This document shows, piece by piece, positions 1 through 64,000 of a stretch of DNA of 64,000 bases. The position numbers and the translations under genes were made by a program. Origin of the DNA: a bacterium (lineage in GTDB: Bacteria > Bacillota > Bacilli > Lactobacillales > Streptococcaceae); assembly GCA_905221095.1 (NCBI GenBank), contig CAJNBV010000001.1, positions 248,001 through 312,000 of the forward strand. Reading direction: 5' to 3'. Position 1 is the first letter of the stretch. Each line of letters opens with the position of its first letter. The notes below the pieces were generated by a model. It searched no databases and was not told the origin of the DNA. It saw only the letters and a list, made by a program, of their open reading frames with translations.

Positions 1-336
1 TAACTTCTCCAATTGTTTATTCAAAGAGCTCGCTTGTAAACCTTCTTGTCCACTTGATAACGAAATAATGACATCTCCAGCATTTACCATATCTCCTTCT
101 GACTTATGTAAAGTAACTACCTTCCCTGAACTAATTGCTGATAGGAACTCTGTACCTGTTATAACTGAATTCCCATTCGCTTTTACAATATAGTTTTTGG
201 GTATATAAGCTGCGCCAATCAATGCACCGCTTAAGACAATAGCAGTTGAAATAATGAGAATAAACGCAAAAGCTGGTGGTCTCTTATCAAAGAAAATACG
301 AGAATAACGCAATTCTGATTTGTTATATAATTTCAT
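1..336 (-). CDS. HlyD-type peptide-export accessory protein (3' end outside window)
   Basis: The first 112 codons of a minus-strand gene that runs off the left edge. The ATG at 336-334 overlaps the TGA of the preceding gene (ATGA), so the two are translationally coupled. The protein starts with a short polar stretch (about 22 residues), then one hydrophobic segment (about residues 23-45), then a beta-rich part resembling the biotinyl-lipoyl-like region of membrane fusion proteins (SGKVVTLHKSEGDMVNAGD, about residues 70-88). This is the layout of HlyD/ComB/LcnD-type accessory proteins, which work with peptidase-containing ABC transporters to export double-glycine peptides. The PCAT gene two genes upstream supports that role. 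The C-terminal two thirds, and any exported peptide genes, lie outside the window. Confidence 0.8.
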   Translation of the reverse strand, partial: MKLYNKSELRYSRIFFDKRPPAFAFILIISTAIVLSGALIGAAYIPKNYIVKANGNSVITGTEFLSAISSGKVVTLHKSEGDMVNAGDVIISLSSGQEGLQASSLNKQLEKL

Positions 337-800
337 AGGCTTACAATAGGTCTAAAAATATCTACTACCATTTTTTCAGGAGAAGAATTAACATAAACTG
401 TATAGACAATCCCGTCCGTTTGAATATCATTTTCATAGACATATAGGTCCAATTTAGAATACGCATACTGCAGATACTCAGGGCTATCTTCAAAACGAAC
501 ATATAAACAATATGGAACAGAGATGGAATCTTGTACATCATAAATGTTACTGTACTGTTGAGCATTATGAGCTTGAATATAAAACTCAAAATCAGTCGTT
601 ATTAATCCATCATCATGAATAGTAGTACCACAACTTTTTACAATTAATGGACCAAAAATTTGTGCTTTTAACAACTGCAAATGTTGATAAAACTTTTCAA
701 TCTCTTGATTTATATTTTCTACTTTTATATCATACAACTTTTTACAGATAACTGACTTTAGTACTAGTTTTTTATTGTCTTGAATCTCTAGTTTAGCCAT
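333..800 (-). CDS. Small GyrI-like/effector-binding-like protein of the PCAT operon
   Basis: Predicted 155-aa soluble protein. I chose the ATG at 800 over the one at 818 because a good ribosome site (AGGAGG) lies 5-6 bases before it. The start overlaps the end of the PCAT gene by 8 bp and the stop overlaps the HlyD gene by 4 bp, so it is the middle gene of a tight three-gene operon. The N-terminal ~50 residues look helical; the rest is beta-rich (GPLIVKSCGTTIHDDGLI, then a repeat-like YLYVRFE/YTVYVNSS half). This loosely resembles GyrI-like effector-binding domains and the streptococcal DUF5085 type, a recollection rather than a search result. No catalytic motif is visible. A role in immunity, substrate binding or transporter regulation is possible but unsupported. 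Confidence 0.7.
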   Translation of the reverse strand: MAKLEIQDNKKLVLKSVICKKLYDIKVENINQEIEKFYQHLQLLKAQIFGPLIVKSCGTTIHDDGLITTDFEFYIQAHNAQQYSNIYDVQDSISVPYCLYVRFEDSPEYLQYAYSKLDLYVYENDIQTDGIVYTVYVNSSPEKMVVDIFRPIVSL

Positions 801-3012
801 AAGTAACCTCCTCTGCATCTAACATAACCGACGGTTCTACTTGTTGCTTCATATAAAAACTCTGTAACTCGACCATTCTAGCATATTTTCCATTTTTAGC
901 CATTAATTCCTCATGAGTCCCATATTCTACAATGGAACCATTCTCCAAAAAACATATCTTATCACATCGAAGAATTGTAGACAGCCTGTGGGCTACTACA
1001 ATTGTTGTCTTATCTATTATTTTATTAAAGATTAAATCCTGAATAATCTGTTCACTAAATGAATCTAAGTTAGAGGTTGCCTCATCAAATATATACAAGT
1101 CAGCTTTACTCAGTAGTGCTCTTGCAATAGCCAATCGTTGTTTCTCTCCACCCGAGAAATTTTGACCGCCTTCTTCTACGAAGGAGCCATAACGATTTTG
1201 AAGGCGTTGAATCGTATCATGAATACCAACAATACGACAAACTCTCACCATATCCTCATATGTGACAGAAGGATTACCAATTTTTAGATTATCAATAATT
1301 GTCCCTGTAAAAAGTTCTATGGTCTGAGGAATGTAGGAAATTTTCTTACGTAATTTACCATAGTCAAGGTCTGATAAGTCATTTGCTCCTATACAAATTT
1401 TCCCATCACTAGGATTTATAAATCGTAATAATAAACGAACTATCGTACTTTTTCCTGCTCCACTTTCTCCAACAAAAGCTATTTTTTCTCCTTGTTTAAT
1501 TCGCAAATTAAAGTTCTTGATAACAGGTGGGCGCGAACCATAGGCAAATGTTACATCTTTAAACTCAATATCATCACACAAGGTAAAGTCTCTAATACTA
1601 TAATCCAAGGCAATGTCTTCACGATCTACTTCCATCAATTCTTGAAGCCGACTAACCGCAACCTGTACCTCTTGAAAGGTTAACTGCAAGCCAACTAGAT
1701 TCTGAATAGGTTCTGTAAAATATTGACTTAATGTCTGAAAAACCAAGAGGTCCCCAATAGTCATTTTTCCATCAATGATAAATAAGGCGCCCACTCCCAT
1801 AAATAATAACCCACCCATGGTTGAGGTCATTGAAGATATTGTAGATTGAATATTCTGCAAAACACCCTCTTTATAACCAATTTCTAAAGTATGAACAAAT
1901 TTTTCTTCAATTTTGTTTAAACGTTGTTCCTCGTCATGCTGAGACTTAATGGTATCAATGTTACGAATAGATTCAATTAACTGTGAATTAAGAAGTCCAT
2001 TTGCTTCCATTTGTTCATGATTAATTTTTTTATAAGGCTTTTTAAAACAGTATATAAGAATGATGTTAACAATAACCATAAAAACTAATATCAGAAATAA
2101 AGATTGATTAATAGTCCAAAGGACAACCGCACTAATAACTGACAAGGTGATATCCATGACTAATGAAATAGAGACTGACGTAAACACATTCTTTATCGTC
2201 ATCGCATCTTGAAATCTTGTTAAAACATCACCAACTCTACGACTTCCAAAAAAACTATAAGGAAGATGAATAATATGGTCATAATACCCCATTAAAACCG
2301 GTATATCAATTTTTCGAGATAGAAACAAAAGAACGTGCTGACGAAATGCAGATAGAAGAGTCTGTAAGAACGACACTATTCCAAATACTATCAAAAACAT
2401 ATACAGACTATTTTTTAAAGCATATGGAATCACCTCGTCCATGATAACTTTTGAAAAGAGACTCGATAAAATACCAATGATACTTAAAACAAAGGAAGCT
2501 AATATGACTGTACTAATCAAGCCTTTTTGATTAAAAATTAACCTTCCAAATAAATCAAGAAGTCCTTTTCCCTTTAGTTTCCCTCTTTCAAAATCCGAAT
2601 TTGGAACCATAAAAAGAGTAATACCTTGATAAATTTCTCCCAATTCGTCACTGGACATCTTGCGTATGCCACTAGCAGGGTCTGCTACGTAGAATTTACT
2701 ATTCCTTTTGATACTATGTAGTACCACAAAATGATTTTGACCTAAATCATTCTTAACTTGAAGAATCGCAGGAAATGTTAATTTTGGAGTCAAATCTTCC
2801 AGTGCTACTCGAACAGCTTTTACTGTAAAATTCAACTTATTCAGACCTGAAACAATACCACTGACAGTCGTTCCATACATGTCTGTACCAATAATTTCCC
2901 GAATCTTCATGATTGATAGTTCCTTTTTGTAAGATAAAAGAACTGTTGAAACAACTGCCGCAGCACAATCTGACTGATCATGTTGCATCGTACAAGGATA
3001 TTTTTTTAACAT
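793..3012 (-). CDS. Peptidase-containing ABC transporter (C39 PCAT) for double-glycine peptides
   Basis: 739 aa from the ATG at 3012; a TTG at 3024 is an alternative start. The N-terminal C39 cysteine protease domain has the catalytic Cys16 (QSDCAAA), His94 (QNHFVVLH) and Asp111 (ADPASG). Six membrane segments follow (about residues 155-440). The C-terminal nucleotide-binding domain carries Walker A GESGAGKST, Q-loop, signature FSGGEKQR, Walker B LYIFDEAT and H-loop AHRLST, all intact. The family cleaves leaders after a Gly-Gly motif and exports the mature peptide (bacteriocins or pheromones, as ComA, BlpA and RtgA do). It is the first gene of an operon with the GyrI-like and HlyD genes. Upstream is a promoter-like element shared with the DUF2712 operon near 15.3 kb, which suggests Rgg control. 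It could be an RtgA relative; the cargo genes are not in the window. Confidence 0.95.
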   Translation of the reverse strand: MLKKYPCTMQHDQSDCAAAVVSTVLLSYKKELSIMKIREIIGTDMYGTTVSGIVSGLNKLNFTVKAVRVALEDLTPKLTFPAILQVKNDLGQNHFVVLHSIKRNSKFYVADPASGIRKMSSDELGEIYQGITLFMVPNSDFERGKLKGKGLLDLFGRLIFNQKGLISTVILASFVLSIIGILSSLFSKVIMDEVIPYALKNSLYMFLIVFGIVSFLQTLLSAFRQHVLLFLSRKIDIPVLMGYYDHIIHLPYSFFGSRRVGDVLTRFQDAMTIKNVFTSVSISLVMDITLSVISAVVLWTINQSLFLILVFMVIVNIILIYCFKKPYKKINHEQMEANGLLNSQLIESIRNIDTIKSQHDEEQRLNKIEEKFVHTLEIGYKEGVLQNIQSTISSMTSTMGGLLFMGVGALFIIDGKMTIGDLLVFQTLSQYFTEPIQNLVGLQLTFQEVQVAVSRLQELMEVDREDIALDYSIRDFTLCDDIEFKDVTFAYGSRPPVIKNFNLRIKQGEKIAFVGESGAGKSTIVRLLLRFINPSDGKICIGANDLSDLDYGKLRKKISYIPQTIELFTGTIIDNLKIGNPSVTYEDMVRVCRIVGIHDTIQRLQNRYGSFVEEGGQNFSGGEKQRLAIARALLSKADLYIFDEATSNLDSFSEQIIQDLIFNKIIDKTTIVVAHRLSTILRCDKICFLENGSIVEYGTHEELMAKNGKYARMVELQSFYMKQQVEPSVMLDAEEVTYG

Positions 3013-3143
3013 AGAAATACTCAATTCTTTAGAATTAATCTAACTTTTATACCATATATGCTAAATAGCTACAATATTAAGCATTTTTGAATCATGCATA
3101 TTATGATATCTGTTACGGTGATATGATTTATAAAAGGTTAATT

Positions 3144-3250
3144 TTTATAATTAATTCAAATTTATCGAATAACTACTTTAAAAACGATATTAGCATTCAC
3201 AGAAAATCTTATGTAATCACTAGATAGCTCATTGGACTCCCCTTCCTTCT
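3144..3250 (-). promoter_or_regulatory. Shared promoter-like element, copy 1 (upstream of PCAT operon)
   Basis: About 104 bp that match 15283-15387 at close to nine bases in ten by eye, including an unbroken identical core of nearly 30 bp (about 3194-3222). Read on the minus strand it ends in a -10-like TATAAA (3149-3144), with no good -35 at 17 bp, as expected of an activator-dependent promoter. It is preceded by GGAAGGGGAGTCC and a 7-codon ORF (3232-3209, MSYLVIT). Transcription from it would give a leader of ~125 nt before the PCAT start. Inference: a binding region for the same Rgg-family activator at both sites. Confidence 0.6.
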
Positions 3251-3282
3251 ATCTCATTTCATTTTAAACAACGAACTTACTC

Positions 3283-3426
3283 TTAACTGGGAGAATAGTA
3301 CGCTCCTGTATCAATACCTCGAGTAACTAGAGTAGTACTAATAAAACTTCGACTATTACTCAGTAGAATTAGCACAATAAGCAATATGGATAGCGCTTTC
3401 AAATATTCGAATTTTAATTTTCCCAT
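3283..3426 (-). CDS. 47-aa hydrophobic secreted or membrane peptide
   Basis: ATG at 3426, TAA at 3285-3283, ribosome site GAAGGTGA about 5 bases before the start. The peptide has a basic start (MGKLKFEYLK), a hydrophobic stretch (ALSILLIVLILL), SNSRS resembling a cleavage zone, and a polar tail ending RGIDTGAYYSPS. There is no double-glycine leader, so it is unlikely to be a PCAT substrate. It sits between a PlcR-like regulator (upstream, same strand) and the PCAT operon, and has its own consensus promoter. Export by Sec followed by processing, as in Phr/PapR-type pheromones read by PlcR/TprA-type regulators, is plausible. The tail does not obviously match any mature peptide I remember. A small membrane protein is the alternative. 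Confidence 0.65.
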   Translation of the reverse strand: MGKLKFEYLKALSILLIVLILLSNSRSFISTTLVTRGIDTGAYYSPS

Positions 3427-3448
3427 CTTGTCACCTTCTTTCACCTAT

Positions 3449-3477
3449 ATTATAAATTAGCACATATAAACTGTCAA
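3449..3477 (-). promoter_or_regulatory. Consensus promoter of the 47-aa peptide gene
   Basis: On the minus strand TTGACA (3477-3472) and TATAAT (3454-3449) are separated by exactly 17 bp, a perfect sigma-70/SigA consensus. The start codon follows only 22 bp after the -10, leaving a very short leader. A promoter this good would be strongly active unless repressed, which fits a repressor such as the neighbouring PlcR-like protein. Confidence 0.85.
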
Positions 3478-3596
3478 GTAATCAAAGTAAAAAATCATAT
3501 ATTTTTATAAAAAAGAATTATAGTTATGTCTTGTGTATGAAGAGGATAATCAAAAACTCAATTTCAGGATAAAATGAAGTAAATATCCCCATAATA

Positions 3597-3645
3597 AAAC
3601 GCATAGTATCAGTTTTTTCAAAACCTGATATTATGCGTTTCTTTA
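3597..3645 (-). terminator. Terminator of the PlcR-like regulator gene
   Basis: Inverted arms around 3597-3612 and 3625-3640 (AAACGCATA...TATGCGTTT) form a long stem. On the minus strand it is followed by TTTTATT. It closes the gene at 3684-4541 and separates it from the peptide promoter. The same arm sequence recurs in the terminator at 19721-19770. Confidence 0.75.
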
Positions 3646-3683
3646 TTTTAAAGACTTTTTTCCCAGCCTCATACATTCTCTGA

Positions 3684-4541
3684 CTACTTATCCATCAGAT
3701 ATTGTTCTACCTTGAGTGCCATGACTTCATTATTTTCAATTAGATAAAGCACCTTAGATTTCATATAATAGTCCTTAGCAACAGAGATATCAAGATCCTC
3801 TGTTACATTTCCCAACAAACAATATAAATCTGCTAGCCTAAAGCTACTATGATATTTGTTACAAAATTCAATCATCTCCAATAATAGCGCTCTGGACTTG
3901 TCCATCTCCTCCTGTTTCCAAAGGTGGTAACAATAATTGTATTTTATTTTGATATACAACTCAATTTGTTCACGCACACTGGTATCGATTTTTGAAAGAG
4001 CTACGGAAACCTGTTCATATAGTTGTTCAAATTTCTCCTTATCCTCATCATAGCCTAAGAAAATCAGCAGGGTATTCAAAATATATAAGTAGTCCACTTT
4101 ATCAATACTAATCCTACTGAGGATGTCCTCTATTTTTGAAATAGCTAGTTTTAATTGATGTTCGCATTGATAGGTTAGAATGGCATCTATCCAGTCCAGA
4201 TAAATCTTTTCATCAAAAGATAAGGATGTCTGTTGCTTTCTTTCTCCCTCAAAAGCATATTTCAAAGAGGCGTAATCTTGATTTTCCAATAATGTTTCAG
4301 ACAATCTCTTGAAAGCAGACAAGCCTAGAAACTCTTTCGAAATTTCTCCTGAAAAGAAATAGTCCATATTTAAGCCCATTTTTTCAGATAATTTATATAA
4401 CAAATCTGCTCCTGGCATATATTTACCTTGTTCCATGCGACTTATCTGAGTTTGTTGGCAAATTCCTTCTGCCAATTCTTTTTGCGACCAGCCCAGCTCT
4501 TTTCGCTTATTTTTTAATCTTGTTGCTAATAATGCATGCAT
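3684..4541 (-). CDS. PlcR/TprA-like transcriptional regulator (HTH plus TPR, RRNPP type)
   Basis: 285 aa from the ATG at 4541, which has a GGTGGA ribosome site 4 bases upstream; GTG codons at 4553 and 4550 are alternatives. The N-terminal XRE-type helix-turn-helix covers about residues 5-60 (LGWSQKELAEGICQQTQISR). The remainder is helical with TPR-like pairs, and the length matches PlcR and TprA (about 285-290 aa). Proteins of this type bind short imported peptides that switch promoter binding on or off. Downstream on the same strand is the 47-aa peptide gene and then the PCAT operon, a natural regulator-signal-exporter order. In known TprA/PhrA pairs the peptide gene is convergent, so this arrangement differs. 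The ligand is unknown. Confidence 0.85.
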   Translation of the reverse strand: MHALLATRLKNKRKELGWSQKELAEGICQQTQISRMEQGKYMPGADLLYKLSEKMGLNMDYFFSGEISKEFLGLSAFKRLSETLLENQDYASLKYAFEGERKQQTSLSFDEKIYLDWIDAILTYQCEHQLKLAISKIEDILSRISIDKVDYLYILNTLLIFLGYDEDKEKFEQLYEQVSVALSKIDTSVREQIELYIKIKYNYCYHLWKQEEMDKSRALLLEMIEFCNKYHSSFRLADLYCLLGNVTEDLDISVAKDYYMKSKVLYLIENNEVMALKVEQYLMDK

Positions 4542-4642
4542 GCTATCCACCACTATTTATATTCTATAAAAACATTATACTACTTTTTTGAGAAGATTAT
4601 ATCAAATTGGCTACACAGTGTGAACAGGCTTCTAAAAAGAAA

Positions 4643-4664
4643 AAAGAGCCATTCAAAGCTCTTT
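4643..4664 (-). terminator. Terminator behind the LysM-gene remnant
   Basis: AAAGAGC (4643-4649) pairs with GCTCTTT (4658-4664). On the minus strand the stem is followed by TTTTTCTTTTT. It probably served the intact ancestor of the remnant at 4669-4760. Confidence 0.7.
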
Positions 4665-4668
4665 CCCC

Positions 4669-4760
4669 TATTTCTTAATACCAACCGTTGCTAAGCCAGA
4701 AGCTTTTAGCTCTGCCAAGCCACATGGTGTGCTTACTACTATGTGTCCATGTCACCATGA
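4669..4760 (-). pseudogene. Remnant of the 3' end of a LysM/transglycosylase-like gene
   Basis: Read on the minus strand, the bases before the TAA at 4676-4674 encode RAKSFWLSNGWY. The intact gene at 16592-17212 ends AAKNFWLNNGWY, and the following bases (TAAGAAATA) also match. Further upstream a second patch (GGCGATTCATGG near 4755) matches the FGDSW/YGSW region, but with an intervening insertion and no open frame. There is no start codon or LysM part. It is a scar of a former paralogue or of recombination, lying between the PCAT island and argH. Confidence 0.7.
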
Positions 4761-4861
4761 ATCGCCGAACGATTTAACAAGAAAGTATGACTTTTACGTT
4801 TATCTCAACTCAATTATGACATCTTTTTCAAAAGTCAATATATCTCACTCTTTTCAACGAC

Positions 4862-4900
4862 AAGAAAGAGGCTGATAAATCATCGCAGCCTCTCTTTCTT
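4862..4900 (-). terminator. Terminator of the arginine operon
   Basis: AAGAAAGAGGCTG (4862-4874) pairs with CAGCCTCTCTTTCTT (4886-4900). It lies 15 bp after the argH stop codon on the minus strand. Confidence 0.8.
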
Positions 4901-4914
4901 ACTTTGCAAACGAA

Positions 4915-6306
4915 TCAATTTTCCCCTTTAAGTTCTTTCTTAGCTTGTTCTATCTGGTATTTCACTTGGTCAAATCCTGTACCTCCCAAGGAATTTCGTC
5001 TTTGAACAGCAGTTTTAGGTTGCAAGTAGACATAGATATCCTCGGCAATGAGGGAATGATAGGTTTGCAATTCCTCCAGACTCCAATCTTGAATATTTTT
5101 AGCAGACTTGATAGAGTCTAGCACTAATCTTCCCACAACCTCATGAGCTTCTCTAAATGGCAAGCCTTTCCCTGCCAAATAATCTGCCAACTCAGTCGCA
5201 TTTGAAAAGTCCTTCTCTGTCGACTCTTGCATTTTTTCCTTGTTTACCTGCAAGCTAGATAACATACCTGCCAATACATCAAGGGAATTTAAAATCGTTT
5301 CGACCGTGTCAAACATTCCTTCCTTATCTTCTTGCAAATCCTTATTATAAGCTAAAGGCAAGGACTTCATGACTGTCAACAGCCCAAACAGATTCCCATA
5401 AACTCTACCAGTCTTTCCTCGAATCAACTCAGCCATATCTGGATTTTTCTTTTGGGGCATAATAGAGGAACCTGTTGTAAACGTATCTGACAAAGTAATG
5501 AATTGGTACTCAAAACTACACCAATTGATCATTTCTTCGCAAAAACGGCTCATATGCATCATGAGTATGCTGGCATTGGATAGAAATTCTAAGATAAAAT
5601 CGCGGTCACTAACAGCATCCAAAGAATTTGTATAAGGTTGCTTAAACTCCAGCAAATTGCTAGACAATTGGCGATCAATGGGGAAAGTCGTTCCTGCCAA
5701 AGCTGCCGCACCTAGAGGGCATAGGTCTGTATGCTTCTGGTTAAATTCAAAACGTTCACTATCTCTTTGAAACATGTTGTAGTAAGCCATCAGATGGTGG
5801 GCAAAACTAATCGGCTGGGCATGTTGCAGATGAGTATAACCCGGCATGATCGTCTCCACATGATTTTCCGCCAAGTCTAATAAAACACCCTTGAGATGAG
5901 CCAGTTTATCTAGGACATGACCTAGTTGCTCCTTGAGATACAAGTGCATATCTGTCGCAACTTGGTCATTTCGAGAACGAGCCGTATGTAGTTTCCCTGC
6001 AAGGGGACCAATTTTTTCTGTCAGCAATACTTCCATATTCATATGAATATCTTCGTTTGCGATATCAAAATCAAGTTGACCTGCCTCTAGCTCTTCTAAG
6101 AGCTCTTTCAAGCCTGCTTGGATCTTTTCTGACTCCTCCAAACTCAAAATGCCCGTCTGGCCCAACATCTGAACGTGGGCTAAGGAACCAATCACATCAA
6201 ATTTAGCTAATTTCTGGTCAAAAGATATACTCGCACCAAAGCGCTCTACCCAGTCTTCGACAGTACCTTCAAAGCGGCCACCCCATAATTTTGTATTCTT
6301 AGCCAT
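4915..6306 (-). CDS. argH: Argininosuccinate lyase
   Basis: 463 aa, the normal family length. It cleaves argininosuccinate into arginine and fumarate, the last step of arginine synthesis from citrulline. It belongs to the fumarase/aspartase superfamily, with the N-terminal LWGGRFEG and [12 protein letters not shown] motifs and the signature loop [12 protein letters not shown] carrying the catalytic serine (about residues 275-290). The ATG at 6306 follows argG by 28 bp in the same operon. With argG it lets the cell make arginine from citrulline and aspartate. No carbamoyl or ornithine genes are nearby, so citrulline must come from elsewhere. Many pneumococci lack or have broken argGH; here both genes are intact. 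Confidence 0.98.
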
Positions 6307-6334
6307 ATCACATCCACCTCTCTAGTCAATCGCC

Positions 6335-7531
6335 CTATTTGGCGCTTTTTTGAACCTCAGAATGAACCTTGGTTGGAAGTCCCCATAACTTAATAAAGCC
6401 AACAGCCGCATCTTGGTCAAAGGTATCTGCACTAGTATAAGTCGCCAAATTTTCATCGTAAAGAGAATTTGGTGATTTCCGAGCCACGACCTGAGCGCTC
6501 CCCTTATACAGTTTAACTTTTGCAGTCCCATTAACAACTTTTTGAGTCTCTTTAATATAAGCAATCAAGGCTTGTGTAGCCGGACTAAACCACAAAGCAT
6601 TATAAATGAGATTTGATAATTCATTTTCTATGATTGGTTTAAAATGAGCCACTTCTCTCACAAGCGTCAAATCCTCAATTTCCTTATGAGCTGTCAGCAG
6701 GGCCACTGCCCCTGGGCACTCATAGATTTCTCTTGATTTAATCCCCACCAAGCGATTTTCCACGTGGTCAATCCGTCCAACCCCATGTTTTCCAGCTATT
6801 TCATTGAGTTTTTGAATCAAATCTGCCAATTTTAGCATTTCTCCATTGAGGGAAACTGGAACACCTTCACTAAACTCAATCTCAATGTATTCTGGCGTAT
6901 CTGGGGCTTCCTCTGGAGAAGATGTAATACCAAAGGCTTCTTCTGGAGCCTGATTCCATGGATTTTCCAAAATACCACACTCATTGGCACGTCCCCAAAG
7001 GTTTTGGTCAACAGAGTAAGGATTGTCAAGGTCAGCAGGAACAGGTACTCCATTTTCCTTGGCATAATGAATTTCTTCCTCCCGAGACCATTTCCATTCA
7101 CGAACTGGCGCAATCACTTTTAAATTGGGATCCAAGGCTGCAATCGATACTTCAAAACGTACTTGGTCATTCCCCTTACCTGTACAACCATGAGCAATTG
7201 TAGTCGCTCCTGTCTGATGCGCTATTTCAACTAATTTTTTAGAAATCAGAGGGCGGCTCAAGGCAGATACCAAGGGGTATTTTTGTTCATAGTAGGCATG
7301 TGACTGGAGAGCCACTAGCACATAATCTGTAGCAAATTCGTCCTTAACATCAATAACATAAGATTCGACTGCTCCAACCTTGAGAGCCTTATCATGGATG
7401 AAATCCAAGTCTTTCCCTTCACCCACATCCATACAAACTGCAACAACATCATAGTCTTTCTTTAGCCAAGTAATCGCAACTGATGTGTCTAAACCGCCAG
7501 AATAGGCCAAAATTACTTTTTCTTTACTCAT
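6335..7531 (-). CDS. argG: Argininosuccinate synthase
   Basis: 398 aa from the ATG at 7531, preceded by AGAAGGAAAAG; the longer frame upstream has no ribosome site. It condenses citrulline and aspartate using ATP. The PP-loop ATP site is at the N terminus ([16 protein letters not shown]), followed by the family motifs [14 protein letters not shown] and [14 protein letters not shown]. It is the middle gene of a three-gene operon: the start lies 16 bp after the stop of the binding-protein gene, and argH follows 28 bp later. Control is probably by an ArgR/AhrC-type repressor through the box at 8388-8402. Confidence 0.98.
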
Positions 7532-7547
7532 GTTCTTTTCCTTCTTT

Positions 7548-8354
7548 CTATTTTTCAATGGACGCTTTAAATGCATCCTCAATGAGTTTGTCTAATTCCC
7601 CAGACTCCTTCAACTTTTGAATAGTTTTATCGACTGCTTCTTTCAATTCCTTGCTGTCTTTTTTCATAGCGACCGCGTAGGAATCATCTTGCTCTTTTTC
7701 AAAATTGAGTTCTGCGATTGCTAAATCAGGATTATTTTCTACAAATCCCTTTGCAACTGGTTCTTCAAAGATAACGGCATCCACTTGTCCTGATTTTAAA
7801 TCAGTGATTAAATTCCCATTTTTAGGCAGAGATACGAGGGAAGAATTTTGTAGCAAATCTTTCGCCATCGTCTCTTGAATCGAACCTTTCTGCGCTCCGA
7901 CCTTCTTCTGCGCCAAGTCGTTTACAGACTGATAAGTGGCCAAGTCAGATTTTTTGACAATGAGCTTATTTTTTGAAGTATAGTAAGGAATGGAAAAGTC
8001 AAACACCTTGCTCCGTTCATCTGTCTTAGAAACACCTGATATGGCAAGGTCGGCTTTTCCTGATTGAACACTAGCCAATACATTGTCAAAACTCATGGGA
8101 GATAGTTCCAATTCGACACCTAGTTCTGTTGCGATAGCCTTGGCTAATTCGATATCTGAACCCACAATCTGATTTTTCCCATCAACCACTTTTTGGTATT
8201 CAAATGGAGCAAAATCTGGATTGAGGGCTACAACCAATTTTCCTTTGGACTTGATGGCTTCAATTCCAGCCGATTGATTGTTACTACAAGCAAATAGTAG
8301 GGGGAGCATCACTAAACCAAACATCGTCATCAACACCTTCTTCATCTTATTCAT
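7548..8354 (-). CDS. abpA: Amino-acid ABC transporter binding lipoprotein (arginine-linked)
   Basis: 268 aa from the ATG at 8354 with a strong AAAGGAGG ribosome site. The N terminus is a lipoprotein signal with lipobox LLFAC (Cys near residue 22). The rest is a family 3 solute-binding protein with [13 protein letters not shown] and the polar amino-acid binding pattern [10 protein letters not shown]. No permease or ATPase gene is adjacent, so it must use one encoded elsewhere. It is the first gene of the arginine operon, and in S. pneumoniae the orthologue next to argGH is an ArgR/AhrC-regulated protein called AbpA (symbol from memory). Arginine or a related amino acid is the likely ligand, inferred from context. 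Confidence 0.88.
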
Positions 8355-8387
8355 AACAAAGCCTCCTTTATGTTTATTCCTTTTGGT

Positions 8388-8402
8388 TGTATAAATAATA
8401 CA
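8388..8402 (-). promoter_or_regulatory. Candidate ARG box (ArgR/AhrC operator)
   Basis: TGTATAAATAATACA is a dyad (TGTAT...ATACA) of the size and base content of ArgR/AhrC half-operators. It covers the -10 of the promoter below, an ideal position for repression. The assignment is inference from motif and context. Confidence 0.6.
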
Positions 8403-8423
8403 CCTATCCTCATCGTTTGTCAA
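8395..8423 (-). promoter_or_regulatory. Promoter of the binding protein-argG-argH operon
   Basis: TTGACA (8423-8418) and TATTAT (8400-8395) with 17 bp between them on the minus strand. The start codon of the binding-protein gene is 41 bp further on. An A/T-rich palindrome (8430-8448) just upstream may act as an UP element. Confidence 0.85.
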
Positions 8424-8453
8424 GCCTAAATTGAAAAAATTTTCAATTTGAAA

Positions 8454-8494
8454 CAAAAAAACCTAGAAATACTACATAAAAATGTCATTCCTAG
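8454..8494 (-). terminator. Terminator of the lactococcin-972-type exporter operon
   Basis: CCTAG/CTAGG arms at 8462-8494 form a stem with a small bulge. On the minus strand it is followed by a run of seven T (8461-8455). It separates this operon from the arginine promoter. Confidence 0.8.
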
Positions 8495-8559
8495 GCGTAT
8501 TTATGCTATTTTCTCTGAAAAGCATGAGTATTCAGTCAGTCAAAAGTAGCTGGACGAAC

Positions 8560-9201
8560 TCATTTTCCCTTGCCCAATTCAATGATACGATGACATTGTT
8601 GGGCTACATAAGCATCATGGGTCACAATAATGACTGTTTTCCCCTCTCGATTCATCTCTAAGAGAAACTTCAAGACCAAATCTCTATTTTCAGAGTCCAG
8701 CGAACCTGTCGGTTCATCTGCTAAAATCAGCTGGCTAGGTTTTAAGATGGCTCTAGCAACTGCAATTCGTTGTTGCTCCCCACCAGACAATTCGGAGACC
8801 TTTTGATGCAACGTAGATGACAAACCTACTCTCTCTAAAATCTCTTCCACCTTTTTGAGCTTGTCTTTCTTGGACAATTTCACATATTTCAGTGCCAGCA
8901 TGAGATTGTACTCGACCGTTTCATCATCAATCAGGGCAAAATTTTGAAACAGATAAGAGATATGTTCACGGATTATTGTTTGTGACTTGGCAGAATTAAC
9001 CGCTAGATTTGTCTGACCAAAAATCTCATACCGTCCGCTATAATCACCATCTATCAAACCTAATAAATTTAACAAGGTCGACTTACCACTACCACTTTTT
9101 CCAACGATGGCAACCAAATCTCCCTGATCAATCCTGAGAGATAAGTTATCCAAAATCACTTTTCCCCCAATGGTTTTGGTAATATTTTTCAACTCAATCA
9201 T
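8560..9201 (-). CDS. ABC transporter ATPase, lactococcin-972-type bacteriocin export
   Basis: 213-aa ATPase with Walker A GKSGSGKST, Q-loop FQNF, signature LSGGEQQR, Walker B LILADEPTGSLDS and H-loop THD. It is of the MacB/LolD size and type. It overlaps the membrane-protein gene upstream by 4 bp. The pair of a short ATPase and a ~700-aa integral membrane protein (the DUF1430 bacteriocin-associated type) is the arrangement of lactococcin-972-type exporters or immunity systems in streptococci. No recognisable lactococcin 972-like precursor is encoded next to it, so its cargo is uncertain. Confidence 0.9.
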   Translation of the reverse strand: MIELKNITKTIGGKVILDNLSLRIDQGDLVAIVGKSGSGKSTLLNLLGLIDGDYSGRYEIFGQTNLAVNSAKSQTIIREHISYLFQNFALIDDETVEYNLMLALKYVKLSKKDKLKKVEEILERVGLSSTLHQKVSELSGGEQQRIAVARAILKPSQLILADEPTGSLDSENRDLVLKFLLEMNREGKTVIIVTHDAYVAQQCHRIIELGKGK

Positions 9202-11306
9202 AAGATGCCCCCTTTCAATAACTCTACTAGACTTCTTTTCTCCATCTTAGAAGCCAAGGCTAGCACAAATAGTATATCCAAACATGTAAAACCTGCAAAC
9301 AGTAGAAGTGGCAGGAGCGCATGGGCAAAGAAAATCAAGACTAGAAGAGGCAGACTATAGCCCAGCAAGAGCAGAACTAGAAGAGGGCGATAGCGATCGA
9401 CCAGTTTCCACCCCATAAACTTCTTGGTAATGATATCCCTGCGCTTCAACAAGAAAGTGGTAACGAGTAAAAAGTAGGAGACAATCATACTGAGAAGAGC
9501 AAATAAGGCAAACAGAACGTTAAAATTACGAACAGAATCCCGATAGGTATCAACCATCCCCTCTTGAATTGCTTGAATCGATGAAAATTTTAAATAGCTA
9601 CCATCAGATAATTTCTCAACTAACTCCGTAATCACTTTTTGATTTTGTTCTGTATTTTCAACTTTCATCGGGTTGTTTAAACCTGTCGTTGACAAGTGAG
9701 TCTTTTCTTCCCACATCATGTCTTGATCATTTACCAGACTAATGATTGGATTGTGGAGATTTTCCTTTCGCTCATTATTATAAGGGAAGAAAGACCAATC
9801 TCCTTCATAGTAGGCAATTTCTACATCCATATCTTCTATCCTTTGCTTTTGCTGATCTTCATACCTCATAGAAAGATAGGCAATGGATTTTCCCAAGAAC
9901 TGATTCTTGCCTTCTTGTCCTTTGTCACTGGCTGGCAACAAAATCACCTTTTTAGTGCCGGTATCTGGTAACTTGAATCCCTTGCTCTTTAGAAAATTGC
10001 TATTAGCATAGTAAACATCTACCTTATCCGGCAGTTGGTAGTTCTGCACTTGTTCAGCTTTGATGACTGGTTTGATAGGAAGACTCGTACTTCGCACATA
10101 GTTTACTTGTGTTTTTGCTAGCAAATCTTGATAAAATTGGTAGAAATAATCTGTAGATTTCCCTGAACCTGCTAGCTCTTCTTGCCACAGGTTATCATTG
10201 AGTTTGAAGGTTTCCAAGGTCAGGTAATTTCCTTGGCTTACCCACTGTTGCTGATAAGCAAGTTCTTTGTTTTCTTGTTCTAGACTTCTGCCTACCCCAA
10301 TCAGTAAAACCGTCAATAAAACAGTTGTCCCTATTTTCATCACATAATTGAAGATGAGACCAAGTTTGACAGATGAAAAACCTTTCAACATGGAACTGAC
10401 TGTCATTTTCTGAATCATCAGGTAGGTCAGCCAACTGATGAACAAATACAACTGTAAAAGCAGAAATTGGGATAAGAGTAAACTTGGAAACAAAAGTTTT
10501 GGTCTGTAGTCCAGCACTAAAAATAGTCCCAAGTCAATGATAAGACTTCCACCCAAGAGAAGATAAAAATTAGTCTTTACAAAACCAGCTAAAATCGCCC
10601 TACTTTGAAAACCAAGTAACTTTTGAACCCCCACTCGTTTCATCTCCATCATCGGCTGATAAACTGTCATTAAAATCACAAGCAAGATTGCCAAGATAAA
10701 GATAATGATAGATAGTAACAAAGCTTGATTTAGCACTCCAACCTGACTTCGGTAAGTGGGTTCTAATAAAATCGTCTTATCTATCTGGAAAAAATCACTC
10801 CACTTTTGTAGAATGGTATCGCGATCTATCTCTTTGCTGGAGGTAATCATGTAGCGTCCATTTACAGTATGGGATTTATCCTCAATATAGGATTGGAAGG
10901 TCTGGAGTCGAATATGTTTCACCTTTAAAAAGGTGGGAATGGTTCCTAGATTATTGGGAAGGTCCTGGTTGCTGTAGACTCCCTTCTCATTCTTTGAAAA
11001 ATCAAGAGAAGTCAGACCGAACTCCTGATAGGGGAAGGTTTCCTTATCAAAAACACCAGCCTTGACGGCCTCATCGCCATTATCTACTTTGATAATAGAG
11101 ACCTTGTCTTGACTTGCAACCTCTTCAAAAAACTGGAGAATAGTTTCTGTCGGTTTAGTGACATCTTTCAAGTACAAGTCAAATGAATAAGTTGTCTTGC
11201 CCATCTCCTGAATCCGCACTATTTCTCGTGTAACATTTACATTCAGGACAAAAAACGTAGTACACAGCAAGAGCAGGAGCATACAAAGATGACTGATTTT
11301 TTTCAT
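9198..11306 (-). CDS. Bacteriocin-associated integral membrane protein (DUF1430 type)
   Basis: 702 aa from the ATG at 11306, which has a GGGAGGT ribosome site; the frame is open 60 bp further but without one. It has an N-terminal membrane segment (residues 5-25), a long extracytoplasmic domain, three or four membrane segments near residues 210-340, a second extracytoplasmic domain, and a C-terminal FtsX-like membrane bundle. This is the double-module layout of bacteriocin-associated membrane proteins and MacB-like permeases. It is coupled to the ATPase gene through a 4-bp overlap (ATGA). It forms the permease half of a putative peptide exporter or immunity pump. A terminator-like hairpin lies between it and the gene upstream. 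Confidence 0.88.
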   Translation of the reverse strand: MKKISHLCMLLLLLCTTFFVLNVNVTREIVRIQEMGKTTYSFDLYLKDVTKPTETILQFFEEVASQDKVSIIKVDNGDEAVKAGVFDKETFPYQEFGLTSLDFSKNEKGVYSNQDLPNNLGTIPTFLKVKHIRLQTFQSYIEDKSHTVNGRYMITSSKEIDRDTILQKWSDFFQIDKTILLEPTYRSQVGVLNQALLLSIIIFILAILLVILMTVYQPMMEMKRVGVQKLLGFQSRAILAGFVKTNFYLLLGGSLIIDLGLFLVLDYRPKLLFPSLLLSQFLLLQLYLFISWLTYLMIQKMTVSSMLKGFSSVKLGLIFNYVMKIGTTVLLTVLLIGVGRSLEQENKELAYQQQWVSQGNYLTLETFKLNDNLWQEELAGSGKSTDYFYQFYQDLLAKTQVNYVRSTSLPIKPVIKAEQVQNYQLPDKVDVYYANSNFLKSKGFKLPDTGTKKVILLPASDKGQEGKNQFLGKSIAYLSMRYEDQQKQRIEDMDVEIAYYEGDWSFFPYNNERKENLHNPIISLVNDQDMMWEEKTHLSTTGLNNPMKVENTEQNQKVITELVEKLSDGSYLKFSSIQAIQEGMVDTYRDSVRNFNVLFALFALLSMIVSYFLLVTTFLLKRRDIITKKFMGWKLVDRYRPLLVLLLLGYSLPLLVLIFFAHALLPLLLFAGFTCLDILFVLALASKMEKRSLVELLKGGIL

Positions 11307-11357
11307 AGAGATACCTCCCGTGAAGAGACGAAACTGGGAAAAACTAACTTTCCAATA

Positions 11358-11418
11358 AAACCACACAGTGATTCTCTCAGTTTAATTGTGTTCAAGGCTG
11401 AAAACACTGTGTGGTTTT
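11358..11418 (-). terminator. Terminator or attenuator hairpin before the DUF1430 gene
   Basis: AACCACACAGTG (about 11359-11370) pairs with CACTGTGTGGTT (about 11405-11416), a 12-bp stem with a ~34-nt loop and T-rich flanks on both sides. It lies between the 195-aa protein gene and the exporter pair. It may reduce read-through rather than end transcription, because no separate good promoter for the exporter was seen. Confidence 0.6.
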
Positions 11419-11455
11419 TGAATGTTTAGAGGTTAGTTTTTTGAGCAATTGTCTA

Positions 11456-12043
11456 TCAGAATGTCCTTTTATCTGTCAATAATCCTAGAAAATCTTGACT
11501 CTTTAAGTCTGAGAAATGTTTGGTAGAAAGACTTCCTTTTTGAAGTCCATCATCTCTAACCTGTAAATAATAGCTATGTTGGCTTGTTTTAATTGTCAAA
11601 AAATCGCCAAATATAAAAACTCTTTTCCAGTTGCGAATCTCAAATTCTTTCATCTCTGATTTTGGAATGCGGATAAGTCCTTGTCGCAAATCACGATGGT
11701 GCTCACTTGTGAAAGTCATCCCATTCCCAAGATTTCTTATCAGTAGTTCATCTGGAGTCACCATCACCAGCGCTATTTTAGTTAAGAAAATTTCAACTGT
11801 TGGTGGTAAAATCGCCAAATTAAACCAGGGATGTAGGTAGCGATAGGCTAAGAAATAATGAGGCTCCTCACCCAATCCTAGTTGTTTATATAATGTCTTA
11901 ACCTCACTGTCTAATCTCGCTTCAAAAGACACATCCGAATGCTCTTCTTCCTTCTTCTGATTAAAATAACGCATCCAGACTAGAAAACCTATAAAGACTA
12001 TAATAAATATTCCTGATAAGAGATATTTTACATTGTAGTTCAT
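11456..12043 (-). CDS. Hypothetical single-pass membrane protein of the bacteriocin-like module
   Basis: 195 aa from the ATG at 12043, 7 bases after AGGAGG. One N-terminal membrane helix (about residues 5-25, LLSGIFIIVFIGFLVW) is followed by a short acidic linker and a cytoplasmic or external domain of ~150 residues with mixed alpha/beta character. I recognise no family motif. It lies between the 37-aa peptide gene and the lactococcin-972-type exporter genes on the same strand. A role in immunity or export accessory function is a guess from position only. Confidence 0.75.
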   Translation of the reverse strand: MNYNVKYLLSGIFIIVFIGFLVWMRYFNQKKEEEHSDVSFEARLDSEVKTLYKQLGLGEEPHYFLAYRYLHPWFNLAILPPTVEIFLTKIALVMVTPDELLIRNLGNGMTFTSEHHRDLRQGLIRIPKSEMKEFEIRNWKRVFIFGDFLTIKTSQHSYYLQVRDDGLQKGSLSTKHFSDLKSQDFLGLLTDKRTF

Positions 12044-12088
12044 CACTTAACCTCCTGATTCACGACTCCGCCTAAAGCAGAGTCCTAT

Positions 12089-12202
12089 TTATTTTGAAAA
12101 TAGTTCCATAACAACTTTAAATAAGACGGGTGTCATCAAAATGAGGATGATTCCTATCACAAATATCATGACTACTCGAAAAAGTTCCTTATTTTTAAAC
12201 AT
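12089..12202 (-). CDS. 37-aa hydrophobic peptide, possible orphan SHP-like pheromone or toxin
   Basis: ATG at 12202, TAA at 12091-12089, with GGGGTGG as ribosome site. The peptide has a charged start (MFKNKELFR), a long hydrophobic core (VVMIFVIGIILILM), a proline, and the tail VLFKVVMELFSK. It stands divergent from the rgg remnant at 12366, just as the 28-aa W-x-W peptide stands divergent from the intact rgg (163 versus 183 bp between starts). The two peptides also share a basic, FR-containing start. It may therefore be a former Rgg partner whose regulator has decayed, or the small pore-forming/immunity peptide of the downstream module. It is too short for standard gene finders. Confidence 0.6.
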   Translation of the reverse strand: MFKNKELFRVVMIFVIGIILILMTPVLFKVVMELFSK

Positions 12203-12267
12203 TTTTCCACCCCTTTTCTAGCGACATCATAGTACTCGTTAACCCCGTCTTAAAATTACACCAAGCT

Positions 12268-12392
12268 TATTTTAGTTTTCTTTTCTACTTTTTATATTAC
12301 TATGATACACTATTTTTAATAGGATTTTATTATTTGTTAACTTTTTTCACGAAAAGGAGAAAATCATGCGTTATGATTTCGGGAAAGTATAT
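12268..12392. repeat. Direct repeat A: rgg promoter region and first codons
   Basis: 125 bp that match 15579-15703 almost base for base and with no gap, covering the promoter, ribosome site (AAAAGGAGA) and first nine codons of an rgg gene. Copies A and B bracket the 12.4-15.6 kb module. This is the pattern expected of a tandem duplication, or of a cassette gained by homologous recombination. Confidence 0.8.
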
Positions 12393-12395
12393 TGA
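12366..12395 (+). pseudogene. Truncated rgg remnant
   Basis: ATG at 12366 is preceded by the same ribosome site as the intact rgg and encodes MRYDFGKVY, then TGA. The intact protein begins MRYDFGKIY. After this the similarity is lost within a few bases, and the end of the ABC ATPase gene (minus strand) begins at 12429. It is the 5' stub of a second rgg gene. Confidence 0.75.
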
Positions 12396-12428
12396 AAAAA
12401 CTATAATAAAGTTAGCCAGCTACCATTA

Positions 12429-13076
12429 CTAAAAGTTAGATGTCTTAACTAATTTACCGTTTTTCAATTCAAGAACAATATCAGATAATACTTCAATATC
12501 CTCTTTATTGTGAGATGTGACCAACATAGTAATATGATTCTTTCGAGCATAATTCTTAATTATTTTTCTTAGTTCTTCTACACCTTCATAGTCCATACTA
12601 TTAAATGGTTCATCTAGGAGTAAAATCTTAGGATTTTCCATCAATGCTTGGGCAATCCCTAATCTTTGTAACATGCCTAATGAATAATTTTTTACTTTTA
12701 CATCTTTATCCTGATATAAATCTACCTTATTCAATACTTCCTCAATCTCTTTCTTAGTAATTTTATTTTTGATTGCAGCTAATTGCTCTAAATTCTCTAA
12801 TGCAGTTAGACTAGGCAAAAATCCCGGATGTTCAATAAGTAACCCTACATCAAGTGGCATAGAACCATTTTCCCCAACAATTACACTCCCAACTGTAATC
12901 TTACCAGTAGTAGGTTTCATTAATCCTGAAAGCATTTTAAATAATACACTTTTCCCGCATCCATTGGTTCCTACAATTCCATATATTTTACCTGATTCAA
13001 AAACATAACTAACATCATCTATAACATACTTTTTCCCAAATATTTTTGAAAGATGATCTACTTTTATACAATTCAT
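12429..13076 (-). CDS. ABC transporter ATPase of the DUF2712 module
   Basis: 215 aa from the ATG at 13076 with AAGGAGTTG as ribosome site. Walker A reads GTNGCGKS followed by V rather than the usual T/S, the signature is YSLGMLQR, Walker B is ILLLDEPF, and the switch histidine is in TSHN. The size and motifs fit the antibiotic/bacteriocin immunity type (BcrA/CcmA-like). It follows two permease genes with a 13-bp gap and is the last gene of the four-gene operon starting at 15149. It probably powers export of, or self-protection against, the secreted DUF2712-like product. Confidence 0.93.
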   Translation of the reverse strand: MNCIKVDHLSKIFGKKYVIDDVSYVFESGKIYGIVGTNGCGKSVLFKMLSGLMKPTTGKITVGSVIVGENGSMPLDVGLLIEHPGFLPSLTALENLEQLAAIKNKITKKEIEEVLNKVDLYQDKDVKVKNYSLGMLQRLGIAQALMENPKILLLDEPFNSMDYEGVEELRKIIKNYARKNHITMLVTSHNKEDIEVLSDIVLELKNGKLVKTSNF

Positions 13077-13089
13077 ACGTTTCAACTCC

Positions 13090-13896
13090 TTACTCATTTT
13101 GATACTGCTTACTTCCTTTAGGTAATGCAATATCTTTATTTTCGAATATTTTAAAATTTAATAGAAGCAACATTGCATCAACAAATACCAATATCCCACA
13201 TCTACCAATGAAATTTATGCCGTAACCATACACTGAACCAGAAATGGAAAACAATGAAAATGCTCTCAGATGTTCTCCTAAAAAGCCCAATGTTGAACCC
13301 GCCATTATAATCAAAATGCCCGTATAGATAACAAATACTAACGATTGTGATATTCTAAACTGTGTTAAAAGTGCATGGAGCAGGGAAAAGAAATATAGCA
13401 ATAATCCTTGTAAAATTATTATCTTTACTATCTCATAAATTACTATATTCGTTTCAAAATTTCCAAATAAATACGTTTCTGAAAATTTTTTTGTGGCTGT
13501 TGAAATGCCAATGCCAAAGTTAGAATCTCCTATTCCTACTATAGTGGAAAATATACAAATACTAACCACATAATAAATCACACTTTTCAAAATTTTAAAA
13601 TGCTTATTTCTATAAAAATCATTTCTACTTGAATACCTACTTAGTACAAAAAATATATTTTGTTCAACTGGGCTTTGTAGCATCATTATGAAAGCTAATA
13701 AAAACGGAAATGTGAAATATCCAGTATAGGAATCATTAAACATGATAAGAATCAGCTCACCAAAATGAAAATTCCCAAATTTATATTTTAATACTATCAG
13801 CTGACTAAAATTTGCTAATATAGCAAAAGCAACTAATAAATATACAAAACCTATATAAAAATCTTCTTTATTTTTTAATTCTTTAAATTTCTTCAT
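13090..13896 (-). CDS. ABC transporter permease subunit, DUF2712 module
   Basis: 268 aa with six predicted membrane segments (the first near residues 14-35, the last near 225-245) and no soluble domain. The start overlaps the end of the next permease gene upstream by 14 bp, so translation is coupled. The gene lies between that permease and the ATPase gene. Codon use is very A/T rich, more so than the neighbouring arginine and serine genes, as is common for acquired bacteriocin cassettes. The two permeases are distinct sequences and probably form a heterodimer. Confidence 0.88.
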   Translation of the reverse strand: MKKFKELKNKEDFYIGFVYLLVAFAILANFSQLIVLKYKFGNFHFGELILIMFNDSYTGYFTFPFLLAFIMMLQSPVEQNIFFVLSRYSSRNDFYRNKHFKILKSVIYYVVSICIFSTIVGIGDSNFGIGISTATKKFSETYLFGNFETNIVIYEIVKIIILQGLLLYFFSLLHALLTQFRISQSLVFVIYTGILIIMAGSTLGFLGEHLRAFSLFSISGSVYGYGINFIGRCGILVFVDAMLLLLNFKIFENKDIALPKGSKQYQNE

Positions 13897-14674
13897 CAGT
13901 TTCTATATCCCTTTTAAATTTTTTATACGATATCCAATATGATGTTACTACTATAAGGATTAAGTATACAAAAACAAATATTACGCTTATTCCTTTTACT
14001 CTTGAAACATCAAAAATTGCCATTGGTTCAATTTTAGTAAGACCTAAAAACATCGCAAACAATGATCCTATTGTCGTTAAAATAAATGGGGATAACCATG
14101 CAACAAATTTGCTCTTAATAAAATATGACATCGCCAATCCAACACTACTATATGCAACGCCAACAAAGGAACAATGTAAAATGATTATTACTACATAAAA
14201 TAACGGGGATGTCTTCACTGCTGATTCATAAATAGAAACTTTTGTTATTGCATAATAAGCATCCATATTTATACTTCTATTAAAAAATAAAATTGACATT
14301 ATCAAGAATAACAACATTCCAAAAATAAATGTTGTAAATGATATGAATCCATTGATTATAAAAATAGAATTAAAATACTGTTTATATCCCATCCTTGATA
14401 CAATATATTTCATTGTTCCACTTTTTCTATTTTCGATATGCTGTGACGCAAAAGGAATTGTTGCAATAAGAGGTGCCAAAACTACTAACAACGACCTATC
14501 ACCATTATAACCTTGTAAAAATGCCACAATATAATCATGATTAAAAAAATACTCCATTCCCTCTTCAATAAATGCACTTACAGAAAATATCATAGAAGTT
14601 AAAATGATTAATATTGCTAAAAAGAATTGCTTATTTTTCATCCCTTTTAAAAACATACTGACCTTGTAATCCAT
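13883..14674 (-). CDS. ABC transporter permease subunit, DUF2712 module
   Basis: 263 aa with about six membrane segments (first near residues 17-35, last near 225-245), resembling ABC-2-type permeases of immunity transporters. The ATG at 14674 follows GGAGAGAAGT. It lies 73 bp after the DUF2712-like gene, with a weak terminator-like hairpin in between, and overlaps the second permease. Substrate unknown. Confidence 0.88.
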   Translation of the reverse strand: MDYKVSMFLKGMKNKQFFLAILIILTSMIFSVSAFIEEGMEYFFNHDYIVAFLQGYNGDRSLLVVLAPLIATIPFASQHIENRKSGTMKYIVSRMGYKQYFNSIFIINGFISFTTFIFGMLLFLIMSILFFNRSINMDAYYAITKVSIYESAVKTSPLFYVVIIILHCSFVGVAYSSVGLAMSYFIKSKFVAWLSPFILTTIGSLFAMFLGLTKIEPMAIFDVSRVKGISVIFVFVYLILIVVTSYWISYKKFKRDIETDEEI

Positions 14675-14696
14675 ACTTCTCTCCTATAAAACAAAT

Positions 14697-14720
14697 GGGA
14701 TGAACGAACATGCTCATCCC
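14697..14720 (-). terminator. Weak terminator or attenuator between the secreted protein and its transporter
   Basis: GGGATGA (14697-14703) pairs with TCATCCC (14714-14720). On the minus strand it is followed by ATTTGTTTT. A leaky stop here would make more of the small secreted protein than of the transporter, a common design in bacteriocin operons. Confidence 0.55.
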
Positions 14721-14747
14721 CAAATATACAAACCTATATTCTAGCTC

Positions 14748-15149
14748 TTAATACTCATCAGGACTCCATGAACCGCTGGTTTGAACTTTAACATATGTTG
14801 CGAACCCTGTCCATCCACCCAATCTAAGATTAGATCCTTCTGCATCTGATGGACTATTATAATTCAAATAAATCCTATCTCCACTGCCTGCAGAATATGT
14901 ATGTGTCATTTGAGCGTCACCTCTAAAAATAGCACAGTGCATTGTATAACCACCACCGATTGATGTATTATTATTTACTCCTCTTGATTGATTTGTTTTA
15001 TATAATGAGTCAGTCACTGTACGACCTCCGAATCTCGGCATAATCATATCGTAGTCCGAAATTTCTCTAGCAGAGACAGCCATTGCACCAATCATTAACG
15101 TAGCACATATACTTGCAAATAACTTTGTTTTAGTATCTAGTTTTTTCAT
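14748..15149 (-). CDS. Secreted DUF2712-like protein, candidate bacteriocin or toxin
   Basis: 133 aa from the ATG at 15149; a GTG 27 bp upstream is possible, but the AAAGGATTGG site favours the ATG. The signal peptide has a basic start (MKKLDTKTK), a hydrophobic core and AVSA as cleavage site (about residue 27), leaving ~106 residues. The mature part is rich in Gly, Ser, Asn and Tyr, contains one Cys, and ends SGSWSPDEY. This looks like the DUF2712 family, small secreted proteins encoded beside ABC transporters; the family name is from memory of its pattern. It is the first gene of an operon with three ABC genes and follows the shared promoter element. A secreted antagonist with a protective pump is the simplest reading; function is unproven. 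Confidence 0.8.
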   Translation of the reverse strand: MKKLDTKTKLFASICATLMIGAMAVSAREISDYDMIMPRFGGRTVTDSLYKTNQSRGVNNNTSIGGGYTMHCAIFRGDAQMTHTYSAGSGDRIYLNYNSPSDAEGSNLRLGGWTGFATYVKVQTSGSWSPDEY

Positions 15150-15181
15150 TATTACAATCCAATCCTTTCGCTCCACTTACG

Positions 15182-15216
15182 ACACAATACAAAATGAAAA
15201 ACATGTTGTATTGTGT
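15182..15216 (-). promoter_or_regulatory. Leader hairpin of the DUF2712 operon
   Basis: ACACAATACAA (15182-15192) and TTGTATTGTGT (15206-15216) form a perfect 11-bp stem with a 13-nt loop inside the ~127-nt leader. No U run follows, so it is not an ordinary terminator. RNA stabilisation or a protein site is possible. Confidence 0.6.
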
Positions 15217-15282
15217 TGTTTTCTTTAATTTGGGATATGATATACTTTCTGTGAAACCAAATATGATAAACTAAAAATCAAA

Positions 15283-15387
15283 ATTATAATGAATTCAAAT
15301 TTATAGAATGACTACCTTAAAATGAAATTAACATTCACAGAAAATCTTATGTAATCACTAAATAATCCATTGGACTCACCTTCCTTT
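15283..15387 (-). promoter_or_regulatory. Shared promoter-like element, copy 2 (upstream of DUF2712 operon)
   Basis: It matches 3144-3250 along ~104 bp with a single 1-base gap. It ends on the minus strand in a perfect TATAAT (15288-15283), with no -35 match at 17 bp. It also carries the GGAAGGTGAGTCC and 7-codon ORF (15370-15347, MDYLVIT) of copy 1. The two copies differ in that codon 2 changes and the Leu codon is CTA versus TTA. It probably binds the Rgg encoded at 15677. Confidence 0.65.
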
Positions 15388-15406
15388 CATTTTTACAACT
15401 AGCGCA

Positions 15407-15493
15407 TTATATCGGCCATTTCCATGGGAAAACCGTAGCAATGCTGAATAAGAAAGCAAGAATAACTAAAAAGCGAAAAACTTTTTTATTCAT
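15407..15493 (-). CDS. 28-aa Rgg-associated pheromone precursor with W-x-W motif
   Basis: ATG at 15493, TAA at 15409-15407, and a very strong GGGAGGAGG ribosome site. It starts MNKKVFRF, has a hydrophobic middle and ends VFPWKWPI. A short hydrophobic peptide gene divergent from an rgg gene (183 bp between starts) is the classic SHP/Rgg layout. A Trp-x-Trp motif near the C terminus is what I recall of the pneumococcal RtgS pheromone, which acts with RtgR and drives a PCAT locus; double-Trp peptides are also known for ComS. The active peptide is probably the C-terminal 6-8 residues, released after export and re-imported by Opp/Ami. Too short for most annotation. Confidence 0.85.
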   Translation of the reverse strand: MNKKVFRFLVILAFLFSIATVFPWKWPI

Positions 15494-15499
15494 ACTTTT

Positions 15500-15560
15500 T
15501 CCCTCCTCCCTGTATTTTGTATCTACAGTATACCTCTTCTTTACTCTATTTTAAAATTAG
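15500..15560 (-). promoter_or_regulatory. Promoter region of the W-x-W peptide gene
   Basis: A TATACT (about 15533-15528) lies about 35 bp before the ATG on the minus strand. The -35 position is poor (TTTAAA-like) and lies in an A/T-rich stretch with GTTAAC and TTTTAAAA symmetry. This fits a promoter that needs Rgg with bound peptide. Confidence 0.5.
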
Positions 15561-15578
15561 TTAACTTTTTTCACACAA

Positions 15579-15703
15579 TATTTTAGTTTTCTTTTTTACT
15601 ATTCCTGTTACTATGATACAATATTTTTAATTGGATTTTATTATTTGTTAACTTTTTTCACAAAAAGGAGAAAATTATGCGTTATGATTTTGGAAAGATC
15701 TAT
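15579..15703. repeat. Direct repeat B: promoter and start of the intact rgg
   Basis: Partner of repeat A (12268-12392), the same length. It contains the ribosome site and first nine codons of the working gene. Confidence 0.8.
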
Positions 15704-16540
15704 AAAGAAATACGTGAGTCAAAAGGCTTGACTCAAGAAGAGGTCTGTGGAAATGTTCTCTCAAGAACTAGCCTATCAAAGATTGAAAGTGGCAAGGCAA
15801 CTCCAAAATATGAAAATATGGAATTTCTTCTCCGTCAAATCAATATGAGTTTTGAAGAGTTTGACTACATCTGCCATCTCTATCAACCGAGCCAACGAAC
15901 AGAAATCATGCAAACTTATCTCAATATGACTTCTATAATTGGTAGTAGTAGTCTAGTTCATTTTTTTGAAACATGCCAAGACTATCTCAAAACCCACTAC
16001 GACCTGCCTATAGAAGAAATCAGGGATATGCTGGAAATTGTCATTCATATCCGTCGACATGGTACAGAGCAACTGTCAGACCAAGTAAAACAGACTATCA
16101 AAAAACTTTGGGAAAAAATTGAAAAACAAGATACATGGTATGAAAATGATCTAAAAATCCTCAATACCATCCTTTTCAGCTTTCCTATTGAACACCTCCA
16201 TCTCATCACTGAAAAAATATTGCAACGCTTGGAAGTCTATAAAAACTATCAACATCTATATGAACTGCGAGTAGCAATCCTACTCAACCTTTCCACCATT
16301 TACTTATACAATCAAGACAAAAACATGTGCCAACAAATCTGCTATACTTTACTAGAGGACGCTAAGAACAAGAAAAGCTACGATAGACTTGCTGTCTGCT
16401 ATGTCCGTATCGGGATTTGTACGGATGACGCTAGACTTATTCAAAAAGGTTTCTCACTTCTGGAGATCACCGAGGAAACCTCCATGCTGTCTCATCTCAA
16501 AAAAGAAGTGGAGACCTATTATCAACCGAAAGAAATATAA
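15677..16540 (+). CDS. Rgg/MutR-family peptide-responsive regulator (RtgR-like)
   Basis: 287 aa with an N-terminal XRE-type helix-turn-helix (about residues 7-62: IYKEIRESKGLTQEEV, then RTSLSKIESGKATP) and a C-terminal all-helical repeat domain, the normal Rgg build and length. The ATG at 15677 follows AAAAGGAGAAAAT. It is divergent from the W-x-W peptide gene, its likely ligand. Expected targets are the peptide promoter and the two copies of the shared element (3144-3250 and 15283-15387), which would link the DUF2712 operon and the PCAT operon to one signal. RtgR is the closest concept I know; orthology was not tested. Confidence 0.92.
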   Translation: MRYDFGKIYKEIRESKGLTQEEVCGNVLSRTSLSKIESGKATPKYENMEFLLRQINMSFEEFDYICHLYQPSQRTEIMQTYLNMTSIIGSSSLVHFFETCQDYLKTHYDLPIEEIRDMLEIVIHIRRHGTEQLSDQVKQTIKKLWEKIEKQDTWYENDLKILNTILFSFPIEHLHLITEKILQRLEVYKNYQHLYELRVAILLNLSTIYLYNQDKNMCQQICYTLLEDAKNKKSYDRLAVCYVRIGICTDDARLIQKGFSLLEITEETSMLSHLKKEVETYYQPKEI

Positions 16541-16568
16541 AAAAGTCGAGGGATTTCCTCGACCTTTT
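16541..16568. terminator. Terminator shared by rgg and the LysM gene
   Basis: GTCGAGG (16545-16551) pairs with CCTCGAC (16557-16563), with A run before and T run after. It works for the plus-strand rgg and, in reverse, for the minus-strand LysM gene. Confidence 0.85.
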
Positions 16569-16591
16569 CATATTATTCTGTTCGTTATTTC

Positions 16592-17212
16592 TTAATACCA
16601 GCCGTTGTTAAGCCAGAAGTTTTTCGCAGCTGACCATGAACCGTAACGTCCTGCAACGTAGGCATCTGCTACACGTTCTTGGTTTTCAGCTGAGTAGTCA
16701 CCATTCAAGTATGAATCTGTCAATTGGTAACGTCCGATGTAACGTCCGTTTGTAGCTGTGTAGCTACCGCCTGATTCTTTTTGAGCGATCCATTCTTTGG
16801 CTTCTGCTTCAGATCCGCTTACAGTTGTAGCAACTGTTTCTTCGGCTACTGGGGCGCTTACTGCTGGAGTTTCTTCCTCTACCTCTGTAGTTTCTGCCAC
16901 TGTAGCTGAAACAGCTTCATCTTGGGCAGCTGGTGCTTCATAAGTCGTTGAAGCTGGTGCTACTGGCGCTGCTGGACCGTCGATAACCAACTCTTGACCA
17001 ACATAAATCATATGGATGTTGTCAATGTGGTTGTTTTCTGCCAATTTCTCAACTGTTGTGTTGTGAGTTTCAGCGATTTCTGAAAGTGTATCACCTTCTT
17101 TAACAGTGTAAGTTGATGATTCTTGAGCAGATACAAATGATGGAGCAAATACTGCAAACAAGGCCGCTACTCCTGCAAGAGTTGTTTTAATCTTTTTAGT
17201 TGTTGATTTCAT
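16592..17212 (-). CDS. Secreted LysM protein with transglycosylase-like C-terminal domain
   Basis: 206 aa. Signal peptide (residues 1-29, ending SFVSAQ), one LysM domain (about 34-78, YTVKEGDTLSEIAETHNTTV) binding peptidoglycan, an Ala/Val/Thr/Glu-rich linker (about 80-135), and a C-terminal ~70-residue domain (AKEWIAQKESGGSY ... GRYQLTDSYL ... NFWLNNGWY) like that of small streptococcal and lactobacillus cell-wall proteins with a lysozyme-like fold. The glutamate in KESGG is the expected catalytic residue. It corresponds to the pneumococcal LysM protein SP_0107/SPD_0104, which is in the WalRK regulon. I see no convincing complete WalR box upstream here. A remnant of a second copy lies at 4669-4760. 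Confidence 0.9.
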   Translation of the reverse strand: MKSTTKKIKTTLAGVAALFAVFAPSFVSAQESSTYTVKEGDTLSEIAETHNTTVEKLAENNHIDNIHMIYVGQELVIDGPAAPVAPASTTYEAPAAQDEAVSATVAETTEVEEETPAVSAPVAEETVATTVSGSEAEAKEWIAQKESGGSYTATNGRYIGRYQLTDSYLNGDYSAENQERVADAYVAGRYGSWSAAKNFWLNNGWY

Positions 17213-17412
17213 ATTCGAAAATTCTCCTTCTTTCTATAGTACTATCATACCCTTTAAATATTACTGTTTCTTGACACTTTTATGTAGAAATATTACAAAA
17301 TTATTTTTTATTTCCCTAAATAAGCTATTTTTGTCATAAAAGATACTATTTTTATGCTATTTGTAGTGTAAAAAGGTTTTCATCCACAATTAAAGCCAAG
17401 ACCTTCATTCTT

Positions 17413-17421
17413 TGATATAAT
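17413..17421 (+). promoter_or_regulatory. Extended -10 promoter of the serine dehydratase operon
   Basis: TGATATAAT, an extended -10 with no clear -35, 30 bp before the start at 17452 and its AAGGGGAAA ribosome site. Confidence 0.7.
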
Positions 17422-17451
17422 AGAGATAAGAATTTTTATAAGGGGAAACTG

Positions 17452-18123
17452 ATGAAATCACTTCGTTTTCAATCTGTCTTTGATATCATCGGACCAGTTA
17501 TGATTGGCCCATCTAGTAGCCATACCGCTGGTGCTGTTCGTATTGGGAAGATTGTCTCTTCCATTTTTGATGATACTCCGACAGAAGTCGAATTCCAACT
17601 ATTTAACTCATTTGCCAAAACTTATCGTGGTCACGGGACAGACCTAGCCCTTGTTGCAGGAATTTTGGGCATGGATACAGATGATCCTGAAATTCCAAAC
17701 AGTCTGGAGATTGCCCACAAGCGTGGTATCAAGATTGTCTGGACCATTCAGAAAGACAGTAATGCTCCTCATCCAAACACCACTAAAATTACCGTCAAAA
17801 ATGCTCACAAGACCATCAGTGTGACTGGTATTTCTATCGGTGGAGGAAATATTCAGGTAACCGAACTCAATGGCTTTGCCGTCTCTCTCAATATGAATAC
17901 ACCGACTATCATCATTGTTCATCAAGATATTCCAGGTATGATTGCCCTCGTAACAGAGGCACTTTCCCGCTATGGTATCAATATCGCCCAGATGAATGTT
18001 ACTCGTGAAAAAGCTGGTGAAAAAGCTATTATGATTATCGAAGTTGACAGTCGCAACTGTGATGAGGCCATCGAAGAAATTCGAAAAATCCCTCATCTCC
18101 ACAATGTCAATTTCTTTAAATAG
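17452..18123 (+). CDS. sdaAB: L-serine dehydratase, iron-sulfur-dependent, beta subunit
   Basis: 223 aa. It carries the family signature IGPSSSHTAGAVRIGKI near residues 19-35 and a C-terminal ACT domain (about 150-222, TIIIVHQDIPGMIALVTEAL) likely to bind an amino acid for control. With the alpha subunit encoded 8 bp downstream it converts L-serine to pyruvate and ammonia. In Gram-positive bacteria the enzyme is split into these two chains. It is cytoplasmic and the first gene of an operon with sdaAA and probably the HAD gene. Confidence 0.95.
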   Translation: MKSLRFQSVFDIIGPVMIGPSSSHTAGAVRIGKIVSSIFDDTPTEVEFQLFNSFAKTYRGHGTDLALVAGILGMDTDDPEIPNSLEIAHKRGIKIVWTIQKDSNAPHPNTTKITVKNAHKTISVTGISIGGGNIQVTELNGFAVSLNMNTPTIIIVHQDIPGMIALVTEALSRYGINIAQMNVTREKAGEKAIMIIEVDSRNCDEAIEEIRKIPHLHNVNFFK

Positions 18124-18131
18124 GAGGAAGC

Positions 18132-19004
18132 ATGTTTTATTCTATCAAAGAATTGGTTGAGCAGGCAGAACTGGACTTTCAAGGAAATGTCGCAGAACTC
18201 ATGATTACAACGGAGTTTGAATTGACCGGTCGCGAACGTGAAGAAGTCCTCCTTCTCATGGAACGCAATCTAGAAGTCATGAAAGCCTCTGTCCAACTCG
18301 GCCTCAATGAAAATAAATCTCGTAGTGGCCTGACAGGTGGAGATGCTGCCAAGCTGGACCACTACATCAAAAACGGAAAAACTCTGTCAGATTATACGAT
18401 TCTCTCGGCTGCCCGAAATGCCATAGCAGTCAATGAACACAATGCCAAAATGGGCTTGGTCTGTGCCACTCCGACAGCAGGAAGTGCCGGCTGTCTGCCT
18501 TCTGTTCTAACTGCTGCAATTGAAAAATTAGACCTCAGCCACGAGCAACAGCTGGATTTCCTCTTTGCTGCTGGTGCCTTTGGACTAGTCATCGCAAACA
18601 ATGCCTCTATCTCAGGTGCTGAGGGTGGCTGTCAGGCCGAGGTTGGTTCGGCCTCTGCTATGAGCGCTGCCGCCTTGACTCTAGCTGCTGGTGGGACACC
18701 TTATCAGGCCAGTCAGGCCATTGCCTTTGTTATTAAAAATATGCTAGGCCTCATCTGTGATCCTGTGGCCGGCTTGGTCGAAGTTCCCTGCGTCAAGCGC
18801 AATGCCATGGGAGCCAGCTTTGCCTTCATCGCAGCAGACATGGCCTTGGCAGGTATCGAATCTAAAATCCCTGTGGATGAGGTTATCGATGCCATGTACC
18901 AAGTAGGAGCAAGCATGCCAACTGCCTTTCGTGAAACAGCTGAAGGTGGACTCGCTGCTACACCTACTGGTCGTCGCCTCCAAAAAGAAATTTTCGGAGA
19001 ATAA
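18132..19004 (+). CDS. sdaAA: L-serine dehydratase, iron-sulfur-dependent, alpha subunit
   Basis: 290 aa with the cluster cysteines in conserved settings: VCATPTAGSAGCLPS (about residues 113-127), GAEGGCQAEVGSA (about 163-175) and ICDPVAGLVEVPCVKRN (about 207-223). It is the catalytic 4Fe-4S subunit and acts with SdaAB. The ATG follows AGGAGGAAGC. The gene is complete and its key residues are intact. Confidence 0.96.
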   Translation: MFYSIKELVEQAELDFQGNVAELMITTEFELTGREREEVLLLMERNLEVMKASVQLGLNENKSRSGLTGGDAAKLDHYIKNGKTLSDYTILSAARNAIAVNEHNAKMGLVCATPTAGSAGCLPSVLTAAIEKLDLSHEQQLDFLFAAGAFGLVIANNASISGAEGGCQAEVGSASAMSAAALTLAAGGTPYQASQAIAFVIKNMLGLICDPVAGLVEVPCVKRNAMGASFAFIAADMALAGIESKIPVDEVIDAMYQVGASMPTAFRETAEGGLAATPTGRRLQKEIFGE

Positions 19005-19025
19005 GCTTATCAAATAGGAGAAACT

Positions 19026-19658
19026 ATGACCTCTATCTCAGCTATCTTTTTCGATCTGGACGGAACCCTCGTTGATAGTTCTATCGGGATTCACAATGCC
19101 TTTACCCATACCTTTAAAGAGCTAGGAGTGCCTAGCCCTGAGGCCAAAACGATTCGTGGTTTTATGGGACCACCCCTTGAAAGTAGTTTTGCGACCTGCC
19201 TTCCCAAAGAACAAATTTCTGAGGCTGTGCAGATATACCGTTCCTACTACAAGGAAAAAGGCATCCATGAAGCTCAACTTTTCCCTCAGATTGTAGAACT
19301 GCTTCAGGAACTATCCAAGAATTACCCTCTCTACATCACCACTACAAAAAATACTCCAACCGCTCAGGATATGACTAAAAATTTGGGAATCCATCATTTC
19401 TTTGAGGGCATTTATGGTTCCAGCCCTGAGGCACCTCAGAAGGCAGATGTCATTCGCCAAGCCTTACAGACACATCAACTAGCACCAGAACAAGCTATCA
19501 TCATTGGTGATACCAAGTTTGATATGCTGGGAGCTCAAGAAACAGGCATTCAGAAATTAGCCGTCACTTGGGGATTTGGAGAGCAAGCAGACTTGCTAAA
19601 CTATCAACCTGATTATATCGCCCACAACCCCCTACAAGTTTTAGAGTATTTTCAATAA
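19026..19658 (+). CDS. HAD-superfamily phosphatase, phosphoglycolate phosphatase-like
   Basis: 210 aa. Motif I FFDLDGTLVDSS holds the nucleophile Asp, motif II is TTTKNT, and motif IV is GDTKFDM. A helical cap of the PGMB/Gph type is inserted after motif I. It starts 21 bp after sdaAA, with AGGAGAAAC as ribosome site, and so is likely co-transcribed. The substrate cannot be read from sequence; members hydrolyse phosphoglycolate, nucleotide monophosphates or sugar phosphates. Confidence 0.88.
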   Translation: MTSISAIFFDLDGTLVDSSIGIHNAFTHTFKELGVPSPEAKTIRGFMGPPLESSFATCLPKEQISEAVQIYRSYYKEKGIHEAQLFPQIVELLQELSKNYPLYITTTKNTPTAQDMTKNLGIHHFFEGIYGSSPEAPQKADVIRQALQTHQLAPEQAIIIGDTKFDMLGAQETGIQKLAVTWGFGEQADLLNYQPDYIAHNPLQVLEYFQ

Positions 19659-19720
19659 CGTAGACTGGGCTAAAACTCAATTTCATACTCAATGAAAACG
19701 AAGCAAGTCTCTACATAACA

Positions 19721-19770
19721 AAACGCATATTACCAAGACTTTTAAAGTCCTGATAATATGCGTTTTTCTT
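19721..19770. terminator. Bidirectional terminator between the HAD and CapD-like genes
   Basis: AAACGCATATTA (19721-19732) pairs with TAATATGCGTTT (19754-19765), with an inner GACTTTTAAAGTC hairpin and T runs outward. The outer arms resemble those of the terminator at 3597-3640, so it may be a dispersed small repeat. Confidence 0.85.
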
Positions 19771-19772
19771 TT

Positions 19773-21623
19773 TTATTCAACGTGAGTAGTTTGATTAGCA
19801 AAGGCGATAATGGCTTGCTTCAACTCATCTCCACTGAGAGTGCGGAACTCTTCAATCTTTTGATCGATGGCTTCTAGAGGCATGACATTAACCTTACCAA
19901 CGAAAATCTTATCCATAACTTGATTATCAACCAGTTCGGTTGACACCAAGAGTTCTTCGTAGAGTTTTTCACCTGGACGAATACCGACTTCCACGATTGG
20001 AATTTCGCTTTCGGTGTGGCCACTTAGAAGGACCATTTTCTTGGCCAAGTCATAAATCTTGACTGGTTTGCCCATATCAAGGATAAAGACTTCTCCATCT
20101 TTAGCATAAGCACCAGCATGGATAACCAAACGGCTAGCCTCTGGAATGGTCATAAAGTAACGGGTCATACGGAAGTCTGTCACCGTTACAGGTCCACCTT
20201 CAGCAATCTGACGTTCAAAGACCGGAATCACGCTACCACGGCTACCGAGAACATTCCCAAAACGGACTGCACAGTAGGTCGATTGGCTACGTTGGTTAAA
20301 GCCAGTGACAATCAACTCAGCCACGCGCTTGGTCGCTCCCATAACATTTGGTGGATTGACGGCCTTATCCGTCGAAATCATAACCATCTTAGGCACCTTA
20401 GCTTCATCAACGGCTCTAGCAACATTGTAGGTTCCACGGATATTGTTTTTGAAGGCTTCTTTTGGATTGCGCTCCATCATAGGAACGTGCTTGTGAGCCG
20501 CCGCATGGTAAACAATAGCTGGTTTATACTGCTCAAAGACTTGCAACAAACGGTCATAGTCTTGAATATCGGCAATCACTGGTACATAATCAATCCCTTG
20601 GAACTTACGAATCAATTCATGATAAACAAGGTAGATCGAATTTTCCCCGTGACCGAGCAAGACAATGCGTTCAGGATTGAAGCGGCTAACTTGGCGACAG
20701 ATTTCAGAACCGATTGAACCACCAGCCCCTGTAACCAAGATTGTTTTTCCAGTAAGTTCTGCTCCCAAACGCGATTCGTCAAGACGAATTTCCTGACGGC
20801 CCAAAAGGTCTGTGATATCAATCTTCTGGAAGCCTCCACCTGCTTGGTGAAGTCCCTGAACAACGGTTTCAACCTTAGGCATCTTGTAACATTTGACACC
20901 CAGCTTATTACACATCTGCAAGATACGCTCATATTCTGACGGATCAAGCGACGGAATCGCAACGATTACACGCTCGATTTGATGGCGTTTAGCTAATTCA
21001 GGCAGATTGTCATAAGAGCCCAAAACAGGAATACCACCAAGTTTTTGTCCCTTTTTCTTAGCATCCTTATCCAAAATACCAACAAGTTCCAAATCACTGG
21101 TTGGGTGTTGGTAGCTGTTCATAAAGAGGGCTCCGCCATCACCAGCACCAATCAAGAAGGTACGACGGTGTTCCCCATCACCACTTCCTTTTTTGCGTTT
21201 AGAGTAGATTAACTGCCAAGTAATCCGTGGCAATAAAATCAAGAAGGTACTCAACAAGATAAAGAGCACGATAAAACGGATTGAAAAGAGTGGCAAGAAG
21301 GCATAGCAGATTCCATAAGACAAAACACTGCTCGCAGTCACGCCAAAAAAGATTTTCATAAAGTCCGTAATCTTGCTGTAACGGCTGATACTAGCGTTCA
21401 ACCCCCAAAATCCAATCATCAATTGATAGAGCAGGAAGGCCAAACTCGTATAGATAATGTAGTCAACAGGCGCTGGATTAATCAATCCGTAGAATAAGAT
21501 ATAAGATACAATGATGGAAACCACCATACTGAAAATATCAAATATGCCCCAAAAGACCTGTTTTTGTTGTTTATTTAAAATTTCCACCAGATCAATGACA
21601 TAATCTGTGAGTTTTTTATTCAT
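19773..21623 (-). CDS. Membrane-bound nucleotide-sugar 4,6-dehydratase (CapD/PglF-like)
   Basis: 616 aa. Four or five N-terminal membrane segments (about residues 25-140), a first Rossmann fold (FLIGAGDGGALFMNSY, about 155) and a second, catalytic short-chain dehydrogenase fold (ILVTGAGGSIGSEICRQ, about 295) with the STDKAVNPPNVMGATKR active-site stretch, where Met replaces the usual Tyr, as is typical of UDP-GlcNAc 4,6-dehydratases. It probably starts synthesis of an N-acetylated deoxyamino sugar for a surface glycan. The ATG at 21623 follows AGGAGGAG. A glycosyltransferase gene lies 85 bp upstream on the same strand. It corresponds to pneumococcal SP_0103. Confidence 0.93.
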   Translation of the reverse strand: MNKKLTDYVIDLVEILNKQQKQVFWGIFDIFSMVVSIIVSYILFYGLINPAPVDYIIYTSLAFLLYQLMIGFWGLNASISRYSKITDFMKIFFGVTASSVLSYGICYAFLPLFSIRFIVLFILLSTFLILLPRITWQLIYSKRKKGSGDGEHRRTFLIGAGDGGALFMNSYQHPTSDLELVGILDKDAKKKGQKLGGIPVLGSYDNLPELAKRHQIERVIVAIPSLDPSEYERILQMCNKLGVKCYKMPKVETVVQGLHQAGGGFQKIDITDLLGRQEIRLDESRLGAELTGKTILVTGAGGSIGSEICRQVSRFNPERIVLLGHGENSIYLVYHELIRKFQGIDYVPVIADIQDYDRLLQVFEQYKPAIVYHAAAHKHVPMMERNPKEAFKNNIRGTYNVARAVDEAKVPKMVMISTDKAVNPPNVMGATKRVAELIVTGFNQRSQSTYCAVRFGNVLGSRGSVIPVFERQIAEGGPVTVTDFRMTRYFMTIPEASRLVIHAGAYAKDGEVFILDMGKPVKIYDLAKKMVLLSGHTESEIPIVEVGIRPGEKLYEELLVSTELVDNQVMDKIFVGKVNVMPLEAIDQKIEEFRTLSGDELKQAIIAFANQTTHVE

Positions 21624-21708
21624 AGAAATTTACTCCTCCTTAAAAGAGCTCGATGGTTATATTGTTATTATAACACTTTTTATCCAGTTTACGATTTGCT
21701 ACAATCTT

Positions 21709-22539
21709 TTAATTGCTTTTTCGTAACAGTTTCATAAAAATAAACTGTCTGACAAATCCTGGACAAAGGGCAACAATCATCTGAATGGCGACACTCTTGG
21801 CATATTCCATGTAAGAAATTTGCCCTCTCTTCAGCATCCGCTGACGAGCCTGACGATAGAGTTTGAGGTAGCGCAGTCCCCCACGACGCTCAAACATGCC
21901 TGCTCCGACACGAACCTTACACAAGATTTGATCCAGGTTTCCAGTCTTAGCTCCTGCAGCAATCATATTGAGCCAGAGGAGGTCATCCTCCATATAAAGG
22001 CCATCCTCATAGTTGCCTGCCTTGAGAACCATATCCTTCTTGAACATAACAGTCATGTGGTTAAAGGCGCTTCTCATTCTTTGATAAGCTACAATATCTG
22101 CGTGCTGGGTTGGAACACGACGATAAGAAACAATCTCATCAGGATTGTCAATAAACTCTGCAATATGGCCACCTAATAGGTCGAGGTTTTCCCTCTCCAT
22201 TAACTGAACCTGTTTCTCAAAACGGTCTGGAACAGCTATATCATCCGTATCCATACGAGCGATGATATCATACCGACACTGCAAAACACCCTGTCGAAGA
22301 GCCAGACCCAAACCTTGATTTTGCTCAAGAGGATAGCGTTTCACTGGAATATCAGACTCAGCTTCAAGCTGGTCTAATACCTGATAGAGCTCAGGTGTCA
22401 AAGGCCCATCCTCAACCAGAACTAACTCGCTCGGTTTCAGGGTCTGATTTTGAACACTCTCAATAGCATCCTTTAAAAATGTCGGATTTTCCTTAATATA
22501 GACCGACATCAATACGCTGATTTTTTGCTTTTCAGACAC
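21709..22539 (-). CDS. Family 2 glycosyltransferase
   Basis: 276 aa from a GTG start at 22539 with GGAG 7 bases upstream. GT-A fold: SVLMSVYIKENPTFLKDAIES at the N terminus, the metal-binding D-x-D in IIARMDTDDIAVPDR (about residues 92-106), and the acceptor-side EDDLLWLNM (about 183-191). It has one weak C-terminal hydrophobic stretch. It transfers a sugar to a surface glycan or glycolipid, probably in the same pathway as the CapD-like enzyme downstream. Donor and acceptor are unknown. Confidence 0.92.
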   Translation of the reverse strand: MSEKQKISVLMSVYIKENPTFLKDAIESVQNQTLKPSELVLVEDGPLTPELYQVLDQLEAESDIPVKRYPLEQNQGLGLALRQGVLQCRYDIIARMDTDDIAVPDRFEKQVQLMERENLDLLGGHIAEFIDNPDEIVSYRRVPTQHADIVAYQRMRSAFNHMTVMFKKDMVLKAGNYEDGLYMEDDLLWLNMIAAGAKTGNLDQILCKVRVGAGMFERRGGLRYLKLYRQARQRMLKRGQISYMEYAKSVAIQMIVALCPGFVRQFIFMKLLRKSN

Positions 22540-22629
22540 AGTTTTTCTCCAATGTATAGATTTCCTTCCACTATTTTATCATAATTTTCAAGACTTTCCC
22601 ATTTTTATCTTGAAAGCCAGAAACCTTAC

Positions 22630-22658
22630 TTGACATTATAGTGAAAAAGCCTTAAAAT
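22630..22658 (+). promoter_or_regulatory. Promoter of the MFS transporter gene
   Basis: TTGACA (22630-22635) and TAAAAT (22653-22658) with a 17-bp spacer, 36 bp before the start codon. Confidence 0.8.
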
Positions 22659-22693
22659 AAGCTGTTATTAAAATCAGTTAGAAGAGGTATTAT

Positions 22694-23860
22694 ATGAAAA
22701 AGCAATCACTTTTTTTTGTTCCAGGTATTATCCTGATTGGTGTTTCCTTGCGGACTCCTTTTACTGTTTTACCCATTATTTTGGGAGATATTTCGCAAGG
22801 GCTGGGCGTAGAAGTTAGTTCACTTGGTGTCTTGACCAGTCTTCCCCTCCTCATGTTTACCCTCTTCTCACTATTTTCTACCCGACTGGCTCAGAAAATC
22901 GGCTTGGAGCATCTCTTCACCTACAGTCTCTTCTTCTTGACTATCGGTTCTCTGATTCGACTAATCAATCTGCCCCTGCTCTATCTAGGAACCTTGATGG
23001 TTGGGGCAAGTATCGCAGTCATCAATGTTCTGCTTCCTAGTCTCATCCAAGCCAATCAACCAAAGAAAATTGGTTTTCTGACCACCTTATATGTAACGTC
23101 TATGGGGATTGCGACGGCTCTGGCTTCCTATCTAGCTGTGCCCATTACACAAGCCAGTTCTTGGAAAGGCCTCATCATCCTCCTCACCCTGCTCTGTCTA
23201 GCAACCTTTTTGGTCTGGCTGCCAAATCACCGCTATAATCACAGACTGGCTCCACAAACCAAACAGAAAAGCAAAACAAAGGTCATGCGTAATAAACAGG
23301 TCTGGGCAGTTATTGTCTTTGCAGGTTTTCAATCCTTGCTCTTTTACACTGCTATGACCTGGCTACCCACCATGGCTATCCACGCAGGCCTATCCAGTCA
23401 CGAAGCTGGCTTGCTGACATCTATCTTCTCGCTGATTAGCATTCCTTTTTCAATGACTATCCCAAGCCTGACAACCAGCTTGTCAACTCGCAACCGTCAG
23501 CTCATGCTTACTCTGGTTTCACTAGCTGGTGTGGTCGGCATTTCCATGCTCTTCTTCCCAGTCAATAGTTTCATTTACTGGCTTGCCATCCATCTCCTCA
23601 TCGGAACCGCAACCAGCGCCCTCTTCCCTTATCTCATGGTCAACTTTTCACTCAAGACAAGCGCTCCTGAAAAGACAGCCCAATTGTCTGGTCTATCTCA
23701 AACAGGAGGCTATATCCTAGCAGCCTTTGGACCGACTCTCTTTGGTTACAGTTTTGACCTTTTCCACTCTTGGGTACCAGCTGTAGCGGCCCTCTTGCTC
23801 GTCGACATCCTGATGACTGTGGCCCTCTTTACAGTGGACAGAGCTGATAAAATCCTCTAA
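22694..23860 (+). CDS. MFS transporter, CynX/NimT type
   Basis: 388 aa with twelve predicted membrane segments and a central cytoplasmic loop rich in Lys (residues 190-205). The N terminus (SLRTPFTVLPIILGDI) matches the cyanate/2-nitroimidazole transporter family, which often acts as a drug or metabolite exporter or importer. It is a single gene with its own promoter, facing away from the glycosyltransferase. The substrate is unknown. Pneumococcal counterpart: SP_0101. Confidence 0.88.
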   Translation: MKKQSLFFVPGIILIGVSLRTPFTVLPIILGDISQGLGVEVSSLGVLTSLPLLMFTLFSLFSTRLAQKIGLEHLFTYSLFFLTIGSLIRLINLPLLYLGTLMVGASIAVINVLLPSLIQANQPKKIGFLTTLYVTSMGIATALASYLAVPITQASSWKGLIILLTLLCLATFLVWLPNHRYNHRLAPQTKQKSKTKVMRNKQVWAVIVFAGFQSLLFYTAMTWLPTMAIHAGLSSHEAGLLTSIFSLISIPFSMTIPSLTTSLSTRNRQLMLTLVSLAGVVGISMLFFPVNSFIYWLAIHLLIGTATSALFPYLMVNFSLKTSAPEKTAQLSGLSQTGGYILAAFGPTLFGYSFDLFHSWVPAVAALLLVDILMTVALFTVDRADKIL

Positions 23861-23886
23861 ACTTCTAGTTTTTCCTAGAAGTTTTT

Positions 23887-23971
23887 TATATATAAAAATT
23901 TTACACATTTCTCTTGACAGGGCTTTCTTTTAGTTGTACAATGTATGTGTAGAAAAATTATATATAAAAAT
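23887..23971 (+). promoter_or_regulatory. Candidate PadR operators flanking the promoter
   Basis: The motif TATATAAAAAT-N-TTACACAT occurs twice (about 23889-23908 and 23951-23970), once before the -35 and once after the -10. In addition ATGTGTA (23944-23950) and TACACAT (23964-23970) form an inverted repeat. This is consistent with autorepression by the PadR protein encoded just downstream. Confidence 0.6.
23914..23942 (+). promoter_or_regulatory. Promoter of the PadR operon
   Basis: TTGACA (23914-23919) and TACAAT (23937-23942) with a 17-bp spacer. Confidence 0.85.
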
Positions 23972-23998
23972 CTTACACATTAGAAAAGGAGGTTTCCC

Positions 23999-24325
23999 AT
24001 GTACTTTCCAACATCCTCTGCCTTGATTGAATTTCTCATCTTGGCCGTACTGGAAAAAGGGGATTCTTATGGTTATGAGATTAGCCAAACCATTAAGCTG
24101 ATCGCTAATATCAAAGAATCTACGCTCTATCCCATTCTCAAAAAATTGGAAGGCAATAGCTTTCTGACAACCTATTCTAGAGAGTTCCAAGGTCGCATGC
24201 GCAAATACTACTCCTTGACAAACGGTGGTATAGAGCAGCTCTTGACCCTAAAAGATGAATGGACACTCTATACAGACACCATTAATGGCATCATAGAAGG
24301 GAGTATCCGCCATGACAAGAACTGA
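23999..24325 (+). CDS. PadR-family transcriptional regulator
   Basis: 108 aa with the PadR winged helix: LIEFLILAVLEKGDSYGYEI (residues 9-28) followed by ESTLYPILKKLE, the recognition helix region. The ATG follows a perfect AGGAGG. It is the first gene of an operon with DUF1700 and DUF4097 proteins, overlapping the next by 14 bp. PadR proteins of this setting repress their own operon and respond to envelope stress or antimicrobials in related Firmicutes. Confidence 0.93.
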   Translation: MYFPTSSALIEFLILAVLEKGDSYGYEISQTIKLIANIKESTLYPILKKLEGNSFLTTYSREFQGRMRKYYSLTNGGIEQLLTLKDEWTLYTDTINGIIEGSIRHDKN

Positions 24326-24905
24326 ATACCTGACTCAGCTAGAACTCTATCTCAAAAAACTGCCTCAGGCTGACCAAATTGAAGCCATGGACTATTTCAG
24401 GGAACTCTTTGACGATGCTGGAGTCGAAGGAGAAGAAGAACTTATCGCTAGCTTGGGAACTCCCAAAGAAGCGGCCCACGAAGTTCTCTCCAATCTTCTC
24501 GATAAAAAAATCAATGAAGCGCCCGCTCAAAAAAATAACCGACAAATTTTACATATCGCCTTGTTAGCCCTCCTTGCAGCACCCATCGGTATTCCTCTGG
24601 GAATCGCCATCCTCGTGGCCCTGTTCGGAATCCTTGTGGCAGCTTTGACTGTCATTCTGGCTTTCTTTGCGGTTTCCATACTTGGTATCGTCGGCGGATT
24701 CCTATTTTTAGTTGAAAGTTTCACTGTCCTAGCCCAAGCCAAATCAGCCTTTATCTTGATTTTCGGTTCTGGTTTACTAGCCATCGGTGCTTCTTCGCTG
24801 GTTTTACTAGGTATTTCCTATGTAGCTCGTTTCTTCGGTCTACTCATTGTTCGCTTGGTGCAATTTGTTCTTAAAAAAGGAAAGAGAGGTGACCAGCATG
24901 CGTAA
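24312..24905 (+). CDS. DUF1700-family membrane protein
   Basis: 197 aa. The N-terminal cytoplasmic half (residues 1-75) has the DUF1700 pattern (TRTEYLTQLELYLKKLP, YFRELFDDAGVEGEEELIASLGTP); the C-terminal half holds three or four membrane segments. The start lies inside the PadR gene and the end overlaps the DUF4097 gene by 8 bp. PadR-DUF1700-DUF4097 operons are widespread in Firmicutes and are linked to membrane stress; the biochemical role is unknown. Confidence 0.9.
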   Translation: MTRTEYLTQLELYLKKLPQADQIEAMDYFRELFDDAGVEGEEELIASLGTPKEAAHEVLSNLLDKKINEAPAQKNNRQILHIALLALLAAPIGIPLGIAILVALFGILVAALTVILAFFAVSILGIVGGFLFLVESFTVLAQAKSAFILIFGSGLLAIGASSLVLLGISYVARFFGLLIVRLVQFVLKKGKRGDQHA

Positions 24906-25812
24906 ATTGACAAAAGGATTTCTCATTTTTGGTGTGGTGACTACCATTATCGGCTTTATCCTGCTCTTTGTAGGGATCCAATCTGACGGGATTAAGAGTC
25001 TGCTTGCCATGTCCAAGGAGCCTGTCTATGATAGTCGGATGGAAGAGTTGACCTTTGGCAAGGAAGTCGAAAACCTAGAGATTACTCTCCATCAACACGC
25101 ACTGACCATCACAGACTCTTTCGATGATCAAATCCACATTTCTTACCATCCATCTCTTTCTGCTCACCATGATCTTATCACAAATCAGAACGATAAAACG
25201 CTGAGCCTCACTGATAAGAAACTGTCTGAAACTCCATTTCTCTCTTCTGGAATTGGCGGGATTCTCCATATCGCAAGCAGCTACTCTCGTCGTTTTGAAG
25301 AAGTTATTCTCCAATTGCCAAAAGGAAGAAGTCTAAAAGGAATCAACGTGTCAGCCAATCGTGGACAAACCACCATCATAAATGCTAGTCTTGAAAATGC
25401 GACCATCAATACCAATAATGCCTATCTCCTCCGAATTGAAGGAAGTCGTATCAAAAACAGTAAACTCACAACCCCTAATATCATTAATATCTTTGATACA
25501 GACCTTACAGATAGTCAGCTAGAGTCAACAGAACATCACTTCCACGCTGAAAATATCCAAGTCCATGGTAAGGTTGAACTGACTGCCAAATATTATCTCA
25601 GAATCATCCTAGACCAGAAAGAGAGCCAACGAATTAACTGGGACATCTCAAGCAACTATGGTTCTATCCACCAATTCACAAGAGAAAAGCCTGAATCAAG
25701 AGGCACGGAATTAAGCAACCCTTACAAAACTGAAAAAACCGATGTCAAGGATCAACTCATTGCTAGATCTAATGATGATATTGAGCTAATATCCATACCA
25801 AACAGACGTTGA
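24898..25812 (+). CDS. DUF4097-family putative adhesin / envelope-stress protein
   Basis: 304 aa from the ATG at 24898 (GAGAGGTGACC upstream). One N-terminal membrane segment (residues 7-26) and an extracytoplasmic beta-helix-like domain typical of DUF4097 (VILQLPKGRSLKGINVSANR, then ladders such as INASLENATINTNNAYL). It is the last gene of the PadR operon. Proteins of this fold sit at the membrane and are often part of LiaRS-like or PadR-controlled stress systems. Confidence 0.85.
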   Translation: MRKLTKGFLIFGVVTTIIGFILLFVGIQSDGIKSLLAMSKEPVYDSRMEELTFGKEVENLEITLHQHALTITDSFDDQIHISYHPSLSAHHDLITNQNDKTLSLTDKKLSETPFLSSGIGGILHIASSYSRRFEEVILQLPKGRSLKGINVSANRGQTTIINASLENATINTNNAYLLRIEGSRIKNSKLTTPNIINIFDTDLTDSQLESTEHHFHAENIQVHGKVELTAKYYLRIILDQKESQRINWDISSNYGSIHQFTREKPESRGTELSNPYKTEKTDVKDQLIARSNDDIELISIPNRR

Positions 25813-25837
25813 CAAAAGCGCTTACATCTGCTACTAT
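25809..25837 (+). promoter_or_regulatory. Promoter with a cre-like core, for the acidic membrane protein
   Basis: TTGACA (25809-25814) and TACTAT (25832-25837) with a 17-bp spacer. The spacer contains AAAGCGCTTACAT; on the other strand this reads ATGTAAGCGCTTTTG, a cre site with one degenerate half. Confidence 0.6.
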
Positions 25838-25874
25838 GGAAGCATATTTATCTAACTAAAAAGGAGGTTCTACC

Positions 25875-26939
25875 ATGAAACAAGAATGGTTTGAAAGTAA
25901 TGATTTTGTAAAAACAACAAGCAAGAACAAGCCTGATGAACAAGCCCAAGATGTTGTAGACAAGGCTGAAGAAACGATAGCCGATCTCGATACAGCAATT
26001 GAAAAAAATACTCAGTCAGAGGAGGAAGTCTCTCAAGCTGAAGTCGAACTGGAAAGCCAGCAAGAAGAGAAAATTGAAACGCCTGAAGACAGTGAATCGA
26101 GAACAGAAATAGAAGAAAAGAAAGCATTAGATTCTACTGAAGAAGAGCCAGATCTTTCTAAAGAAACAGAAAAAGTCACTATAGCTGAAGAGAGTCAAGA
26201 AGCACTTCCTCAGCAAAAAGCAACCACCAAAGAGCCACTTCTTCTCAGTAAATCCTTAGAAAGTCCTTATATCCCCGACCAAGCTCCAAAATCTAGGGAT
26301 AAATGGAAAGAGCAAGTGCTTGATTTTTGGTCTTGGCTAGTGGAAGCAATCAAATCTCCTACAAACAAGCTTGAAACAAGTAGCACACACAGTTACACAG
26401 CCTTTCTCTTGCTCATTCTGTGTTCTGCATCTTCCTTTTTCTTTAGTATCTACCACATCAAACATGCTTACTATGGACATATAGCAACTATAAACAGCCA
26501 CTTCCCTGAACAATTTGCTTCATTGAATCTCTTTTCGATTATCTCTATCCTAGTAGCAACAACACTCTTCTTCTTTTCATTCCTCTTGGGCAGTTTCGTT
26601 GTGAGACGATTTATCTACCAAGAAAAGGACTGGACGCTAGAAAAGGTTCTCCAACAATATAGTCAACTCTTGGCAATTCCAATCTTCCTCACTGCTATTG
26701 CTAGTTTCTTTGCCTTCTTTGATAGCCTACGATTTACAGCCCTCTTGTGTGTGATTAGCATTGGAATCATTCTGCTTGCTAGTCTCCATATCATTACGAG
26801 ACCAAGTCAAGCAAGTGAAACCGACTCCTTCTATCAATTATTCTTGTCTGTCCTTGTGAACGGAGTGATTATCCTCCTCTTCTTTGTAGCTGAAGTCGCA
26901 CTGATTGGAGATTATCTTCGTATCTTGGCCTTTCTTTAA
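25875..26939 (+). CDS. Membrane protein with long acidic N-terminal tail
   Basis: 354 aa in two parts. Residues 1-155 are hydrophilic and very rich in Glu, Lys and Gln, probably disordered. Residues ~175-354 hold five membrane segments, the last ending at the C terminus. It has its own promoter but directly follows the PadR operon and might work with it. I recognise no family motif beyond similarity in layout to YIP1-like five-helix membrane proteins. The acidic tail may bind cytoplasmic partners; that is speculation. Confidence 0.8.
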   Translation: MKQEWFESNDFVKTTSKNKPDEQAQDVVDKAEETIADLDTAIEKNTQSEEEVSQAEVELESQQEEKIETPEDSESRTEIEEKKALDSTEEEPDLSKETEKVTIAEESQEALPQQKATTKEPLLLSKSLESPYIPDQAPKSRDKWKEQVLDFWSWLVEAIKSPTNKLETSSTHSYTAFLLLILCSASSFFFSIYHIKHAYYGHIATINSHFPEQFASLNLFSIISILVATTLFFFSFLLGSFVVRRFIYQEKDWTLEKVLQQYSQLLAIPIFLTAIASFFAFFDSLRFTALLCVISIGIILLASLHIITRPSQASETDSFYQLFLSVLVNGVIILLFFVAEVALIGDYLRILAFL

Positions 26940-26944
26940 GATTC

Positions 26945-26972
26945 AATCCTGTCTTTCATGGCAGGATTTTTT
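26945..26972 (+). terminator. Terminator of the acidic membrane protein gene
   Basis: AATCCTG...CAGGATT stem followed by TTTTTA. Confidence 0.85.
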
Positions 26973-27009
26973 ATATATCAAAAAGCAAGTCAATTGACCT
27001 GCTTCTGCT

Positions 27010-27870
27010 TTACTTTTCTTGTGCTAATGCTTTAAAATCTTGTCCTAGGATGGGTTGTACTTCTAATTGATTGGCATCTAGTTGGTGGTAAGATGCTGAT
27101 GGTAATGACTCTAGGAATTTTGCATAGTCCAAGCGGGCAATGGCTTCATAGTCTTCTGGTTTAGAGCCGTCTCCTGTGATTTGAACCAAGTCAATCTCCC
27201 ACTGCACTTCCTTATCCAGCAATTGCTCAATATAGGCTGCAGGAACAAATGGTTCTCTCGGTAACACTGTCTTGACTCCTTGCGCCAGATGGTAAACGCC
27301 ATGCACTTGCCCTTCTCCATCCTGATAGAAGGAAACTCTTGCAAAGTAGGCATCTGTCTCTTGAACCGCACGCACACGCGCTTCAAACTGAGCCAAGCCA
27401 TCTGCCTCTAAAAAGCTTTTCAAGTCCTCATGACTAAAGAAAACAGGATTAAAAATTCCTTGGTAGATCGTAAAACGAGACGCAGTGTCTGCCAGATGGG
27501 CTTGAATACTTGCTTGGAAATAAGCTTCAAAGTCGAAACCATCTAGCCCTTCAATCTCAGTTCCTGTGTAAGCAAGCAGGGCATCTAAAAATGATTTGAT
27601 AATCTCCCAGTCTGTCTTTGTGAGTAGGTCAGGAAGATCGACACGATAAGCCTTTTGACCATCAGCATAACTAATTTTAAAGAGAAATTGTGATTGCCCC
27701 ACTATCGCACACTCGATATACTCGAGACGATTAAGTGGCTGACGAAGATAGACAGCATCATAACTATGCGACTCCAAACCATCTACCAAGGCCAGGATAG
27801 ACTTGGCAGTCAAAATTTCCTGTTCTCCTAAAATGCTCTGTTTATTTGGAATAAAAAATGTTTTCGCCAT
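27010..27870 (-). CDS. DUF4299-family protein
   Basis: 286 aa from the ATG at 27870 with AAAGGAGTCC; the upstream extension has no ribosome site. A soluble cytoplasmic protein starting MAKTFFIPNKQSIL with no catalytic motif I can name. The sequence looks like the streptococcal DUF4299 family (pneumococcal SP_0096). It is a single gene, and its start region carries an excellent catabolite-repression site, so expression should fall when preferred sugars are present. Function unknown. Confidence 0.85.
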   Translation of the reverse strand: MAKTFFIPNKQSILGEQEILTAKSILALVDGLESHSYDAVYLRQPLNRLEYIECAIVGQSQFLFKISYADGQKAYRVDLPDLLTKTDWEIIKSFLDALLAYTGTEIEGLDGFDFEAYFQASIQAHLADTASRFTIYQGIFNPVFFSHEDLKSFLEADGLAQFEARVRAVQETDAYFARVSFYQDGEGQVHGVYHLAQGVKTVLPREPFVPAAYIEQLLDKEVQWEIDLVQITGDGSKPEDYEAIARLDYAKFLESLPSASYHQLDANQLEVQPILGQDFKALAQEK

Positions 27871-27882
27871 AACTGGACTCCT

Positions 27883-27906
27883 TTGAAATCGTTTACATAT
27901 AGTATA
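27883..27906 (-). promoter_or_regulatory. cre site and -10 of the DUF4299 gene
   Basis: On the minus strand TATACT (27906-27901) is followed at once by ATGTAAACGATTTCAA (27898-27883), a full match to the CcpA consensus WTGNAARCGNWWNCA. A site just after the -10 should block transcription when CcpA is bound. Confidence 0.85.
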
Positions 27907-27991
27907 CCTTATTTTTCTGAAAGATACAGAAACAAACTTTAGATTTTTGAGTAAAAAGCATAGAAAAACAGCCCCTGAGGACTGTTTGATC

Positions 27992-28978
27992 TTATACTGT
28001 AGCTGCTTGATCCAAGCTTTCACCGATAGCGGCTAGGCGCTCGATAACTTCAGCTTGTGTCAATTCATTTTCTGAGACATAGCGGTTACGTGGGTGAACA
28101 CGACATTCGTGTGAGCAGCCACGAAGATACTTGTCTTCATTTTCTTCTGATGTCAAGATACGACGGTTACAGAATGGATTTCCACAGTTTACATAACGTT
28201 CACATGGTGTTCCATCAAACCAGTCTTTCCCTACGATAGTTGGGTTAACATGGTTAACATCAACTGCGATGCGCTCGTCAAAGACGTACATTTTCCCATC
28301 CCAAAGCTCACCTTGGACTTCTGGGTCTTTACCGTAAGTTGCGATTCCTCCGTGCAATTGGCCGACATCTTTGTAGCCTTCACGGACCATCCAGCCTGAG
28401 AATTTCTCACAGCGAACTCCACCTGTACAGTAAACCACGACACGCTTATCCATGAATTTTTCCTTGTTGTCACGGACCCATTGTGGCAACTCACGGAAGT
28501 TGCGGATGTCTGGGCGGATAGCCCCACGGAAGTGCCCTAGGTCGTACTCATAATCATTACGTGTGTCAAGGACAACTGTATCTTCGTCAAGAAGGGCTTC
28601 TTTGAACTCTTTTGGAGACAAGTAAGCACCTGTTGTTTCAAGCGGGTTGATATCGTTGTCAAAGTCATTGTCTTCCAAACCAAGGTGGACAATTTCTTTC
28701 TTGTAGCGAACAAACATCTTCTTGAAGGCTTGTTCATTTTCTTCGTCAATCTTGAACCAGAGGTTTTCCATGCCTGGAAGGCTGTGAACGTAGTCCATGT
28801 ATTTTTGAGTTGTTTCATAGTCACCTGAAACTGTTCCGTTAATTCCCTCGTCAGCGACTAGGATACGGCCCTTAAGGCCGATTGATTTACAGAAAGCCAA
28901 GTGGTCTGCAGCAAATTGCTCTGCATTTTCAATTGGAGTATAAAGGTAGTAAAGTAAGACACGAATATCTTTTGCCAT
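27992..28978 (-). CDS. trhO: tRNA uridine(34) hydroxylase (rhodanese-like)
   Basis: 328 aa from the ATG at 28978. N-terminal domain of the YceA/UPF0176 type, central rhodanese domain with the active-site loop [14 protein letters not shown] (Cys near residue 190), and a C-terminal cysteine cluster (CGNPFCNRR ... CSHECR) probably binding metal. The family makes 5-hydroxyuridine at position 34 of certain tRNAs using oxygen. A single gene on the minus strand. Pneumococcal counterpart: SP_0095. Confidence 0.93.
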
Positions 28979-29109
28979 AAGATTTGTTCTCTTTTCTATT
29001 CTTAAATTTTCAGAATTTTTCATCTAACTATACTAGTATACCTGCTTGAGAAAGCGAATGCAATTTATTTGACTGGAAATTGTAGAAAGGGACTTATCCC
29101 TGCATTTCA

Positions 29110-29406
29110 TTAGAAACCATAGCGAATCGTAGATAATTCTCTTAATTTCTTTATCTGCTCGGCTTGACTTTCTGACAAACTCAGCTTGTTATCAATCAAC
29201 ACACGCGCAATATCAACATTCATTTGGCTCAGGATAAATGGAGTAGAGGTCCCATCGTTCTTTAATCGTTTTTTATAACTCACCAACTGATTTTTCAAGG
29301 GAGCAAGTTGAGACGTATCCTTTATATCTTCCAATAAATGATTTATGATCGTCAGGGCTTCACAACGTCTTTCGCTTCCTCCAGCGAACCATTTTAATGG
29401 TGTCAT
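29110..29406 (-). CDS. Bacteriocin immunity-like small protein
   Basis: 98 aa, with the start taken at 29406 because AGGAGG is 9 bases upstream; the ATG at 29412 is only 3 bases from it. The protein is soluble, all-helical and basic, with patterns such as EALTIINHLLEDI and LSQMNVDIARVLIDNKLSLS resembling the four-helix class II bacteriocin immunity (EntA-immunity) family. No bacteriocin gene is adjacent, so it may be an orphan that protects against peptides of neighbours. A CPBP protease gene, a family often found beside bacteriocin immunity genes, lies directly upstream. Confidence 0.75.
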   Translation of the reverse strand: MTPLKWFAGGSERRCEALTIINHLLEDIKDTSQLAPLKNQLVSYKKRLKNDGTSTPFILSQMNVDIARVLIDNKLSLSESQAEQIKKLRELSTIRYGF

Positions 29407-29474
29407 ACTCATTTACCTCCTGAAACTCGCTTATAAATTGAAAAACTATAATTCCTAACTCTCATGCCATTATT

Positions 29475-30164
29475 TTACCCAAACACCCTGTGTAAAAAAG
29501 TCAGCAAAAATGGTAATGTTGCGAAAATATTATTGATCACATGCACCGCATAGGAAGGATAAATGCTCTTGGTATAGCGGGTCAAACTAGCAAAGATGAT
29601 GCCAGATGTTGCAAAGACGAAGATATCTAACAAACTAGGCAGGCTTGAAAAATGAGGAAGAGCAAATAAAATGGACGGAAGAAGCAAATCAAGGCCAAAT
29701 CTCGAATGCTTAAAAAAGGCGTGTTGCAGTAATCCTCTATAGATTAGCTCTTCCATAAGTGGAGTCAGAAAGAACAAAGTTATATAGATACCTAGCTCAG
29801 CAAAGTTGGTCCCACTATAACCGATCAATACAGCCCAACCTTCAGCAGTTGACTGAACATGTTTAGCTGTCTGAACGTTAAAAGAGATCTGGAGCACTAC
29901 CACTAATACTGTCAAAATCGAATACCAAAGCCATTTTTTTCTTGGAATGTGAAAGAGATAACCATGACCTGTCTTAACCAGAATCCAAATCATGACTCCG
30001 CTAAATAGCAAACTCAAGATATTTTGAATCCAGACGAAATTGCCAATCTGGGAAGAAAATTGCCAATAATTTTGAACAATAAGCGTCAGCTTAGCAAGTC
30101 CAAATACGAAAAACAGGTAAGAGAAGACTGCACTTATTTTGAGTAGAAGCTGATACTTTTTCAT
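29475..30164 (-). CDS. CPBP-family intramembrane metalloprotease
   Basis: 229 aa from the ATG at 30164 with AAAGGAGGG. Six or seven membrane segments. The CPBP motifs are present: EELIYRGLLQ (EExxxR, about residue 132), FALPHF (FxxxH, about 168) and YAVHVINN (HxxxN, about 208). Members act in CAAX-type processing or, in streptococci and lactobacilli, in self-immunity to bacteriocins (Abi). The small immunity-like gene 63 bp downstream on the same strand supports the latter. Confidence 0.9.
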   Translation of the reverse strand: MKKYQLLLKISAVFSYLFFVFGLAKLTLIVQNYWQFSSQIGNFVWIQNILSLLFSGVMIWILVKTGHGYLFHIPRKKWLWYSILTVLVVVLQISFNVQTAKHVQSTAEGWAVLIGYSGTNFAELGIYITLFFLTPLMEELIYRGLLQHAFFKHSRFGLDLLLPSILFALPHFSSLPSLLDIFVFATSGIIFASLTRYTKSIYPSYAVHVINNIFATLPFLLTFLHRVFG

Positions 30165-30312
30165 TTGAACCCTCCTTTGTAAACTCAAGACATCTCTAAT
30201 ATAAGCTATATTTCCCTAAATCCTTACTCCAAATCCTAAATGGTGCTTGAGATTTCCTGAATGGTTAAATAGGGATATGAGAAACATAGATATCTATGCC
30301 CTTGTTCCAAAA

Positions 30313-30356
30313 AATCACTGCCTCCCCCAGATAAGCCTGAGGAAAACAGTGATTCA
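30313..30356 (-). terminator. Terminator of the N-glycan importer operon
   Basis: AATCACTG (30313-30320) pairs with CAGTGATT (30347-30354), with inner CCTC/GAGG pairing. On the minus strand it is followed by TTTTTT. Confidence 0.8.
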
Positions 30357-30397
30357 GTTTTTAGGAATTAGGAATGAATACACGAAATCAATCGATC

Positions 30398-31876
30398 TTA
30401 TGATTTTTTGTTTTTCAAGAATTCATCGTATTGTTTTTGCATTTCGTTCAATACTTTATCGTAGGCACCTTCAGATTTCAATTTTTCCATCAATTCTGGA
30501 ATAGCTTTGTCTGGGTCTACAGTACCAGTGTTGATAGCTGTATCGAATTGTTGCATTGTGTTAGAGATTGCTGAGATTTCAGATTTCACACTGTCAGTGT
30601 TAAAGATGAATCCAAGCGCTGGAGATTCTTTAGCTTCTGCCAATTGTTTCTTAGAATCTTCGATTTGTTGGTCTGTAACGTTTTCGTTGATGTAAAGGAT
30701 CCAGTTGTTACCAGTGTTCCATCCACCCATGTGAGTGTTTCCTTTGTATCCATCAAGAACGCGAACACGGTTTTCTTTACCTGCAATTTTTTCCCAGTTC
30801 TTGCCTTCTGGACCATAAACAAGACCGTTCAAGAGTTCTGGGTTAGTGTTCAAGAGGTTCAACACTTCCATTGATTTTTCTTTGTTCTTAGAGTTGTTTG
30901 AGATAACAAAGTTAGCAACTTGTGTTGTTTGGTTTTTCTTGATGAAGTTAGTGATTGGTTTGATTTGGATATCTTTGTTAGCAACACGTGAAAGCAAGCT
31001 GTTACCATAGTCAGCTGGTCCTACTGTTTCTTCACGAACGAACCAAGTATCTTGTTGAAGGTCAAATGAAGTATCGCTTGTTGCTACGTCTTTTGGAATG
31101 TATCCAGCTTCATAGAATTTGTGAAGAGTTTTCAAGTGTTCTTTAAAGCGAGGCACTTCGTAACGGTTTACGATCTTAGTAGTGTCCCCTTCAAGGTCGA
31201 TAACGAATGGAAGTCCATTTGGAACTGGGTAGTCAAAGTTATCAGATGGGATGAAGTTCTTAGTAACCGCAAATGGCACTACATCTGGAGCTTTTTCTTT
31301 GATTTGTTTCAAAACTGGTTCAAGTGTTTCGTATGAAGTGACACCTGAAATATCGATACCATATTTAGCAAGAAGTGTTCCGTTGAAGGCGAAGTTTTGA
31401 GATGATGCAACGTTGGCTGCAACTGGAACTGCGTAAATTTTACCGTTAATGCTGTTACCTTTGATGTAAGCTGGGTCAAGTGCTTTGTAAAGGTCTTTAC
31501 CTTCTTTTTTGTACAATTCTGTCAAGTCAGCGTAAGCACCTTTTTGAGCATTTACAATGTAGTTATCTGCAAAGGCGATATCATAGTTTTCACCAGATGA
31601 TGTGATAACTGACATTTTCTTACCATAGTCACCCCATCCAAGGTATTGGATATCCAATTTAGCACCAACTTTTTCTTCGATGATTTTATTGGCATTTTCG
31701 AGCAATTCATCCAAGTTATCTGGTTTGTCACCGATTTGGTACATTTTGATAACAGGTTTGTCACCTGAATCAGCAGCTTTTTTGCTGTTACCTGTCAAGT
31801 TTCCACAAGCAGCGAGACCAGCAGCCAAAGCGACTACACTAGCAGATGCAAAAGCATATTTTTTCCAGTTTTTCAT
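30398..31876 (-). CDS. ngtS: Oligosaccharide-binding lipoprotein of an N-glycan ABC importer
   Basis: 492 aa from the ATG at 31876 with AAGGAG. Lipoprotein signal with lipobox LAAC (Cys near residue 24), then a family 1 extracellular solute-binding protein. The long size and the C-terminal region fit the DUF3502-containing subgroup. It corresponds to pneumococcal SP_0092, reported as NgtS, which binds host complex-type N-glycans (from memory). Two permease genes lie upstream on the same strand; a BOX element sits between them and this gene. No ATPase is encoded, so a shared one such as MsmK is expected. Confidence 0.9.
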   Translation of the reverse strand: MKNWKKYAFASASVVALAAGLAACGNLTGNSKKAADSGDKPVIKMYQIGDKPDNLDELLENANKIIEEKVGAKLDIQYLGWGDYGKKMSVITSSGENYDIAFADNYIVNAQKGAYADLTELYKKEGKDLYKALDPAYIKGNSINGKIYAVPVAANVASSQNFAFNGTLLAKYGIDISGVTSYETLEPVLKQIKEKAPDVVPFAVTKNFIPSDNFDYPVPNGLPFVIDLEGDTTKIVNRYEVPRFKEHLKTLHKFYEAGYIPKDVATSDTSFDLQQDTWFVREETVGPADYGNSLLSRVANKDIQIKPITNFIKKNQTTQVANFVISNNSKNKEKSMEVLNLLNTNPELLNGLVYGPEGKNWEKIAGKENRVRVLDGYKGNTHMGGWNTGNNWILYINENVTDQQIEDSKKQLAEAKESPALGFIFNTDSVKSEISAISNTMQQFDTAINTGTVDPDKAIPELMEKLKSEGAYDKVLNEMQKQYDEFLKNKKS

Positions 31877-31928
31877 GATAAAAACTCCTTTTTTTATTTT
31901 TAAACTTATAAACAATGTAATGATCTTA

Positions 31929-32078
31929 TACTCAATGAAAATCAAAGAGTAAACTAGGAAACTAACCGCAGGTTGCTCAAAACACTGTTTTGAGGTTGCA
32001 GATAGAACTGACGAAGTCAGTAACATCTATACGGCAAAGCGACGTTGACGCGGTTTGAATTTGATTTTCGAAGAGTAT
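31929..32078 (-). repeat. BOX element (A1-B1-C1) inside the importer operon
   Basis: About 150 bp. On the minus strand it starts TACTCTTCGAAAATC (boxA), has the CTGACTTCGTCAG and CAAAACAGTGTTTTG palindromes (boxB), and ends GATTTTCATTGAGTAT (boxC). This is the classic BOX repeat of S. pneumoniae and relatives. It fills the 255-bp gap between the second permease and the binding-protein gene and would form a strong RNA stem-loop in the transcript. Confidence 0.93.
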
Positions 32079-32131
32079 TAACTTCACACAAGGGAAGTTG
32101 GGAACTGAGAAATGTTTTTTCTCAACAAGCA

Positions 32132-33055
32132 CTATTCTTTCACACCACCGATAGTCAAACCTTTTACAAAGTAGCGTTGGAAGAATGGATACAAAATTGC
32201 GATTGGAAGGGTTGCGACCACAACCATGGCCATACGACCTGTTTCTTTCGGTAGAGCAACTCCCAGTTGACCAGAGAGGCCGACTGCTTTGGCGATGTAG
32301 TCCATATTTTGTTGGATTTGCATGAGCAAATATTGCAATGGATACAAGTTGTCACTCTTAATGTAAAGAAGGGCGTTGAACCAGTCATTCCAGAAACCAA
32401 GCGCTGTCAAGAGCGTGATGGTTGCGATACCTGGTAGTGACAATGGCAAACAGATTTGGAAGAAGATTCGAGCTTCACTGGCACCATCGATACGAGCGGA
32501 TTCAAGAATGGCTTCTGGAATGGTCTTCTTGAAGAAGGAACGCATCAAGACAATATTGAATGGTGAGAGAAGCATTGGAACAATCAAGGCCCAAACAGTG
32601 TCACCAAGCTGAAGTACACGAGTGACCATGATGTAACCTGGTACCAAACCAGCGTTGAACAACATACTAAGTAGAACGAAAATTGTAAAAAATCTGCGAT
32701 ACTTAAAGGTTGTCCGTGAAATAGCGTAGGCATAGGTTGTTGTGATAAAGACATTTGTCAATGTCCCAACTACGGTTACAAAGACTGAAATGAAGAGGGC
32801 TTGTAGGATTTTATCCTTAAACTGAGCCAAAAATTCAAAACCGTCAAATCCAAATTGTGATGGGAAGAAGCTATATCCATTTTGAAGAATACTCTTTTCA
32901 TCTGTCACCGAAATAACGATAACGAAGATAAAGGGTAGGATACAAGAGAGGGCGATCAAACCAGAAATGGTACTAAAGAAGATATCCGCTTTCTTACTGA
33001 AGGAGTGAATGCCGACATTGTCAATTTTTTCTTTTTTAATTTTCTTTTCTGCCAT
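32132..33055 (-). CDS. ABC importer permease 2, CUT1 type
   Basis: 307 aa from the ATG at 33055 with AGGAGGAG. Six membrane segments and the EAA loop ESARIDGASEARIFFQICLP (about residues 190-209), which docks the ATPase. MalG-like position in the operon. It follows the first permease by 13 bp. Pneumococcal counterpart SP_0091 or SP_0090 (NgtP). Confidence 0.93.
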   Translation of the reverse strand: MAEKKIKKEKIDNVGIHSFSKKADIFFSTISGLIALSCILPFIFVIVISVTDEKSILQNGYSFFPSQFGFDGFEFLAQFKDKILQALFISVFVTVVGTLTNVFITTTYAYAISRTTFKYRRFFTIFVLLSMLFNAGLVPGYIMVTRVLQLGDTVWALIVPMLLSPFNIVLMRSFFKKTIPEAILESARIDGASEARIFFQICLPLSLPGIATITLLTALGFWNDWFNALLYIKSDNLYPLQYLLMQIQQNMDYIAKAVGLSGQLGVALPKETGRMAMVVVATLPIAILYPFFQRYFVKGLTIGGVKE

Positions 33056-33068
33056 ATTCTCCTCCTTT

Positions 33069-33998
33069 CTAGAACAAGGCTGAGTTTGGATCAACTCGTC
33101 TTGCAAGTAAGTTTGATAGGATAACCAGAATCAAGCCGACAACTGATTGGTAGAGACCTGCCGCTGAAGCCATCCCGATATCCGCTGTCTGAGTCAAACC
33201 GTTATAAACATATACGTCCAAGACGTTGGTTACGTTATAAAGCTGACCAGCATTGTGGGGGATTTGGTAGAAGAGACCGAAGTCTGCACGGAAGATATTT
33301 CCGACTGCAAGGATGGTCAATACAGTTACCAATGGTGTCAACTGAGGAATGGTTACATTGCGAATGCGTTGCCATTTGCTAGCCCCGTCCACTGTTGCTG
33401 CTTCGTAGTAGGTTGGATCAATTCCCATGATTGTCGCATAGTACATGACACTGCTATATCCAAAGCCTTTCCATATACCTAGGAAAAGTAGGAGATATGG
33501 CCAGATACCCAAGTTAGCGTAGAAATTGACTTCTTTCATCCCAATAGATTCTAGGAAATGGTTGAAGACCCCTTTATCAATGTTTAGGAAGGCATCTGTA
33601 AAGAAACTGATGATAACCCAAGACAAGAAGTAAGGGAACAACATAGAAGTTTGGAAGATTTTAACCATTCTCTTAGAACGGAGTTCACTGAGGATGATGG
33701 CAATCCCTACAGATACAATCAGACCAATAAAGATAAAGCCTAAATTGTAGAGGACAGTATTTCGTGTGATGATAAAGGCGTCTCTTGAACTAAATAAGAA
33801 TCTGAAATTATCGAGTCCGACCCATTTACTATTCACGATACTATCTATAAATCCATTACTGGTCATGTGGTAGTCTTTAAAGGCAACCACGTTCCCAAAT
33901 ACTGGAATGTAGAAGAATAGAATCAACCAGAGTGCCCCTGGTAAAACCATCAAGAGAAAGATCCAGTTGTCTCTCAAGGTTTTTGAAAACTTATTCAT
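33069..33998 (-). CDS. ABC importer permease 1, CUT1/LplB type
   Basis: 309 aa with six membrane segments and the EAA loop EAATVDGASKWQRIRNVTIP (about residues 193-212). It is the first gene of the operon, with ribosome site AAGGGAGGAAA. Its upstream region holds a promoter with a cre site. It forms the channel with permease 2 for uptake of host-derived glycans. Confidence 0.93.
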   Translation of the reverse strand: MNKFSKTLRDNWIFLLMVLPGALWLILFFYIPVFGNVVAFKDYHMTSNGFIDSIVNSKWVGLDNFRFLFSSRDAFIITRNTVLYNLGFIFIGLIVSVGIAIILSELRSKRMVKIFQTSMLFPYFLSWVIISFFTDAFLNIDKGVFNHFLESIGMKEVNFYANLGIWPYLLLFLGIWKGFGYSSVMYYATIMGIDPTYYEAATVDGASKWQRIRNVTIPQLTPLVTVLTILAVGNIFRADFGLFYQIPHNAGQLYNVTNVLDVYVYNGLTQTADIGMASAAGLYQSVVGLILVILSNLLARRVDPNSALF

Positions 33999-34051
33999 AA
34001 TTTCCTCCCTTTTTTATTTTGATATCCATCTAAAAATTCCTTTTTAGACTT

Positions 34052-34100
34052 TTGATAACGATTACATTATTAGTATACTCCTATTTGCAGGTTAGGTTAA
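34052..34100 (-). promoter_or_regulatory. Promoter and cre site of the importer operon
   Basis: On the minus strand a TTAACC (34100-34095), 17 bp, TATACT (34077-34072), then ATGTAATCGTTATCAA (34067-34052), which fits the CcpA consensus apart from one purine position. Repression by CcpA through a block just after the -10 is expected. Confidence 0.75.
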
Positions 34101-34118
34101 ACTACTAATTATAGAAAA

Positions 34119-34151
34119 AACTCCACAAATTATTTTATGTGGAGTACTTTT
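34119..34151 (-). terminator. Terminator of the GH20 gene
   Basis: ACTCCACA (34120-34127) pairs with TGTGGAGT (34138-34145). T runs on both sides make it bidirectional; on the minus strand it closes the GH20-containing transcript. Confidence 0.85.
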
Positions 34152-34207
34152 TTAAGAAAGGGATGTTTCACGGGAAACACTCTGAACAAGGGACACTGTT
34201 CTTGTTT

Positions 34208-36088
34208 TTAAGTTGTATAAATGGTTGAAGCTGTCGCAATGGTATGCCACTGGTTAGCTGTTGTTGCTGCGAAGTCCTTATCTGCGTAGAAGTCAGTAAA
34301 TGGCAAGATGTCTACTTCTAGTTCTTCGATGCGGTCAATTTGACCAGCCAGATAAGCCTCGATGCGACTTTCTGCTCGCTTGATGCGTTGCAAGAGTCCG
34401 CCCATACGGATATCAACTGTATCCAAGCCAAAGACCTTGTTTTCCTTCAACCATTGGTGGCTAAAGAGGGCATGGAAGTCTTCAATCTCGCTTCTGAGTT
34501 CTGGTAATTCTTGTCTTGCGATTTCTTGCAGGCTTTCTTTATCACCCGCTTGGTAGGACTGACGGATGCGTCGTCCCACATCCACTTTACTACTTAAAAT
34601 CTGGTTCAACTGAGCCTGAGTTTCAAAGAGGTAAGCATACTTTCCTGCTTTTTCTTTAATCTCAGCAAGCGTCTCAGCTGCCTGAGCGAAGTGCGGTTTG
34701 TCCTGTTCAGGTGTCATGTGGCGGTCAAGTATTGGGCAGAGAACATCCTGGTAAAAGACATAGCGGTTGGGATTGATGCCACTGAGATTGCCTGGTAAAT
34801 CTGGTAAGAGGTTGGCTAGGTCAATCTGCATAAAATCCTCAACTGATAGGCCTGTATTGGTCTTGAAGCGAGCAGACAAACGGTCTAGGTTATTGCGGTA
34901 GCTGAGTTCTGCCCAGATTTGCAAGCTTGGTAGGATAGAAAACTGGGCAGTTTCCCCACCATTGTCTCCCCAACCCGTCACGATGACTTCTTTGATGTCA
35001 TTGGCACGGCAGGCTTTATTGGCTTCAAGAGCGATGAGACGACTGAAATGGTTGTTGGGTGTAAAACCAATCCACTTCCAAGCTCCACCTGCAAAGGCAA
35101 GGTCATGACTAATCTTGTGATGGTTGCGGAAATTGCGATTGTATTTTTCCTCGCTATCCTGATAATAGTCCCAGTAAACCAAGGTCACACGGTCTTTGAG
35201 GCGGTCTAGGTAGACACGCGTTTCCTCTGGAATTTCCACGTCACGGTCGTACTGACCATCCGCTGACATGAGTTTGAAGAACATATCGCTCCACATCTGG
35301 CAGTGGAAACCATACTTGTCAGCAATATCCAGCACGCGCTCCAAGTGTTGGCACATGAGAAGACTACGGTCTACAACGCCGTTCAAGATAAGGTAGCGTC
35401 CCAAACCAACCAAGTGGGCTTCGTCCATCCCGATATTGACCTTGCGAGTTTGCAGTTTAGATAGAGTCGCAAACATGCCATCAATCAGGTTATAAACCTT
35501 TTCTTCGCCAATGAGAAGAATATCCTCCACATCACGGAGCTCCTGCACTTCCTTGACACCCCATTTGACAAAGGCTGACAAATGGGCCAAGGTCTGGATG
35601 CAGGGCACAAAGGTCATGTCAAACTGCTGGGCATAGGATTCTATTTCCTGCAACTCCTCAGCCGAGTAGGCACCACGGAAGTAACCAAAGTAAGGTTGCC
35701 CCTCAATCTGGTAGGTGTCTTCCATGTAGAGCTCAAAGGTTGAGTAGCCCATGAGTACCAAGACCTCAATCATCTGCTTGGCAGAAGCCACATTCAAAAC
35801 TGCATTTCTGGAACAGTCTACCATGTAGGCTAAATCTTCATAAGCCGCCTGTTCTTCAATCGCTACTTTGTCACCTTCTGATAGAGCCGTTGCCAACAAA
35901 GACAAGGCACGATAAAGTTGGTGAGGTTTGCGGTAGGTTAGTTGATAGTGTCCACCCTCACCCTTGATAGAGATAGAGGCTTGGTCAGATTGGGCGACAG
36001 CTACCTCTACATCTGGTAGCGAAATGTGCTTTTTAAGCAACTCTACTGCTTGCTCTTGTTTGGGACTAAGTCCTGTAAATCTTACCAT
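34208..36088 (-). CDS. Exo-beta-N-acetylhexosaminidase, GH20 (cytoplasmic, GH20C-like)
   Basis: 626 aa with no signal peptide. The catalytic Asp-Glu pair is in [15 protein letters not shown] (about residues 218-232), and aromatic sugar-binding stretches follow ([28 protein letters not shown]). It removes terminal GlcNAc (or GalNAc) from imported glycans. The pneumococcal counterpart is SP_2141. The ATG overlaps the end of the ROK gene by 7 bp, so they are co-translated. Confidence 0.92.
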
Positions 36089-36951
36089 TGGTTTTCCTCC
36101 TGTAGCCAGTTGACAAGGGCACCGTAGAGATTGGCATCTGCATGATAAGTACAGGCTTGGATAACGGGTGCAACCGTGTATTCTTCGTAAGTTTCTACAA
36201 AATCATCGACAGCTTTTTTGACCCCTTGGATGAAGTCTGGATTTTGACTGATAGAACCGCCTAGGCTAATGATATCTGGATCGATGAGATACTGAATATT
36301 AAGCAAACCTTGAGCAAGATTGCGATTCATGCGCTCAATAGCTTCTTGGCAAAGGGTATTACCAGCTGCAGCCTCTTGGTAAATCTTGCGACCGTCCCAG
36401 TCAGTCTGACCAGACTTTTCAATCACGTATCGCACCATATTTCCAGTTGATGCTAGTTGCGACCAGTTGTTGAGCTTTTCAGCAGGGGCAAGGGTTGTCA
36501 TATAGCCAAATTCGCCACCCAAGCCGTGTCGGCCTCGGTGAAGTCTACCGTTGATAATCATGGCTCCGCCAATCCCTGTCCCAATCACGACACAGGCTGC
36601 ATTTTCAAGTTCTGGATGAGCCAGTAATTCACTGAGCCCAACGCAGTTGGCATCATTTTCCAGATGGACAGGAATCTGATAAGAGTTAAGCGCCTCATAC
36701 CAAGAAAAGCCGTGGATGTAGGGCACCGCACTGAAGCCATCAATCACACCTGTTTCTTGATTGACTGCTCCTGGAACACTCATAGCAATCCCGCTGTAAT
36801 CCTGTTCTGACAAGCGCTGGTCTAGCCAAGCTAGTAAATCCTCCAAGCTTTCTGGCGTTGGAATGCTTGCCTTATCCAATATTTTCCCATCAGGAGTCAG
36901 ACTAGCAAACTTAATCCCAGTCCCTCCGATATCAATCGTTGCAATGGTCAT
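36082..36951 (-). CDS. ROK-family sugar kinase
   Basis: 289 aa from the ATG at 36951, or 293 aa from 36963. N-terminal phosphate-binding loop [17 protein letters not shown] signature [20 protein letters not shown] (about residues 125-144) and the catalytic Asp in LENDANCVG. The zinc-binding CxCGxxGCxE motif of many ROK proteins is missing: the region reads GLGGEFGYM. No helix-turn-helix, so a kinase (for mannose, GlcNAc or a similar released sugar) and not a repressor. Neither start has a normal ribosome site; the bases just upstream form a stable hairpin (36968-37006). Pneumococcal counterpart SP_2142. Confidence 0.88.
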
Positions 36952-36967
36952 TATTTTTACCATAAAA

Positions 36968-37006
36968 AGGGGCGAATCAGCAGTTAGTCCTTACTTTTTC
37001 GCCCCT
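36968..37006 (-). promoter_or_regulatory. Hairpin directly before the ROK start codon
   Basis: AGGGGCGAA (36968-36976) pairs with TTCGCCCCT (36998-37006). On the minus strand the stem is followed by TTTTT and then the ATG at 36963. It looks like an intrinsic terminator, yet it sits between GH38 and ROK in one gene row. The only purine-rich AAGGAGGGG is within the 5' arm. Confidence 0.7.
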
Positions 37007-37048
37007 CCTTTCTATCTCTTATTATTAGTTATCAAGCACGTTCAAATC

Positions 37049-39694
37049 TTAGATTTCTTCTTTTTTGATCAATTCTGTACGAATCTCTTGCGGTGCAATT
37101 AAGCCTCTATGAACTGGGTATGGTCGTTCAAGTAGGTCAAGGAAGAGATGTTGACTTTCCGGTACACGTACATTTTCATTACACATATTGTAGTAACGAA
37201 GAACATAGCCTTCTTCATTTTCAGCTACCTTAAAGGCTGTTGGACAGATTTGCGGTATGCTGAGAACAGAATGGCTCAAGAGGCTACCAGTCGCAGCCAC
37301 GCTTCCTTCTTGTCTAGCAATCTGAAGGCTGGTAAATGGTGTCTGCAAGGCTTTAGCCCGACGATAGGCTGAAAAGCGTTCTTGGGCTTGGTGGCATTCA
37401 ATCGCAAATTCGACTTCAAACTCACGCAAGCATTGTGCTTCTGGTGTTGGGAAGTAGCCCCAGTCACCCAACTCACCTGATGCACGCAAAATAGTCACGG
37501 CAATGGTGTCGTCTCCAAGGATTTCGTATTCATTCAATCCCTTGTTAGATACAGTCACACCTTTTTCATCATCATACAGACTGACAAAGGCTTGTTGGTG
37601 TTGAGGATTTTCAGGATTTTCCCATGAAGCTGCTGGTTTGTTTGGTCGTGTTACCACTTCATAGATGCTTTCAGAATCATTGCTTGGACGCGTGTTATGA
37701 GTCTTGACCAAGAGACGGATACGGTGGTCCTTAGCAGTGTTAGTAAAGCGAGTCTTAAAGCGGATTTGTGGATTGTCAACAAAGACAGTCAACTCAGTTT
37801 CAAGAGGAATGTTTGTCAATTCTTCTGACCGTCCAGCTTCACGCTTCATAAACTCGATGATGCCTTTTTGCTCTTCTTCTAGCTTTTCATCTGCACTGAC
37901 AGGCACGGTCAATTCATGTTTGAGCAAAATCTTAGCGTAGCGAGCTGTGTTTTCCAAGACCTCGTAGCCCTTAAGCTCTGCATAGATTGGCTCTGTTCCT
38001 TTTGGTTGGAAATAGATATACTCGTTTCCGATGTCCCCACGGTCTTCAAAGCGGATAAAATCTTCATAGGCTTCGTGAGTTGTCTTATCATAGACTGTAA
38101 TGTTGTCATCCACACTCACCGTTACAAATGGCGTATCAATGACTCCGTTTTGGTAGATGCCATCACGGTGTTCTTGTTCTCCTTCCAGCAATTGGAAGGT
38201 TGTCCAAGAAAGTGGCGCTAGGTGAACTGGAATTGTCACGCGCACTTGACGAGCAATACGAGCTTGGCGGAACTTGTCCTTTGGTAAATCGTACTCAAAA
38301 TTAGCCCCAAGGTCTTCTATTTTAGCCTCTACAGGACGACCATCCAAGTCCTCCACACGGTAGCTTGGCAAGGTCAAGGCAGCCATCTTCTTATAGCCTT
38401 CTGTTGGATGTAATTCCTTGAAATCACAAGTCGCCACATCAATCACTGTGCTGACAGTATCGACCTTATCATGCAAGCCTGTGTTAATAACCGTAAAGAG
38501 ATAGTCACTTTGAGCCTTAGCTGTAGCGATTTTACCCTTCCACTCATTGAGCAAGTTGCTCTTAACAAAGTTTCCTACTTGGTTGACCTTGGCAAAACGA
38601 GTTTCCATCTCACGGTGAACTTCGTCCACACTACAGCCACAGATACTATCATGCGGCGCATTCTGCAAAAGAGTTTTCCAAGCATAGGTCAACTGATCCT
38701 TGTGGTTGTGGCCCCCAGTGATAATAGTCAAGGGTTCTACAACTTGCTCTAGGAGGTTGCTATTTTCTTGGAAGGCTTGTTTGAGATAAATACGAGATGA
38801 AGAAGTGTTGGCAAGTGTGTACCAGCCGTCTGTTTCCTGACTGGTCAACTCACCTGTAACCGTTGATAACTGCTCTGGTAGGGCACTTTCCACGGCTTGA
38901 ACATATTCATCAAAGGAACTATGAACAAAGGTTACATCTGGGAAGAGTTCATTTGCCACACGAATGGCTTCGCTCAGATTTTTCTGTACAGGCTGGTGGT
39001 CACATCCGTTCATCATCAACCATTGGTTTGTCGAAGCGTAGTCACGCACATCTGACAATTTTTGTTTCCAGAAGGTCAAGGCCTCGTCCTTATCAACTGG
39101 AATTTCATTCCCGTTACTGTACCAGTTGGCAAAGAGAATCCCGAGGACACGACTACCATCCGCACCCTGCCAGTACATTTCTGAAAACTGGGAAGTAAAC
39201 TGCTCATCTTCGAGAACTTGGTTGTCAAATCCAATCGGTTTCACACCACGACCAAAGGCTGCCACGTGAATGCCTGATTTTTGAAGGATTTGAGGAGCTT
39301 GTCCCATATTTCCAAAGGTATCTGGGAAGTAACCAATCTGGGTTGATTTGCCCCATTTTGCAGCCTCCTGCTGACCAATAAGAGTATTGCGGACATTTGC
39401 TTCACTTGAAATTAAGTAGTCATCCTGCAAGATATAAAAGGGACCAATTTTAAGTTTGCCCTCGTCAATGTAGCGTTGGACTTTGTCACGATTTTCAGGG
39501 CGAATTTGCAAGTAGTCATCAAGGACAATGGTTTGTCCATCTAAATGGAAACTCTTGAACTCAGGGTCATTTTCAAAGAGATCAAAGAGATTGTCAAATA
39601 ATTCCACCAACTGCATACGGTGGCTTTCAAAAGGCAAGTACCACTCACGGTCCCAGTGACTATGTGAGATAATATGTACAACAACATTTTCCAT
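37049..39694 (-). CDS. Alpha-mannosidase, GH38
   Basis: 881 aa from the ATG at 39694 (GAGG 10 bases upstream; an ATG at 39709 has none). N-terminal zinc-binding HISHSHWDREWYLPFE, catalytic nucleophile region YFPDTFGNMGQAPQ (about residues 110-124), and zinc ligand histidine in APHDSICGCS. C-terminal beta-sandwich domains are typical of the family. It has no signal peptide and acts in the cytoplasm on alpha-mannosides from N-glycans. Pneumococcal counterpart SP_2143. Confidence 0.95.
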   Translation of the reverse strand: MENVVVHIISHSHWDREWYLPFESHRMQLVELFDNLFDLFENDPEFKSFHLDGQTIVLDDYLQIRPENRDKVQRYIDEGKLKIGPFYILQDDYLISSEANVRNTLIGQQEAAKWGKSTQIGYFPDTFGNMGQAPQILQKSGIHVAAFGRGVKPIGFDNQVLEDEQFTSQFSEMYWQGADGSRVLGILFANWYSNGNEIPVDKDEALTFWKQKLSDVRDYASTNQWLMMNGCDHQPVQKNLSEAIRVANELFPDVTFVHSSFDEYVQAVESALPEQLSTVTGELTSQETDGWYTLANTSSSRIYLKQAFQENSNLLEQVVEPLTIITGGHNHKDQLTYAWKTLLQNAPHDSICGCSVDEVHREMETRFAKVNQVGNFVKSNLLNEWKGKIATAKAQSDYLFTVINTGLHDKVDTVSTVIDVATCDFKELHPTEGYKKMAALTLPSYRVEDLDGRPVEAKIEDLGANFEYDLPKDKFRQARIARQVRVTIPVHLAPLSWTTFQLLEGEQEHRDGIYQNGVIDTPFVTVSVDDNITVYDKTTHEAYEDFIRFEDRGDIGNEYIYFQPKGTEPIYAELKGYEVLENTARYAKILLKHELTVPVSADEKLEEEQKGIIEFMKREAGRSEELTNIPLETELTVFVDNPQIRFKTRFTNTAKDHRIRLLVKTHNTRPSNDSESIYEVVTRPNKPAASWENPENPQHQQAFVSLYDDEKGVTVSNKGLNEYEILGDDTIAVTILRASGELGDWGYFPTPEAQCLREFEVEFAIECHQAQERFSAYRRAKALQTPFTSLQIARQEGSVAATGSLLSHSVLSIPQICPTAFKVAENEEGYVLRYYNMCNENVRVPESQHLFLDLLERPYPVHRGLIAPQEIRTELIKKEEI

Positions 39695-39904
39695 GAAGTA
39701 AAACCTCATTCTAAATTTAAATTTTTATTGTTAACATTTTTGGATGTAAGATTTGCTCAATCAAATTCAACAAATCACCAACAGTTTAACTCTAAATATT
39801 TTATTTATCAAGAATTTAACTACGATTTGAGGTGAAATTTGAAAGAAGTAAATATTCAGTTACTTTGTCTTAGTAAACTGACTAAAAACAAGTAAAATCC
39901 TAGA

Positions 39905-41185
39905 TTAACGAATATCCAGGTAATCCAAGACTAATTCGCAGAACATCATGTTGGCCCAAGAGAACCATTCACGAGAGTAAAGCGTTGGGTCGTCCACGTG
40001 GAAGCTTTCATGCATGACACCTGTGCCCCCATCGCAAGCAACCAGCTGATCCAGCAAGAATTTCTTCTCTGCCTTATCTCTTGTTGTCAAGCCTTGGATA
40101 GAAAGGGCAATGGGCCAGATATAGCGATAGAAGGTATGAGAACTTCCGAGACCACTAGCATATTCTCCTTGGTAGAAATATGGATTTTCAGGGCTAAGAA
40201 TGGTACGGCGAGTGGCTTGATACACTTCGTCGTCAATGTCGCAGTAGCCTAGATAAGGTGCAGCCAACAAACTTGGTACGTTTGGATCATCCATGATGCT
40301 GGCATTTCCTAGGCCATCCACTTCAAAGGCATAAATCTTTTCGCCCTTGCTGTTGGTGGTGTAGGCGTAGTTTTCGATTCCTTCTTGGATTTCAGACTGG
40401 AGACGCTTAGCATCAGCAATAATACTCTCGCTATCAGCTAGGTCTAGTTCTGCAAAGATTTCTTGCACGTAACCCAAGACTACTACAGCAAACATATTTG
40501 ACGGAATCAAGTAACTATACTGACAGCAGTCATCACTCGGACGAAAAGCTGACCAAGTCATACCTGTCACTGCAAAATCAGGTCCAAAGCCATCATTTAC
40601 CAAGGTATCTTCCTTACGGTCCGTATCACGGACAAAACGATAAGGAGAGTTCTTATGGTCTTGTTCTACCGTCCACAGATGAAGAATTTCCTTGGTCGCT
40701 GTGATAAAAGTCTCATCAAACTGACTAGTCTCGCCAGTCTCTTTCCAGAGGAGATAAGCCAACTGCAAAGGATAGCAAAGCGAATCCACCTCATACTTGC
40801 GTTCCCAAATCCAACCATTCAGGTCTGTGTGATCGGTCTCGTGGTGCCCCTTCCAGTTTTCCTCAATGTTAAATGAGTTGGCATAAGGATCCTTGAGAAT
40901 CAAGGTCATCTGACGTTTGACTAAACCTGCAATGGTCTGACGCAGGAGGGCATCTCTTTTAGCCACATGCAGGTAGGGTCTGAGTTGGGCTGTCGAATCC
41001 CGAAGCCACATAGCAGGAATATCTCCTGTGAGCACAAAGATTGAACCATCTTCTAGGATTTCAACCGTATTGTCCAAGGTGTCTGTATAGCAACGCTCGA
41101 AGACATCCACCCACTCCGGATGGTCCTTAGCCCGCTCTGCTACTTCGTCTAGCCATTCTCTAACAATTTCTTTCGAATAAATCAT
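39905..41185 (-). CDS. Exo-alpha-1,6-mannosidase, GH125
   Basis: 426 aa from the ATG at 41185 with GAGGAAA. GH125 motifs: GDIPAMWLRDSTAQLRPY (about residues 46-63), FGPDFAVTGMTWSAFRPSDD (about 197-216) and SGLGSSHTFYRYIWPIAL (about 343-360). It trims alpha-1,6-linked mannose from the N-glycan core. No signal peptide. Lies 210 bp upstream of the GH38 gene on the same strand, divergent from GH92. Pneumococcal counterpart SP_2144. Confidence 0.96.
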   Translation of the reverse strand: MIYSKEIVREWLDEVAERAKDHPEWVDVFERCYTDTLDNTVEILEDGSIFVLTGDIPAMWLRDSTAQLRPYLHVAKRDALLRQTIAGLVKRQMTLILKDPYANSFNIEENWKGHHETDHTDLNGWIWERKYEVDSLCYPLQLAYLLWKETGETSQFDETFITATKEILHLWTVEQDHKNSPYRFVRDTDRKEDTLVNDGFGPDFAVTGMTWSAFRPSDDCCQYSYLIPSNMFAVVVLGYVQEIFAELDLADSESIIADAKRLQSEIQEGIENYAYTTNSKGEKIYAFEVDGLGNASIMDDPNVPSLLAAPYLGYCDIDDEVYQATRRTILSPENPYFYQGEYASGLGSSHTFYRYIWPIALSIQGLTTRDKAEKKFLLDQLVACDGGTGVMHESFHVDDPTLYSREWFSWANMMFCELVLDYLDIR

Positions 41186-41323
41186 CGTGCAATTTCCTCT
41201 TTCAAACAAGTTTCATTTTCAGTATATAGCTTTTGAGACAGAAAATACATACACAAATGATAGTCATTTTTCTACAAAATAGTTATCTTCGAAACTCCTT
41301 TTCTAAAGGCTCTCTTTTTCTGA

Positions 41324-41329
41324 TATAAT
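41324..41329 (+). promoter_or_regulatory. Extended -10 of the GH92 gene
   Basis: TGATATAATG (41321-41330) with an extended -10 and no clear -35; the start codon is 26 bp downstream with AAAGGAAAG as ribosome site. Confidence 0.65.
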
Positions 41330-41355
41330 GTAGAAAAACAGCTAAAGGAAAGACT

Positions 41356-43452
41356 ATGAAACCACTACTTGAAACCATCGATACCCGCTTTGGAACTGCC
41401 AGTAAGCATGCCTTTTCTCGTGGAAATACCCTGCCTTACACAGGCCTTCCTTTTGGGATGAATTACTTTGTGCCCCAGACCAGTGATCAGGAAGGAGCTT
41501 GGTTTTTCGATCCGCATTTGCCCATCTTTCAGGGGATTCGATTAACCCACCAACCCAGTCCTTGGATTGGGGACTACTCTTGGCTCCTTCTGACACCTGT
41601 CACAGGCCAACTAGGTGGAGACAGCCTCTTCCACCGCCAATCTTCCTATGATATGGATAAATCCTCCTTTCAGCCTCATTATCTGAAAATTTTCTCCCTT
41701 CGTTATCAGATTGAAAGCCAGCTCACACCGACTTGCTACGGTGCTTCTATTCGTTTGGAGCAAAAGCAAGGCAAAGCCCTCTCCCTCTATCTTCACGCAG
41801 CAGATAAACTGACCGTAGAGCAAGTAGATAAGCGAACGCTTGTCCTAAGACAAGAAGGAAAAACTGAGACCAACAAAAATCCGCTAATAATGTTCACTGC
41901 CCTGCAAATGAATACGAATATTCTTGCTGTCAGCCAAGAAGGTGAAGATTGGCGAATTGACTTGGAAGATAGCCATGCTGAGATTCAACTAGGGGCTTCT
42001 TTCATCTCTCCTTCTCAAGCTTTAACCAATCTACCTCAAGAAGATTTTGATAGCTGTAAAGCAAGTGCCCAAGCGAACTGGGAAAATCTCCTCCATCGTT
42101 TTGACGTTATCGAGACAGGAGAGGCTGACCGAACCTTCTTTGACCACTGCCTTTACAGACTATTCCTATTTCCTCAAACTTTTTATGAGGTTAATGAATC
42201 AAGGCAAGCCATCCACATGGATCTGGCTACTGGTACTGTCAAGCCCGGTGTCCTCTTTAGCAACAATGGTTTCTGGGATACCTTCCGCACCACCTTCCCC
42301 CTCTTTGCCCTTATCATACCAGAGCATTATCGTCGCTTTTTAGAGGGATTTCTCAATAGCTACCGCGATACTGGTTTCCTTCCAAAATGGCTAGCTCCAG
42401 ATGAACGTGGCATGATGCCGGGTACTCTTTTAGATGGTATTATCGCAGATAGCGCCTGCAAGGACATGGCTCCCGACTTGGAAGAAGAACTCCTTCAAGC
42501 CATGCTTGAAACAGCCACCAAGTCCGACCCTCTCGGCATCAATGGTCGTCACGGACTAGCCCAATACCAAGAGCTTGGCTACCTCTCTACCGACCACCAC
42601 GAAAGCGTCAGTCATACCCTAGACTATGCCTATAGCGACTTTTGTATCGCCAGCTGTGCCAAAAAACTTGGTCAGGATAACATCGCAGAAACTTATAAAA
42701 CCGATTCACAAAATTACCGCCATCTATTTGATACTGAAACAGGCTATATGCGTGCGCGTGATAACCAAGGAAACTTCCGTCCTAACTTCTCTCCTTATAG
42801 TTGGGGACGCGACTATGCCGAATGCTCTGCCATCCAAGCAACTTTAGGTGTATTACATGACATCCCAGGTTTGCGTCAACTCATGGGCGGAAAAGAAGCC
42901 TTTAGTCACTATCTATTGAAAACCTGCCAAGATGCTCCCCTCTTTGAGACAACTGGATATGGTTACGAGATTCATGAGATGAGCGAAATGGCTACCGCTC
43001 CTTTTGGACAAGTCGCTATTTCCAACCAACCGAGCTTCCACATTCCTTATCTCTTCCGCTACAGCAACTACCCTGACTACACTGCCCTTCTCATCAAGAC
43101 CTTGCGTCAGAAAGCCTTTCACCCAAGCTGGCAAGCCTATCCTGGCGATGAAGACAATGGTAGTCTCTCGGCCTGGTACATCTGGTCGGCTCTCGGATTC
43201 TATCCGACCTGTCCAGGAAAACCCAGCTATGACCTCGGAATCCCTCTCTTTGACCACCTCCGTATCTACCTAGCTAAAGAAAATAAATGGCTAGATATTC
43301 ATACTGAGCAAAACCACAGCCACTTCAACTTTGTCAAAGAATGCCAACTGGACAAGACCTCAGTATCTATCATTCAACACCAAGACCTCTTAAAAGCTGA
43401 GCAATTGATCTTCACCCTTAGCTGGTTGCCAAGTCAGCCGTCCACTTCCTGA
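41356..43452 (+). CDS. Alpha-mannosidase, GH92 (alpha-1,2 type)
   Basis: 698 aa, no signal peptide. Family patterns: N-terminal beta domain (DTRFGTASKHAFSRGNTLPY), the FSNNGFWDTFRTTFPL stretch (about residues 300-315), HHESVSHTLDYAYSDF (about 415-430), and the highly conserved YPGDEDNGSLSAWYIWSALG (about 595-614) with acidic residues for catalysis and calcium. It removes alpha-mannose residues, alpha-1,2 in the pneumococcal orthologue SP_2145. The only plus-strand gene in this block, divergent from GH125. Confidence 0.95.
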   Translation: MKPLLETIDTRFGTASKHAFSRGNTLPYTGLPFGMNYFVPQTSDQEGAWFFDPHLPIFQGIRLTHQPSPWIGDYSWLLLTPVTGQLGGDSLFHRQSSYDMDKSSFQPHYLKIFSLRYQIESQLTPTCYGASIRLEQKQGKALSLYLHAADKLTVEQVDKRTLVLRQEGKTETNKNPLIMFTALQMNTNILAVSQEGEDWRIDLEDSHAEIQLGASFISPSQALTNLPQEDFDSCKASAQANWENLLHRFDVIETGEADRTFFDHCLYRLFLFPQTFYEVNESRQAIHMDLATGTVKPGVLFSNNGFWDTFRTTFPLFALIIPEHYRRFLEGFLNSYRDTGFLPKWLAPDERGMMPGTLLDGIIADSACKDMAPDLEEELLQAMLETATKSDPLGINGRHGLAQYQELGYLSTDHHESVSHTLDYAYSDFCIASCAKKLGQDNIAETYKTDSQNYRHLFDTETGYMRARDNQGNFRPNFSPYSWGRDYAECSAIQATLGVLHDIPGLRQLMGGKEAFSHYLLKTCQDAPLFETTGYGYEIHEMSEMATAPFGQVAISNQPSFHIPYLFRYSNYPDYTALLIKTLRQKAFHPSWQAYPGDEDNGSLSAWYIWSALGFYPTCPGKPSYDLGIPLFDHLRIYLAKENKWLDIHTEQNHSHFNFVKECQLDKTSVSIIQHQDLLKAEQLIFTLSWLPSQPSTS

Positions 43453-43458
43453 AATGCA

Positions 43459-43497
43459 AAAATCTCCTAGCAGGCTTTCCTGCTAGGAGATTTTCTT
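43459..43497. terminator. Strong bidirectional terminator between GH92 and the giant surface protein gene
   Basis: AAAATCTCCTAGCAGG (43459-43474) pairs perfectly with CCTGCTAGGAGATTTT (43479-43494), a 16-bp stem with T runs outward for both strands. Confidence 0.92.
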
Positions 43498-43565
43498 ATG
43501 AGAGGTACTTGCTTAAGCTTTGAAAATCGGATTTATCATCTGATATTTATCAAACAATCTACCAA

Positions 43566-46500
43566 TTAAGCTTCTTCGTCTTCTTTACGACGACGACCTG
43601 CAAGACCAAGACCAAGTAATGCACTTGCGGCAGCTGCTACCATAGCTACAGTAGAATCTGCTGTACCTGTATTTGGCAATTCTTTAGCTGCTTTACGCGT
43701 ATTTGCTGCTTCTTGGCTAGCATTAGCTGCTGCTTGAGTTGTAGCTGGAGCTACAGCTGGTGTTTGAGCAGCTTGGTCGTTAGCTGGAGTTGCATGATCA
43801 GTTGCTGGAGCAACTTTCGCCATGAAGTCTTCGATACGTTTAACCATTGCATCCACTTCTGCTTGACTTGCATCTGCATTAGCAAATACTTTCTTAGCGT
43901 CTGCTAATAAGTCATTCGCTTCTTTTGCAGTTTCTGCATCAAGCTTAGCTGATTCTTTAATGATCAATTCATCTAATTGATGGATAGCACCTTCTAACTT
44001 AGCTTTATCCACTTTTGCACCAGTGTTATTAGCTGCGTTATTGCCAGAAGTTCCGTTACCGTTACCACTGTTATTGCCTCCACCATTTGATGGTACATAT
44101 GGACGTTGTTTAAATGCGTCATCTCTTGGAATTGCTAATACTTGACCTTCTTTTGTAACGATTGTTACATTTCCGGCTTTATCAATGTTAATAGCTAATT
44201 CTTTCTTACCATCTTTTTCGACTGTTGCATTACCATCTTTGTCGATTGTAATTTTCACTTTAGAATCTTTAGATGTGTAAATTGTGTTTCCATTTTCATC
44301 TGTAGATTTAATGTAAGCATCTAAATCGAATTCTTCTACATTTGTGATAGCACCTAGAACTTTGAATTGGAATTTCGCTTTTTCTTCTGGAGTAATATTT
44401 TCAAGGTCTGCTACCTCTACTTTACTCAAGTCGATATCAAGATTATCTCCACCGTGTTTAGATTTAGAAACAGCTTCTTTATCTTTCACTAGTTGTTCTT
44501 TAGAAATTGTTGCTGTAGAACCGTCTGGCATTGTTACTGTTGCGTTTCCTTTATCGTCTACTACTACAGTTGCGCCTGGGTTAACTGCTTCAATTGATTT
44601 CTTAACAGCATCTTTTTCAGCATCTGTTAAGTTTTCTTTATCTCCAACTAATGTACGGATAGCTGGTGTTTTCACTTTAGCATTTGTTGCTTCGTCAGCA
44701 AATTTTTCTGCTGGGATGACTAAGTCTGAAGCTGGGATGTTAAGAACTGTTCCATCAGCTTTCGTTACTGTTGTGTTTCCTTTATCGTCTACCACTACAG
44801 TTGAACCTGGGTTGACTGCTTTCACTTTATCTTCGACTGCTTTCTTCTCAGCATCGTTAAGTTCAGCTAGATTTTCTACGACAGTCTTAGCTGCTGGTGT
44901 GTTTGCATCGTTACCACCATTAGGTTTTGTAGCATCGCCTTCGACTTTAACTAAGTCTGTTGATGGGATAACTGAAACATTACCATCCTTCACTACAGTT
45001 GCATTTCCTTTATCGTCTACTACAACTTCAGCGCCTGGATTTGCTGCTTTAACTTTGTCTTCGATTGCTTTCTTCTCAGCGTCAGTTAAGGCATTTGGAT
45101 TTGCTACTTTTGTTTTCGCTGCTGGTGTAACTGCGTTGTCTTTAGCTTTTCCATCGTTCACATCTTTTTCAGATTTTGTTAAATCTGATGCAGGGATAAC
45201 TGCTGTCTTACCGTTTGGAAGTGTGACTGTAGCGTTTCCTTTGTCGTCTACTGCTACAGTTGAACCTGGGTTGACTGCTTGAACTTTAGCTGCAATTGCA
45301 TCTTTCTCATCTTGTGTTAATGAATCTGGATTTGCTACTTTTGTCTTAGAAGCTGGTTTAACAATGTCGTTTCCTGCTTTTGGTGCTTTTTCTGCATCTG
45401 CTGACTTAGTTAAGTCTACCGCTGGAATGACCGCTGTCTTACCTTCTGGTGTTGTTACTGTTACGTTTCCTTTGTCGTCCACTACAACTTCAGCATCTGG
45501 ATTTACTGCTTTCACTTTATCCGCGATTGCTTTCTTCTCATCATCAGTAAGTTTAGCCGGATCTTTCACCACAGTCTTATCGGCTGGTGTAACGATGTCG
45601 TTTCCTGCCTTCGGCTCTTTAGTTTGTGCTTCTGTCTTAGTTAAGTCTGATGCTGGGATTACAACTGGTTTACCATCTTTAGGTGTTACTGTTGCATTTC
45701 CTTTATCATCTACTACAACTTTAGCTTCTGGATTTAAGGCTGCAAGCTTGTCTGTGATTGCTTTCTTCTCTTCATCAGTAAGTTTAGCTGGATCTTTCAC
45801 TAAAGTCTTATCTGCTGGTTTAACTACGTTGTTACCTGCATTTGGTTTAGCTGCATCTTCCGCTGTTTTCACTAAATCAGCTGCTGGAATGATTGCTGTC
45901 TTACCTTCTGGTGTTGTGACTGTTGCGTTTCCTTCGTCGTCCACTACAACTTCAGCACCTGGGTTGACTGCTTTCACTTTATCAGCGATTTCTTTCTTAG
46001 ATTTTTCTAAGTTAGTTGGATCTAAGACTGTCTTATCTGCTGGTGTGTTTACATCGTTTCCTGCATTTGGTTTAGCTGCATCTGCTTCTGTCTTCGTTAA
46101 GTCTGCCGCTGGAATTACAACTGGTTTACCATCTTTAGGTGTTACTGTTGCATTTCCTTTGTCATCTACTACTACAGTTGCATCTGGATTTAAGGCTGTA
46201 AGCTTATCTGTGATGGCTTGTTTTTCTTCATCAGTTAATGAAGTTGGATCTTTCACTACAGTCTTATCTGCTGGTTTAACTACGTCGTTTCCTGCTTTTG
46301 GCTTAGCTGCATCTTCTTTTGATTTCGTTAAGTCTGCTGCTGGAATGACTGCTGTCTTACCTTCTGGTGTTGTGACTGTTGCGCTTCCTTTATCGTCTAC
46401 TGCTACAGTTGCACCAGGGTTAACTGCTTCTACTTTAGCCGCAATTGCTTTCTTCTCTTCTGGAGTTAGAGCATTTGGATTTGCTACCGCAGTCTTGTCA

Positions 46501-49500
46501 GCTGGTGTGTTCACATTGTTTCCTGCTTCTGGTTTAGCTGCGTCTGCTTCTGTTTTCACTAAATCAGCTGCTGGAATTGTTGCTGTAGTTCCATCAGTTA
46601 GAGTAACTGTTGCATTTCCATCTTTATCGAATACAACTTTTTCAGCGTTTGGATTTACCGCTTTGATTGCTTCTGTAACCTTAGCTTTATCCGCATCTGT
46701 TAAAGCATCTGGATCTTTGACAACTACTTTGTCAGCTGGTGTATTCACTTTATTTCCTGCATTTGGTTTAGCTACATCTGCTGCTGTTTTCACTAAATCA
46801 GTTGCTGGAATTGTTGCTGATTTACCATCTTTCAATGTAACTGTTGCATTTCCTTTGTCATCCACAAATACTGCTTTTGCATCTGGGTTGACTGCTTTAA
46901 CTTTATCTTCGATTGCTTTCTTCTCTTCTGGAGATAGAGCTTCTGGATTTGCTACTACAGTCTTGTCTGCTGGTTTGTTAATGTTGTTTCCAGCTTTTTC
47001 GTTAGCAGCTTCTGCTTCAGTTTTCACTAAATCATCTTTCGGAATGACTACAGTCTTACCGTCTTTAGTTGTTACTGTTGCATTTCCTTTGTCATCTACG
47101 AATACAGTTGTTCCATCTGCTGGTGGGTTAACTTCTTTCACTTTAGCTGTGATTGCATCTTTCTCTTCTTGAGTTAGGGCATCTGGATTTTTCACTAAAG
47201 TTTTATCCGCTGGTTTCTTAACTGCATCTTGCTTAGCTGGATCTTGTAAATCTGCTTTTGGTTTAACTAAATCTGCTGCTGGAATTGTTGCAATGTTACC
47301 TTCTTTAGTCTTAACTGTAGCATTTCCTTTATCGTCAAATACTACTTCAGCACCTGGATTTACTTCTTTGATTTTCTTCTCAACTTTTTCAAGCTCTTTA
47401 GCAGTTAATTTAGCTGGGTCTTTCACTAATACTTTATCTGCTGGAGTGTTTACTTTGTTACCAGCATTTGCTGTATTCTTATCAGCTTCTGTCTTCACTA
47501 AATCATTTACTGGAATTGTAGCTGTTTGTCCGTCTGGAGTTGTGACTGTTGCGTTTCCTTTTTCGTCCACGTATACAGATGCTCCTGGGTTAACTGCTGC
47601 AACTCTGTCTTTGATTGCTTTGATATCTTCAGGAGTTAAGTTGTCTTTATCTGTAACTAACTCTCTGTCAGCTGGTTTGTTGATGACGTTACCTGCTTTT
47701 GGATCAGTTAACACTTCATCAGCAGTTTTCACTAAATCATCCGCTGGAATGACTGCTGTTTTCCCGTCTGGAGTTGTGACTGTTGCGTTTCCTTTTTCAT
47801 CAACTACGACAGTTGCACCTGGGTTAACTTCTTGAACCTTAGCTTTAATTGCTTCTTTTTCAGGCTCTGTTAAAGCATTTTTATCTGCAACTACTGTTTC
47901 ATCGATAGGTTTCTTAACCGCATCTTGTTTCGCTGCATTTTCCAAGTCTTCTTTAGCATTTGATTTCACTAAATCAGAAGCTGGGATTGTTGCTGTAGTC
48001 TTAGTTCCGTCTGGATTTGTTACAGTTACTGTCGCATTTCCTTTGTCGTCTACTACTACTGTCGCACCTGGATTTACTGATTCTACAGCTTTTTGAATAG
48101 CATCTTTAACATCTTTTGGTAATGTTGCATTTGGATCATTCAATACCGCTGGATCTACAAGTGCTTTTTCAGCTGGAGTATTTACTTTGTTTCCTGCTGA
48201 TGGAGTTTCTTTAGCTGCTGGATCTTTCAATAAGTCTTCAACTGGGATTGTTGCTGTCTTACCGTCTGGTGTTGTGACTGTTGCATTTCCTTTATCGTCA
48301 ACGAATACAGTTGCACCTGGATTTACTGATTCTACAGCTTTTTGAATTTTAGCTTTAACTTCGTCTTTCTTATCTCCAGTTAAATCTGCTGGTGTTGCTG
48401 AAACTTTATCTGCTGGTTTGTTGATGTTGTTTCCTGCGTTTACACCTTCAGCTTCTTTTGCAGTTTTCACTAGGTCAGATGCTGGAATTACTTCAGTTTT
48501 ACCGTCTGGTGTTGTGACTGTTGCATTTCCTTTGTCATCTACAACTACTGTTGTATTTTCTGGATTTACTTTTGCTACAGCTGCTTTGATTGCATCTTTT
48601 TCAGCTTGAGTTAATTTAGCTGGGTTCTTAACTAGTGTTTTGTCTGCTGGTTTCTTAACTGCATCTTGTTTAGCTGGATCTGTTAAGTCAGCTGCAGTTT
48701 TCGCTAAGTCTGATGCTGGGATTGTTGCTACAGCTCCGTCTTTCGTTGTTACTGTTGCGTTTCCTTTGTCATCAAATACTACTTTAGCATCTGGATTTAC
48801 AGCTTTAATCTTATCTTCGATTGCTTTTTTCTCTTCTGGTGTTAATGAAGCTGGATCGTTTACAACTACTTTATCCGCTGGAGTGTTTACTTTGTTTCCT
48901 GCATTTGGAGTTTCTTTAGCTGCTGGATCTTTTACTAAATCTTCAACAGGGATTGTTGCTGTTTTACCATCTGGAGTAGATACAGTTGCATTTCCTTTTT
49001 CGTCAACGAATACTTTAGCATCCGGGTTAACTGCTTCTACTTTAGCTTTGATTGCTTTAATGTCTTCAGGAGTTAAGGCATCTTTGTTTGCAGATACTTT
49101 ATCAGCTGGTTTGTTGACATCGTTACCTGCTTTTGCACCTTTAGCTTCTTCTGGAGATTTCACTAAGTCAGTTACTGGAATTGTTGCTGTTTGTCCGTCT
49201 GGTGTAACTACAGTTGCGTTTCCTTTGTCGTCTACTACTACTGTTGCACCTGGGTTCACTGCTGCCACTTTAGCTTTGATTGCTTCGATGTTTTCAGGAG
49301 TTAAGGCATCTTTATCAGCAACTACTTTGTCTGCTGGTTTGTTGATGTTGTTTCCTGCTTTAGCAGTTTCTTTATCAGCTTCTGTTTTCACTAAGTCAGC
49401 TTTTGGAATCACTACAGTTTTACCACTTGGTGTTGTTACTGTTGCATTTCCTTTTTCGTCAACTACTACAGTTGAACCTGGGTTTACTGCTGCTACAGCT

Positions 49501-52500
49501 GCCTTAATAGCATCTTTAGCTTCTGTTGGTAAATCTTTATCAGCTGCTACTAGTGCTGGATCAACTACTACTTTGTCTGCTGGTTTGTTTACAGCATCTT
49601 GTTTCGTTGGGTCAGCTAAGTCAGCTTTAGGTTTTACTAAATCGCTCGCTGGAATTGTTGCTGTTTTACCTTCTGGTGTTGTTACTGTTGCATTTCCTTT
49701 TTCGTCAAATACTACATCAGCACCTGGGTTTACAGCCTTGATCTTAGCTTCGATTGCTTTTTTCTCTTCTGGTGTTAATGAAGCTGGGTTTTCTACCACT
49801 ACTCTATCTGCTGGAGTATTTACTTGGTTGCCGCCACTCACTTCATCTTTGTCAGCTGGAGTTTTCACTAATTCACTTACTGGAATTGTTGCTGTTTTGC
49901 CTTCTGGTGTTGTTACAGTCGCATTTCCTTTTTCGTCAACTACTACTGTAGAACCAGGGTTTACAGCTTCAACTGCTGCTTTGATTTTAGCGATTTCTTC
50001 TGGTGTTTTAACTGCATCTTTGTCTGCTACTTGTACTCTGTCGGCTGGGTTGTTGATGTTGTTACCAGCTTTTGGAGAAGTTTTTTCGTCAGCAGCTTTA
50101 ACTAAATCATCTGCATCGATTACTGCAGTTTTACCTTCTGGTGTTGTTACTGTTGCATTTCCTTTTTCGTCAACTGTTACAACTGCACCTGGATTAACTG
50201 CTTTAACTTTGTCTTCGATTGCTTTTTTCTCATCTGGTGTTAAAGCATTTTTATTTGCTACAACAGTTTGTGAGTTTGGTTTGTTGATGTCATCTCCACC
50301 ATTTGCTTTCTTAGCATCTTCTGGTGTTTTGAATAGGTCTGATGCTGGAATTGTCGCAATTGTTCCGTTTGGAAGAACTACTGTTGCATTTCCTTCATTG
50401 TCATATTGAACTTTAGCATCAGGTCCATTTAATTTTTGAAGTTTTTCAGTTGCTTTTGCTTGGTCAGCTGGGTTTGTTGCATCACCAACTACTTTATCTG
50501 CTGGCTTACGAATTCCTGTATTAGCTGAATCAGGTTTTGCTGCATCCTCTAATGTACGTACTAATTCTGCTGCTGGGAATGCTGCTGTGTGTCCTTCTGG
50601 AGTTGAAACAGTAACTGTTCCGTTATCATCCATTGTTACTACAGCGTTAGGGTTAACGTCGCGAACAGCTTTTTTGATTTTTTCTTTTTCATCATCTGTT
50701 AATTTCGCAGGATCTTTAACGATAACTTTATCCACTGGACGGTTAATGTTGTTACCACCAGCTGGAGTATTTAAGTCATCCGCAGATTTCGTTAAATCAG
50801 CTTGTTTTAACGGCTCTGTTTTACCATTTGGTAATGTTACACTTGCAGTTCCATCAGGATTTACCGTTACAGTTGCACCTGGGTTTACAGCTTCGATAGC
50901 TTTTTTAAGCTTATCTTGTTCTTCAGGTGTTAAGCTTGTAGGATCTTTAGCAACTAATTTGTTACCTGGTACACGTGCAGAGTTGATTGCTTTGATAGCT
51001 TGTTCAGCAGCTTTCTTTGCTTTATCAACGTCATCGTTTGTCTTAGCACCTGTGATTGCTGCTTCTGAAGCTTCTTTAATAGCATCTACTTCTTTTTTAA
51101 GTTTTTCTTTAGCTGCTGCAGATAATGTGTCATCCCCTTGGATAGCTTGTTTTTTAGCTTCTGCCTCATCAGCTACTGCAGTGTTAGCATCTGCTTTTTT
51201 GTTCGCTGGTGGATTTACAGCTGCTACTTTATCAACACCGTCTTTCTTAGCTGCATCTACTGCATCTTGAGCTGTTTTAGCTGCTACTGGATCTGCTTCT
51301 TTATCAGGTTGAGCGGTAATCGCATCTGTTGCTTTTTTGGCTAATCCTTTAGCTTCTTCTTTAGCTGCATCTTTTTCTTCTTTTGTTAAATCTGTACGAT
51401 CGTCGATTTGTTTTTCTTTTTTAGCTAATTCATCAGCTACTGCTTTTAGAGCATTTTCTTTCGCGATTGGGTTTACAGTCTTAACGTCTGCTACACCTTT
51501 TTCTTTAGCTGCATCTACTGCTTTTTGCGCTTCTGCTGCTTCTGCTGCTGTTGGTTTATTATCAGGTTGATCATTCACCTTAGCTAATTCTGCGTCTGCT
51601 AATTTTTTAGCTTCTGCTTTAGCATCTGCTTTTTCTTTGTCTGATAAGTCTGTACGTTTATCAAGTTCAGCATTCTTAGCTTTCAACTCATCAGCGATTG
51701 CTTGTTTAGCTTTTTCTTTCGCTACTGGGTTTACTTTCGCTACAGCATCAGTACCGTCAGTTTTAGCACCGTCTACTGCAGTTTGGTTTGTAGCTTCATC
51801 GATTTTATCTAATGCTGCTGTTTTATCTTCGTTTACTTTAGCAATAGCTTTATCTTTTTCAGCTTGTGTTAAGTTATCATTACCATTAATAGCTGCGATT
51901 TGGTCATTTGCTTTGTTAGTAACTGCATCGATAGCTGGTTGCTTGTCTAATTTAGCAACTTTATCTACTGGAATCGTATCTTTAGAACCATCTTTATAAG
52001 TTACTACTAAGTTATCTCCATCTTGTTTTACAGTATCTACTGCTTTCTTAACGTTTTCTGGAGTAACTGCTTCATCTTTATTGATGTTCTTATCTTTATT
52101 TTTCTTAGAGTATTCTAACTGAAGATTTTCTTTAATTTTGTCTAATTCAGCTGGTGAGATATTTTTGATATCTGATACCACTGGTTTCTCAGCATCAGCT
52201 AATTCTTTAACGTCATATTTAGCTGTTTGAGCTTTTAAGACAATTCTGAATGCACCTGGGTCACTTGCATATGAAGAACCAGTCGCATTGTTGAAGATAT
52301 TTCTTCCGTCTTTATCTGTTGCTGTTGCGTAACGAGTTACAATTGGAAATTCTCCATTTTCATCTGTAGGGAATTTCTTAGCATCTAAGCCTGGTGTTGC
52401 TTTAGAATAATTTCCTTTAATATGAACAACTGCAGGATCTGCCTCTGTTGCTGTTGTTTCTGTAGAGATTTTTTCTACTGTTGATTCATATTCGTTATCT

Positions 52501-55500
52501 AAAACGTTAGGATTTGTTGCATCTTTAGCTGGTTGTTCTACATTTCCACCACGGTTAATTGTCGCTGAAGCTACTTTTCCTGAATCATCTGTAAACTTAA
52601 CTGGAATATCGAAATCTTCATTCGCATATACATATACGTCTTTCTTACCGTCTACAGAGTAAGGGATTTTCACTTCTGGAGCGTTGTTTGTACGAACTAC
52701 ATCTGATATAGGTTTAGTATCTTTAGAACCATCTTTATAAGTTACTACAAGATTATCTCCGTCTTTTTCTACTTTAGCAACAACTTTTGAAGCATCTTCT
52801 ACTTCTTGACCTTTTTTATCAGCTAAACGTGCATCATCATTTGTTTGAGCATATTCAACTTTAAGATTGTTTTTGATTTTTTCAAGATCTGCATCTGTTA
52901 AATCATTAGCGTCGTTAACAGCAATTTTGTTTTCGCCATCTAATGTTTTAATGTCATATTTAGTAGTTTGGTCTTTTAGAACAAAACGGATATATCCATT
53001 TACACTCTTATTATTCGCAAATGAAGCAGAAGTATCTTTATCATCTGTATCTTTTGCGTAAAGAATACGAGTCATACCTGTATTAGAGTTTAATCCCCAT
53101 GCTCCTTTTGGAATAGTACCTGTAAGTTTAATCTCATGTGGTGCATCTTCACTTGCAGTTACTTCTGAAGTTGTCATACCTTCTTGTTTTAGGTACATTG
53201 CATCTTTATTTCCACCAGTCATGTAAGACTCGTTTTGTCCACCAGGGAATTTAAGAACTGCTTCTTTAACTTTTCCAGAATCATCTTTTACTTTTAGAGA
53301 AATATCATTTTCTTCTGTAGTATATAGATAGATTTGTTTATTTTCTTCATTAGAATATGGAATATCTAATGTTGGAGCTTCGTTTGTACGTGCGAAGTCT
53401 GTTAATGGTTTAGAATCTTTAGAACCGTCTTTATAGGTTACAACAACATTGTTTCCGTCTCTAGTAATAGAAGCAATACGCTCTGATTGATTTTCTACTT
53501 CTTTTCCTTTTTTATCAGCTAAACGTGCATCTTTATTATCATTAGAATATTCAATTTTGATTTTCTCTTTGATTTTGTCAAACTCTGCATCAGTAACGCT
53601 ATTAGCATCTGCTACTGCTACTTTATCAGCTTCTGCTGGTTTAGTAATATCGTATTTTAAAGTTTGTGGTTTAAGAATTACGTTAACTGCTGTTGGGTCA
53701 GTAGCATCACGGCCGTTCCCTCTTGCGTCGGCTCCGTCTTCATCCATAGCTTTTACAAAACGCCATCCTAATGGAGTTCCACCATTTTGAATTGCTTGAT
53801 CAAATTTTTCTTTTGTAAATGCTCCTTCTGGTGCTGGAGTACCAGTATAGGTGATAACAGCTGGATTCTCTGCTGTTGCAGGTGTTTCAGAAGTGAATTT
53901 ATTTGCAGTAAATCCGTATTGAGTATCTTGTTTATTTGTTTCTCCTGCTACGTCTTTAAATTCTTGGTTACTTCCTCTTCTTAACTCTGCACTTGCAAGT
54001 TTGCCACTATCATCTTTGATTTTAATATCAAATGTGTTAACTTCTGATGCATAAACATATACTTCTTTTTTATCTGGAGCTGGATCAGAATATTGAATTT
54101 CTACTGTTGGTTTTTCGTTTGTACGCGCAACACTAGATAATGCAGCCTCATCTGTTGAATCGTCAGTATATGTTACTACTACTTTTTTGTTTGCAGTATC
54201 AACATTAATATCTTTTACTACTGCAGTTTGATTTTTAAGTGCTTCACCTTTTTTAGATTCAAATCTAGCATCTTGGCTAGTTTTAGAATACTCGATTTTA
54301 ATATTGTCTTTAATTTTCTTAACATCTGCTTCTGTTAAGTTGTCAATATCGTTAACACTAATTTTAGCTCCAGCATTTTCCGGTTGTTGAATGCTGTATT
54401 TGTATGTTTGAGATTTAAGGACAAAATACATATATCCTGGGTCTGAAATAGTTCTAGTGTCTCCAGAATTTTTTAATCCTTGCTCATCCTGTACGTGTAC
54501 AAAACGAGTACCAATATTTACAGTTTGATCTTCAGTTTTTGTATAAGATGCAGATTTTTTTAGTGCATCACTTGGCGTTCCTGAAATAATAATTTTAGCC
54601 GGGTTAGCTTGAGTTGCATTAGTTAATTCTGCTGTTTCGCTTTCAGAACGATTGATTACTGTTGCAGTATATCCCCATTGAATATCTAGTTTATTTTCAC
54701 CTTCTGATGAATTTCCGAAAGCTTGATTTGAACCTTGTTTTACAGTCGCAAAACGAATTTTTCCACTTTCATCATATACAGGAATTTCAATACCTGCATC
54801 TTCTTCGTTATATACAAAGATTTTCTTTTCAGATGGAAGAGAATATGGAATTTCCGCTACAGGTTTTTGATTATCTGTTGCTTCTGTTCTAAACGCATTA
54901 TCTTTATCTAATACTTTACCGTTACGTGGGTCGTTAGAACCTGTGTTTTCGATTGAGTTAGATTTTGATTCTGTGTTTTCTGCTTTTTTACCTAGAGTTG
55001 GTTGTCCATTAGTAGTGTCTACTTTCGGAGCTTCTTTTGAATCTTTTGGTTTATTTGTTAATTTTGAACTTACTGTAGTGACAAGATTTCTGTAAGCTAA
55101 GTTCAATTCATCTTGAGTAGTTGCAGAAGCGAGTACAGACTCAGCAGAAGCCAATTCACCATTCAAAAGAGCAAGGCTTTCCTCTGTTTTATTAGCATAC
55201 TTGCCTGCAGAAAGTTTTGATTTAACTTCTGAAATGTAGTTTTCAAGTTGCTTTTTGTCCAAAGCTGGAATTGTTACTTCTGGTGCAGCTGGTTGTGTTG
55301 GCTCTTCTGCAATTGGTTGTGCTGCTGGAGTACTTTCTGCTGGTTTAGCAGTAGGTTCTCCTACACCTGGTTGTGCTGCTGGAGTACTTTCTGCTGGAGT
55401 TGATGGGCTATCAGGGGCTGATTGTGTGTCGGTGGCATTAACAACCTGTGATCCCTGAATTTCAGGCTCTTGAGCTGATACAGCTCCATTACCTAAGAAC

Positions 55501-55619
55501 ATGAAAAGAGCAGCAACGGCTACACTAGCCGCACCAAAGCTATACTTGCGGATTGAATAGCGTGTTACCTTTTCACGATGTAGACGCTCAACGCGACTCA
55601 TTGATGATTTGTTTTCCAT
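43566..55619 (-). CDS. Giant LPXTG-anchored repetitive surface protein (4017 aa)
   Basis: 4017 aa from the ATG at 55619 (AAAAAGGAG upstream). In order: YSIRK-type signal (residues 21-49, cleavage near AVSA), Pro/Ala/Glu-rich stretch (about 65-115), a helical segment, four ~195-aa repeats (about 245-1220) each opening with a PYS...YVYA-like strand and closing with a DGSKDTKP-type turn, about four DUF1542-like helical repeats (about 1220-1545), about 28 tandem ~78-aa repeats (about 1554-3737), a divergent last unit, a Gly/Asn-rich linker, a helical segment (about 3850-3920) and the sortase signal LPNTG at 3981-3985 with hydrophobic anchor and RRRKEDEEA tail. It is a wall-anchored stalk, probably an adhesin or biofilm protein; ligand unknown. 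It occupies 12 kb without any break in the frame. It is not PavB, which carries SSURE repeats. Confidence 0.96.
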   Translation of the reverse strand: MENKSSMSRVERLHREKVTRYSIRKYSFGAASVAVAALFMFLGNGAVSAQEPEIQGSQVVNATDTQSAPDSPSTPAESTPAAQPGVGEPTAKPAESTPAAQPIAEEPTQPAAPEVTIPALDKKQLENYISEVKSKLSAGKYANKTEESLALLNGELASAESVLASATTQDELNLAYRNLVTTVSSKLTNKPKDSKEAPKVDTTNGQPTLGKKAENTESKSNSIENTGSNDPRNGKVLDKDNAFRTEATDNQKPVAEIPYSLPSEKKIFVYNEEDAGIEIPVYDESGKIRFATVKQGSNQAFGNSSEGENKLDIQWGYTATVINRSESETAELTNATQANPAKIIISGTPSDALKKSASYTKTEDQTVNIGTRFVHVQDEQGLKNSGDTRTISDPGYMYFVLKSQTYKYSIQQPENAGAKISVNDIDNLTEADVKKIKDNIKIEYSKTSQDARFESKKGEALKNQTAVVKDINVDTANKKVVVTYTDDSTDEAALSSVARTNEKPTVEIQYSDPAPDKKEVYVYASEVNTFDIKIKDDSGKLASAELRRGSNQEFKDVAGETNKQDTQYGFTANKFTSETPATAENPAVITYTGTPAPEGAFTKEKFDQAIQNGGTPLGWRFVKAMDEDGADARGNGRDATDPTAVNVILKPQTLKYDITKPAEADKVAVADANSVTDAEFDKIKEKIKIEYSNDNKDARLADKKGKEVENQSERIASITRDGNNVVVTYKDGSKDSKPLTDFARTNEAPTLDIPYSNEENKQIYLYTTEENDISLKVKDDSGKVKEAVLKFPGGQNESYMTGGNKDAMYLKQEGMTTSEVTASEDAPHEIKLTGTIPKGAWGLNSNTGMTRILYAKDTDDKDTSASFANNKSVNGYIRFVLKDQTTKYDIKTLDGENKIAVNDANDLTDADLEKIKNNLKVEYAQTNDDARLADKKGQEVEDASKVVAKVEKDGDNLVVTYKDGSKDTKPISDVVRTNNAPEVKIPYSVDGKKDVYVYANEDFDIPVKFTDDSGKVASATINRGGNVEQPAKDATNPNVLDNEYESTVEKISTETTATEADPAVVHIKGNYSKATPGLDAKKFPTDENGEFPIVTRYATATDKDGRNIFNNATGSSYASDPGAFRIVLKAQTAKYDVKELADAEKPVVSDIKNISPAELDKIKENLQLEYSKKNKDKNINKDEAVTPENVKKAVDTVKQDGDNLVVTYKDGSKDTIPVDKVAKLDKQPAIDAVTNKANDQIAAINGNDNLTQAEKDKAIAKVNEDKTAALDKIDEATNQTAVDGAKTDGTDAVAKVNPVAKEKAKQAIADELKAKNAELDKRTDLSDKEKADAKAEAKKLADAELAKVNDQPDNKPTAAEAAEAQKAVDAAKEKGVADVKTVNPIAKENALKAVADELAKKEKQIDDRTDLTKEEKDAAKEEAKGLAKKATDAITAQPDKEADPVAAKTAQDAVDAAKKDGVDKVAAVNPPANKKADANTAVADEAEAKKQAIQGDDTLSAAAKEKLKKEVDAIKEASEAAITGAKTNDDVDKAKKAAEQAIKAINSARVPGNKLVAKDPTSLTPEEQDKLKKAIEAVNPGATVTVNPDGTASVTLPNGKTEPLKQADLTKSADDLNTPAGGNNINRPVDKVIVKDPAKLTDDEKEKIKKAVRDVNPNAVVTMDDNGTVTVSTPEGHTAAFPAAELVRTLEDAAKPDSANTGIRKPADKVVGDATNPADQAKATEKLQKLNGPDAKVQYDNEGNATVVLPNGTIATIPASDLFKTPEDAKKANGGDDINKPNSQTVVANKNALTPDEKKAIEDKVKAVNPGAVVTVDEKGNATVTTPEGKTAVIDADDLVKAADEKTSPKAGNNINNPADRVQVADKDAVKTPEEIAKIKAAVEAVNPGSTVVVDEKGNATVTTPEGKTATIPVSELVKTPADKDEVSGGNQVNTPADRVVVENPASLTPEEKKAIEAKIKAVNPGADVVFDEKGNATVTTPEGKTATIPASDLVKPKADLADPTKQDAVNKPADKVVVDPALVAADKDLPTEAKDAIKAAVAAVNPGSTVVVDEKGNATVTTPSGKTVVIPKADLVKTEADKETAKAGNNINKPADKVVADKDALTPENIEAIKAKVAAVNPGATVVVDDKGNATVVTPDGQTATIPVTDLVKSPEEAKGAKAGNDVNKPADKVSANKDALTPEDIKAIKAKVEAVNPDAKVFVDEKGNATVSTPDGKTATIPVEDLVKDPAAKETPNAGNKVNTPADKVVVNDPASLTPEEKKAIEDKIKAVNPDAKVVFDDKGNATVTTKDGAVATIPASDLAKTAADLTDPAKQDAVKKPADKTLVKNPAKLTQAEKDAIKAAVAKVNPENTTVVVDDKGNATVTTPDGKTEVIPASDLVKTAKEAEGVNAGNNINKPADKVSATPADLTGDKKDEVKAKIQKAVESVNPGATVFVDDKGNATVTTPDGKTATIPVEDLLKDPAAKETPSAGNKVNTPAEKALVDPAVLNDPNATLPKDVKDAIQKAVESVNPGATVVVDDKGNATVTVTNPDGTKTTATIPASDLVKSNAKEDLENAAKQDAVKKPIDETVVADKNALTEPEKEAIKAKVQEVNPGATVVVDEKGNATVTTPDGKTAVIPADDLVKTADEVLTDPKAGNVINKPADRELVTDKDNLTPEDIKAIKDRVAAVNPGASVYVDEKGNATVTTPDGQTATIPVNDLVKTEADKNTANAGNKVNTPADKVLVKDPAKLTAKELEKVEKKIKEVNPGAEVVFDDKGNATVKTKEGNIATIPAADLVKPKADLQDPAKQDAVKKPADKTLVKNPDALTQEEKDAITAKVKEVNPPADGTTVFVDDKGNATVTTKDGKTVVIPKDDLVKTEAEAANEKAGNNINKPADKTVVANPEALSPEEKKAIEDKVKAVNPDAKAVFVDDKGNATVTLKDGKSATIPATDLVKTAADVAKPNAGNKVNTPADKVVVKDPDALTDADKAKVTEAIKAVNPNAEKVVFDKDGNATVTLTDGTTATIPAADLVKTEADAAKPEAGNNVNTPADKTAVANPNALTPEEKKAIAAKVEAVNPGATVAVDDKGSATVTTPEGKTAVIPAADLTKSKEDAAKPKAGNDVVKPADKTVVKDPTSLTDEEKQAITDKLTALNPDATVVVDDKGNATVTPKDGKPVVIPAADLTKTEADAAKPNAGNDVNTPADKTVLDPTNLEKSKKEIADKVKAVNPGAEVVVDDEGNATVTTPEGKTAIIPAADLVKTAEDAAKPNAGNNVVKPADKTLVKDPAKLTDEEKKAITDKLAALNPEAKVVVDDKGNATVTPKDGKPVVIPASDLTKTEAQTKEPKAGNDIVTPADKTVVKDPAKLTDDEKKAIADKVKAVNPDAEVVVDDKGNVTVTTPEGKTAVIPAVDLTKSADAEKAPKAGNDIVKPASKTKVANPDSLTQDEKDAIAAKVQAVNPGSTVAVDDKGNATVTLPNGKTAVIPASDLTKSEKDVNDGKAKDNAVTPAAKTKVANPNALTDAEKKAIEDKVKAANPGAEVVVDDKGNATVVKDGNVSVIPSTDLVKVEGDATKPNGGNDANTPAAKTVVENLAELNDAEKKAVEDKVKAVNPGSTVVVDDKGNTTVTKADGTVLNIPASDLVIPAEKFADEATNAKVKTPAIRTLVGDKENLTDAEKDAVKKSIEAVNPGATVVVDDKGNATVTMPDGSTATISKEQLVKDKEAVSKSKHGGDNLDIDLSKVEVADLENITPEEKAKFQFKVLGAITNVEEFDLDAYIKSTDENGNTIYTSKDSKVKITIDKDGNATVEKDGKKELAINIDKAGNVTIVTKEGQVLAIPRDDAFKQRPYVPSNGGGNNSGNGNGTSGNNAANNTGAKVDKAKLEGAIHQLDELIIKESAKLDAETAKEANDLLADAKKVFANADASQAEVDAMVKRIEDFMAKVAPATDHATPANDQAAQTPAVAPATTQAAANASQEAANTRKAAKELPNTGTADSTVAMVAAAASALLGLGLAGRRRKEDEEA
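44405..50960 (-). repeat. About 28 tandem ~234-bp coding repeats
   Basis: Each unit codes for ~78 aa built as: NPxxLTxEEKKAI helix, a VNPGA(T)VVVDxKGNATVT strand pair, a DGKTxxIPAxDLVK strand, then a KAGNxxNxPADK linker. By eye I count 28 units plus a diverged 29th. Units vary in sequence, so the array is old; some units differ by indels (for example those starting VVDPALVAADKDLP and LVDPAVLNDPNATLP). Neighbouring units of alternating type recur as pairs, suggesting duplication of blocks longer than one unit. Confidence 0.9.
50985..51960 (-). repeat. DUF1542-like helical repeats within the giant protein
   Basis: Four ~80-aa Ala/Lys/Asp/Glu-rich helical units with recurring VNPxAKEKA and RTDLxxEEKxxAKEEAK patterns, as in staphylococcal and streptococcal giant wall proteins (Ebh-like, FmtB-like). 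They form the rod between the N-terminal domains and the 78-aa repeats. Confidence 0.75.
51960..54880 (-). repeat. Four ~195-aa N-terminal repeats of the giant protein
   Basis: Each unit has an opening PYS-x-KK-x-VYVYA strand, DDSGKVxxA, a central variable part, QTxKYDI, an AVxDANxLTDADxxKIKxNLKIEYS helix and a VVTYKDGSKDTKPL strand. The units are diverged from each other, unlike a recent expansion. They are exposed at the tip of the stalk and are the best candidates for ligand binding. Confidence 0.8.
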
Positions 55620-55666
55620 TAATTTAGGATCTCCTTTTTGAAATATATTTTGGATTTTCACGCGAA

Positions 55667-55695
55667 ACTAGCCGTTTCTTAAGCAACGGCTAATT
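55667..55695 (-). promoter_or_regulatory. Leader hairpin of the giant surface protein gene
   Basis: TAGCCGTT (55672-55679) pairs with AACGGCTA (55686-55693) in the leader, about 50-75 bp before the start codon. No U run follows on the minus strand. Confidence 0.6.
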
Positions 55696-55726
55696 ATTAT
55701 AGTTAGTGTGAATCCTTACATTGACT

Positions 55727-55755
55727 ATTCTACTTTATTTTTGATATATATGCAA
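55727..55755 (-). promoter_or_regulatory. Promoter of the giant surface protein gene
   Basis: TTGCAT (55755-55750) and TAGAAT (55732-55727) with a 17-bp spacer on the minus strand. The leader is about 105 nt. An A11 run (55779-55789), flanked by CGC and GCG, lies ~24 bp upstream of the -35. Confidence 0.75.
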
Positions 55756-55789
55756 CTAATTTAATTTAAAATTTTCGCAAAAAAAAAAA

Positions 55790-56140
55790 GCGTTTTGGGA
55801 ATGTAGGTAATTTTCAGAAAATTCCATTTCGCATTTTTTTCACATTTTTATAAATAAAAAATTCAAATGTTATTATATATTATCGATTTGTTGTTTCTCT
55901 GCCATTCGGAAAGTTGGCGCATACATTTATTGGCAAAGGTAAAATATATCAGTTTGAAATATGAAACCATCTATTCCAACTTTAAAAAAAGAAATCATTC
56001 GTAAAAATAATATACTTAAGACAATCAAAAACCAAACCAGAAAGCTACTCATAGACAGGTCACAATTGGCTAGACTACATAACTACAGCCAAAAGACGAT
56101 GACCTGACCTTGGCGAGCCACCTAAAGAGTACAAACACAA
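55790..56140. other. Intergenic stretch without recognised genes
   Basis: A/T-rich non-coding DNA between the surface protein promoter and the rpn genes. The part near 55975-56110 keeps a higher density of sense codons on the plus strand than expected, but with in-frame stops and no similarity I can name; it may be a decayed gene. Nothing else is seen. Confidence 0.4.
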
Positions 56141-56141
56141 A

Positions 56142-56176
56142 ACATGCTATCTTATACGATAACATGTCATTTTTTA
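56142..56176 (+). terminator. Hairpin with T run after the rpn copies
   Basis: ACATGCTATC (56142-56151) pairs with GATAACATGT (56158-56167), with one mismatch, followed by CATTTTTTA on the plus strand. It lies just behind the 3' end of the minus-strand rpn duplicate. Confidence 0.5.
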
Positions 56177-56180
56177 CTAT

Positions 56181-56714
56181 TTACAACAACGCCTCAAACT
56201 CAGCGACAGTCATGCCCAATTGTTCACTCGCAAATTCGGAAGTTAAAACATGTTGGCGTACTAAATCTAGAAAGGTAAAGATTTTCCCACGCTCTAGACC
56301 TTGTTCAACACCCTCTGCTCGTCCTCGTTCCAGTCCCTGTTCAATGCCCTCTGCACGGCCACGTTCAAGACCACGCTCTAAACCTTTTTCAAGACCTTTT
56401 TCAAGACCCTCAGCTCGACCACGCTCCAAGCCTTTTTCTTCAGCTTGTTCCAAGGCATAGTCCTGTGCTAACAAGGCTTGTTCTTCGCGCATACGTAGTT
56501 GACTAAACATTTTCCTGTCCTCCTCGGACCAGCTCTTGTAGTCTAGCAGTTGGTCTGCCTGGCTGATGGCTCGCTCAGGTTGTTGGGTAAAGGGCTTGTT
56601 ACCGAAAAACTCCAACCATGGCTTGCGAACCTTGTCTTTGCTGGTTTCTCTGTATTTTTTTAATTCCAAGAATGCCATCTTGACTAGATGATGTTCCTGT
56701 CCATTACTGGTGAT
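56181..56714 (-). pseudogene. Tandem partial copy of rpn (C-terminal half only)
   Basis: It starts exactly one base after the stop codon of the full rpn gene with the codons for ITSNGQEHHLVKMAF, and repeats the C-terminal half of that gene to the same ending EFEALL. The nuclease core is absent. The Arg/Glu/Gly repeat tract is longer than in the full copy (about 50 versus 25 residues). An open frame exists either from a TTG at 56741 overlapping the full gene (186 aa) or from the ATG at 56678 (MAFLELKKYRET, 165 aa). It may be a dead by-product of unequal crossing-over. A working short Rpn protein is also possible, since short C-terminal Rpn forms are reported to inhibit the nuclease in E. coli. 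Confidence 0.8.
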
Positions 56715-56715
56715 C

Positions 56716-57639
56716 TTACAACAAGGCCTCAAACTCAGCAACAGTCATACCCAACTGCTCACTTGCAAATTCGGAAGTTAAAACATGTTGGCGTACTAAA
56801 TCTAGAAAGGTAAAGATTTTCCCACGCTCTAGACCTTGTTCAACACCCTCTGCACGGCCACGTTCAAGACCACGTTCTAATCCTCTTTCTTCAGCTTGTT
56901 CCAAGGCATAGTCCTGTGCTAACAAGGCTTGTTCTTCACGCCTGCGTTGTTCACTAAACATTTTCCTGTCCTCCTCGGACCAGCTCTTGTAGTCTAGCAG
57001 TTGGTCTGCTTGGCTGATGGCTCGCTCGGGTTCTTGGGTAAAAGGTTTATTACCGAAAAACTCCAACCACGGCTTGCGAACCTCGTCTTTGCTGGTTTCT
57101 CTGTATTTTTTTAATTCCAAGAATGCCATCTTGACTAGATGATGTTCCTGTCCATTACTGGTGATAGTTAAGACCTCACCTGTCGTATCCTCTCGCATGC
57201 TAAAACTGTGGAAAGCTAGATCATCTTGGAAATAATTACTATCGACAATTGCGATAGCATATACTGGTGCGATGTGTTTGTAGCTCTGATGAGTGTCCCC
57301 TTCTTGCTGGCGAATTTTTTCAAGATTCTGATTGACCTGACTGCACAGATAAGCCCATAAACGATTGATGAAAAAATTCTGATGATGCACCTGAATCTCA
57401 ATGATAACTTGCGTTCCATTATCCAACTCCGCCAAAACATCAATACTAGTATAGAAATCCTGAGCCGAGTAAGGCGTAGAAGGCAAGACGTGAATGTTGC
57501 TTCCCTCCAAAATAGTTACATTTTTAGCTGGTAAATCCAGCATATCGCGGATAAATTGACAAGTGATCTCTGGATTGCTAAAAATCTTCTTAGCTACCAA
57601 GTCATTAGTTGGGCTGATGCCCGGATGTCTTAAAGTCAT
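56716..57639 (-). CDS. Rpn-family PD-(D/E)XK nuclease (recombination-promoting nuclease / putative transposase)
   Basis: 307 aa from the ATG at 57639 with AGAAGGAGGAAATGG. The N-terminal ~200 residues form the PD-(D/E)XK nuclease domain: TSIDVLAELDNGTQVIIEIQ holds the catalytic D...ExQ arrangement. A helical part and a coiled, repetitive Arg/Glu/Gly tract (RGLERGLERGRAEGVEQGLERG) follow, ending EFEALL. The family was linked to RecA-independent recombination and more recently to phage defence as a toxin with an internally encoded short form (from memory). The start begins with LRHPGISPTNDLVAKKIFSNPE, typical for the family. Confidence 0.92.
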   Translation of the reverse strand: MTLRHPGISPTNDLVAKKIFSNPEITCQFIRDMLDLPAKNVTILEGSNIHVLPSTPYSAQDFYTSIDVLAELDNGTQVIIEIQVHHQNFFINRLWAYLCSQVNQNLEKIRQQEGDTHQSYKHIAPVYAIAIVDSNYFQDDLAFHSFSMREDTTGEVLTITSNGQEHHLVKMAFLELKKYRETSKDEVRKPWLEFFGNKPFTQEPERAISQADQLLDYKSWSEEDRKMFSEQRRREEQALLAQDYALEQAEERGLERGLERGRAEGVEQGLERGKIFTFLDLVRQHVLTSEFASEQLGMTVAEFEALL

Positions 57640-57739
57640 CCATTTCCTCCTTCTATTATACCATATTTTTAAATCTAATTTTGCTAGATTCGATGGTTCT
57701 ATCTATTTATTCGGAAAGGAAATGAATTATGAAGATATT

Positions 57740-59428
57740 TTATCTCGTTTCAAGTAAAATATGAGCTTGATCAACCAGTTGTCCATCAACAGTCAGATTC
57801 AGATAGAAATCCAAGGTCTTATCAGCAGCAAAATACAGGGTTGGTATGGTCAGGTCTTTTTTGCTTTCCCCAGCTTGGAATTGAAGGACTTGAATCTCAT
57901 CCTGATAGGCGACACCATGGACACCTGTCCCCGGTTGAATCGAAATCTTAGCTTCCAAAGGAGTACTGCTTTCGCTACGTTCAACCCTAAAATGAAGAAT
58001 CTCTCCCTTTGCCACAGCTAGACTTTTTTCTGCAAATGCTAGGCCCTGAACAACTTCTTTTCTTGATAAGCTAGGAGTTTTGTAGAGTGAAATTTTTGTT
58101 AAGACAGGCAAATCCTGTGACTCTGTAATCATCACGCGCACCTTCTGTGCCTCTACCAGCGGTCCTCGCAAGAGGCGCTTATGACTAACTGTAAATCCCG
58201 TACCAAATTCCTGACAAACACCATCTACCTCTACTTGCACCTGAAAAGCAGCGATTCGTTGCCCCAGTTTCAAATCTTCTCTTAACTCAAGCACGTCGAA
58301 GATTTTGGGAGAACCTAAATCAATTTCTAGCTGGATGGGTAAGTCTGCATCGCTTGCCCAAGAACTGGTCTCAAGGCCGTCTGTCAGATGATGACAGTCA
58401 AAGTCAGCGGAAAGAGCAGGACCAGATACCTTGGCTCCCAGAGCCAAATCTTCTTTATAGAGCGCGTCACGATAAGCCGCAAATTCATAGAGCCGTTTGA
58501 TATCCTTCTCATCAAAGAGACCATCTTGATTCGGCGGAATATTGAGTAAGAGCGGTGTGCCTCTCCCTACCGAATGAAAATAAATCTCTACCAACTCATC
58601 GAGAGACTTAGGATCCTGATCCTCATGGTAAAACCAACCTGGCCGGATGGAAACATCTGCCTCACCAATTGAAAAAATCGTGCCTGAAGAATCTCCATGC
58701 TGAAGATAGTCCAGCTCTGCTTCTGTTCCTAGTTTATCAGGATTCACCTTTTGCCATAGGGGATCACCTGCATACCCTCGTTCATTGCCAATCCAGCGAA
58801 TGCTGGTGCCTTCTGTTGAAAAAATCAAGCAATCGCCCTGAAGCTCACGAATGGTTTCAAACCATTTCTTAAATTCATAATTGACCTTTTGAGCGCCCTC
58901 TCCTCTGGCACCATCCATCCAAACCTCAGCAAATTTTCCTCCATTGCCATAGGCGAGATTTGATAAGATTTCCTTCAGCTGTGCCAGATAATAGGCATTA
59001 TAGTCCGCTTCTCGGTTCACATGATAGAGGGGGCTGTGGGCATCCCAGGGTGATAGGTAGACCCCCATATCCATATCAAACTCTGTGGCAGCTTGGGATA
59101 CCTCAAGGAGCAAGTCTCCCTCTCCATTCCTCCAAGGACTGGCCTTGACCGAATAATCTGTGCAAGCCGTCGGATAAAGGACAAAGCCGTCGTGATGCTT
59201 GACCACCAAAATCAACTTTTTAAAGCCCGTTTCCTTGAGCACGCGAACCCACTCACGCGCATCTAACCTGGTCGGATTAAAGCGTTCAGGATCCTCCTGA
59301 CCTGTCCCCCATTCCTGGTCATAAAAGGTATTAGGACCAAAATGGATAAAGGCTGCTAGTTCATCCTCTAAATAAGCTAGCTGAGCCTGACTAGGCAAGG
59401 GCCCGTGCGGTTTTATTTCTCTTACCAT
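57740..59428 (-). CDS. Alpha-L-fucosidase, GH29
   Basis: 562 aa, no signal peptide, thus cytoplasmic. GH29 features: FIHFGPNTFYDQEWGTG near residue 32, LVVKHHDGFVLYPT (about 75-88), the nucleophile Asp in AEVWMDGARGEGA (about 168-180) and LLNIPPNQDGLFDEKD (about 290-305). A C-terminal discoidin-like module (SSWASDADLPIQLEIDLGSP) and an Ig-like tail follow. It removes fucose from imported glycans. It starts 2 bp before the GH2 stop, so the two are one operon. Pneumococcal counterpart SP_2146. Confidence 0.94.
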   Translation of the reverse strand: MVREIKPHGPLPSQAQLAYLEDELAAFIHFGPNTFYDQEWGTGQEDPERFNPTRLDAREWVRVLKETGFKKLILVVKHHDGFVLYPTACTDYSVKASPWRNGEGDLLLEVSQAATEFDMDMGVYLSPWDAHSPLYHVNREADYNAYYLAQLKEILSNLAYGNGGKFAEVWMDGARGEGAQKVNYEFKKWFETIRELQGDCLIFSTEGTSIRWIGNERGYAGDPLWQKVNPDKLGTEAELDYLQHGDSSGTIFSIGEADVSIRPGWFYHEDQDPKSLDELVEIYFHSVGRGTPLLLNIPPNQDGLFDEKDIKRLYEFAAYRDALYKEDLALGAKVSGPALSADFDCHHLTDGLETSSWASDADLPIQLEIDLGSPKIFDVLELREDLKLGQRIAAFQVQVEVDGVCQEFGTGFTVSHKRLLRGPLVEAQKVRVMITESQDLPVLTKISLYKTPSLSRKEVVQGLAFAEKSLAVAKGEILHFRVERSESSTPLEAKISIQPGTGVHGVAYQDEIQVLQFQAGESKKDLTIPTLYFAADKTLDFYLNLTVDGQLVDQAHILLETR

Positions 59429-59429
59429 A

Positions 59430-62400
59430 CTACTTCCTATCTACATTTTTCTTTACTTTTTTGGCATGCACTTGCAATTCTGTTAATGCTAGGGGACTGG
59501 TCAAGCCTTCAAATCGAAGACGAAGGGCATAAGTTTTCACCTTGTCAAATTCAAAACGAAGCTCTTCATCTTTGTCACTTGACACTTTTCGGATGCCTGA
59601 TACAGGGCGCCAATTCTCCTCTTGCTTGAGCAGAGAATCCTTGTCCAAATGGTTGGGAGTCCGAGGCAAGACAGGCTCATTCCCTACATAATAGTCGATA
59701 TAGGTAGGATCCACCGCCACGTAGTCTTGATTTTCAACATAATACAAGGTCAGGTTATCCACAAATCGAGGTTTTAAAATCCCTGCATCTCCAAACAGAA
59801 TGCCGACGCTGGCTTGCTCTGACTTGATAATCCAAGTATTGGCTGTCGATTTCTTCCGAGCAATGACCTTGTCATTGAGATAAGAGGCTGGATGATTAGG
59901 CTCTGAGTGAGAAGCAAAGACCAGAGGCAGATTTGATCCTGTCCACTGATTGGAAATAACCTCCCCATCTACACTAGCATCTGTCACACGAATGGTGACT
60001 GTTGCTGGCAACTCACAGCCCGCTACCTGCCCTGTGAGAACATATTTTCCTACCTGAGCATAGATTTGAGGATTGAGTTCATCCCAAGTCACCTTAGCCG
60101 TATCTCGTCTGCCATCTGATAAGACTAGCTTAACTCGGTCTGGTAAGTGTGGAGCTTCCTTGACAAGCGTCCAAACCTTTTCAGGCTCAATAGCGCAAAT
60201 CCCTTGAACACAAACCTGAGCCGAAGCCTTTAAATCCAGCCCCTCAAGATGACCAGATACCGTAAATTCATGAAAGCTTTCCAAAGCTTCTTTAGGAATT
60301 TCCTCCCAGACAAGCTTGACTCGTTTTGCACCGCCTGACTCATAGTCCACCAAGACCGAGGACGGTAGTTGTGGATAAGTCCCCTTAGCTGTATACAAGC
60401 GAAGCGGTCTTACAGAAACTGCTAGGCCTAGCGAAGTATTTTCTGTAACCTGCAAATGAGTTTGATAGGTCTTCCCTTGATAAATGGCACGGATAGACAA
60501 GTCGCCCGCAGACAAGCAATGAAGCACCCCCTGCTTGATAATAGCATGGGCACTGCCACTCGTCTCCCAAATCACTTCACTATTCCCCACCTTGTTCACA
60601 GGGTTATCCACAGTTTGTGGATAAAGTCCAATTGCTGGGGAATCTCCTTCTTGTAAACCTATCTGCTTGTCCACTCGAATCTCAAACAAGCGCTTATTTT
60701 TCACTGACTGGTAAGGCAAAGCTTCTCCGACTAGAAAATCAAAACTTGCTGGCTCTAGCCCTCTAGCACTGGCTTTTACTCTCACTTGACCTGCCTGATC
60801 CAAGCTTTGAACTAAAACAACACCCCTGCCATGAAAGGCTTTCCGCTTAAACCGACCATTTTTCTGGGCTTGGTAACGTTCACGACTGGCCTGCCTGCCA
60901 TTATCCACACCCGCAATGCGAGCAGGACCTTCAATTTCAAAATGAAGCTGATTGGACGCAGTCGGCACCCAATTTCCATCCTTGTCCAATACATCAAAAT
61001 AGAGATAGAGGAGGTCTTGTCCATCTGACTCCAGTTTTGTTTTCTCGGCATGTAACCCGATTTTGGCAGGCTTACCTGCAGTCACTACCCTATCTTCTGC
61101 CACAATCTGACCTTGACGGTCATAGGCCACAGCACGCAATTCTCCTGATTGATAAGGCAAACGCCATTCGAGATAGAGTTGGTCAGAATCTTGTCCCTCT
61201 TGGTATTTTCTGCCATCTGAAGTCCATTTTTCCTGAAAAGTCTTTCTGCCTTGGGATTTTCCATTGAGAAATAACTCTACAGAACCAGCATTTGAATACA
61301 CTCGAACAGGGATATCCCCATACTTATCCACAACTTGTTGATAACTCTTGTGGATTTCCCAATTCCAATGGGGCAGGATATGAACCATGGGATGCTGATC
61401 TGCATCCACCCATTGACTTTGATAGAGATAATAGTCATTTTTAGGAATCCCTGCCGTGTCCACAAGCCCAAAATAGGAACTCTTGACAGGCGTGTCATTT
61501 TGGTTGTGCCAAGGAGTAGGCTCACCGATATAGTCCACTCCTGTCCAGATAAACTGACCTGCATAGTCTAGCCGATTTCTATCTGCTATCCAAGAAGCCG
61601 TCGCTGTCTTCCCCCAAGGAACCCGATCATTGCCATAGTCCGACTGTTCAAAATTCCTCACGCGACGATTATCCCCAACCCATTCCTTATCTGGTCGAAA
61701 ATAACTATCACGCGTCCGTGTAGCTGATGAGGTTTCAGACCCATAAAGTCGCCACTTGTGATGTCTTTTGCGAATCGCGTCAATATTATCTTCCGAGTAA
61801 TTCAAACCCACCACATCCAACAAATCAGCAATCTTTTCATGGCCTCCAGAACCATCTCCGAAGCGGAACTGGTCCATTCCCATGGTCACAAAACGGCTAT
61901 CATCAACCTTCTTAACCCTTTCCAGCAAGCGTTTGATCGTCTTCAATGAATGAGCATCTCCATTTGCTTCGCTGACTTCATTTCCCAAGGACCACATAAA
62001 GATAGCTGGATTGTTCTTGCCACGCTCGATCATGTTGCGCAAATCATAATCTGACCAGAAATCGCCTGCTTTCGCTTCTGGATGAGTCGCCTCTTCCTCA
62101 AAAAAGCGACCATAGTCATATTCTTTCTTGCCTCCATACCAGGTATCAAAGGCTTCTTCTTGGATGAGTAAGCCCATTTTGGCAGCCAGATCCAGCAAGA
62201 TACTACTAGCTGGATTATGGGTGATTCGGATAGCATTGACCCCCATTTCCTTCATCTGACGCAAGCGTCTCTCAGCAGCTGACCTGTTTTCCACAGCTCC
62301 CAGAGCTCCGTAGTCATGATGCAGACAAACCCCATGAATCTTCAACCAACGACCATTTAGAAAGAAGCCCTTATCCGCTTGCCAATCCATATAACGGTAA

Positions 62401-63218
62401 CCAAAGGTCTCCTCTTCTTCATCAATCAAGACGCCATTTTTATAAAGACGAGTCTTCAATTGGTAAAGGTGAGGATGCTCAATATCCCAAAGCAAGGGTT
62501 GAAAAATTGATATTGCTTCTTGAAAAGCATATTTGTCCCCAGACTCAATCACTACAGAGTCTGTCTCCTGCCAGTCTGACAGTTGCTGTCCATCATACCA
62601 GATACTCTGTTCCAAATACACCGACACGGACTGAGGCCCATCATTTGAAACCTTGCTTTCAAGCTGAGTTTCCACCCAAGATTGCCTTTGCTCCTTGAGC
62701 TTGGGACTTGATATCTTAATCCCATACAAATCCAGATGAACTGCATCTGTAATCAACAATTTCACTTCTCGATAAATACCGCTACCCGAATACCAACGAC
62801 TGCTAGGTTGCTGATTTTCCACAAAAACCGCAAGTTGGTTGGCCGTCCCATCGTTTCTTAGATAAGGCGTGATATCATAAGAAAAAGGTGTATAGCCATT
62901 GGGATAATAGCCCAGCACTTGCCCGTTGATATAGACTTGGGCATTCATGTAAACCCCATCAAAGAGCAAACGCACCGAAACAAGACTAGCATCTTCCTCC
63001 AAGTAAAACTGCGTCCGGTACCATGCCTGACCCCCATTTAGCTGGCCACCCTCATTTTGCGCTGGCGAATAATGGTCAAAATCATTGTAAATACTCCAGT
63101 CATGTGGCACTTGAATGGCCTGCCAATTTTCCCTCTGAAAATCCGGCGCCAAGGCCTCTTCTTTCCCCACCTCCTGGCTAAAAAACCAGTGATTTCGTAA
63201 AACTTCTTCTCTTCTCAT
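59430..63218 (-). CDS. Large GH2 beta-galactosidase without signal peptide or anchor
   Basis: 1262 aa. N-terminal sugar-binding domain (NHWFFSQEVGKEEAL, VPHDWSIYNDFDHYSP), TIM barrel with acid/base Glu in MWSLGNEVSEANGD (about residues 408-421) and nucleophile Glu in LYGSETSSATRT (about 489-500). Then a long tail of Ig/Big-like modules (DKDGNWVPTASN; CVQGI-type bacterial Ig-like domains) and a C-terminal carbohydrate-binding-like module. The catalytic half resembles pneumococcal BgaA, but that protein is over 2000 aa, secreted and LPXTG-anchored. Here there is neither signal peptide nor sorting motif (the end is KKVKKNVDRK). Cytoplasmic action on imported galactosides, before or with GH29, is inferred. 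Confidence 0.93.
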   Translation of the reverse strand: MRREEVLRNHWFFSQEVGKEEALAPDFQRENWQAIQVPHDWSIYNDFDHYSPAQNEGGQLNGGQAWYRTQFYLEEDASLVSVRLLFDGVYMNAQVYINGQVLGYYPNGYTPFSYDITPYLRNDGTANQLAVFVENQQPSSRWYSGSGIYREVKLLITDAVHLDLYGIKISSPKLKEQRQSWVETQLESKVSNDGPQSVSVYLEQSIWYDGQQLSDWQETDSVVIESGDKYAFQEAISIFQPLLWDIEHPHLYQLKTRLYKNGVLIDEEEETFGYRYMDWQADKGFFLNGRWLKIHGVCLHHDYGALGAVENRSAAERRLRQMKEMGVNAIRITHNPASSILLDLAAKMGLLIQEEAFDTWYGGKKEYDYGRFFEEEATHPEAKAGDFWSDYDLRNMIERGKNNPAIFMWSLGNEVSEANGDAHSLKTIKRLLERVKKVDDSRFVTMGMDQFRFGDGSGGHEKIADLLDVVGLNYSEDNIDAIRKRHHKWRLYGSETSSATRTRDSYFRPDKEWVGDNRRVRNFEQSDYGNDRVPWGKTATASWIADRNRLDYAGQFIWTGVDYIGEPTPWHNQNDTPVKSSYFGLVDTAGIPKNDYYLYQSQWVDADQHPMVHILPHWNWEIHKSYQQVVDKYGDIPVRVYSNAGSVELFLNGKSQGRKTFQEKWTSDGRKYQEGQDSDQLYLEWRLPYQSGELRAVAYDRQGQIVAEDRVVTAGKPAKIGLHAEKTKLESDGQDLLYLYFDVLDKDGNWVPTASNQLHFEIEGPARIAGVDNGRQASRERYQAQKNGRFKRKAFHGRGVVLVQSLDQAGQVRVKASARGLEPASFDFLVGEALPYQSVKNKRLFEIRVDKQIGLQEGDSPAIGLYPQTVDNPVNKVGNSEVIWETSGSAHAIIKQGVLHCLSAGDLSIRAIYQGKTYQTHLQVTENTSLGLAVSVRPLRLYTAKGTYPQLPSSVLVDYESGGAKRVKLVWEEIPKEALESFHEFTVSGHLEGLDLKASAQVCVQGICAIEPEKVWTLVKEAPHLPDRVKLVLSDGRRDTAKVTWDELNPQIYAQVGKYVLTGQVAGCELPATVTIRVTDASVDGEVISNQWTGSNLPLVFASHSEPNHPASYLNDKVIARKKSTANTWIIKSEQASVGILFGDAGILKPRFVDNLTLYYVENQDYVAVDPTYIDYYVGNEPVLPRTPNHLDKDSLLKQEENWRPVSGIRKVSSDKDEELRFEFDKVKTYALRLRFEGLTSPLALTELQVHAKKVKKNVDRK

Positions 63219-63253
63219 ACAAGCATTCCTCTTTAAACGACTCGATTTACTTG

Positions 63254-63282
63254 ACTATAGCACAAAACAAAAGCGCTTTCAA
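63254..63282 (-). promoter_or_regulatory. Promoter of the GH2-GH29 operon with a cre-like site
   Basis: TTGAAA (63282-63277) and TATAGT (63259-63254) with a 17-bp spacer on the minus strand. The -35 is part of TTGAAAGCGCTTTTGT, a cre-like sequence with a perfect left half and a degenerate right half, so CcpA could exclude polymerase. Confidence 0.7.
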
Positions 63283-63370
63283 GGTTTCATCTATCACTCC
63301 CTAAATACTCAGAAAAGATTCTATAATTTGTGGAGGAAGATTTAGTCCCCAAACCTACAAAAGCAATGCA

Positions 63371-63395
63371 AAAAGAGCCTGTTACCAAGCTCTTT
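63371..63395 (-). terminator. Terminator of the SPFH gene
   Basis: AAAGAGC (63372-63378) pairs with GCTCTTT (63389-63395); on the minus strand TTTTTG follows. Confidence 0.8.
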
Positions 63396-63401
63396 AATCT
63401 A

Positions 63402-64000
63402 TTATTTCTTCTCAGCACGAAGGGCTGACAAGATTTGTGTACGGATATCATCCACACCATTTGGTGTATTTGGTAAAAAGATAGTTTGATTTCCTTTAGA
63501 AGCAAAGGTATTCAAGGTATCCAAATATTGGTTGGTCAAGAGGATGGACATGATTTGCTCTTCTGTCATGCCAACATTGGCTTCCTTAAGTTCGGTGATA
63601 GACTCTGCCAATCCATCCACAATCGCCTTACGTTGTTGGGCAATCCCCACACCATGGAGGCGGTCTTTTTCTGCTTCGGCTTCAGCTGCAGTGACAATTT
63701 TAATCTTGTCAGCTTCCGCCAATTCTTGCGCTGCGACCCGCTTACGTTGCGCCGCATTGATTTCATTCATGGATTGCTTAACTTCTGCATCAGGTTCGAC
63801 CTTGGTAATTAAGGTTTTCACGATAATGTAGCCGTAAGTGGTCATTTCTTCCGCTACTTGGTGTTGAACTTCAAGGGCAATCTCGTCTTTTTTCTCAAAC
63901 AATTCATCCAAGGTTAATTTTGGAACAGAAGAACGAAGAGCGTCTTCGATATAAGATTTAATCTGAGATTCTGGACGCATGAGTTTATAGTAGGCATCTG
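63402..64000 (-). CDS. SPFH/band-7 (stomatin-like) membrane protein, 5' end outside window
   Basis: The last ~199 codons of a gene entering from the right edge; the frame is open through position 64000 (DAYYKL before MRPESQIKSY). It shows the SPFH domain end (QIKSYIEDALRSSVPKLTLDELF), a long Ala/Glu-rich coiled coil (AAQRKRVAAQELAEADKI) and a C-terminal oligomerisation region (TNQYLDTLNTFASKGNQTIF). Such proteins form membrane rings or scaffolds, often with FtsH-type proteases or in membrane microdomains. Pneumococcal counterpart SP_2156. Confidence 0.93.
   Translation of the reverse strand, partial: DAYYKLMRPESQIKSYIEDALRSSVPKLTLDELFEKKDEIALEVQHQVAEEMTTYGYIIVKTLITKVEPDAEVKQSMNEINAAQRKRVAAQELAEADKIKIVTAAEAEAEKDRLHGVGIAQQRKAIVDGLAESITELKEANVGMTEEQIMSILLTNQYLDTLNTFASKGNQTIFLPNTPNGVDDIRTQILSALRAEKK

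Follow-up and report, generated by a model that had tools for sequence, protein, structure and literature searches.

Regulator, peptide and motifs of the locus

The 64,000-nucleotide stretch of mitis-group streptococcal DNA analysed here (the window) holds an intact rgg, a divergent gene for a 28-aa W-x-W peptide, three ABC genes and a gene whose 133-aa product is secreted, each found where the first-pass annotation had placed it. The features of this locus are as follows (an unstranded feature carries no sign).

12268..12399 (+): truncated resident rgg, promoter plus nine initial codons, 87% identical to 15579-15710
12429..13076 (-): ABC ATPase (ABC_tran, E 3.1e-31)
13090..13896 (-): membrane protein, likely ABC permease (beside the ATPase, hydrophobic sequence; no Pfam match)
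13883..14674 (-): membrane protein, likely ABC permease (beside the ATPase, hydrophobic sequence)
14697..14720 (-): hairpin between the secreted gene and the first permease gene, possible attenuator (terminator-like hit)
14748..15149 (-): secreted 133-aa DUF2712-related protein, signal-peptide-like start, predicted jelly-roll beta sandwich
15347..15370 (-): mini-ORF MDYLVIT, starting 36 nt past the peptide stop
15364..15388 (-): GAAAGGAAGGTGAGTCCAATGGATT, extended Shine-Dalgarno-like (anti-16S) element, pairing with the 16S tail at -22.1 kcal/mol
15407..15493 (-): candidate rtgS-like pheromone precursor, 28 aa, MNKKVFRFLVILAFLFSIATVFPWKWPI, ending ATVFPWKWPI, preceded by AGGGAGGAGGG
15560..15574: operator-like motif GTTAACTTTTTTCAC, distal copy, 87 bp from the proximal copy
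15647..15661: operator-like motif GTTAACTTTTTTCAC, 15 bp, rgg-proximal copy
15677..16540 (+): rgg, RtgR-clade regulator, 287 aa, intact, HTH_3 and Rgg_C above the Pfam cut-off

On sequence grounds the window Rgg is an RtgR-clade paralogue, since it shares 85% identity with the Rgg of a related locus (L054) whose facing peptide ends in AIIFPWGWPI, which is the RtgS type A decapeptide in the accessible part of PMC13361665; the earlier suggestion of an RtgR/RtgS-type pair is thereby supported. One defining trait of that type is that the C-terminal peptide acts as inducer via the regulator, with PptAB and Ami required. According to the available part of PMC7018657, RtgS peptides of 8, 10 and 12 residues (C8, C10, C12) act via RtgR in S. 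pneumoniae (Rgg0112, rtg locus), where two similar promoters share an inverted repeat. The window locus is a variant of this known Rgg/W-x-W (RtgRS) kind: besides the closely related regulator, it has in common with the pneumococcal system a divergent 28-aa precursor with an FPWxWPI end and without the Asp/Glu typical of SHPs, two promoters (predicted here) and adjoining cargo of antagonist type. It differs in its position at the lysM site, in the variable residue of FPWxW (K here, G in the known system) and in its cargo, a secreted protein and ABC genes of a DUF2712-type module in place of the PCAT and GG peptides that follow the pheromone at the rtg locus.

The window holds 1564 start-to-stop candidates encoding 18-45 aa when every alternative start is tallied on its own; ten of them carry W.W or WW within their last 14 residues, and the peptide is the sole one with FPWxW. 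Its gene looks coding, because in nine MNKKVFR-type sequences (pooled pairs of related sequences) leader codons 1-18 are constrained, with a pN/pS of 0.15. In the last ten codons of the same nine sequences nearly all changes are replacements (pN 0.053, pS 0.002), and across all 12 peptide types pN/pS for these codons is 0.49. The motif GTTAACTTTTTTCAC is found exactly before 54 of 55 Rgg copies (72 copies less 17 duplicates; three short or broken copies were also left out of the tree). Its distal copy, followed downstream by a promoter-like TTTAAA-17-TATACT, accompanies 18 of the 22 Rgg copies with a peptide vs 3 of the 33 without (Fisher P 4.8e-8, relatedness uncorrected), and the two exact copies in the window may correspond to the inverted repeat shared by the paired RtgRS promoters.

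Secreted protein, ABC genes and cargo exchange

The label DUF2712 given to the secreted protein holds in the sense of kinship, PF10916 being present in the precomputed annotation of 4 of its 83 profile-search relatives; the window protein itself matched no Pfam family at a threshold as loose as E 10. Among aligned relatives, 1 of 16, and 1 of 70, matched DUF2712 (best E 5.9e-4), and the window protein did not match the lactococcin 972 models PF09683 and TIGR01653. The ATPase ORF, listed as 12429-13130 from a TTG, likely begins at the ATG at 13076, and its best NCBIfam match is TIGR03740 (lantibiotic protection), at 178 bits against a cut-off of 309.75; the 13883-14674 protein had no NCBIfam match at E 0.1 and no Pfam match above cut-off. 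The first-pass annotation had proposed a secreted antagonist and its pump. Because the 133-aa protein has its own Sec-type signal and the ATPase lies nearest TIGR03740, the three ABC genes look, from sequence, more like a self-protection set than a pump for this protein. With LanFEG lantibiotic self-protection transporters they share this nearest ATPase and, next to a secreted product, a pair of membrane proteins; the ATPase score stays under the curated cut-off, however, and the permeases match no family. A stable hairpin between the secreted gene and the permease gene occurs in all seven loci folded (two pairs of which are near-copies; folding was done without a shuffle control).

The antagonist half of the proposal is supported by what other genomes carry in the same slot. 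Depending on the genome, the Rgg/FPWxW head bears lactococcin 972, EntV-like, PCAT/GG-peptide or DUF2712-type cargo. Lactococcin 972 (PF09683, E 1.9e-21) and an EntV-like protein (E 1.2e-15, under the curated cut-off) lie directly behind it, the lactococcin 972-type genes in 10 of 26 peptide loci (39 hits, minus three without a start (L064, L128, L142), minus ten near-duplicates). Alternatively, the head may be as described and the cargo no antagonist, the DUF2712-type protein being a factor of the cell surface or one that binds sugars, with ABC genes that export another substrate or answer envelope stress. The fold matches of the predicted model, which include carbohydrate-binding modules and GOLD domains, could be read this way; we know of no function for the DUF2712 family, and no W-x-W peptide was detected alongside its distant modules, two points that also count against a quorum-controlled antagonist. 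Yet recognised bacteriocin families occupy the slot, and a small Sec-type protein, a hairpin and ABC genes form a bacteriocin-like layout, so that we regard a non-antagonist cargo as unlikely.

The module had been taken to start at 12366. This position is in fact the ATG of the resident rgg, whose frame stops after nine codons; a third motif copy lies at 12336-12350, and 12047-12400 (354 nt) matches loci with complete or solo rgg, with identity reaching 95% across 346 nt. By this sequence comparison, the DUF2712/ABC module is an accessory cassette next to a truncated resident rgg. A second head lies elsewhere in the window.

793..3012 (-): C39 peptidase ABC transporter (rtgA-like PCAT), 99% to its L054 counterpart, which follows RtgS type A
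3209..3232 (-): mini-ORF MSYLVIT, preceded by GAAGGAAGGGGAGTCCA (-16.3 kcal/mol), a repeat of the joint 50 nt past the 47-aa peptide
3283..3426 (-): 47-aa peptide ending GIDTGAYYSPS
3684..4544 (-): PlcR-like regulator, HTH_3 above and RNPP_C below cut-off

The rtgA-like PCAT of the window thus sits behind the PlcR-like head, away from the Rgg/FPWxW head, and lactococcin 972 is also found behind an unrelated head of the PlcR-like type. Cargo switching beside conserved quorum-sensing regulators is likewise known from streptococcin (lactococcin 972-type) operons and bacteriocin hotspots (PMC6120550, PMC11796350), and in relatives this slot is occupied by genes for lactococcin 972; the accessible portions of those two papers do not describe a W-x-W head here, a shared joint or cargo sharing between Rgg and PlcR-like heads.

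The element between pheromone and cargo

Pairing at -17.7 kcal/mol or stronger with the 16S tail occurs at 19 of 23 peptide loci vs 3 of 600 random places and none of 547 ORF ends. The element usually opens a mini-ORF of 2-10 codons, ranging from MD to MDYKVYCFIY, with the GTCCAATG start absent in 7 of the 23 loci. It is lost in the two rtg-type loci L054 and L137, a point on which the window differs from them, and weak in L032 and L125; this counts against the circuit proposed below. STAB-SD sequences of Bacillus are mRNA stabilisers, in which a ribosome-binding stretch prolongs mRNA half-life. Our element resembles them as a strong anti-16S stretch in a transcript, away from the main gene start; it differs in its place, with the pheromone gene on one side and cargo on the other, and in usually opening a mini-ORF, and it is known here from computed pairing.

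One may ask whether this joint is simply the seam of past recombination, with no part in expression. Homology across differing cargo types does stop inside the mini-ORF, and one genome (G274) has four tandem cargo units, each starting with the element. Extended pairing nevertheless persists in L080 and L085, with Rggs at just 44-45% identity, and in three loci that lack the start codon (L034, L056 and L143). Moreover, a sister mini-ORF, MDYDTC, is identical to rio97 of D39, a pneumococcal small ORF that was, per the available published account, picked for its high start-codon read count, listed and tagged with no function assigned; its translation speaks against a mere seam, which we consider rather improbable.

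A repressive leader is a further option. In the Rgg1518/SHP1518 system (with rio83 and rio84), a W-x-W pheromone gene is likewise followed by a mini-ORF and an ABC operon; rio83 is translated, encodes 7 aa and begins 42-43 nt past the pheromone gene, and its authors suggest a negative regulator (PMC9426450, as far as the accessible text goes). The pheromone and mini-ORF sequences of that system differ from those in the window, and its ribosome site is weaker (-12.5 kcal/mol). The variable sequence and length of the mini-ORFs and the missing starts argue against repression, to which we give a minor chance.

A proposed circuit and its bearing on related systems

With genes, clade, motifs, cargo exchange and element established by sequence, we infer, at a probability of roughly two in three, a quorum-sensing head and a swappable competition cassette joined by a ribosome-binding element. 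The peptide would be exported, matured (probably to its last 8-10 residues), re-imported and bound by the divergent RtgR-like Rgg, which at the two GTTAACTTTTTTCAC sites would turn on the peptide promoter, the cargo being reached by read-through. The secreted jelly-roll protein would be made in excess over its three-gene ABC transporter because of the hairpin between them, as we propose, and would act on neighbouring cells while the transporter shields the producer. The extended element would load or stabilise cargo mRNA, and may also mark the seam for cargo exchange.

Several observations run against this circuit. No FPWxW peptide was detected beside 30 of 52 Rggs, the variable residue of the peptide does not track the Rgg, and the distal motif is missing from 4 of 22 peptide loci, yet present in 3 of 33 peptide-less ones. 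The first of these would also suit a decaying circuit, with a peptide inactive in this strain and a cassette silent or externally driven, as would a genome (G198) in which both rgg copies are cut down to residues 177-286 and the lactococcin 972 unit is kept with its element, no peptide being detected there, and the broken secreted gene in L071/G032. Decay of this kind seems quite improbable in the window, where the Rgg is intact, the motif is present in two exact copies, the ribosome sites are strong and the leader is under purifying selection.

A broader and more tentative extension of the circuit, which we hold to be somewhat less likely than its opposite, is that in the mitis group interchangeable heads (Rgg/FPWxW and PlcR-like/GAYYSP) and cargoes meet at one conserved joint, the anti-16S element plus a translated mini-ORF, acting as a generic translational or mRNA-stability valve, its mini-ORF being visible as pneumococcal rio97; new cargo would therefore come under quorum control at once. 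PMC6120550 proposes, in its accessible part, that cluster switching plugs a new bacteriocin into an existing quorum-sensing network, and leaves verification for later; a common joint, and cargo common to two unrelated heads, would give this idea concrete form. Once tied to the joint, rio97 likewise ceases to be an orphan ribosome-profiling signal and becomes the basis of a testable hypothesis. How pneumococcal streptococcins A, C and D are controlled is called unclear in the available text of PMC11796350; for this class as it occurs in relatives, the RtgS-like pheromone directly ahead of lactococcin 972-type genes offers a regulator that can be tested.

The peptide–Rgg head and the stump beside it

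What is new here is the joint, an extended anti-16S (Shine-Dalgarno-like) element between a pheromone gene and the genes behind it (the cargo), and the exchange both of cargoes and of heads, a head being a regulator gene with its peptide gene. The rgg, the divergent gene for a peptide ending FPWKWPI, the gene for a secreted 133-aa protein and three ABC genes were found where the first-pass annotation had placed them, and the peptide–Rgg circuit that it proposed is well supported by homology as a head of the RtgRS type.

333-800, GyrI-like gene
793-3012, rtgA-like PCAT gene
8560-11366, lactococcin 972-type immunity protein (TIGR01654) and ABC ATPase (TIGR03608) genes
12089-12202, hydrophobic 37-aa ORF
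12366, start of a second rgg, with a stop after nine codons
15493-15407, peptide gene
15677, rgg
43566-55661, very long repetitive ORF for an LPXTG-type surface protein (4031 aa)

The window Rgg has HTH_3 and Rgg_C domains, both above cut-off, and the FPWxW end is unique to this peptide ORF among 1564 short start-to-stop candidates in the window. The stretch around 12366, the left end of the feature, matches loci with a complete and solitary copy of the same rgg, at identities of up to 95% over 346 nt; the cargo, peptide gene and rgg are therefore an incoming unit adjoining the stump of a resident rgg. In many relatives, rgg copies that lack a peptide have the 37-aa ORF on their divergent side; this ORF could belong to a resident unit under Rgg control.

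The comparison set comprised 39 loci from one scan of genome contigs and 20 added genome regions. Immediately after rgg come lysM and a serine dehydratase gene in 30 of the 39 loci; a gene or unit separates rgg from lysM in five more, rgg is on the argH side in two, and lysM was not found in the other two. At one locus (L054), the Rgg is 85% identical to that of the window and faces a peptide ending AIIFPWGWPI, the decapeptide given for RtgS type A (PMC13361665), and the last 13 residues are those of rio9 of D39, described as the known signal of Rgg0112, the pneumococcal RtgR (PMC9426450). The window Rgg is thus an RtgR-clade paralogue. Against the overall interpretation, many Rggs have no detected peptide, and the peptide's variable residue does not track the Rgg, no co-variation being found.

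A 15-bp operator-like motif, GTTAACTTTTTTCAC, has three exact copies in the window, one in the stump promoter and two, spaced 87 bp, between rgg and the peptide gene; a shuffle control gave a mean of 0.37 matches at ≤2 mismatches. A fourth match with one mismatch (47127-47141), within the frame of the large surface protein, is probably due to chance. Of 55 distinct Rgg copies, 54 have an exact proximal motif; the distal one (≤1 mismatch) accompanies 18 of the 22 copies that have a peptide and 3 of the 33 that lack one (Fisher P 4.8e-8, uncorrected for relatedness). Pneumococcal RtgS is reported to be expressed from a pair of near-identical promoters, with an inverted repeat required for induction, and C8, C10 and C12 peptides are reported to induce through RtgR (PMC7018657); the window motif likely corresponds to this repeat. 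The peptide leader is under purifying selection (pN/pS 0.15, nine types), and the last ten codons show replacement changes in the nine-type set, less clearly over 12 types (0.49).

The DUF2712-type module

A profile search with the 133-aa protein gave 83 relatives at E≤0.001, those named being from Streptococcus, Helcococcus, the Bacillus cereus group and others. Matches occur in 9 of 284 Streptococcus genomes: near-identical copies in G206 and G141, a broken one in G032 and solely 39-47% copies in six; G141 and G217 each have two genes of this type. The eight distant copies are accompanied by an ATPase and three membrane-protein ORFs; some of these genes are broken at two loci (L148, L150). 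The ORF lists showed no W-x-W peptide next to the distant copies. All 7 loci that were folded, among them two pairs of near-copies, have a hairpin 3' of the secreted gene (raw folding energies of -18.8 to -27.2 kcal/mol for 80 nt). The second structure model is a jelly-roll sandwich (pLDDT 88.6) with generic fold matches. Since the protein has a signal-peptide-like start, a dedicated exporter is unnecessary; as the window ATPase is also nearest, below cut-off, to lantibiotic-protection ATPases, we favour self-protection as the putative role of the three ABC genes. The predicted antagonist function of this cargo is likely.

Exchange of cargoes and heads

Cargo at 26 peptide loci with differing downstream genes
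Lactococcin 972: 10
74/61-aa pair, or pieces of it: 4
DUF2712-type module: 3 (window, L043, L127)
EntV-like protein: 2
PCAT or GG peptides: 2 (L054, L137)
Secreted 104- or 109-aa proteins: 2 (distant systems L080, L085)
56-aa protein: 1
No recognised cargo: 2 (a single locus seen twice)

Family models confirmed lactococcin 972 (E 1.9e-21, 1.8e-25) and pointed to EntV (E 1.2e-15; score 57.9 bits, cut-off 130); the five other proteins compared with both family-model libraries gave no convincing match. Mapping ten cargo labels onto a 52-Rgg tree takes 19 changes (minimum 9, shuffled mean 24.0). In pneumococcus, switching of clusters next to TprA and Rgg has already been described (PMC6120550). 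At 8560-11366 the immunity and ATPase genes are still present; the ORF listing around them showed no lactococcin gene.

An exchange of heads seems likewise to have taken place before the rtgA-like PCAT. This gene and the GyrI-like gene of the window share 99% identity with their L054 counterparts. In the window the PCAT is not adjacent to the Rgg; the head in front of it consists of a PlcR-like regulator with a 47-aa peptide that ends in GAYYSPS, and the anti-16S element occurs again as the joint between this second head and the PCAT/GyrI-like genes (333-4553). A Bacilli-1 sRNA (RF02931, 86.6 bits; 4698-4762, minus strand) lies just upstream of the PlcR-like gene start.

The anti-16S joint

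Directly 3' of the window peptide stop lies GAAAGGAAGGTGAGTCCAATGGAY, which, as a 24-mer with ≤3 mismatches, has 27 matches in 24 of 284 Streptococcus genomes; the reversed control has none. Upstream of these matches are 15 W-x-W peptides, a truncated one (L190) and seven PlcR-type 47-aa peptides, with no peptide detected for four, and both kinds of head precede lactococcin 972. In pairing with the 16S tail (the sequence present in G198), the window element reaches -22.1 kcal/mol; of 27 gene starts in the window the best has -17.0, and 3000 random 25-mers went no lower than -21.5. Of 23 distinct peptide loci, 19 have their best 18-mer in the stretch scored after the peptide stop at or below -17.7 kcal/mol, including L080 and L085, whose Rggs are 44-45% identical; L032, L054, L125 and L137 do not reach this value. 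By the same measure, 3 of 600 random places and none of 547 long-ORF ends reached -17.7. The absence of the joint from rtg proper also counts against the overall interpretation.

The joint usually opens a mini-ORF, whose start, within GTCCAATG, is found in only 16 of the 23 distinct peptide loci. In D39 the mini-ORF reads MDYDTC and corresponds to rio97, which has a table value of 425 and is one of six sORFs picked for the highest start-codon read counts; five of ten tagged sORF constructs gave a strong band, the text not saying whether rio97 was among them (PMC9426450). The joint may be read as an mRNA stabiliser or translational valve. It may also be a repressive leader: in the Rgg1518 system the 7-aa rio83, suggested as a negative regulator, starts 42-43 nt 3' of the W-x-W pheromone gene (PMC9426450). 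Finally, it may be a mere seam between head and cargo. A tandem array of this kind is found at one locus (L046; G274 C2:178338-182556), where a single genome has four antagonist-type cargo units in a row with an anti-16S element in front of every one.
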